25,060 nucleotides of DNA from a virus. This document shows, piece after piece, positions 1-25,060 of the stretch. The stretch is from positions 1 through 25,060 of IMG/VR virus record IMGVR_UViG_3300005738_000243; one strand, written 5' to 3'. The notes under the pieces are model-generated. The model did no database searches and was not told the origin of the DNA. It worked only from the letters and a program-made list of their open reading frames with translations. The translations under genes were made by a program, and so were the position numbers. Every line of letters begins with the position of its first letter. Position 1 is the stretch's first letter.

Positions 1-923
1 CTTCTTAAAAAAGAAGAATTTGCAGCAAATCTTTTTTGACAAGCTCCTATTTTTTTAGTGCATCCATCTTTTTGCCAAAATGATTCATTGTCTTCTGGAT
101 GCTGCGGGTTGCTAGAGTCATTATCGCTTACGCAAACATAATAGGTTTTATGGAAAATAGGGGTATCATTTACATTAGCCCTACCAATGATTACTTTTCT
201 ATTTTCTATAAAAACAACATCACCAGCAGTATAAGAGTCACTAACGGAATAAATCGGATTTTCTGATTCAAATTCATCATTAGCGTTTACTGGGACAACT
301 TCATCATTTGTGTTTGTGAATGCTAATCCATTCGCCTTCTCAATGGGTTTACCTGCATATTGACAACCCAAACCTCGATATTGCCAATAGCAATATTTAG
401 CACTCACCGTTCTCTCATTCACCTTAAAATTATCCAAGTCCAGAGGCGAGTTAAGCTCAAACTCTACATAATTAGAATTTTCTATTGTTTTTTGGCCGAT
501 AAAATATTTTTCCTCCGAAATTTCAGCAGAAGGGTTGGCGACTCCAAATGGGTTTCCTCCATCAAAATTAACATCGTCCAGATGCTTTAAAAAAACTTTC
601 TTCCTGAAAACTGCCGCATTTTTAAAATCAGAGAATTTTTCAAGAAAGACAGTAACAATTTTATTGTGATTCCCGACTCTAATCTTTGGTCGTGGCAATG
701 TCCCATTAGCAAAAACCCCAAAGCCCTCCGTCTCGACAGGAAGGGGGATATATTGAATTCCTTGCCAAGTTATATTATTAGAGAAATTAGTGCCACCATG
801 AAAAGTGAAGAATATCTCTGGCCTATTTTGGAAATCAGCGTGTAATTTATACAACTCTAAAACAGTAGTAGGTTGCAAATCGAGTAAACTCTTTGCTGCT
901 TCATTTTTGCCTTGATCCGCCAT
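1..923 (-). CDS. L: Phage minor tail protein L (lambda gpL-like), 3' end missing
   Basis: The reading frame opens at an ATG at 923 and stays open to the window edge (about 307 residues), so the C-terminus is missing. Several stretches resemble lambda gpL: TWQGIQY near residue 55, GFGVFANGTLPRP, RKKVFLKHLDDVNF, then CYWQYRGLGC (Cys178, Cys187) and CTKKIGACQKRF (Cys288, Cys295). In lambda, gpL binds an iron-sulfur cluster through four cysteines and sits at the tail tip between gpM and gpJ; the same four are recognisable here. Unlike lambda, which has about 20 residues between the cysteine pairs, this protein has about 100, with a carbohydrate-binding-module look. Further tail genes are expected beyond the left edge. 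The family call is strong; the cluster itself is inferred. Confidence 0.85.
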   Translation of the reverse strand, partial: MADQGKNEAAKSLLDLQPTTVLELYKLHADFQNRPEIFFTFHGGTNFSNNITWQGIQYIPLPVETEGFGVFANGTLPRPKIRVGNHNKIVTVFLEKFSDFKNAAVFRKKVFLKHLDDVNFDGGNPFGVANPSAEISEEKYFIGQKTIENSNYVEFELNSPLDLDNFKVNERTVSAKYCYWQYRGLGCQYAGKPIEKANGLAFTNTNDEVVPVNANDEFESENPIYSVSDSYTAGDVVFIENRKVIIGRANVNDTPIFHKTYYVCVSDNDSSNPQHPEDNESFWQKDGCTKKIGACQKRFAANSSFLR

Positions 924-964
924 ATTAGATATTACACTTCTTTTTGTTATTATATGTTGGATAA
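924..964. promoter_or_regulatory. Divergent promoter region with overlapping -10 boxes
   Basis: This 41-base gap separates the leftward gpL gene from the rightward gene at 965. The minus strand has a perfect TATAAT at 949-954, about 25 bases before the gpL ATG. The plus strand has TATTAT at 948-953, 11 bases before the ATG at 965. The two boxes use the same bases, so the promoters could exclude each other. No good -35 box is visible for either direction, so the promoter call is tentative. Confidence 0.4.
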
Positions 965-1657
965 ATGAAAATTACACAAATTAAAGACAAGGAGGAGGTT
1001 TGGCGGGACTTCTATAACTTTTGTAGTAGGTCTAAGCCATATAGGAATATGCAAGTCGGCTCTAATAGTATGCGTAAAACCTTTATCAGAAAAGCTTTCG
1101 ATGATTTTTGTAATTACTGTGATATTTATCTAGCTGCAAACGAATCTAAACTTGTGTATGTATTTGTTGATGAAGAGGAAAATTTTAATCATATAGCGTT
1201 TTCGTTTGGGATAGGAGGATCGAAATTCACAAAAATGATTAAAGGGTTTTACGAAATTCTTGATTATATTAATAGTGGGAAATATTTTAAATCAGAAATA
1301 AGAAGAGTATTTAAAGCAGACGTTTTTAAGAAATGGATTGATAAATATGACAAAAGAGCTATAATATTAAATGATGAGGATCAAACTGTCCTCTGGTATA
1401 ACTCCGATAAAATGATAGGACAATTAAAAGTAGTAGCTTCAAACGAAATAGCTAATCACTTAGTTGGTAAAACAGCTGAATATAATGGGTTTGTATTTAG
1501 AAAAGACACCACCGTAACATCCGTCTTAATTGACAAGAAAAAATACCTATTAGACATAAAAGATGTAGAATTTTTAAGAGATTCTGTAGTAATTAATACC
1601 CTCATCTCCAATGATGAAGATTTTGTTGGTAGAGTCTCTTTACTTTTTAAACCATGA
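965..1657 (+). CDS. Uncharacterised 230-residue phage protein
   Basis: This is the first gene of the short rightward block. I do not recognise a family with certainty. The protein is soluble in appearance, with no signal peptide or membrane segment, and is rich in Lys, Asp and Phe. The most conserved-looking stretch is the middle, residues about 75-145, with SFGIGGSKFTKMIKGF, IRRVFKADVFKKWIDKYDKRA and a following TVLWYN. That Arg/Lys-rich core loosely recalls GNAT-like folds, but no acetyl-CoA motif can be pointed to. The ATG at 965 follows an AT-rich promoter-like stretch with only a weak Shine-Dalgarno. The stop overlaps the next start (ATGA), so the two are probably translationally coupled. 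A role in late functions is inferred only from its position beside tail and lysis genes. Confidence 0.6.
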   Translation: MKITQIKDKEEVWRDFYNFCSRSKPYRNMQVGSNSMRKTFIRKAFDDFCNYCDIYLAANESKLVYVFVDEEENFNHIAFSFGIGGSKFTKMIKGFYEILDYINSGKYFKSEIRRVFKADVFKKWIDKYDKRAIILNDEDQTVLWYNSDKMIGQLKVVASNEIANHLVGKTAEYNGFVFRKDTTVTSVLIDKKKYLLDIKDVEFLRDSVVINTLISNDEDFVGRVSLLFKP

Positions 1658-1797
1658 ACGAAACAGAATTAGTAAAATATAGGGTGTATGATAAAAAAAA
1701 TAATTATCATCACTCCTACTTAAAGTTAGAAGACGCAAAAAATTGCGCTGAACGAATTTCTGGATCAGTAAAAACACTTACTGGTAAAAAAATTTAA
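1654..1797 (+). CDS. Small 47-residue phage protein
   Basis: A short frame starts at ATG 1654 and ends with TAA at 1795-1797. Its start overlaps the preceding stop as ATGA, the usual mark of translational coupling, which is the main support for calling it a gene. The product is small and basic (many Lys, two adjacent His, one Cys), beginning MNETELVKYRVYDKKNNYHH and ending in GKKI. There is no signal peptide, membrane segment or known motif. It is followed nine bases later by the next gene. Function unknown. Confidence 0.55.
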   Translation: MNETELVKYRVYDKKNNYHHSYLKLEDAKNCAERISGSVKTLTGKKI

Positions 1798-1806
1798 CAA
1801 TAGGGG

Positions 1807-2070
1807 ATGATGATTAAAAGTTTAATTGAGAGTCTTAGGTTGTATTTAAAGCTGAAAAATAACCTTGCATTCTCACAGATTACTAAAGAGCATAACAAAA
1901 GAAAAAATGAATTTATCGAAGAAATTGAAAAGCTACGCGCTATTGGCGACAATGAGTCCAGTGATCGCGCTGACTTCTTGCGGGGGCAGCTCCGCACCGA
2001 AAACAACCAGTTTAAACATATATCAACCGTCTTCCTTGAAGCTCAAGGAGGGCCAACCGATTCAGACTGA
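1807..2070 (+). CDS. Putative inner-membrane spanin component (Rz-like)
   Basis: An 87-residue protein with a short, mostly helical N-terminus (residues 1-22, KSLIESLRLYLKLKN) followed by a charged predicted coiled coil (about 23-65, with KNEFIEEIEKLRAIGD). A second gene encoding a lipoprotein lies inside its 3' half in the +1 frame. This is the arrangement of the lambda Rz/Rz1 spanins, which fuse inner and outer membranes at the last step of lysis. The weak point is the N-terminus: it is not a convincing transmembrane helix, so it may only associate with the membrane. An AGGGG tract at 1802-1806 serves either ATG 1807 or ATG 1810, and 1810 gives slightly better spacing. The call leans on the nested lipoprotein rather than on this sequence alone. 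Confidence 0.55.
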   Translation: MMIKSLIESLRLYLKLKNNLAFSQITKEHNKRKNEFIEEIEKLRAIGDNESSDRADFLRGQLRTENNQFKHISTVFLEAQGGPTDSD

Positions 2071-2158
2071 AGAGGGGATTTATACCCCACAATCTGATGA
2101 AGTTTGGCATTCAGACGCTCGTTACAGGAAGCTAGAGCGAGAAGTTTATAATAAGTAA
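1907..2158 (+). CDS. Outer-membrane spanin lipoprotein (Rz1-like), nested in the preceding gene
   Basis: Starting at the internal ATG 1907 the frame gives an 83-residue lipoprotein precursor: a basic N-terminus (MNLSKKLKSY), a hydrophobic core (ALLATMSPVIAL) and a lipobox LTSC with Cys25. Cleavage would leave a lipidated protein of about 59 residues with a small, Ser/Pro/Thr-rich start and a charged C-terminus containing DEVWHSDARYRKLE. An o-spanin lies in the outer membrane and binds the inner-membrane spanin across the periplasm. An earlier in-frame ATG at 1865 exists, but starting there would put 14 polar residues before the signal peptide, so 1907 is preferred. The gene overlaps the putative i-spanin by 164 bases in another frame and extends beyond it. 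A strong terminator follows directly. It implies a Gram-negative host. Confidence 0.75.
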   Translation: MNLSKKLKSYALLATMSPVIALTSCGGSSAPKTTSLNIYQPSSLKLKEGQPIQTEEGIYTPQSDEVWHSDARYRKLEREVYNK

Positions 2159-2187
2159 AAAAAGCCCCTCGAAAGAGGGGTTTTTTG
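2158..2187 (+). terminator. Rho-independent terminator after the spanin pair
   Basis: A perfect 6-bp stem, CCCCTC (2165-2170) and GAGGGG (2175-2180), has a GAAA tetraloop and is followed by six T. An A-run just before the stem can pair with the T-run, so the hairpin could also work on the minus strand. It immediately follows the lipoprotein stop codon. Confidence 0.9.
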
Positions 2188-2254
2188 TTACCCCTAGACT
2201 AAAATTTTTAATTTTTTTTTAGCAAGAATAAAAATAAATAGTGTAATTAATTTT

Positions 2255-2563
2255 ATGGATCATTGGACAATTATCTCATCCGTATTATCAGCATTATTCG
2301 GGGGAGCTTTGTGGAAATACATGAGCCACAGATTAAGTGCCGAACATCAGATAAAAAAATTAGACTACCAAACAGAGGGAGTCCTGCTTAGTAACCTAAT
2401 TGATAGAGTGAGCAAGTTAGAATCCTTGCTGGTTAGCTCCTCAGATGAAAAGGAGGCTATGAGGCTTCAAATAAGTGAACTTACTGTCCAAGTCACAGAA
2501 TTGAAAGTCGAGATTAAATTCTTGAGAGAAGAGAATGAAACACTTAGGGATCAGTCGAATTAA
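2255..2563 (+). CDS. Small membrane protein with coiled coil
   Basis: A 102-residue protein with one hydrophobic N-terminal segment (about residues 5-24, IISSVLSALFGGALWKY) followed by a long charged coiled coil. In the second half Leu, Val and Ile recur every three to four residues, with repeated E/K (for example LTVQVTELKVEIKFLREENE). There is no lipobox or enzymatic motif. The topology, a single N-terminal anchor plus a helical rod, fits an inner-membrane spanin or a small accessory lysis or holin-like protein, and it lies 92 bases downstream of the spanin lipoprotein. It might be the real membrane-anchored partner if the 1807 protein is not. No clear Shine-Dalgarno precedes the ATG; an AT-rich stretch at 2190-2254 separates it from the terminator. 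Its last 20 bases overlap the convergent gene at 2544. Confidence 0.55.
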   Translation: MDHWTIISSVLSALFGGALWKYMSHRLSAEHQIKKLDYQTEGVLLSNLIDRVSKLESLLVSSSDEKEAMRLQISELTVQVTELKVEIKFLREENETLRDQSN

Positions 2564-2711
2564 ATAAGTCTTGCACTCCTTTAATAAAGTCAGATTTATT
2601 AGGTCCAGAGACCTCTAAATATTTCTTTTTAAGCCTTTTATAATTTCTTTTCGAAACTTCATTGTCAGCTTGTAAAGCTTTCCTTAATTTTTTAGCTTGT
2701 TTACCACTCAT
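2544..2711 (-). CDS. Small lysine-rich protein, 55 residues
   Basis: A short minus-strand frame starts with ATG at 2711-2709, overlapping the stop of the acetyltransferase gene as ATGA, and ends with TAA at 2546-2544. The product is strongly basic in its first two thirds (MSGKQAKKLRKALQADNE, then a KRNYKRLKKKYLE stretch) and probably helical. The coupled start and its place at the end of the operon argue for a real gene. Its 3' end overlaps the 3' end of the rightward membrane-protein gene by 20 bases, a tail-to-tail overlap. A nucleic-acid-binding role would fit the charge but is speculative. Confidence 0.5.
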   Translation of the reverse strand: MSGKQAKKLRKALQADNEVSKRNYKRLKKKYLEVSGPNKSDFIKGVQDLFNSTDP

Positions 2712-3169
2712 AATTTTGCTATATAGCTTTCGGCTTCTAGTAAAAAGCCCATTTTTTTATAGAATTTTTTTACTTTTTCATAGGCTGGCGATTTAACTGC
2801 TGCGCCCATCCTGATATATTCAAACCCTTGATTTCTAGCGAACTCTAGTGCGGTTGCCATTAGCTTAAATCCAACTTTTGGATTATTAGATAACCAAACT
2901 TGCTCTGTAAAAAATACTTTATTTAACTTTGCATCTGGCTGTCTTACAAAAAGGATACCAGCATCATATTCACCTAAATTATTTAGGTTACCCCACGCAA
3001 AAACGTTTTGAGCTAAAAGACCTTTGTGACTGTAAGCTTTTATGAAAGATTGTCTATCGTTAGGGATGATCTGATAGTAAGGGTTTTCTTCAGAATCTAT
3101 ATCTAAGCTGTCAAATATATTATTGACCGCTTTTTCAAATTTTTCTGGATTTGTAATCCTCTCTATCAT
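2708..3169 (-). CDS. GNAT-family acetyltransferase
   Basis: A 153-residue protein with a GNAT look: a mid-region strand VFFTEQVWLS, a following helix VGFKLMATALEFARNQGFEYIRMGAA, and a C-terminal segment AYEKVKKFYKKMGFLLEAES, the typical alpha4/beta6-7 end (Tyr about 135, FYKKMGF). GNAT enzymes move an acetyl group from acetyl-CoA to an amine; the substrate cannot be read here. The classic Q/RxxGxG/A loop is replaced by NPKVGFKLM, so cofactor binding may be unusual. Its start overlaps the stop of the upstream gene (ATGA) and its stop overlaps the next start (ATGA), so it is in a coupled operon. Phage GNAT proteins of this kind are common and mostly unstudied. Confidence 0.7.
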   Translation of the reverse strand: MIERITNPEKFEKAVNNIFDSLDIDSEENPYYQIIPNDRQSFIKAYSHKGLLAQNVFAWGNLNNLGEYDAGILFVRQPDAKLNKVFFTEQVWLSNNPKVGFKLMATALEFARNQGFEYIRMGAAVKSPAYEKVKKFYKKMGFLLEAESYIAKL

Positions 3170-3981
3170 TTAGATAAGATGCTAGTAAGCTTGCGAGCTT
3201 CTCTTGTAGGCACATCTTTCCAAGACTTCCAATCCTTGATACTCTCACAGGTGTAAACTTTATTCTTCCAGAGTTCTCTAAGCTTCTCTAGGAAATCATC
3301 AAACTCAGAGATCGCATGTTTTTGGTCGAGAGTCTTCTGAAGGAGGCCAATAGGGGTCATTGGTGAGGCGTTGGAAGTCGTATTCGGGCTAGAGCTAACG
3401 GTTCTATCATTCTTACCCTTTGATTTATCAATCTCATCAGCGCCAACGATATGGACATTAAGGAAGTTGCGAACACAGCGCACAAAAGCTCTATTACAGG
3501 CGATAGTCTCTAAGAACTTAGAAGCAAAGGAATCTGTGTTGTCTAGAGTAGCATTGGCTACATCTTCATAAACAATCGTATTGTCTGCGCTTGCATGGTC
3601 TTCAGAATAAAAACTCTCATAGTTGCTAATCCATTTAACCTTGCATTTAGCTACCACATAGCCATCTGAAGGGCTTTGAGTCTCAAACGTAACACTTTTA
3701 AACCCTCTAAGGTTGGCAAGCTCTTTGATACCAGCGAGCATGATCAGAAGCTGATTATCTCTTAACCCTTCAGAAGAGCTTGGAATCTCTTTGTTTCTAA
3801 GTGTAAACCAATCCTTATTAGGATACAGGAACTCAGATTTAATCATAGCTCTCCAATTAACAGAGCCGTTCTCATTGAATTCGTAATCTACATTACTAAG
3901 TAATCCATGTTGATTACGCTCGTACATGTCAGGACCATAAGTCTTAACCTTCGCTTTTTTGGCTACTTTCTTTTTACTCAT
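3166..3981 (-). CDS. Conserved phage protein, possibly a single-strand annealing protein
   Basis: A 271-residue protein with a lysine-rich N-terminus (MSKKKVAKKAKVKTYG), a globular domain over about 20-185 and a low-complexity Ser/Asn/Thr linker (about 190-210) before a helical C-terminal domain. The core contains SVNWRAMIKSEFLYP, GIKELANLRGFKSVTFET, a beta-rich VVAKCKVKWISNYE and a helix FLETIACNRAFVRCVRNFL ending in VGADEI. A beta-sheet followed by an Ala/Arg-rich helix with NRA..R..RNFL is what Rad52/RecT/Erf-type annealing proteins look like, and a linker plus a small C-terminal domain is also usual for them. That resemblance is by eye only, and no family can be named with certainty. It overlaps its upstream neighbour by 8 bases and its downstream one by 4. 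Confidence 0.5.
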   Translation of the reverse strand: MSKKKVAKKAKVKTYGPDMYERNQHGLLSNVDYEFNENGSVNWRAMIKSEFLYPNKDWFTLRNKEIPSSSEGLRDNQLLIMLAGIKELANLRGFKSVTFETQSPSDGYVVAKCKVKWISNYESFYSEDHASADNTIVYEDVANATLDNTDSFASKFLETIACNRAFVRCVRNFLNVHIVGADEIDKSKGKNDRTVSSSPNTTSNASPMTPIGLLQKTLDQKHAISEFDDFLEKLRELWKNKVYTCESIKDWKSWKDVPTREARKLTSILSK

Positions 3982-5101
3982 AAATACAGAAGTGTTCTAG
4001 TTCTTCCCAATACTCAGGAGTATCCAATACATTATCGTCTGAGTCAAGTCCTTTTTTGTAATGCCCATAACTTTTGTAAACTTTATCCCCTTCGATGATG
4101 TTTTTATTACTTAAGAATTTTGATTCTGGTGAGCATTCAATTTTTTCTTTTTCTTCTTTTCTTAATTCGACTGGAGTCTCAAAATATTTGTTTCTTAGGT
4201 AATCTAAATCCTCCTTCTTTTCTGACAACAAAACTATTTCAATACCCATTCTTTTAAGGATGTCGAAGTATTTCTGAGGGATCGTATCTAGTTCTTTATT
4301 TATTGTGTATAGAATTTTGGAAACATTACCCGAGAATTTACTTAAGGCACTAGGTTGTATAAGCTTATCTGTAACAATAACCACTTTATGGTTTAAGCAA
4401 TAATGCATAAAAGAAGATTCCTCAAAACCATAATCAATGCGAAGAAAGATATCTGTCGGAATATTTAATTTACTAATTTCAGTCGGAACAACCTCTGTAA
4501 TATTTTGATAAAAGTGTTTACCTATATATTTTGTTTTGAATAGAGGTTCCCCGCTTTCTAAACCACAGAGATTAAGGATGTGTGAGCAAATATCTTGTGG
4601 CTTGATTGTGTTAATCTGCTCTTTGAGGTCCGTAGGGGAAAAACAAGGTTTCTTGTCCCATTCAGGTTCAATAGCCACATGTTTAGATTCATCAGAAGAC
4701 CAAAAAGGCTTGCTATTTTCCGAATAGCAATTACCATATATGGTAATAGTCTTGATATCTTGAGAGCTTGCGTATTGGGCTAGGTGATTATCAGGACCAA
4801 CATACAGTAAAGACCTAGAAATAATGTATGCGGATTTTTTAAAGTCCAGATTAAGTAGTCTATCAACGCCTGAAATTTGTTTACCTCCAAATTGGTATAC
4901 TTTAATATTGTTTTTTTTCAAGATTGGCTCCAATAAGCCTAATACTAAAGGGTAGTGTTTGTAATATTTTGATTGAGTTTTATCTTCCCCACAAAGAATG
5001 ATGTACTTATCATCGAGAAGTGGGAAGAAATGCTCTTGGACGATAGGTTTTGAAACCTTCACCCCTAAATTTTTAGCGTATTCTTCTAAAAGGTGTGACA
5101 T
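3974..5101 (-). CDS. C-terminal half of a GT9-like (heptosyltransferase-type) glycosyltransferase
   Basis: The first 140 residues match the second Rossmann domain of GT9 enzymes: YIILCGEDKTQSKYYKHYPL (beta strand and KxYP-like site), KVYQFGGK, then SRSLLYVGPDNHLAQYASS and IKTITIYGN, which correspond to the GT9 donor-site pattern vGpDTGxxHlAaA...valfG. A GT9 enzyme needs a first Rossmann domain before this; none is encoded here, but one lies at the C-terminus of the preceding gene. Residues about 180-300 hold another alpha/beta region (PTDIFLRIDYGFEES, KVVIVTDKLIQ), and the last 70 residues are charged. The ATG overlaps the previous stop as TAATG. The likely role is sugar transfer to a surface glycan, virion protein or DNA; the acceptor is unknown. 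Confidence 0.7.
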   Translation of the reverse strand: MSHLLEEYAKNLGVKVSKPIVQEHFFPLLDDKYIILCGEDKTQSKYYKHYPLVLGLLEPILKKNNIKVYQFGGKQISGVDRLLNLDFKKSAYIISRSLLYVGPDNHLAQYASSQDIKTITIYGNCYSENSKPFWSSDESKHVAIEPEWDKKPCFSPTDLKEQINTIKPQDICSHILNLCGLESGEPLFKTKYIGKHFYQNITEVVPTEISKLNIPTDIFLRIDYGFEESSFMHYCLNHKVVIVTDKLIQPSALSKFSGNVSKILYTINKELDTIPQKYFDILKRMGIEIVLLSEKKEDLDYLRNKYFETPVELRKEEKEKIECSPESKFLSNKNIIEGDKVYKSYGHYKKGLDSDDNVLDTPEYWEELEHFCIYE

Positions 5102-6990
5102 TATACAAAAGAAAATTGTGTTTTATCTTTACCGTTATGGGTAAAGCATAGACTTTTTTGAGTTGTTGCATTCGGGTAGAAAACCATTTCGAATAAACCG
5201 TTATTTCCCGAAACACCCTCCATATACAAAGAGTTTTCTAACTGAGGTGTGTAGGGTAGAATCTTAAATAAGTAAGGGCTGTCTTCTATATACTGATAAT
5301 TCTCTGGTTTTGTAAAAACGTAAATATTGTAGTCCTTATAAGTTTCTTTAAACTCTTGTAAAAGAGAGTTAATAAGTAAAACATCTGTTTCAGAATCTGG
5401 AATAACGATGGCTATTCTATTATCTCTATCCTCTTCGCCTAAAAGGTCATCTAAAGAAGGTTTGGATTTTTCATTATTATAATTAATAGCTATCTTTTTA
5501 AAATGATTTAAAATATCAACAGCCTTTTCTCCTGCTTTTAATTTAGCTACCCAATGCTTGAATGATATTGAATTAGAATCTATATCTTCGTCTAGGATGT
5601 TTTTGTGAATATCAATAAGAAACTCATCGGCGTTCATCCCGTCTTCTGGAACGTAATCCGGGTTCATCTTTCGATATTCAGAATCATAATCATAGACTAC
5701 TTCAGGCATATTATCGAGAATATCCTCAAGTTGTTTACCAATAACATCAATAGAAAAATTGTCTATAGCCCACTGCCTAGCTCTTTTACCTAAGACTTCT
5801 TTATCAGATAAACTCATATTGTAAGTCTTTTGTAGTTGCTCCAGAATAGATTTAGGACAGGTAGAGGCTTTAATAAATTGAGTTCCGGGTTCTCTATACT
5901 CGTTCCATTCTAATGGTAAACCGCCGCTCTCTTCTGTACAATTATCTTCTCCACAAGAATAGTTCGTGACTAACGTGATAAGCTCTGTCAGTTTCGCTTC
6001 TTGAATTGGGATTTCCTGCCCACCGCTGGTAAATGGGTGGCAATACACATCCATTAGGTTGTAAATCTCGTTGAGTTGCTGCTCTGTTACACCTTTGCCC
6101 GTGTTTGTAGTGTTTACAGAGCCTTTGCCTCCACAAGTATTACAGTCTTGTTCTTGACCTCGGAAGCTCGCAATGTGATAAGTCCCACAATTTTTACAAA
6201 CATAAGTTGTCAGAATGTCAGATGGATCTATACCTTTTTCCTTAATAAGATTACCAATGTTCCACCCCTCTGACCAATGTGTATGTAAAAACAATTTGGG
6301 TTTAGAATTTGGATTAGCATCTTTAAATAACTTAAAGCCATCTAAAATATTAGGCACACTCTTTCTGAGTTGATTCCTGAAAACAAAACCAATGATGAAT
6401 TCATCTTTTAGTCCGTGGAAGCCTCTAAGTTTTAACCTGTCTTCATCCGAAAATCTGAAAAAGTTTTTATGATCTAATGAACCTCTAAGGGTTTTAACAT
6501 TATCATACCCCATTTCATTCATAGCCTTCTCTGCGAAGCTAGCCCAAACAAAATAGTTTTTAGTTTTAGATGCATACTCGATAGCTTGGGGAAGAATAGG
6601 TAAACTATCCAAGGTTGTCCAAACCATTGTGTTAATCTTATTCCACCAAGGCTTTTTATGATAATCTCTAAATGCCCAAATATCTTCCATACCGATGTAT
6701 ACATCAGGTTTAAATTCTTTAACCGCTCTATCAACAGCGGAAAATCCATAACCTTCAGCTCTTTTCTGAGAGTCGTCCATTCCTTGAATAGAGGCTGGGT
6801 TGGGCATGGCCCCAACACACTTCCAAGGCATGGCGGCACATTGTGGATCGTTCCACTGCTTACCATTAGCTAATTCAATTAACTCATATTTTCCAGTGTC
6901 ATAAAGATACCTTAGAATGTTTTTTTTGTTTTTGCCAAAACCTGTAAAAGCTCTGCAAAAATTGGAATGGAATAAAACTTTCTTTTTCAT
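5101..6990 (-). CDS. GT4-like glycosyltransferase with zinc-ribbon insert, fused to the N-terminal half of a GT9
   Basis: A 629-residue protein. Residues 1-425 form a GT-B enzyme of GT4 type: KVLFHSNFCRAFTGFGKN at the start, the interdomain strand FIIGFVFRNQLRKSVPNIL (198-216), and the donor-site motif SGGQEIPIQEAK (322-333, compare the usual SEGFGxPxxEA). Inside the C-terminal domain sits a four-cysteine zinc ribbon, CKNC (265-268) and CNTC (283-286). Residues about 435-515 are a charged linker. Residues about 525-629 (RIAIVIPDSETDVLLINSLL, then YNIYVFTKPENYQYI) look like the first Rossmann domain of a GT9 transferase and end abruptly in NGKDKTQFSFV. The gene starts by a TAATG overlap with its upstream neighbour and ends in a TAATG overlap with the missing GT9 half. 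GT4 is solid; the fused half-GT9 is a reasoned reading. Confidence 0.75.
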   Translation of the reverse strand: MKKKVLFHSNFCRAFTGFGKNKKNILRYLYDTGKYELIELANGKQWNDPQCAAMPWKCVGAMPNPASIQGMDDSQKRAEGYGFSAVDRAVKEFKPDVYIGMEDIWAFRDYHKKPWWNKINTMVWTTLDSLPILPQAIEYASKTKNYFVWASFAEKAMNEMGYDNVKTLRGSLDHKNFFRFSDEDRLKLRGFHGLKDEFIIGFVFRNQLRKSVPNILDGFKLFKDANPNSKPKLFLHTHWSEGWNIGNLIKEKGIDPSDILTTYVCKNCGTYHIASFRGQEQDCNTCGGKGSVNTTNTGKGVTEQQLNEIYNLMDVYCHPFTSGGQEIPIQEAKLTELITLVTNYSCGEDNCTEESGGLPLEWNEYREPGTQFIKASTCPKSILEQLQKTYNMSLSDKEVLGKRARQWAIDNFSIDVIGKQLEDILDNMPEVVYDYDSEYRKMNPDYVPEDGMNADEFLIDIHKNILDEDIDSNSISFKHWVAKLKAGEKAVDILNHFKKIAINYNNEKSKPSLDDLLGEEDRDNRIAIVIPDSETDVLLINSLLQEFKETYKDYNIYVFTKPENYQYIEDSPYLFKILPYTPQLENSLYMEGVSGNNGLFEMVFYPNATTQKSLCFTHNGKDKTQFSFV

Positions 6991-7472
6991 TACTTATTTT
7001 TAAGCTTCTCGTTTCTCATAAAACGGAATGCATAAATTTCTTGAAGAGTGAACCTTAAAAACTCTAGAAGACAATAAGCTTCTGAAACTTCCACGCCAAT
7101 ACCAAACTTATTAGTCGAGTTTCTAGTGACCCCAAAAGAAAACGCTTGATTACCATCTTTCTTCTGATAAGGCTTGAAAGATATTTGGGTTTTATTCTCC
7201 TCGTAAGAATGATAAGCTGAAAACTCAGTCTTGTTCTCGATGGCATTGATTATGCCTCCCATTTCTATCTCGTTGATTTTAATAGAAATTGAGTTCTCTG
7301 GATTTTTAGCGTTCTCAGAAAAAGAGCCAGTTCTTTTCTTGCTGTTCCAAGAGTGCTGTCTAACCGCACGGACATAAACGCATGGCTCTTGAGTTTGATT
7401 CGTAGTGCCAATATCGAAACTAAAAGCGTAACCAGTGTTTCTAGGGTTTGGCTTGTAAAGCTGAACAATCAT
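6990..7472 (-). CDS. Putative Whirly/PC4-fold single-stranded DNA-binding protein
   Basis: A 160-residue beta-rich protein. Its order of elements resembles plant Whirly proteins: a strand pair near the start (GYAFSFDIG), a W/K-containing strand (RQHSWNSKKRTGSF, 39-51), ISIKINEIEMGGIINAI (62-78, like the Whirly strand-helix xSLSVTEIGTLI), TEFSAYHSYEENKTQISFKPY (82-102, like CEFFHD...KVLKVEP), AFSFGVTRN (110-118, like FFNLSVQN), then a C-terminal helix EAYCLLEFLRFTLQEI (131-146). Whirly and PC4 proteins bind single-stranded DNA, and a PC4-like protein is known in phage T5. No OB-fold SSB is seen in this window, so this could fill that role. It is read from a possible TTGAAT/TACTAT promoter next to its ATG and overlaps the glycosyltransferase start by one base. 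Confidence 0.55.
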   Translation of the reverse strand: MIVQLYKPNPRNTGYAFSFDIGTTNQTQEPCVYVRAVRQHSWNSKKRTGSFSENAKNPENSISIKINEIEMGGIINAIENKTEFSAYHSYEENKTQISFKPYQKKDGNQAFSFGVTRNSTNKFGIGVEVSEAYCLLEFLRFTLQEIYAFRFMRNEKLKNK

Positions 7473-7504
7473 ACTGATAGTATTAAGTGTTACTAATAAT
7501 TCAA
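7473..7504 (-). promoter_or_regulatory. Possible promoter directly before the Whirly-like gene
   Basis: On the minus strand TTGAAT (7504-7499), a 16-base spacer and TACTAT (7482-7477) lie four bases before the ATG. The transcript would be leaderless or nearly so. The boxes are only 4/6 matches each, and support comes mainly from similar arrangements upstream of 8566 and 24571. Confidence 0.3.
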
Positions 7505-8566
7505 TTAATTTTTAGGGGAAGCTTCTAGAATAGGTTCTGTTATATTCTTAAATATAAAATGTCTATTCTCTTTAATTATAGGTATTTTACAGTAAGTTTC
7601 ATAAGATTTTGTGAACTCTTGTGTGATCTTGAATATCTCTTCAATTCTTTGGGATTCATAAAGGTAAATTTCTTTTAAGTAACAAACAAACAATTTTAAG
7701 ACTTTTTTTCTAAGCTCTAGATTATATAGCGCTGAGAATAAATTTTGATCGTATTCAATATTTAATTCGCTACAAGATTTTGTTACAAAGTCTTTTTCAT
7801 TGTCTTTGCTAAATCCAAGAGTTAAAGAAATATTTGCTAAGTCAGAAAACACATGACCTCTGCAACAATTTTTTAAATCAAAAAACTGAAAATCTAACCC
7901 ATTATAAAATATGTAGGAGGTATCTATATCTGCAATAATATTATTACTAAAAGGATAATCAATTTTATTAATTAAGTTTAATACTTCGCTACTTAAGTTA
8001 CTTATAATATTCCTACATTTTAAGTAATCTGAATTTGCATCGATATGTTTTACCTCATCCCCAGAAAATAAATTACCTAAATCTAAAGATTCTATGAAAT
8101 CTTTTGTTTGCTGCTTAAAAGAGTAGTCGCTTGGGTGGCTATTATAAAGCTCAGAGTAGTCTTTTAAAAATTTAATAAAGCCCCCAGATAAACAGCCAAT
8201 ACCATAATCAGTAACAGGTTCAGAAGGGTGGGTTTCACAAAGCAAGTAAAATAATTTATCACCAACCGTGACATTGCCACCTCCGACAAAACTAGGGATA
8301 CTTCCGCAATCTAATTGTTTAACAAGATCAAGCTCTCTTTTTAATGATTCGTTATCGCTATCAAAAGAAAGCTTTAAAGAATAGAATTTGTCGTCTGTTT
8401 TTATAAAGAATAAATCATAATCCTCACCTGTTTTTATCAATTTTAAATGATCTAAAGAAATGTAATGACCTTCTTTTTCTAAAACTTTTTTTATTAAAGC
8501 TTTATCTGAGCGGTCTGGTTTTCTGTTAGTTGGTAGAGTGTAAAGCCTACCTTCAAATATATCCAT
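7505..8566 (-). CDS. APH/choline-kinase-fold kinase-like protein with altered active site
   Basis: A 353-residue protein with the order of motifs of the aminoglycoside-phosphotransferase superfamily: a beta3 lysine (FYSLKLS, Lys65), an alphaC-like helix SLKRELDLVKQL (Glu78), a hinge region KLFYLLCETH (104-113), a catalytic-loop equivalent IIADIDTSYIF (211-220), a DFG-like FFDLKN (Asp230) and the family's later DLA (Asp242). Against the usual HGDLHxxN pattern, the catalytic Asp213 is kept but the metal-binding Asn is a Tyr (218) and the His is gone. It may therefore be a weak kinase, a pseudokinase or use a different metal arrangement. APH relatives phosphorylate sugars, choline, drugs or fructosamines; the neighbouring glycosyltransferases suggest a sugar-related target. 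It opens the last operon directly after a terminator. Confidence 0.6.
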   Translation of the reverse strand: MDIFEGRLYTLPTNRKPDRSDKALIKKVLEKEGHYISLDHLKLIKTGEDYDLFFIKTDDKFYSLKLSFDSDNESLKRELDLVKQLDCGSIPSFVGGGNVTVGDKLFYLLCETHPSEPVTDYGIGCLSGGFIKFLKDYSELYNSHPSDYSFKQQTKDFIESLDLGNLFSGDEVKHIDANSDYLKCRNIISNLSSEVLNLINKIDYPFSNNIIADIDTSYIFYNGLDFQFFDLKNCCRGHVFSDLANISLTLGFSKDNEKDFVTKSCSELNIEYDQNLFSALYNLELRKKVLKLFVCYLKEIYLYESQRIEEIFKITQEFTKSYETYCKIPIIKENRHFIFKNITEPILEASPKN

Positions 8567-8571
8567 AACCT

Positions 8572-8599
8572 ATAATAACAAAAACCCACCCTCTTTCAA
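8572..8599 (-). promoter_or_regulatory. Possible promoter embedded in the terminator, before the kinase-like gene
   Basis: On the minus strand TTGAAA (8599-8594), a 16-base spacer and TATTAT (8577-8572) end five bases before the kinase ATG at 8566. The -35 box lies in the loop side of the terminator hairpin. The last operon would otherwise have no promoter after the terminator, which supports the reading. Confidence 0.4.
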
Positions 8600-8610
8600 G
8601 GGTGGGTTTT
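8576..8610 (-). terminator. Rho-independent terminator after the 71-residue gene
   Basis: A 12-bp stem, AAAACCCACCCT and AGGGTGGGTTTT, has a six-base loop (TGAAAG) and is followed on the minus strand by a T-rich tail (TTTTTGTTATT). It lies between the stop of the small gene (8648) and the start of the kinase-like gene (8566) and would end leftward transcription of the replication operon. The A/T flanks make it plausible in both directions. Confidence 0.85.
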
Positions 8611-8647
8611 GCGTTATGGCTACAACCTAATATTACCTATTGAAAAA

Positions 8648-8863
8648 TCAACGAACTCGACCAAAGGTCTTAGATCCAGAGCGAACCCCAGCGATACTTG
8701 CTTTAGAAAAGCGACGAGTACGGTTGAAATTGCGATCATAGATGACAATTGTTTGATCTGTTTCAGACTGAAGCTGGGCATTGAGAGATTCACCCTGCTT
8801 AGTGTAAAGGCCGAAAAAACGACCGTTTGTATTGCGAATTGCATTAAGAATTTTCTTATTCAT
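8648..8863 (-). CDS. Small basic protein, own promoter and terminator
   Basis: A 71-residue strongly basic protein (MNKKILNAIRNTNGRFFGLY at the start, many Arg/Lys, no Cys, one short hydrophobic strand TIVIYDRN). The middle reads like a small beta barrel: GRFFGLYTKQGESLNA, then TIVIYDRNFNRTRRF and KASIAGVRSGSK. I do not recognise a family. It stands alone: a good promoter (TTGACA, 17, TAATAT) precedes it inside the end of the unfoldase gene and a strong terminator follows, so it is likely made in quantity independent of the operon. The charge suggests nucleic-acid binding, but this is inference. Overlapping frames in the same stretch are less likely because only this one fits the promoter and has no rival start. 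Confidence 0.65.
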   Translation of the reverse strand: MNKKILNAIRNTNGRFFGLYTKQGESLNAQLQSETDQTIVIYDRNFNRTRRFSKASIAGVRSGSKTFGRVR

Positions 8864-8869
8864 ATCGAG

Positions 8870-8901
8870 ATTATATTACTGAACTTTGATAGTTTTGTCA
8901 A
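8870..8901 (-). promoter_or_regulatory. Sigma70-type promoter for the 71-residue gene
   Basis: The minus strand has a perfect TTGACA (8901-8896), 17 bases, then TAATAT (8878-8873), overlapping a TATAAT at 8875-8870 that would give a 20-base spacing. The predicted start of transcription is within a few bases of the ATG at 8863, and there is no clear Shine-Dalgarno, so translation may be leaderless. The promoter lies in the last codons of the unfoldase gene. Confidence 0.55.
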
Positions 8902-11302
8902 CTACTTTAATTGAGATTTTTTTGATCTTGTTATTCTCCACGATAAATTTGGCTAGAGGAGCTTGAATCAGCTTAATAACTAGTGTTTTTATGTTTCTAG
9001 CGTTAAGTTTTTCTGATTTAATCTTATTTAAAATAAACTCTTTTACGCCTTTTTTGACCGTCAATACAACACCCCTGTCTTTTAACTTGCTGTGAATCTT
9101 TTTGATTTCAGAATCGACAATACTGACAAGCGTCTTATCGTTAAGGTTGTTAAACACTAGGACATTTTCTAATCTAGCTACAAGCTCTGGACGTAGACTC
9201 TTTTTTAGACTTAACTTATAGGACTCCTGCTCACTTAAATCATCATTTACAAAACCCATTGATCTTTTGGTGGATTCTTGATGGCCAATATTCGTCGTAA
9301 GAACAACAACTGTATTGGTGAAATCCACATCTCTATGCAGGTTATCTGAGATATAACCCTCATCTAGCAAATGTAAAAGAAGGTCTAGTATCTTTGGATC
9401 AGCTTTTTCAATCTCGTCAAAAAGAACAACACAATTCGGGTTATTCCTCACGAAATCTGTCAAGATACCACCTTCCTTATAACCAATATACCCAGCATTA
9501 GCACCAATCAATTTAGATATACCAGTTTTATCCTGATATTCACTCATATTAATCTGGAGAAAAGACCGCTCGTTGCCATAAAAGTATTTAGCTATCTTCT
9601 TTGCTGTAAATGTTTTACCTACGCTTGTAGGCCCAACAAACAAGAAGTTGGTCAGTGGTTTTTTAGGGTCATTAAGGCCAGCTTTTACACAAGATAGCGA
9701 GTCATACACTTTCTCAACGATTTCGTCTTGGCCAAACACATCGCGTTTAATTTTTTGTCTAAATAAAGAAAACGATTTGCTTGATTCGCTAATGACTTTT
9801 TGAGGTAAACCTGTCTTCTGCTCAAACACATCCAATATATCCGCTTTGTGAACATTGCAAATGTCTGGTTTTTGATCCACATACTCAACCATTGATTTTA
9901 CATACCTATCTATGTATTCCTCAATATCTTCTTGTTTCTGTGGGCGAGACATTAAGTCATTAAAATTATTCTTAATATCTTTTATGCTATCGGAGGGAAT
10001 GCCATTTTTAATTTTTGTTTTCGCTCCCACCTGATCAATTATATCAAAAGCTTTATCTGGAAATCTTTTGTTTGGTAGGTAAGTGTGACAGTAATTTAAA
10101 ATATCATCGATGTTTTTCTTGGAAAATCTAACATTATGAAAAGACTCGTAATGATCTAAAGAGTAATTAACCATTTCTCTAGTGGCTTCTTTACTAGGCT
10201 CTTCGATATTAATTTTATCAAAACGCCTTTTAAGAGCAGCACTCTTTTCAAAGATATCCTTATACTCCTTCGACGTAGTAGCTCCAATACATTTAATCTC
10301 ACCCCTAGCTAATGCTGGCTTCAGTATGTTGGAAGCGTCTAGAGAGCCTTCTGTAGAAGAACCAGCTCCAACGATGGTGTGAATCTCATCAATGAATAAA
10401 ATGACATTCTCTTGCATACTCAACTCCTTTATTAAGCCTTTAATTCTCTCTTCAAACTGACCTCTATACTGTGTTCCAGCGATCATAGAGGTTATGTCTA
10501 GAGATAATACTTGAGTAAGCGCCATATGGACAGGAACCTCATCCTGAATTATTTTCTGAACCAATCCTTCCACGATAGCTGTCTTACCAACACCAGCTTC
10601 ACCAGTTAAAATAACATTACCTTTATTTTTTTTAGATAAAATCTCTATCATTTCCTCAATCTCAGAATCTCTTGATCTGATCGGGGGAATATCATTAAGG
10701 ATAACGTGTTGATTTAGATTTTTACAGTATTTTGCAATATGTTCAAATTCAAACTCTTGATGTCCTGTCTGACGCTTGGGTTTAGAGCGAGTCTGCCCTT
10801 TGTCGCCAAGTTTATTTATTGAAGAGTAGCTTGATATATTATTGTCTGTAATCAAATCTTCAATAACTTCTTTTTGGTACTCAACATCAAGACCTGACTC
10901 GTACAAATATTCCATGAAAGCACATTCATCAAAATCTAGCAGAACATATAGCAGATGCTCGATACCAATAAAGTGATCTTCATGGATAAAAGCAAAATCT
11001 TTAGCAGACTGGAGGCACTCGTTTAACTCTTGATGCCATTTATTTTGATTTTTACTTCTTGTAAAATGAAATTCATTTTCAGAACAAAACTTATTGAAGG
11101 TTTTTAAAAATTTTTCAGGAGGATAATCAATACCTCTACTCTGGAAAAGTAGACTAGCCCTATCAGAAATATTAGTTAAGCAACCGTAGATTAAATGCTC
11201 ATTCCTTATTAGAGCATGATCTTGTGATTCTGCGAATAACTTTGCATCCTTCAAAGCTTTTTTAGCTTTAGGCGTTAAATTGAATTCAGTTAGTAACATC
11301 AT
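8876..11302 (-). CDS. ClpA/ClpC-type AAA+ unfoldase
   Basis: An 808-residue protein with a Clp N-domain (about 1-150), a first AAA+ module with GEAGVGKT (234-241), pore loop [11 protein letters not shown] (276-286), Walker B ILFIDE (301-306) and Arg359/Arg360, then a second module with GPTSVGKT (557-564), pore loop GYIGYKEGG (604-612), Walker B VVLFDE (625-630) and a sensor-2 Arg769. The stretch between the modules is short and lacks the ClpB coiled-coil M-domain, so this is the ClpA/ClpC type, not a disaggregase. Residues 681-684 (SMGF) align with the ClpA SIGL, the ClpP-docking loop. Such enzymes unfold proteins and feed them into ClpP. No ClpP gene is seen here, so host ClpP is the likely partner. 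It follows the polymerase gene by 12 bases. Confidence 0.9.
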
Positions 11303-11314
11303 AATAAGTTACAC

Positions 11315-13852
11315 TTATTTTAGTTGGGAAAGTTTCATATAAATTTTATCTTTTAAGGAAGATATATTGTTGACAAATACGATGTCATCGCCTTTGACAC
11401 CTGTTATTATAACTACATCCTCCTTCTTGGGTAGTTTTTTACCAGAATTAAGGAAGTTTGTCAACCTTTCTTCTCTACTACTGTCTAAAAGAAGACCATT
11501 AACCACACCTTTTTCATCATGTATCTCAAATCTAGCGTATTTGTTACCATTTTGACTAGTTCTTCGAATAGAATCAACTAAGACACCTGTGAATCTCACA
11601 TTTGAACGCTCCATAACGTGTTTGACTTGATCTGAATCTTGAAATTCTTCTGGGTTTTCGTATATCTCTCTGATGTTGTGGGAGTAACTATACCCCAGCA
11701 ACTTCTGCTCAAAATGCCAGTTTGCATACTTGATAGACTTTTTGTTTAATTCAAAGATTTCTTTATATGGGCCGTATTTCTTTTTGAATGTCTCGAAACG
11801 CCTATCCGAAAATAGTTTTTTATTGTCGTCCCCCATCAGATCATCTTTTCTAGCAGCGAAGATACTATCTAGAATACTGTAATTATGTTTTGAACCAAGC
11901 TCTATAAAGTTTCTCTTCTCTCTCTCTGTTAAGATGTTGAATGTTTGAGCTTCTAAAACTAACTTGCATCTGTTTGTGTCTACAAACGAATCGAGTAAAC
12001 CAGCTTGAATAAGACCTGATAGGACACCTATATTCAAACCAGCTTGTTTTGCAACGATGAACACCTCATACTTATTGCTAAAGCTTCCTTCTCTAAACTC
12101 CACAAGGGATTCAATAACCTTCTCAGAAACACCTTTGATTGAATTGAGTCCATATCTAATATTTTTACCTTCAATAGAGAAGTCAACCTTAGAGTTATTC
12201 AAGTCTGGAGGTAAAAGTTCGATATCAAACTTATTTAGTTCTTGACTAATTCTAGAAATCTCTTCGTGAGTATTTGGCTCATACTTTGTATATTTAAGCA
12301 AGCTTAAGAAGAATTCTTTTGGGTGATTAAATTTTAAGTAAACAGTGATAGCCGCTAAGTAAGCGTAACTAATTGAGTGAGATTTGTTGAAGGAATAGTT
12401 CGCAGAATCCTCCGCGACCTTCCACAACACCTCCCCAATAAGTGGGTCAAGATTTCTCTCTCTTATCTTTTTTTCGATCTTAGCTTTCCACTCTGGCATT
12501 TGATCAACCTTTTTCTTTCCGACAATACGGCGAAGCTGCTCAGACTCATCGAGACTGAAACCCACTTTAACCACCATCTTCATTAGCTGCTCTTGATAAA
12601 GAGGGATACCGCCAGTATAGCTAAGAATATCATCAAAGAATTCGTGAACTGATTGAAAATCACCACTCCTTACATACTCTGCATACCTATCTTTAAAATC
12701 TAATGCCCCGGGTCTAGCAATAGCCACAACCGCAGATAACTGCTCTAAGTTCTGTGGGGAGATTTGCTGGCACACCTTGAAGTTGGTATCAGCCTCGATC
12801 TGAAAAAGCCCCTGTGGAGCCTGTAGAGAAGCTAGAGCTGCGTATATAGATGGGTCATGAGGGTTTATGTCATTTACGTTAATCTGAAGCTGCTCACATA
12901 CATCATTAACAACAGATAAAGTCCTTAAACCAAGGATATCAAACTTAACGCTGAGACTGGCGACATCATCCATATCATATCCAGAAACCAAAGCTCCATC
13001 ATTTGTCTTTTGTAGCGGCATAATATCAGACTGATTATAGTAACAAATGGAAACTCCTGATGGATGAACACCTGTATTCTTAATTAAGCCCTGAACCTTC
13101 TTTGCTATTTTAAAACATTTTTTATATTTATCAGCATGATTCTTAAAGGACTCGCTTTCTTCATAAGCTACTTCTAGCTTTGCCACCTTACCAAAATGCT
13201 TAGGGATTGTATCGCTAATTTGGTTTACCTCGACCTCAGACAAACCTTCCACGATCTTACCGCACTCTTTCATGCATAGCTTACCACTAAGAGTATTCAA
13301 GGTTAAAATCTTGGAGGTCTTACCTTTATATTTCTCCTCAATATACGCCATTACCTCTGCTCGACGATCATAGGAGATATCGTTATCAACATCAGCCAAA
13401 AGAGAGCCGTCCAAAAATATCTCTCCATTTGACTCAATCATCTTAGCTCTACTCTTAGAAACAAATCTCTCAAAGAATAAATCGTATTCAATAGGATCAA
13501 TATTGGTGACCCCAAGTAAATAAAGAACTAATGAACCAGCGGCAGAACCACGACCAGCGCCAGTCGGTATGTTTTGACTCTTACAGAAATCAAGAACATC
13601 CCAGTTTAGTAGAATATAATCAACAAACCCAAGCTCATCAAAAATATCCAACTCCATCTTAGAGCGTTCATAATAATCCTTTCTGTTTTCTAACTTTACA
13701 ATACCTTTCTCCCTCAGACCCTTACGAGTGAGTTCAAATAGAATTTGTTTATTAGAGCTGCCATCGCCTAAACCTAAACTGCGAAGAGTCGTATCTGGGA
13801 TGCTGATCTCTGGCAACTTTACGCCAGCGGGAAATGGATTCTTGTATCTCAT
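11315..13852 (-). CDS. dnaE: DNA polymerase III alpha subunit core (DnaE type), lacking the PHP domain
   Basis: An 845-residue DnaE-type catalytic subunit. The palm begins near residue 65 (YYERSKMELDIFDELGFVDY) and has PTGAGRGSAAGSLVLYLLGV (96-115), DPIEYDLFFERF (119-130), the metal-binding ADVDND (153-158; Asp154, Asp156, Asp158) and KFDILGLRTL (303-312; Asp305). Fingers and the tandem helix-hairpin-helix region follow, with an OB-fold near 750-830 (ARFEIHDEKGVVNGLLL). E. coli DnaE is about 1160 residues because it has an N-terminal PHP domain of about 270; here that domain is a separate gene at 14478, and the two proteins together reach 1094 residues. A 20-residue insertion lies just before the catalytic aspartates (135-150). 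It overlaps the exonuclease gene by four bases (ATGA). Active-site residues are intact, so an active polymerase is expected. Confidence 0.95.
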   Translation of the reverse strand: MRYKNPFPAGVKLPEISIPDTTLRSLGLGDGSSNKQILFELTRKGLREKGIVKLENRKDYYERSKMELDIFDELGFVDYILLNWDVLDFCKSQNIPTGAGRGSAAGSLVLYLLGVTNIDPIEYDLFFERFVSKSRAKMIESNGEIFLDGSLLADVDNDISYDRRAEVMAYIEEKYKGKTSKILTLNTLSGKLCMKECGKIVEGLSEVEVNQISDTIPKHFGKVAKLEVAYEESESFKNHADKYKKCFKIAKKVQGLIKNTGVHPSGVSICYYNQSDIMPLQKTNDGALVSGYDMDDVASLSVKFDILGLRTLSVVNDVCEQLQINVNDINPHDPSIYAALASLQAPQGLFQIEADTNFKVCQQISPQNLEQLSAVVAIARPGALDFKDRYAEYVRSGDFQSVHEFFDDILSYTGGIPLYQEQLMKMVVKVGFSLDESEQLRRIVGKKKVDQMPEWKAKIEKKIRERNLDPLIGEVLWKVAEDSANYSFNKSHSISYAYLAAITVYLKFNHPKEFFLSLLKYTKYEPNTHEEISRISQELNKFDIELLPPDLNNSKVDFSIEGKNIRYGLNSIKGVSEKVIESLVEFREGSFSNKYEVFIVAKQAGLNIGVLSGLIQAGLLDSFVDTNRCKLVLEAQTFNILTEREKRNFIELGSKHNYSILDSIFAARKDDLMGDDNKKLFSDRRFETFKKKYGPYKEIFELNKKSIKYANWHFEQKLLGYSYSHNIREIYENPEEFQDSDQVKHVMERSNVRFTGVLVDSIRRTSQNGNKYARFEIHDEKGVVNGLLLDSSREERLTNFLNSGKKLPKKEDVVIITGVKGDDIVFVNNISSLKDKIYMKLSQLK

Positions 13853-14481
13853 ATTTCAATGTCAAAAAGTTGCTTGCGGAAAATCTTGTAATTCATTTCG
13901 ATGTCATACAGAGCATCATGAAGTTTACTAGGGTCATGTTCTATATTGTATTTTTTAAGTAACGCACCCTGAGAAGCCTTAAGACCCCTCTTTCTATAGT
14001 TTAACCAACGATACTGCCAGTAAATAAAATTATTTAAGTCTGGCTCATCTTGAAGCTCGATAGCCTTTGCTAAACTAAGAGTATCTATAATCCTATCCAT
14101 GTAGGAGTAATCGGAGTTAAGGCCCATAGCCTTCATCCAAACATTAATCATATAGACATCAAAGCCTAAAAGATTCTGCCCCACAATCTTATAACTCGGG
14201 TCGTACAAATACTCTTTAAATACATCGAAGACTTCCTTGGGGTCTTTAGAGATTTTATCATGCTGGGCGCGTTTAAAACCTGTGATTCTAGCGGCATCTT
14301 CGGAAATATCTAAATCGGGCCAATGTAAATGCATGTTAAACTTGTCAATTACATTATTGCCTTGCGCTGTAATCCAAGCCACCTGCCAAGGGCGAGACTT
14401 GATGAGGTTAAGACCTTCAGTCTCTGTATCTAAGATTAGATACTTTTGCTTTTTGTCAAATCTAAGTAGTGACTCGTTCAT
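13849..14481 (-). CDS. dnaQ: DnaQ-like DEDDh 3'-5' exonuclease (proofreading subunit)
   Basis: A 210-residue exonuclease with all five catalytic residues: Asp18 and Glu20 in LILDTETEG, Asp108 in IVGQNLLGFD, and His188 and Asp193 in LHDALYDIE, the DEDDh set. This is the family of the Pol III epsilon subunit, which removes mismatched bases from the new 3' end. In bacteria epsilon binds the PHP domain of alpha. Here the exonuclease gene lies exactly between the gene for the PHP domain and that for the polymerase core, with ATGA overlaps on both sides, so the three products should be made together. T4-type or thymidine-kinase-linked exonucleases could look similar, but the place between the two polymerase parts makes proofreading by far the best reading. 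Confidence 0.9.
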   Translation of the reverse strand: MNESLLRFDKKQKYLILDTETEGLNLIKSRPWQVAWITAQGNNVIDKFNMHLHWPDLDISEDAARITGFKRAQHDKISKDPKEVFDVFKEYLYDPSYKIVGQNLLGFDVYMINVWMKAMGLNSDYSYMDRIIDTLSLAKAIELQDEPDLNNFIYWQYRWLNYRKRGLKASQGALLKKYNIEHDPSKLHDALYDIEMNYKIFRKQLFDIEI

Positions 14482-15227
14482 GCTTGTTCTAGGTAAGACT
14501 CAAAAGAGAATTCATCACTTCCAAAGTGAGACAGATTTGGGTTGGAGAGTTGGGACTGTTTACCAAAGTTTCTATTACAGAGGATTTTGTAAGTTTGTAG
14601 AGCTTCGACATCTGATTTATCTTTATAGCAAATTGTTTTTACTTTTGAAGAGGTGGAGGACTGTAGATTTTTTGAGATATACTCTCTCACCTTGTAACTT
14701 AGTAAGTGGTCAAAAGGTAGGTCATTCTTCTCTATCCAAAAGTTAGGGGTTAAAAAACTGAAGTCTGGAATGCAGTTCTTAAGTAAAAAATTATTCTGAT
14801 GAATGAAGCTGTCATAAAATGGAACGACAAACATCAGTTTATCTTCATCCCAGAACTCCTTGAAATTTGCGTAATCGATCTTACCTCCCCCCTCTGTAAA
14901 AGCGAAAGAGTAGATTTTGTTGAGCAACTTACAGCCCTCATCATTTTGAGCAAAGATTATAGACTTATGCTCAGAATCACACTCCTCTTCGGAAATGTCG
15001 TTGCAAAAAGTAAGCCTCAAACCATAGAGTAACTCAAGACCGTTTTCAGAACAGGCATTAAAAGCTTTCATGAAGCTTGTCAAGTTATCCTCCACAAGCA
15101 CCACCCTCTCCATGCCAGCATCTTTGCAGATGTTGATAATTGAGTCTGGGCCTTCGTCAGAAGACTTATTGATTGTTAATATGCTCTTACCTATTGAATA
15201 GGTCGAGCGGAAGATGGGCGTGATCAC
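14478..15227 (-). CDS. Separate PHP domain of DNA polymerase III alpha (degenerate)
   Basis: A 249-residue protein resembling the N-terminal PHP domain of DnaE: FRSTYSIGKSILTINK at residues 6-21 (DnaE has LxxHSxYSLLDG), MERVVLVEDN (39-48, compare ALAITDH), GLELLYGLRLTF (compare IKPIxGxE), IIFAQNDEGCKLLNKIYSFA, GKIDYANFKEF and, near the C-terminus, VEALQTYKILCNR and DEFSFESYLEQA, which correspond to the end of the domain before the polymerase core. The metal-binding His and Asp residues of active PHP domains are missing, so catalysis is unlikely; it is probably structural and binds the exonuclease. The start is GTG at 15227 because an in-frame TGA lies two codons upstream. Stop overlaps the exonuclease start. 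Confidence 0.75.
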   Translation of the reverse strand: MITPIFRSTYSIGKSILTINKSSDEGPDSIINICKDAGMERVVLVEDNLTSFMKAFNACSENGLELLYGLRLTFCNDISEEECDSEHKSIIFAQNDEGCKLLNKIYSFAFTEGGGKIDYANFKEFWDEDKLMFVVPFYDSFIHQNNFLLKNCIPDFSFLTPNFWIEKNDLPFDHLLSYKVREYISKNLQSSTSSKVKTICYKDKSDVEALQTYKILCNRNFGKQSQLSNPNLSHFGSDEFSFESYLEQA

Positions 15228-15257
15228 GCCTCATTATTCCATATATTCTAATCCGAG

Positions 15258-16283
15258 TCAAGAGGAATGTGCAGGGCAACCTGCATAATATTTCATCTCG
15301 TAGCTACCCCCTTCAGGAACCATCTCTTCAGTGAATTCCTCTTCGAAGCAAGAGCGAGAAAAATGACCTTCTGAATTTTTAATCTCATAATAGAAGAAAT
15401 CAAATTTCATCCCACAATGCCATTTTTTAGTACCGTCTTTTTTAAGCTCTCCTTTTTTAGTGGCGAAACCACATAGGAGCTTCTTACTAAAAGATTTATC
15501 TGTGGGAAACCCTTGGTAAGCAGCCATATTACCTCTCGCGTTTTCTTCTGAAAAATTATCCAGATACCTTTGTATTTCTGTCAGGTGCAACTCAAAACCT
15601 CTAAGGTCATCTTTATCCAAAGGCTGCATTCTCATGACACCACTTTTTTTAGCTTCGGGATTTAATTCAAATTTTAAGAATAAAAATTCACTCTGCTTAT
15701 TTGTGTATTCTGGGAAGAGGTGATCAACTGCCAAGCTGTACATCAGATCTTGTAGATTATCTTCAGCGTCTTTCCCTTTGAAGACTTCTTTACTCGTTTT
15801 GAAATCTCTGATGAGCGCAAATTTTTCGCCCTTATAAAGAAAAAGCTTATCAATAAAACCACGAATCCTATACCGTACATCGCCTTCGTTTTTAACGAGG
15901 TCAAAATCTTGTTCAGAAAGCCCTTCTGTGAGTCCTTTAAGGTCATTACCAAAGAAATCGTAGTTCAATCCATTATACGTCATTTCTTTGATTAATTCAA
16001 TATTTTCATCATCATCTACACCTTCACGAATAGCGTGTTTCATAATCAACCGCTTAATAGAAGGGACGGCGAAAACATCTTGAGATTTAATAATCTTGTT
16101 GAAATATTTTTTTCTTTTCTTTTCTCCTAAGAGTTCGAAAATTAAGTGGCAAATAGAACCTCTTTTAGCTCCATCATTACTAGCGTCTGGAAGTTTTAAT
16201 TTATATTTGCACCAGTATAGCCAAGAACAACCCTCTACGGTTTTAATTCTACTTGCCGAGAGAGCTGTTTTAGGATTATCCAT
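15258..16283 (-). CDS. Cas4/RecB-type PD-(D/E)XK nuclease, possibly iron-sulfur
   Basis: A 341-residue protein with the RecB/Cas4 nuclease pattern: a cysteine-bearing N-terminus SRIKTVEGCSWLYWCKYKLK (Cys19, Cys25), GAKRGSICHLIFELL with His46, RGFIDKLF with Asp145, LIRDFKTSK with Asp160 and Lys162, and LQDLMYSLAVD with Gln178 and Tyr182. Those are the H, D, DxK and QxxxY elements of a two-metal DNA nuclease. More cysteines near the C-terminus (for example LLCGF, WHCGMK, SRSCFEE, YAGCPAH) could complete a 4Fe-4S cluster as in Cas4 and AddB, but their spacing is not standard. No CRISPR genes are present; a role in recombination or end processing with the RecA and polymerase genes is more likely. 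It overlaps the primase gene by eight bases. Confidence 0.8.
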   Translation of the reverse strand: MDNPKTALSASRIKTVEGCSWLYWCKYKLKLPDASNDGAKRGSICHLIFELLGEKKRKKYFNKIIKSQDVFAVPSIKRLIMKHAIREGVDDDENIELIKEMTYNGLNYDFFGNDLKGLTEGLSEQDFDLVKNEGDVRYRIRGFIDKLFLYKGEKFALIRDFKTSKEVFKGKDAEDNLQDLMYSLAVDHLFPEYTNKQSEFLFLKFELNPEAKKSGVMRMQPLDKDDLRGFELHLTEIQRYLDNFSEENARGNMAAYQGFPTDKSFSKKLLCGFATKKGELKKDGTKKWHCGMKFDFFYYEIKNSEGHFSRSCFEEEFTEEMVPEGGSYEMKYYAGCPAHSS

Positions 16284-17331
16284 CTATCTTGCTTGCTGTT
16301 TTTATTTCCGTTTTAGTAAAAGAATATTTATTCTTAGATACAAAGTCGGTTATAAATTTACGTTGATCTTCTTGATTGAGTTCCTTATCCAACCACTTAT
16401 TGATATTATAACCATTTTGGTGACATTCTCCAAAATCATTTCCTTTTTCTGGAAGTTTGATTGTCAAAACATCCAGATCAAAGTGCAGGGATAATTTTAA
16501 ATAATTTTTTATTGCTGCGATTAATCCCCTATTTTCTTTAGAATTAGAATCGTTATTAGTGGAGATGAAGATATCATCGAGAACTTTACTGGAAAGGTAG
16601 TTAATAATGCTGGGGCTAGCTGATAAACCAAATAGAACTAAAACATTTTTAACACCTTGATCATATAGAGCCATAGCATCACCAATACTCTCTACGAGAA
16701 TGACCTGAGAGGTTCTTTCAATCTCAGAATCACACTCATTACCTTCAACATGAGCAGGATAAGCCCAAGTAGTCTTTTTGCCTATGTGTTTCCATTTAGG
16801 GTAATCGTTATTGTCGTCAATCTTGCGACCAGAGAAACCAATGATCTGTTTATGCTCGTTATAAATAGGGAAGACCATTCGCCTATACATTTTACCAACA
16901 CCAGCTAACCCCACCTTGAAGCACTTTTGTGTCGCTTCTGAGATTCCTTTATCTGAGTAAAATTTATAATTAGGGAATAGTTTAGACAAAACGTCTTCCG
17001 AGTAAGTTTTTTCCATTTGAATTTTATCTACTTTTACGTGGTTGAGTGGGCCTTCTTTTTTGATCCTTTCAAGAACATCTGAGAACATGCTTTGATCATT
17101 TGTAGTTAGTTTTACTAAAGCCTCAAAAGGTTTGCACCCTTTGTTATCTACAAAATCCATCCAGACCCCAGTGTTTTTATAAATCTTTACTGCTGTAGTA
17201 TTATCGCCCTCTCTATACAGAGCTTTGGTTCTCCAATGATCTCCAGAATCAATAAGGCTATAACCTAAAGACTCAAGTATCAATTGATAGTCTTCTACGC
17301 TAACTGAAGTCTGGGGCTGTTTCGTGTCCAT
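16276..17331 (-). CDS. Toprim DNA primase without zinc-binding cysteines
   Basis: A 351-residue protein made of a CHC2-like N-terminal module (about 15-75, with RTKALYREGDNTTAVKIYK and GVWMDFVDNKG), the primase linker FPIYNEHKQIIGFSGRKI (154-171), and a Toprim domain with VILVESIGDAMALYDQG (Glu214), NVLVLFGLS and a second acidic site DIFISTNNDSN (Asp261), ending near KLPEKGNDFGE. The match to DnaG-type primases, which make RNA primers for the polymerase and bind the DnaB helicase, is clear. The N-terminal module keeps its shape but has lost the zinc-binding Cys/His, and the Toprim DxD is reduced to one Asp, so metal binding may differ. It begins 32 bases inside the end of the helicase gene, which supports a helicase-primase pair. 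Confidence 0.85.
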   Translation of the reverse strand: MDTKQPQTSVSVEDYQLILESLGYSLIDSGDHWRTKALYREGDNTTAVKIYKNTGVWMDFVDNKGCKPFEALVKLTTNDQSMFSDVLERIKKEGPLNHVKVDKIQMEKTYSEDVLSKLFPNYKFYSDKGISEATQKCFKVGLAGVGKMYRRMVFPIYNEHKQIIGFSGRKIDDNNDYPKWKHIGKKTTWAYPAHVEGNECDSEIERTSQVILVESIGDAMALYDQGVKNVLVLFGLSASPSIINYLSSKVLDDIFISTNNDSNSKENRGLIAAIKNYLKLSLHFDLDVLTIKLPEKGNDFGECHQNGYNINKWLDKELNQEDQRKFITDFVSKNKYSFTKTEIKTASKIDG

Positions 17332-18802
17332 CTTGTGCTAAATCTTCATCTCCATTTCTCACTCTTACAATATCCCTTAAGTCTCCGCATTCAGTAATAT
17401 TGAAATTATGAAAGCTTAAGTTAATAAAGTTTCTACGTAACGAGTCATCAACTTGAATAGGTTCAATTGCACCAGCAATATCTTGACCTAAGTGTCGAGA
17501 TTTTACATTGATCAATTTATGCGTACCGAACCTTTGACCTTCTAATTCAATTTCATCTTCTGTCTTCTTACGAAGAATAAACATGTGGGAACAGAACTGA
17601 GTAATTCGATCTGATAAACTAACAACGCTTTCATCATCAATGATGTTTTGAGAATTTCTGTTATTTGTGATGCCACTCCTATTGGACTGAACAGAAGTGA
17701 TCATCGGTATAATTGGTAGGCCGTCCACCAGAATCTCTTTTTGGATACACTTCTTAAACTTGTCTACCATCTCACCAACAACCTGCCATTCGTTTTTGTT
17801 GCTAGCTTCGCTTGTTGTTTTGATATAATCAAAAGAGAAAACCATTGGGTTCCCTCGTCCCACTTGAGAAAAGTAAAATCTTTTAAGTGAATTAATCATA
17901 GCATCCACATCCATGCCACCCACATTATAATAATAGAACTTTAGCTTTTTTACTCTGGGCCAGACAGACTGAACTTTTTGGACTACATCCTGTCCAGCTT
18001 GTCTCCATTTACCACTCTCAAGTAAATGCATGGGGACTCCAGATAAAGCAGCGCATTGACGCATCATCAGTTCTTGTTTACTCATCTCTCCATTATCAAA
18101 ATGAAGAATTGGTACACCATATTCATCTCCAACTTTGCTAGCGTAATCCATGCAGAACTGGGTTTTACCAACTCCTGAACGAGCTACAACAACTGTAATA
18201 TTGCCGGGCCTTAAAAGTGATCCATAAATATCATTTATCTTTTTGTGTGGCCCCATCATTCCAAACTCAGTAACAGGATTGTTACCAAGCTCCTCGATAA
18301 CATCCTCCATCTCATCATAGATGTTTGTTGGAACATCATTTCCAATCTCATACAGATTGATTCTAGAGTTGTAAACGTTATCAGCAATCTCTACAATCTC
18401 GCGATAAGAAGATTCTGGAGGCATCGCCTTCATCTTTTTGGATATCTCCTGAGAGGAGTCCATGATCTCACGACGAATTGTATACTTCTTTAATTCCCTA
18501 GCTGTTTTAATTACATTACCAGCGGGTACTTTACGCATACCAAGAGACTTGATATACTCCGCTGGTGTGATGCCTTCAAAATTCAATCCAACGTCATTAA
18601 CTCTTTGGGCTATAATAACTTCATCTACTTCATCCCCAGCATTAATAGCTTGCTGAATTACCCTGAAGATAGTCCCATGAAGGGCTGTATTCTCTGAGTA
18701 AAAATCTTTAGGACTAACAAAATTATTAATCTCAACTAGCATACTAGGGTCTTTCAAAAGACCCGCGAGTAATTGTTTTTCGAGTTCGTAATTATAGATC
18801 AT
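17300..18802 (-). CDS. dnaB: DnaB-like replicative DNA helicase
   Basis: A 500-residue DnaB-type helicase. The N-terminal helical domain starts NYELEKQLLAGLLKDPSML, the usual DnaB opening, and the RecA-like motor contains the Walker A ARSGVGKT (207-214), HFDNGEMSKQELMMRQCA (the H1a-like ExS element), Walker B FSFDYIK and an Arg-rich C-terminal region around KSRHLGQDIAG. It unwinds the parental duplex ahead of the polymerase as a hexamer. I chose the ATG at 18802; the longer frame beginning at 18847 starts with TTG and would add 15 unrelated residues while overlapping the preceding gene by 56 bases, whereas 18802 gives an 11-base overlap and a purine tract upstream. The C-terminal 40 residues are acidic and may contact a partner. 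Confidence 0.92.
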   Translation of the reverse strand: MIYNYELEKQLLAGLLKDPSMLVEINNFVSPKDFYSENTALHGTIFRVIQQAINAGDEVDEVIIAQRVNDVGLNFEGITPAEYIKSLGMRKVPAGNVIKTARELKKYTIRREIMDSSQEISKKMKAMPPESSYREIVEIADNVYNSRINLYEIGNDVPTNIYDEMEDVIEELGNNPVTEFGMMGPHKKINDIYGSLLRPGNITVVVARSGVGKTQFCMDYASKVGDEYGVPILHFDNGEMSKQELMMRQCAALSGVPMHLLESGKWRQAGQDVVQKVQSVWPRVKKLKFYYYNVGGMDVDAMINSLKRFYFSQVGRGNPMVFSFDYIKTTSEASNKNEWQVVGEMVDKFKKCIQKEILVDGLPIIPMITSVQSNRSGITNNRNSQNIIDDESVVSLSDRITQFCSHMFILRKKTEDEIELEGQRFGTHKLINVKSRHLGQDIAGAIEPIQVDDSLRRNFINLSFHNFNITECGDLRDIVRVRNGDEDLAQDGHETAPDFS

Positions 18803-19034
18803 TGTAATCTTCTTTATCGCTTTCGTTGCTAAGTAGCCACTGCTCAAGAGTTTTTCTTAATCCCAGTTCTACGACGGTGGAATCAAACTTTGAAAAAATA
18901 GTGGGAGAGCCATTCTCACTACAGTTACATAAAATAAAACCTTTGTATTTATCTGAACCTCCTGAGAGTTCATAAAGTTTTTCTAGCAAATTTTCTGGCA
19001 ATTCAAATTCTGGAGCGTCTTCGTCTTGGTTCAT
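18792..19034 (-). CDS. Small acidic hypothetical protein
   Basis: An 80-residue acidic protein with Asp/Glu-rich ends (MNQDEDAPEFELPENLLEKL at the start, ESDKEDYNDL at the end) around a small core, KGFILCNCSENGSPTIFSKF and LGLRKTLEQWL. The core could be a mini beta-sheet plus helix; there is no known motif, although the CNC pair is noticeable. Its start overlaps the stop of the nuclease gene (ATGA) and its end overlaps the helicase start by 11 bases, so it is co-translated with the replication genes. The acidic nature and location fit an adaptor or DNA-mimic protein, but that is only a possibility. Confidence 0.65.
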   Translation of the reverse strand: MNQDEDAPEFELPENLLEKLYELSGGSDKYKGFILCNCSENGSPTIFSKFDSTVVELGLRKTLEQWLLSNESDKEDYNDL

Positions 19035-19438
19035 AAATAAATTTCTTGGTCTTCGAAAAAAGATGCATTGACAACATCTTGTGGGTAAATCTCTACGAGG
19101 TTTATATTATTGATTTCGCAGAAGTCTAGCTTTTTTTTGTCCCTTTTTAATTGATCAACATACTTTAGCCTGTTACCATGAAAATGCTTTACATATTTAA
19201 TGTGCTGACCACCCTGAACTTCAATAGCTATTTTTTTATTAGCATTATAGAAGTCTAGTGAAAGTCTTGTTCCTACGATCCTGAATTCTTCGAAAACAAT
19301 ATCGTGTTCCCAATAAGGCATTAAGAAATCTTTTACACCTTTTTGAAATTTACTCCTGCTTCCAGCAGTCCAGTCTATTAAATACTTTTTGGGGTTTTTT
19401 AAGTTCCTTTGTTTGTTGTACAAATCATAGAACTTCAT
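19031..19438 (-). CDS. Vsr/DUF559-like endonuclease fold protein
   Basis: A 135-residue protein with the core of PD-(D/E)XK endonucleases of the Vsr/DUF559 kind: strand LSLDFYNANKKIAIEVQGGQH (59-79) carries Asp62, Glu73 and Gln75 and ends in the typical QGxQH, followed by a helix with DQLKRDKKKLDFCEINNINLVEI (95-117). In this fold the acidic residues and a Lys/Gln hold the metal for DNA cleavage. Vsr corrects T:G mismatches by nicking; related phage proteins include homing or repair endonucleases. It sits directly after recA, its ATG overlapping that stop (ATGA), which favours recombination or repair over selfish homing. The substrate cannot be determined from the sequence. Confidence 0.75.
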   Translation of the reverse strand: MKFYDLYNKQRNLKNPKKYLIDWTAGSRSKFQKGVKDFLMPYWEHDIVFEEFRIVGTRLSLDFYNANKKIAIEVQGGQHIKYVKHFHGNRLKYVDQLKRDKKKLDFCEINNINLVEIYPQDVVNASFFEDQEIYL

Positions 19439-20562
19439 GAGACCTCACCAATAGCATTCTTAAAATAAGTAACCAAAAAATCACACAGATCTTGATTCTC
19501 TTCAATGAAACTAAAAAGTTTATTATCTCCTTGTACTTTATCTGGGATTTCGAATTCAGTATCTTCAATCAGTTCTTTAAAGTCTTCTGTAAAGGAAATC
19601 CAAGGGCCAGCTTTTTTGACAAACTCCCAAGCGTATAGTAAATCAACTATCTCTTTTTCCACCCAGATCGATGTGCCATTTTTACGGCCATACCTAATTG
19701 GATAGCTCACTACCATATTGGTTTTCTCGTTGGGGGATTTTTTAACTACCACTTTAGCGACATGACCAATAGCAGGATTCTTTGAGTCCATTTTCTTAAT
19801 CGACGCATTCTTTAGAATGTTGTCCCCAGCGTATCTAGCTTCGAATTGAATAATCCAATTAGCAAAGTGCAACAAAGCATTTCCTCCAGTAGCCGTAGTC
19901 TGTCTGACTGGAGCTTTGGAATATGGATCTAGCTTAATATCAGCTCTAACTTGGGAAATAAAGATTGCCATATGACCTCTTTTTGCGAGAGCAATTGACA
20001 TCTTCTTCATAAATGTGCCAGCGATAACTGCACCCCCAGCAACTTTAGCTGAGTCTTCGAAGCTCTTATTGATATCGTTTTTAGTGATTAAGCCATCGAC
20101 AGAATCCAACAAGAAACAGTATTTCTTATTACTATCGTTCTTAGAAACAAGTTCTCGGAAAAGCTCTACAACAGTCTCGTAAATATTAGATTCAAAAACA
20201 AAACAAGTGCCATCAACCCATTCTTCAGCGGTATACACAAACTTCACACCGCTCCTTTCCCTCATTTCTGGAGAAAGTCTTCCTTCAGCTTTTACAAAAA
20301 CACCTTTAGAATTTGGGATTTGTTTCAAGAAATTTTTCATAACCTCAAGAGATTCTGAAGTCTTACCTCCTTCATTCATACCTACGAATCTATGAAGTCC
20401 GGGTCCGAAGCCCCCTCCTAACTGTAGGTCAAACTGAAGCGAGCCACTTGACACTTTATAATTAATCTCCTCTTCAAAATTATAATGGTCTTCTTTATTG
20501 GCTTTTAAAAAACTACCCATTAACTTTTGATCGTCTTGCGTTTCTTTGGTGGCTTTACTCAT
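19435..20562 (-). CDS. recA: RecA-like recombinase
   Basis: A 375-residue RecA-family strand-exchange protein. Walker A is GMNEGGKT (61-68), the catalytic glutamate is Glu93 in KAEGRLSP, Walker B is YCFLLDSVDGL (148-158, Asp153), and the DNA-binding region has FISQVRADIKLD and TTATGGNALLHFA (222-234), the equivalents of RecA L1/L2 regions. It coats single-stranded DNA and pairs it with homologous duplex. Compared with E. coli RecA (353 residues) it is slightly longer, and the C-terminal 60 residues (from about 315) are divergent and acidic in part. A Shine-Dalgarno AAGGA lies 10 bases before the ATG, which is 8 bases inside the zinc-ribbon gene's end. RecA proteins are common in large phages. 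Replication-linked recombination is the likely job. Confidence 0.92.
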   Translation of the reverse strand: MSKATKETQDDQKLMGSFLKANKEDHYNFEEEINYKVSSGSLQFDLQLGGGFGPGLHRFVGMNEGGKTSESLEVMKNFLKQIPNSKGVFVKAEGRLSPEMRERSGVKFVYTAEEWVDGTCFVFESNIYETVVELFRELVSKNDSNKKYCFLLDSVDGLITKNDINKSFEDSAKVAGGAVIAGTFMKKMSIALAKRGHMAIFISQVRADIKLDPYSKAPVRQTTATGGNALLHFANWIIQFEARYAGDNILKNASIKKMDSKNPAIGHVAKVVVKKSPNEKTNMVVSYPIRYGRKNGTSIWVEKEIVDLLYAWEFVKKAGPWISFTEDFKELIEDTEFEIPDKVQGDNKLFSFIEENQDLCDFLVTYFKNAIGEVS

Positions 20563-20998
20563 TTAAAAAATCCTTAATTGTTTTATTTTTGACTTCGATT
20601 GGCTTGTCATCCCCAATCTTCTCGCCCAGAGGGTATTCAGGATACTTGTTTTTGTCAAGACTATAATTGAAGGCTCTAAATTTTTTATCCAAAGTATCCT
20701 TAAGTTTAGGACTAACCAAATAAGACAGGGAGTCAAGCTTCTTGAAGAAAGTCATAATGTTCATAAACTCAAGAGAGTATCTCTCGCAAAGATCATTCAA
20801 CATCTTCATTTCGCGCATGTAGAACATACGCTTATTACTAGAAGGCTCGGAAACAAGCCTTTTTAATATTTCTTTCTTGTTGATTTTCGGTTCATCGTCC
20901 TTCTTCTTTTCAGGAAAGACGTAGCCGCAATCACATGTGGAAGTCCTTACTCCTAATAAAGCTTCGCAGCTAGGGCATTGCTTTTTACCTCTTGGCAT
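20555..20998 (-). CDS. Zinc-ribbon protein, uncharacterised
   Basis: A 147-residue protein with an N-terminal zinc ribbon: CPSC (Cys8, Cys11) and CDCGYVFP (Cys22, Cys24). After a charged linker (30-45, with KKKDDEPKINKKE) a helical domain follows: ILKRLVSEPSSNKRMFYMRE, then LCERYSLEFMNIMTFFKKLDSL. The zinc ribbon plus helical domain resembles small phage DNA- or RNA-polymerase-associated factors, but I cannot place it in a family. It is the first gene of the replication operon after the sugar genes and overlaps recA by 8 bases, so a recombination or transcription factor role is possible. Confidence 0.65.
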   Translation of the reverse strand: MPRGKKQCPSCEALLGVRTSTCDCGYVFPEKKKDDEPKINKKEILKRLVSEPSSNKRMFYMREMKMLNDLCERYSLEFMNIMTFFKKLDSLSYLVSPKLKDTLDKKFRAFNYSLDKNKYPEYPLGEKIGDDKPIEVKNKTIKDFLNE

Positions 20999-21007
20999 AG
21001 AGGTATG

Positions 21008-22036
21008 CTAATATGCATCAATGTCGTTTGCAACCATTTTCCTGACTAATTCAAGGAAATCAGTTTTAGGTTCCCAACCAAGCTCCCTTCTTGCCAACGA
21101 AGAATCCCCTAACAGCAAGTGTACTTCAGCAGGACGATAGAATTCAGGATTGATCTGCATTAAAATCTTATCTCCATGCATGTATTTTTCATTAACTCCA
21201 TGACCATCCCAACGGCACTTCTCAGAACCAAAGCCAACAAAATTAAAAGCTTCCTCGACAAATTCACGAATAGTGTGAGTCTCATTTGAAGAAAGAACAT
21301 ATTCTTTAGGTTCTTCTTGGTTAAGCATCAACCAAATACCTTCGACGAAATCTTCAGCATCACTCCAGTCTCGCATGGCATCTATGTTGCCCAATTCTAG
21401 AGGTTTAAACTCTCCGCTAGCATATTCTTTTTGAATACGAGCTACGTTCTTTGTGATTTTACGAGTGACAAACTCTTCTCCGCGACGAATTCCTTCATGA
21501 TTGAATAACCATCCTTGGATAGCGAATAAACGATAAGACTCCCTCCAAACCTTCACCATATGCCTCGCGCTGGCCTTAGAGACTCCGTACGGGCTTCTTG
21601 GGCGCAAAGGGTGAGACTCTGATTGAGGAGAATGTAAAACGTCTCCAAACTCCTCTGAGGAGCCAGCGTTGTAGTATCGACATTCGGGACAATGTTTGCG
21701 TATCGCCTCAAGCTGATACAAAACCGCCATAGCGTTAGTCTCCATGTGATTAACTGGCATTTTCCAGCTTACGCCTACAAAAGAATTCGCTGCAAAATTA
21801 ATAAAGTAATCTGGTTTCTCCTCTGCTATTACTATATCTGTATTAGCCTGATCTGCAACGTCAAGATCAATAAGCTTGAAACGTGGATTATCTAATAGAT
21901 GTTCAATATTCTTATGGTTTTTGACGCTCAATCTACGAACACCAGCAATAATAATATGCCCCGTATTCTTCAAGAGGTAATCAGCCATAAAGCTGCCGTC
22001 TTGACCTGTTACTCCTGTGATAATAACTTTTTTCAT
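21008..22036 (-). CDS. gmd: GDP-mannose 4,6-dehydratase
   Basis: A 342-residue short-chain dehydrogenase of the Gmd type. It has the NAD(P) loop TGVTGQDG (7-14), the substrate motif YNAGSSEEFG (122-131), the catalytic pair Tyr150/Lys154 in SPYGVSKAS, and family signatures LFNHEGIRRGEEFVTRKIT (177-195) and LGNIDAMRDW. The enzyme turns GDP-D-mannose into GDP-4-keto-6-deoxy-mannose, the precursor of GDP-L-fucose, GDP-D-rhamnose and GDP-perosamine. It is full length. Compared with bacterial Gmd, the usual AVAKLYAY after the catalytic Tyr is GVSKASAR. A GGAAG Shine-Dalgarno stands 8 bases before the ATG, which overlaps the preceding stop (ATGA). The next enzyme of a sugar pathway is not visible in the window, so the product may be handed to a host enzyme. 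Confidence 0.92.
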   Translation of the reverse strand: MKKVIITGVTGQDGSFMADYLLKNTGHIIIAGVRRLSVKNHKNIEHLLDNPRFKLIDLDVADQANTDIVIAEEKPDYFINFAANSFVGVSWKMPVNHMETNAMAVLYQLEAIRKHCPECRYYNAGSSEEFGDVLHSPQSESHPLRPRSPYGVSKASARHMVKVWRESYRLFAIQGWLFNHEGIRRGEEFVTRKITKNVARIQKEYASGEFKPLELGNIDAMRDWSDAEDFVEGIWLMLNQEEPKEYVLSSNETHTIREFVEEAFNFVGFGSEKCRWDGHGVNEKYMHGDKILMQINPEFYRPAEVHLLLGDSSLARRELGWEPKTDFLELVRKMVANDIDAY

Positions 22037-22998
22037 TTTATTTCTTCCGTCGTGTATTCGCTAAGATTATTGTAACATCTATTGTAACTTTCAAAAATTT
22101 CTTTGAAGTAAAAAAACTGGTTACCCGCATTTGCTATTTGCGAGGCTAATCGTTTTTGATTTTGATTTAAAAAATCAAATAATTCTGGATTTTTTTCTAG
22201 AAAGTTTATGGTCTCCTGCCAATCATCCATTCCAACATACGTTAATCCTCCAAGGAGATCGAAGATATGATAATACCAAGAATACTGCCTAACCTCTGGC
22301 TTAAGGAAAAGGCAAATTGAATTAGAAGCCATAACCCATAGAAGTCTATCCCAAGCTGTTGAATTACCATTTATATTTAAAATATATTTATATTTAAGTT
22401 GTTCTTCAAAGCTAATTGTGTCGCTTTTTATTGGAGATATGTCGAAGTCTTCGAACTGTTTTTCGTCTATTTGACAAAAATTAGTTATTTTAAATAGATT
22501 ATTTTTATCATCTTGATTTTGGTGGCAGAACTGAACTCTTTGGTTCTTCTCTACACACATTATCCCCGTGTCAGAACCAGCAAAGGTTGCGTATGGAGTT
22601 TTTTGATCTACTGGGATATCTATTTTTTTTACCCCCTCGATAATTTTAATTGTCTTTACAAAGTGTGGATCGGGTATTAATATATCAGCGCTATTATCTC
22701 TTTTGGTAAAAGAAATTCTAGGCGCATAAAAATCAGTGTTTAGAGGATCGTCATCTAAGTTTATTATAAACTCGCAGTCAATTTTTTGGTAATCTATACC
22801 GCTACTTTTTAACAACCAACTAAAAAATTCCAGCCTTGGTCCACATATATTGTCATGTTTTCTTAATACTTTAAATTCTTTATTTTTAACTTTGAAGTGA
22901 ACTTCATTATTATTCAGTTCAGATTCGAAAAGATTGAATCCTTTGATATTTTTAAAGTTGGATTTTTCTTTATTAATACAGAGGTCGATTATATTCAT
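22033..22998 (-). CDS. GT90-like (CAP10/LpsA-type) glycosyltransferase
   Basis: A 321-residue protein resembling the C-terminal lobe of GT90 enzymes: YATFAGSDTG (136-145) is like the FxGxxT element, and LKYKYILNINGNSTAWDRLL (201-220), then WVMASNSICLFLK (221-233) and SWYYHIFDLL, matches the KYKYxxNxxGxxxsxRLxxLxxxxSxvl pattern of this family. The family includes LPS-modifying LpsA and fungal CAP10 proteins, which transfer xylose, glucose or related sugars. Its N-terminal third is less conserved and may bind an acceptor. It begins after a 71-base AT-rich gap with no strong promoter, and its end overlaps gmd, so the two are coupled. Which sugar and acceptor are used is not known. Confidence 0.7.
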   Translation of the reverse strand: MNIIDLCINKEKSNFKNIKGFNLFESELNNNEVHFKVKNKEFKVLRKHDNICGPRLEFFSWLLKSSGIDYQKIDCEFIINLDDDPLNTDFYAPRISFTKRDNSADILIPDPHFVKTIKIIEGVKKIDIPVDQKTPYATFAGSDTGIMCVEKNQRVQFCHQNQDDKNNLFKITNFCQIDEKQFEDFDISPIKSDTISFEEQLKYKYILNINGNSTAWDRLLWVMASNSICLFLKPEVRQYSWYYHIFDLLGGLTYVGMDDWQETINFLEKNPELFDFLNQNQKRLASQIANAGNQFFYFKEIFESYNRCYNNLSEYTTEEIK

Positions 22999-23069
22999 AC
23001 TTATTTCCAGTAACCAGACTTTGCTTTCTTAATTTAATAAATTATTTTTTACATATAGCCATACCCTTG

Positions 23070-23783
23070 CTAATCACACCACCAAGTTAGAAGAAAATCT
23101 TGAGATTCTTCTTTGCAAGCTTTATCTATGCCGTTTATTGGCCTTGGTATCTTACACAAATAAGGTTTAAAATCTAACAAATCTTTTTTAATATAACAAA
23201 CCTCTAAAGTGTTAGGTAAGATACTAAATTCTGAATCAAATTTAGTGTCGTGATTATTTGCATGAATGTGATATATGTAATAGTGCTTATTTAAATACTT
23301 AATTGTTTCTAATTTATCTTCAGAAGGATCAGTTAAGTCATGAAGCTCAATACATATGTGAGAAATATGGTCAAAATATCTTTTATCAACATTGTTAAAT
23401 AGTTCATACTCTGAGCCTTCTATATCTATTTGTAATAAAATATTTTTATATTTTTCGTGTTTGTTTTTTAAGATGATTTCGTAAGCATTAGAAGAATCGA
23501 TAAAAGCCTTTTCATAAATTATGTTTTCATGCTCAATAAAAGGTTTTTCAGCCTTATCATCAAAAAGATAAACTTTCTTACCTAATTTGGCTAATTGATG
23601 ATCAAAAATATTCTGCTCTGCAACTTCTCCCAGACCATAGGAGTAAACGCAATCGCATTCTTCTACAAATTTTCTAATTAACCCATAACCACCATCTCTT
23701 CTTGGATTTCCAAAACGCCTCATGGCGTATGGAATTGCATACGGCTTTAATTCTTCAAGAAGTTCTTTTGTCACTGATTCCAT
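23070..23783 (-). CDS. FkbM-like methyltransferase
   Basis: A 237-residue protein with a Rossmann-type methyltransferase core in FkbM style: MRRFGNPRRDGGYGL (21-35), YSYGLGEVAEQNIF (47-60, the SAM-binding strand and loop), KKVYLFDDKA (69-78, the next strand and its acidic residue), and NILLQIDIEGSEYELF (114-129), the diagnostic kiDiEGxE motif. FkbM relatives add methyl groups to sugars or polyketides. In this cluster, between two glycosyltransferases, an O-methylation of a sugar is likely. It starts 13 bases inside the preceding gene's end. The length is normal for phage examples, and the C-terminus (KEESQDFLLTWWCD) is unusual but not obviously a domain. Confidence 0.75.
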   Translation of the reverse strand: MESVTKELLEELKPYAIPYAMRRFGNPRRDGGYGLIRKFVEECDCVYSYGLGEVAEQNIFDHQLAKLGKKVYLFDDKAEKPFIEHENIIYEKAFIDSSNAYEIILKNKHEKYKNILLQIDIEGSEYELFNNVDKRYFDHISHICIELHDLTDPSEDKLETIKYLNKHYYIYHIHANNHDTKFDSEFSILPNTLEVCYIKKDLLDFKPYLCKIPRPINGIDKACKEESQDFLLTWWCD

Positions 23784-24571
23784 TGGATCTTAGCTCTTTG
23801 TTTAAAATCGTTCAAATCATATTTTTTTAAGTCAAGCTCTGTTCTCACTTTGTTTTTGGGATTTAAATATATAGAACCAAAATCAGAAAGCTCCTTGCAA
23901 AAGTTAACATGATCACAACCGCCACTAGTAGACCATTTCACTTTTTTCAAAATTTTAGTATAAGTTAAAGCGAAACCTCCAAACGCAGAATTACATTTTA
24001 TAGCTCTGCCTAAAGACCAATTCATTCGATCCAAGCCATTTCTGAAGGGGCAGTCAGTCCAATACAGGCATCTATCTCCATTTTTATCGAATAACGGGTA
24101 AACGTCATAAAAAGAATCTTCTGTAAATCCAAATAAATAATCTGGGATATTTTGACGAATATTTGGAGTCACCATAACAGCATCCTCATTGGATTTCAAG
24201 AAGTCTATATGAGACTTTAAATTAGACTTATCAAAAATAATATCAGAATCAATTAATATTGTGTATTTCGATTTGGAATCGGTTAATAAATTTTTGCATT
24301 TATTCCTAAACTCGCAAAGAGCGATCATCCTTTCTTGATCCGTTACACTTTCGAATTTTTTCGCGTTAATATTTTCGTGAAGAAAAACACCTTTTTTTTC
24401 TAGCATCCAATCCTTCAAAATGCTCACCGTGTTATCTTGAGAATCATTTTCGTAAAAGTAATACTCAAAGTCATAATCTAAACCCTCTAAATCCTCTAAT
24501 TGAGAAAGAGTTCTTTCAATATGTAGCTCGCTATCTCTCCAAAGAGCGTAAACTGCTATAGTGTCCCTCAT
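23771..24571 (-). CDS. GT-A glycosyltransferase (Anp1/CAP59-like)
   Basis: A 266-residue GT-A enzyme: N-terminal strand IAVYALWRDSELHIERTL, YYFYENDSQDNTVSIL (37-52, the YENDSxDxT element of Anp1/CAP59-like enzymes), a helix with RNKCKNLL, and the metal-binding DSD (108-110) in YTILIDSDIIFD. A later conserved-looking stretch is NSAFGGFALTYTKIL followed by HVNFCKELSDFG, as in enzymes that use GDP-mannose. GDP-mannose as donor would suit the neighbouring gmd, but this is inference. It follows a TTGAAG/TATAAT promoter candidate in the 3' end of the preceding gene and lacks a clear Shine-Dalgarno. It probably begins the sugar operon. Confidence 0.7.
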   Translation of the reverse strand: MRDTIAVYALWRDSELHIERTLSQLEDLEGLDYDFEYYFYENDSQDNTVSILKDWMLEKKGVFLHENINAKKFESVTDQERMIALCEFRNKCKNLLTDSKSKYTILIDSDIIFDKSNLKSHIDFLKSNEDAVMVTPNIRQNIPDYLFGFTEDSFYDVYPLFDKNGDRCLYWTDCPFRNGLDRMNWSLGRAIKCNSAFGGFALTYTKILKKVKWSTSGGCDHVNFCKELSDFGSIYLNPKNKVRTELDLKKYDLNDFKQRAKIQWNQ

Positions 24572-24575
24572 GCTA

Positions 24576-24610
24576 ATGCATGATTATATCCTAAAGCTCC
24601 TCTTCTTCAA
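24576..24610 (-). promoter_or_regulatory. Possible promoter of the sugar operon
   Basis: On the minus strand TTGAAG (24610-24605), a 16-base spacer and a perfect TATAAT (24588-24583) lie 11 bases before the glycosyltransferase ATG at 24571. The expected start of transcription, about 24576, gives a leader of only about five bases with no Shine-Dalgarno. It overlaps the end of the upstream gene, which needs a promoter of its own further right. Confidence 0.45.
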
Positions 24611-25055
24611 CAACTAATTTAATTTCATTCAAGAAGGGGTAGGCATTGAGTAAATCTTGTTGCTCCGCAAAATTTTCGTCATCCCAACCCCACTCGCTCA
24701 ATAACTCCTCGTCATCCCAAGCAATAGCCTCTTCTGAAGCCATTGAACTAACAGGCTTCTTACTCCAGAACTTACAACTCCAATATCTAGGGGTGGTCTT
24801 GTCTTTGGCTGAATCACACTTATGTCTAGCTCTGAAACTCCGACGACGATCTGGATCGTCTCTTTTGATTTCCATGTTGGGGTCGCCAAACTTTACCATG
24901 ATTGTATTTCCAGTTTTGGGGCTTTTAACATAAACACCAAACTTCTTTTTCCCATCTTTTAATCTAAATGGTTTGTTTAACGTCTTTTTTTCAGCGTCTG
25001 AAAACTCAAGCTCTTCTGCTTCTGCGTCTTGCTCCCACTCATTAACTCCAGCCAT
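24591..25055 (-). CDS. DUF5872-like phage protein
   Basis: A 154-residue acidic protein. The middle holds a small beta-domain: KKKFGVYVKSPKTGNTIMVK, FGDPNMEIKRDDPDRRRSF, then RARHKC and TTPRYWSCKFWS with Cys79 and Cys94. This pattern (FG, an Arg-rich strand, HKC, yWSCkfW) is one I know from DUF5872 and related phage proteins, some of which are fused to head-assembly proteins; the name is from memory. The two cysteines and the histidine could bind a metal. The N-terminal 30 residues and the C-terminal 55 are acidic (many Glu and Asp, several Trp). The ATG at 25055 is the first possible one, with a TAG just upstream. It may belong to a structural gene group that lies beyond the right edge. Confidence 0.6.
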   Translation of the reverse strand: MAGVNEWEQDAEAEELEFSDAEKKTLNKPFRLKDGKKKFGVYVKSPKTGNTIMVKFGDPNMEIKRDDPDRRRSFRARHKCDSAKDKTTPRYWSCKFWSKKPVSSMASEEAIAWDDEELLSEWGWDDENFAEQQDLLNAYPFLNEIKLVVEEEEL

Positions 25056-25060
25056 AACTA

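Follow-up and report, generated by a model that had tools for sequence, protein, structure and literature searches.

Three adjoining genes in the genome of an uncultivated phage raise the question of what kind of polymerase is encoded when the PHP domain, the proofreading exonuclease and the polymerase core reside in separate polypeptides, and of how such an arrangement arose. The window, i.e., the whole stretch of DNA that we analysed, is the 25,060-base virus record IMGVR_UViG_3300005738_000243 (positions 1 to 25,060), to which we found no nucleotide match among isolated phages. An earlier sequence-only reading had recognised here three coupled genes for a PHP-like domain, a DEDDh exonuclease and a DnaE core lacking PHP, joined by ATGA overlaps, and the open reading frames, their coordinates and our Pfam searches agree with this description. 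The features used below are as follows.

14478..15227, minus strand: PHP gene, predicted stand-alone DnaE-type PHP domain, 249 aa, GTG start, metal site lost (Pfam PHP, 1.3e-7)
13849..14481, minus strand: exonuclease gene, predicted DEDDh 3'-5' exonuclease, 210 aa (Pfam RNase_T, 3e-15; D18, E20, D108, H188, D193)
11315..13852, minus strand: core gene, PHP-less DnaE-type polymerase core, 845 aa, with palm, thumb, fingers, HhH and OB (D154, D156, D305)
14478..14481, minus strand: PHP/exonuclease stop/start overlap, ATGA, 4 bases, read from the sequence
13849..13852, minus strand: exonuclease/core stop/start overlap, ATGA, 4 bases, read from the sequence
14808..14822, minus strand: PFYDS motif, PHP residues 136-140, from the alignment of homologues
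15258..16283, minus strand: PD-(D/E)XK nuclease, directly upstream of the PHP gene (Pfam, 1.3e-15)
16276..17331, minus strand: DnaG-like primase (phrog_47, 7e-18)
17300..18847, minus strand: DnaB-like replicative helicase (phrog_19, 2.3e-43)
19435..20562, minus strand: UvsX/RecA-like recombinase (phrog_97, 1.4e-35)

The genes form a replication block in the order UvsX-like recombinase, DnaB-like helicase, DnaG-like primase, PD-(D/E)XK nuclease, PHP, exonuclease, core and Clp-like ATPase; the PD-(D/E)XK nuclease is present in 176 loci and syntenic in most relatives. We counted these replication gene neighbours in favour of a replicase.

The separate PHP protein is predicted to be complete but to lack a metal site

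The AlphaFold2 model of the 249-aa protein, which was built from a 30-row alignment, has a pLDDT of 89.6 and a pTM of 0.87, and its residues 1-249 align with residues 5-247 of E. coli DnaE and 6-258 of Taq (Thermus) DnaE, with Z scores of about 22 over 229-232 residues; stand-alone PHP enzymes align with the same model at Z scores of 8 to 13. A predicted structure other than a PHP domain had been named beforehand as an outcome that would speak against the sequence-only reading; instead, the model matches a DnaE PHP over its whole length, and by this model the protein is a complete, uninterrupted DnaE-type PHP domain. A sequence search of the PDB with the PHP protein alone returned nothing, and tblastn against named phages returned weak fused PHPs only.

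An active PHP carries the nine-residue ligand set HHDHEH[C/H]DH (PMC12926913). In the alignment of homologues, no ligand His is conserved at these nine positions; the Glu ligand is replaced by Arg71 in 108 of 110 homologues and one His ligand by Lys88 in 109 of 110, while the PFYDS motif near a former metal-ligand loop is identical in all 110. Since the ligand set is lost, the protein, judged from its sequence, is most likely catalytically dead and structural in role, like the PHP of E. coli DnaE, which is likewise metal-dead.

PHP and palm are separated at their linker

Pfam detects DNA_pol3_alpha (3.6e-58), DNA_pol3_finger (1.7e-29) and HHH_6 (4.8e-19) in the core protein, and no PHP. The core model (pLDDT 87.5) aligns with E. 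coli DnaE from residue 269-271 onward and, through the OB domain, with Thermus DnaE up to residue 1122; core residues 731-837 align with OB folds, which places the OB domain C-terminal to the fingers/HhH. The residues D154, D156 and D305 are invariant in 102 of 102 core homologues. By its palm/fingers, three catalytic Asp residues and C-terminal OB, the core is a DnaE-type polymerase by family. Because the PHP model corresponds to E. coli residues 5-247 and the core model starts from 269, the break falls in the PHP/palm linker, at about E. coli residues 248-268, and the two models indicate that only linker, and no domain, is missing there.

As in bacterial DnaE (E. coli, Thermus) acting with DnaQ, we find a common PHP fold, the order palm-thumb-fingers-HhH-OB, the catalytic Asp residues and a separate DEDDh exonuclease. 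However, whereas a DnaE is defined by an N-terminal PHP in the same polypeptide, PHP is here a separate protein, encoded by its own gene in all 191 loci described below, and the exonuclease gene lies between PHP and core. The DnaE domain layout also includes a C-terminal tau-binding domain; the core terminates after the OB without one, and the epsilon tail of the bacterial system is missing as well. A motif scan revealed no conserved QxxLF-like clamp-binding motif at the expected place, and in ten long relatives, which are possibly fragments, there was no beta-clamp gene (PF00712) and one match, below the cut-off, to a T4-type clamp (PF02916).

The exonuclease would have to dock differently from E. 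coli epsilon

The residues D18, E20, D108, H188 and D193 are invariant in 111 of 111 homologues of the 210-aa protein, and this catalytic set (D-E, D, H, D) together with the RNase_T match marks it, at the sequence level, as a DEDDh (DnaQ-like) exonuclease. Its sole match among named phages is one of 27% in Microbacterium phages. The protein extends only 17 residues beyond the last catalytic Asp, whereas E. coli epsilon has a C-terminal tail that binds PHP; since such a tail is absent, docking must differ from that of epsilon. The PHP protein is still a possible docking site. The conserved N-terminal LLRF (Leu6 in 110 and Arg7 in 107 of 111 homologues) might, as a guess, be a contact for assembly.

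The three-gene arrangement is conserved and under selection

We gathered loci by scanning IMG/VR with the core and the PHP and by scanning bacterial genomes, where phage-like contigs are binned in MAGs. All three genes are present in 191 fetched loci, which reduce to 133 distinct ones by sequence tag, as some scans gave the same contig twice. The order PHP-exonuclease-core holds in 191 of 191 loci and the genes are fused in none, and the PHP scan of IMG/VR finds a stand-alone PHP encoded in at least 561 viral stretches. These loci bear on whether the break could be artefactual or be reversed during expression, through a sequencing error, a programmed frameshift or trans-splicing. Both junction overlaps would suit -1 frameshifting, and five relatives carry inteins elsewhere, some of them split inteins in the core. 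However, a contig from another record, 99% identical, has the same three separate genes, and the same break recurs in all 191 loci, so that the assembly frameshift considered as a possible refutation in the sequence-only reading is ruled out. About 30 loci have extra genes in one or both seams, of up to 4.4 kb; fusion by frameshifting is therefore impossible in those loci, and a break undone in this way is already refuted there. Moreover, in cyanobacterial split-intein DnaE the break is flanked by IntN and IntC, whereas no intein was found at the PHP or core ends at either junction of the window. We thus regard an artefactual or undone break as exceedingly improbable.

Among close pairs, omega is about 0.01-0.17 for the three genes and 0.01-0.10 for PHP, values from which all three genes are judged to be under strong purifying selection. 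In midpoint-rooted trees, the split clade is monophyletic with support 100/100. Because the clade is so supported despite core identities down to about 40%, a single early fission, kept ever since, is the reading that we draw.

A different possibility is that the free PHP has left the polymerase and been recruited independently, e.g., as an adaptor or nucleic-acid-binding protein, while the core works alone. Its separate gene and lost metal site would fit this, as would the loci L053/L241, where 4.4 kb separate the core from the PHP-exonuclease pair. On the other hand, the order with the core is constant down to that same level of core identity, and the protein retains the full DnaE-type PHP fold, with its linker end adjoining the start of the core; C-family polymerases otherwise carry PHP, which is called 'universally present' (PMC12926913). 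PHP distances also correlate best with those of the core (two gene sets, r 0.91 and 0.88, above every other gene tested) and those of the exonuclease less well (r 0.76-0.85), although this mirror-tree test is weak and barely discriminates, since the background r is 0.7-0.97. On balance, we consider independent recruitment unlikely.

Fission of a fused DnaE is favoured by comparison with other phages and bacteria

PHP is fused to the core in every bacterial relative examined, and to at least the palm in every other DnaE examined, including the syntenic relative L246. Together with the 100/100 support of the split clade, this sustains the suggestion in the sequence-only reading that a fused polymerase was split later. 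L246 retains the gene order of the window (UvsX, small nuclease, DnaB, primase, PD-(D/E)XK and DnaE) at 20-34% identity, and since its PHP is fused to the palm, an ancestral fusion is favoured; the relation of the split clade to L245-L247, with L246 in the sister position, is weakly supported in the midpoint-rooted tree (84/62).

Other phage DnaEs are also encoded by two genes, namely, those of Cellulophaga phi13:1/phiST, Corynebacterium phage P1201, L244, L245/L247 and L246. Unlike here, however, their break either lies within the palm or separates it from the fingers, and PHP stays on the N-terminal part: in phi13:1 and L244 the split follows the GRGS motif and precedes the catalytic Asp, and in P1201, L245/L247 and L246 it lies downstream of the third Asp. 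Genes for a uracil-DNA glycosylase and for two DEDDh exonucleases occupy the seam of L245/L247, and an RNase HII gene that of L246. Since the split phi13:1 is sister to the unsplit DAC22 (support 100/100), DnaE fission is recurrent in phages; among the split phage DnaEs compared, a stand-alone PHP subunit was found in the present clade only. In Pbunavirus and Bcepfunavirus (KPP12, Maja), a DEDDh exonuclease gene lies directly upstream of, and touches, the DnaE gene, as the exonuclease and core genes do here, but PHP is still fused, giving the order exonuclease, then PHP-core.

Two candidates for further separate or missing PHPs were rejected. The 'putative phosphoesterase' gp60 of P1201 appears calcineurin-like by eye, and it is gp59 that carries the PHP. 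The family phrog_11165 starts after the PHP, hinting at PHP-lacking entries, but the nearest records that we opened, Outis and GRU1, are fused.

The polymerase is not of the PolC type

The PolC of Gram-positive bacteria likewise combines PHP, exonuclease and core, and the sequence-only reading had suggested that the locus could be a form midway between a DnaE/DnaQ pair and PolC, with the parts in the same order. The latter does not hold, since the exonuclease of PolC lies inside PHP, whereas here it separates an intact PHP from the core. PolC is moreover one chain with an N-terminal OB and an extra N-terminal domain, none of which is seen here. As our trees contain no PolC rows, we judged PolC by profile scores and structure. 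The core profile gives 408 bits with its best DnaE (Thermus) and 43 bits with its best PolC, and among the NCBIfam models only DnaE-type ones, and no PolC-type (Gram-positive) model, match the core. In PolC, where the exonuclease interrupts PHP, the PHP alignment therefore extends over residues 339-785, while the PHP here is contiguous. A PolC INTERMEDIATE reading was rejected on these scores, the C-terminal OB and the contiguous PHP.

The same observations weigh against a surviving intermediate between DnaE with a separate exonuclease and PolC. The adjoining PHP, exonuclease and core genes would suit such an intermediate, and among solved structures the exonuclease profile matches a PolC-type exonuclease best (2p1j, 1.7e-7). 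However, the exonuclease scores better with the NCBIfam model of DnaQ epsilon (7e-15) than with that of PolC (5e-12), and as it matches both, this says little. With a DnaE-type core, a C-terminal OB and an uninterrupted PHP, the midway form is not borne out, and we hold a surviving intermediate to be highly improbable.

A putative three-chain replicase and its implications

We therefore return to fission, and consider it likely that a DnaE-type alpha subunit was split once, anciently, at the PHP/palm linker, with the exonuclease gene located at this seam and the three products forming one replicase. In the mechanism that we propose, the alpha subunit of a virus-encoded C-family replicase of DnaE type would have been divided into two genes before the radiation of a large clade of uncultivated phages. 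Translation of the three overlapping genes is probably coupled via ATGA, and their products would assemble into a three-chain replicase, in which the metal-less PHP would be a structural subunit docked on the palm/thumb of the core, as the fused PHP is in DnaE, the DEDDh protein would supply proofreading by some mode of attachment, and the 845-aa core would polymerise, the set presumably replicating the viral genome. The constant operon order, the complete PHP fold and a PHP divergence that tracks the core best, against a high background, point indirectly to such an assembly. Counting against it are the missing epsilon-type tail of the exonuclease, the lack of a conserved clamp motif at the expected place and, in the ten long relatives, of a beta-clamp gene, and the lower correlation of PHP with the exonuclease than with the core. 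It is also reasonably probable that PHP, catalytically dead, serves as a separate and obligatory subunit that holds core and proofreader together, making this a three-chain alpha-epsilon and the first naturally PHP-separated DnaE. If so, four genes would encode the replicase in those relatives whose core is additionally interrupted by a split intein.

One earlier paper mentions just a handful of homologues from phages (PMC3919608), and we found no earlier description of a separate PHP or a split DnaE in phages in the open-access literature. The PHP-separated architecture thus appears to be new, although priority is not certain, whereas the family, DnaE-type, is known. PHP has been reported for every C-family replicase (PMC12926913); in this clade it is encoded apart from the polymerase chain.

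The PHP of C-family polymerases is often without activity, and the reason for its retention is an old question. A PHP that is naturally cut free, apparently dead and yet strongly selected, beside an intact proofreader and core, would offer a natural route to the function of this scaffold. The three parts could be added or omitted singly in vitro, without an engineered break, in assays of core stability, exonuclease recruitment and switching between synthesis and proofreading. The comparison, in turn, shows fission of DnaE to be a recurrent event in phages.

DnaE genes broken at other points

Outside the three-gene arrangement, DnaE is also split in other phage contigs, where the PHP domain is still fused to the N-terminal part. 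In the separate phage lineage represented by contigs L245 (positions 3114-9743) and L247, the break falls after the third catalytic Asp, and the seam between the halves contains one uracil-DNA glycosylase (UDG) gene and two DEDDh exonuclease genes. This is a second instance of proofreading-type genes lying within a broken DnaE. In contig L246 (6848-11282), a syntenic relative, DnaE is broken between the palm and the fingers, the two parts flank an RNase HII gene, and the PHP domain, which by eye looks metal-competent, is fused to the palm. In Pseudomonas phage ZY21 (L174, 2987-6379), DnaE has a UDG domain joined to its C-terminus (Pfam UDG 2.1e-12, residues 978-1107), which may be compared with the separate UDG gene of the L245 seam.

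One other gene of the window has a counterpart in distant L246:

19031-19438, between UvsX and DnaB: 135-aa protein with homing-endonuclease-like matches (phrog_559, 3e-14)

The L246 counterpart (34%) occupies the equivalent position, so the window protein may not be a mobile nuclease but a resident one of replication/recombination.

Inserted genes and split inteins in the three-gene loci

The seams of several loci carry inserted cargo genes of varied kinds, between the PHP and exonuclease genes in L035, L037, L039, L049 and L087, and between the exonuclease and core genes in L006 and L117. Read by eye, this cargo includes a putative GMP-reductase-like protein and a putative FkbM-like methyltransferase.

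The core is itself divided again by a split intein at FNK|SHS in L055, L084, L151, L161 and L164, at a site 3-4 residues away from that of the cyanobacterial DnaE split intein. IntN is ~95 aa long and IntC 40 aa, the latter with the end motif HNFY..G.V.SN|S; the Pfam Hint/Intein_splicing matches score under the curated cut-off. The intein-bearing core halves are separated by a GIY-YIG nuclease-like ORF on the minus strand in L055 and L151, by a nuclease-like ORF on the plus strand in L161 and L164, and by just 12 bases in L084.

Genomic placement and possible gene exchange

Contigs L078-L089 of the phage group sit in metagenome-assembled genomes of Flavobacteriaceae, Saprospiraceae, Verrucomicrobiales, Woesebacteria and even Lokiarchaeota, a placement that is likely due to binning contamination. 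When L200 was compared with L201/L202, and L209 with L211, the PHP, exonuclease and core genes were unequal in synonymous divergence within a single contig pair (for example, dS of 0.67, 1.69 and 0.97), which suggests that recombination has swapped single genes.
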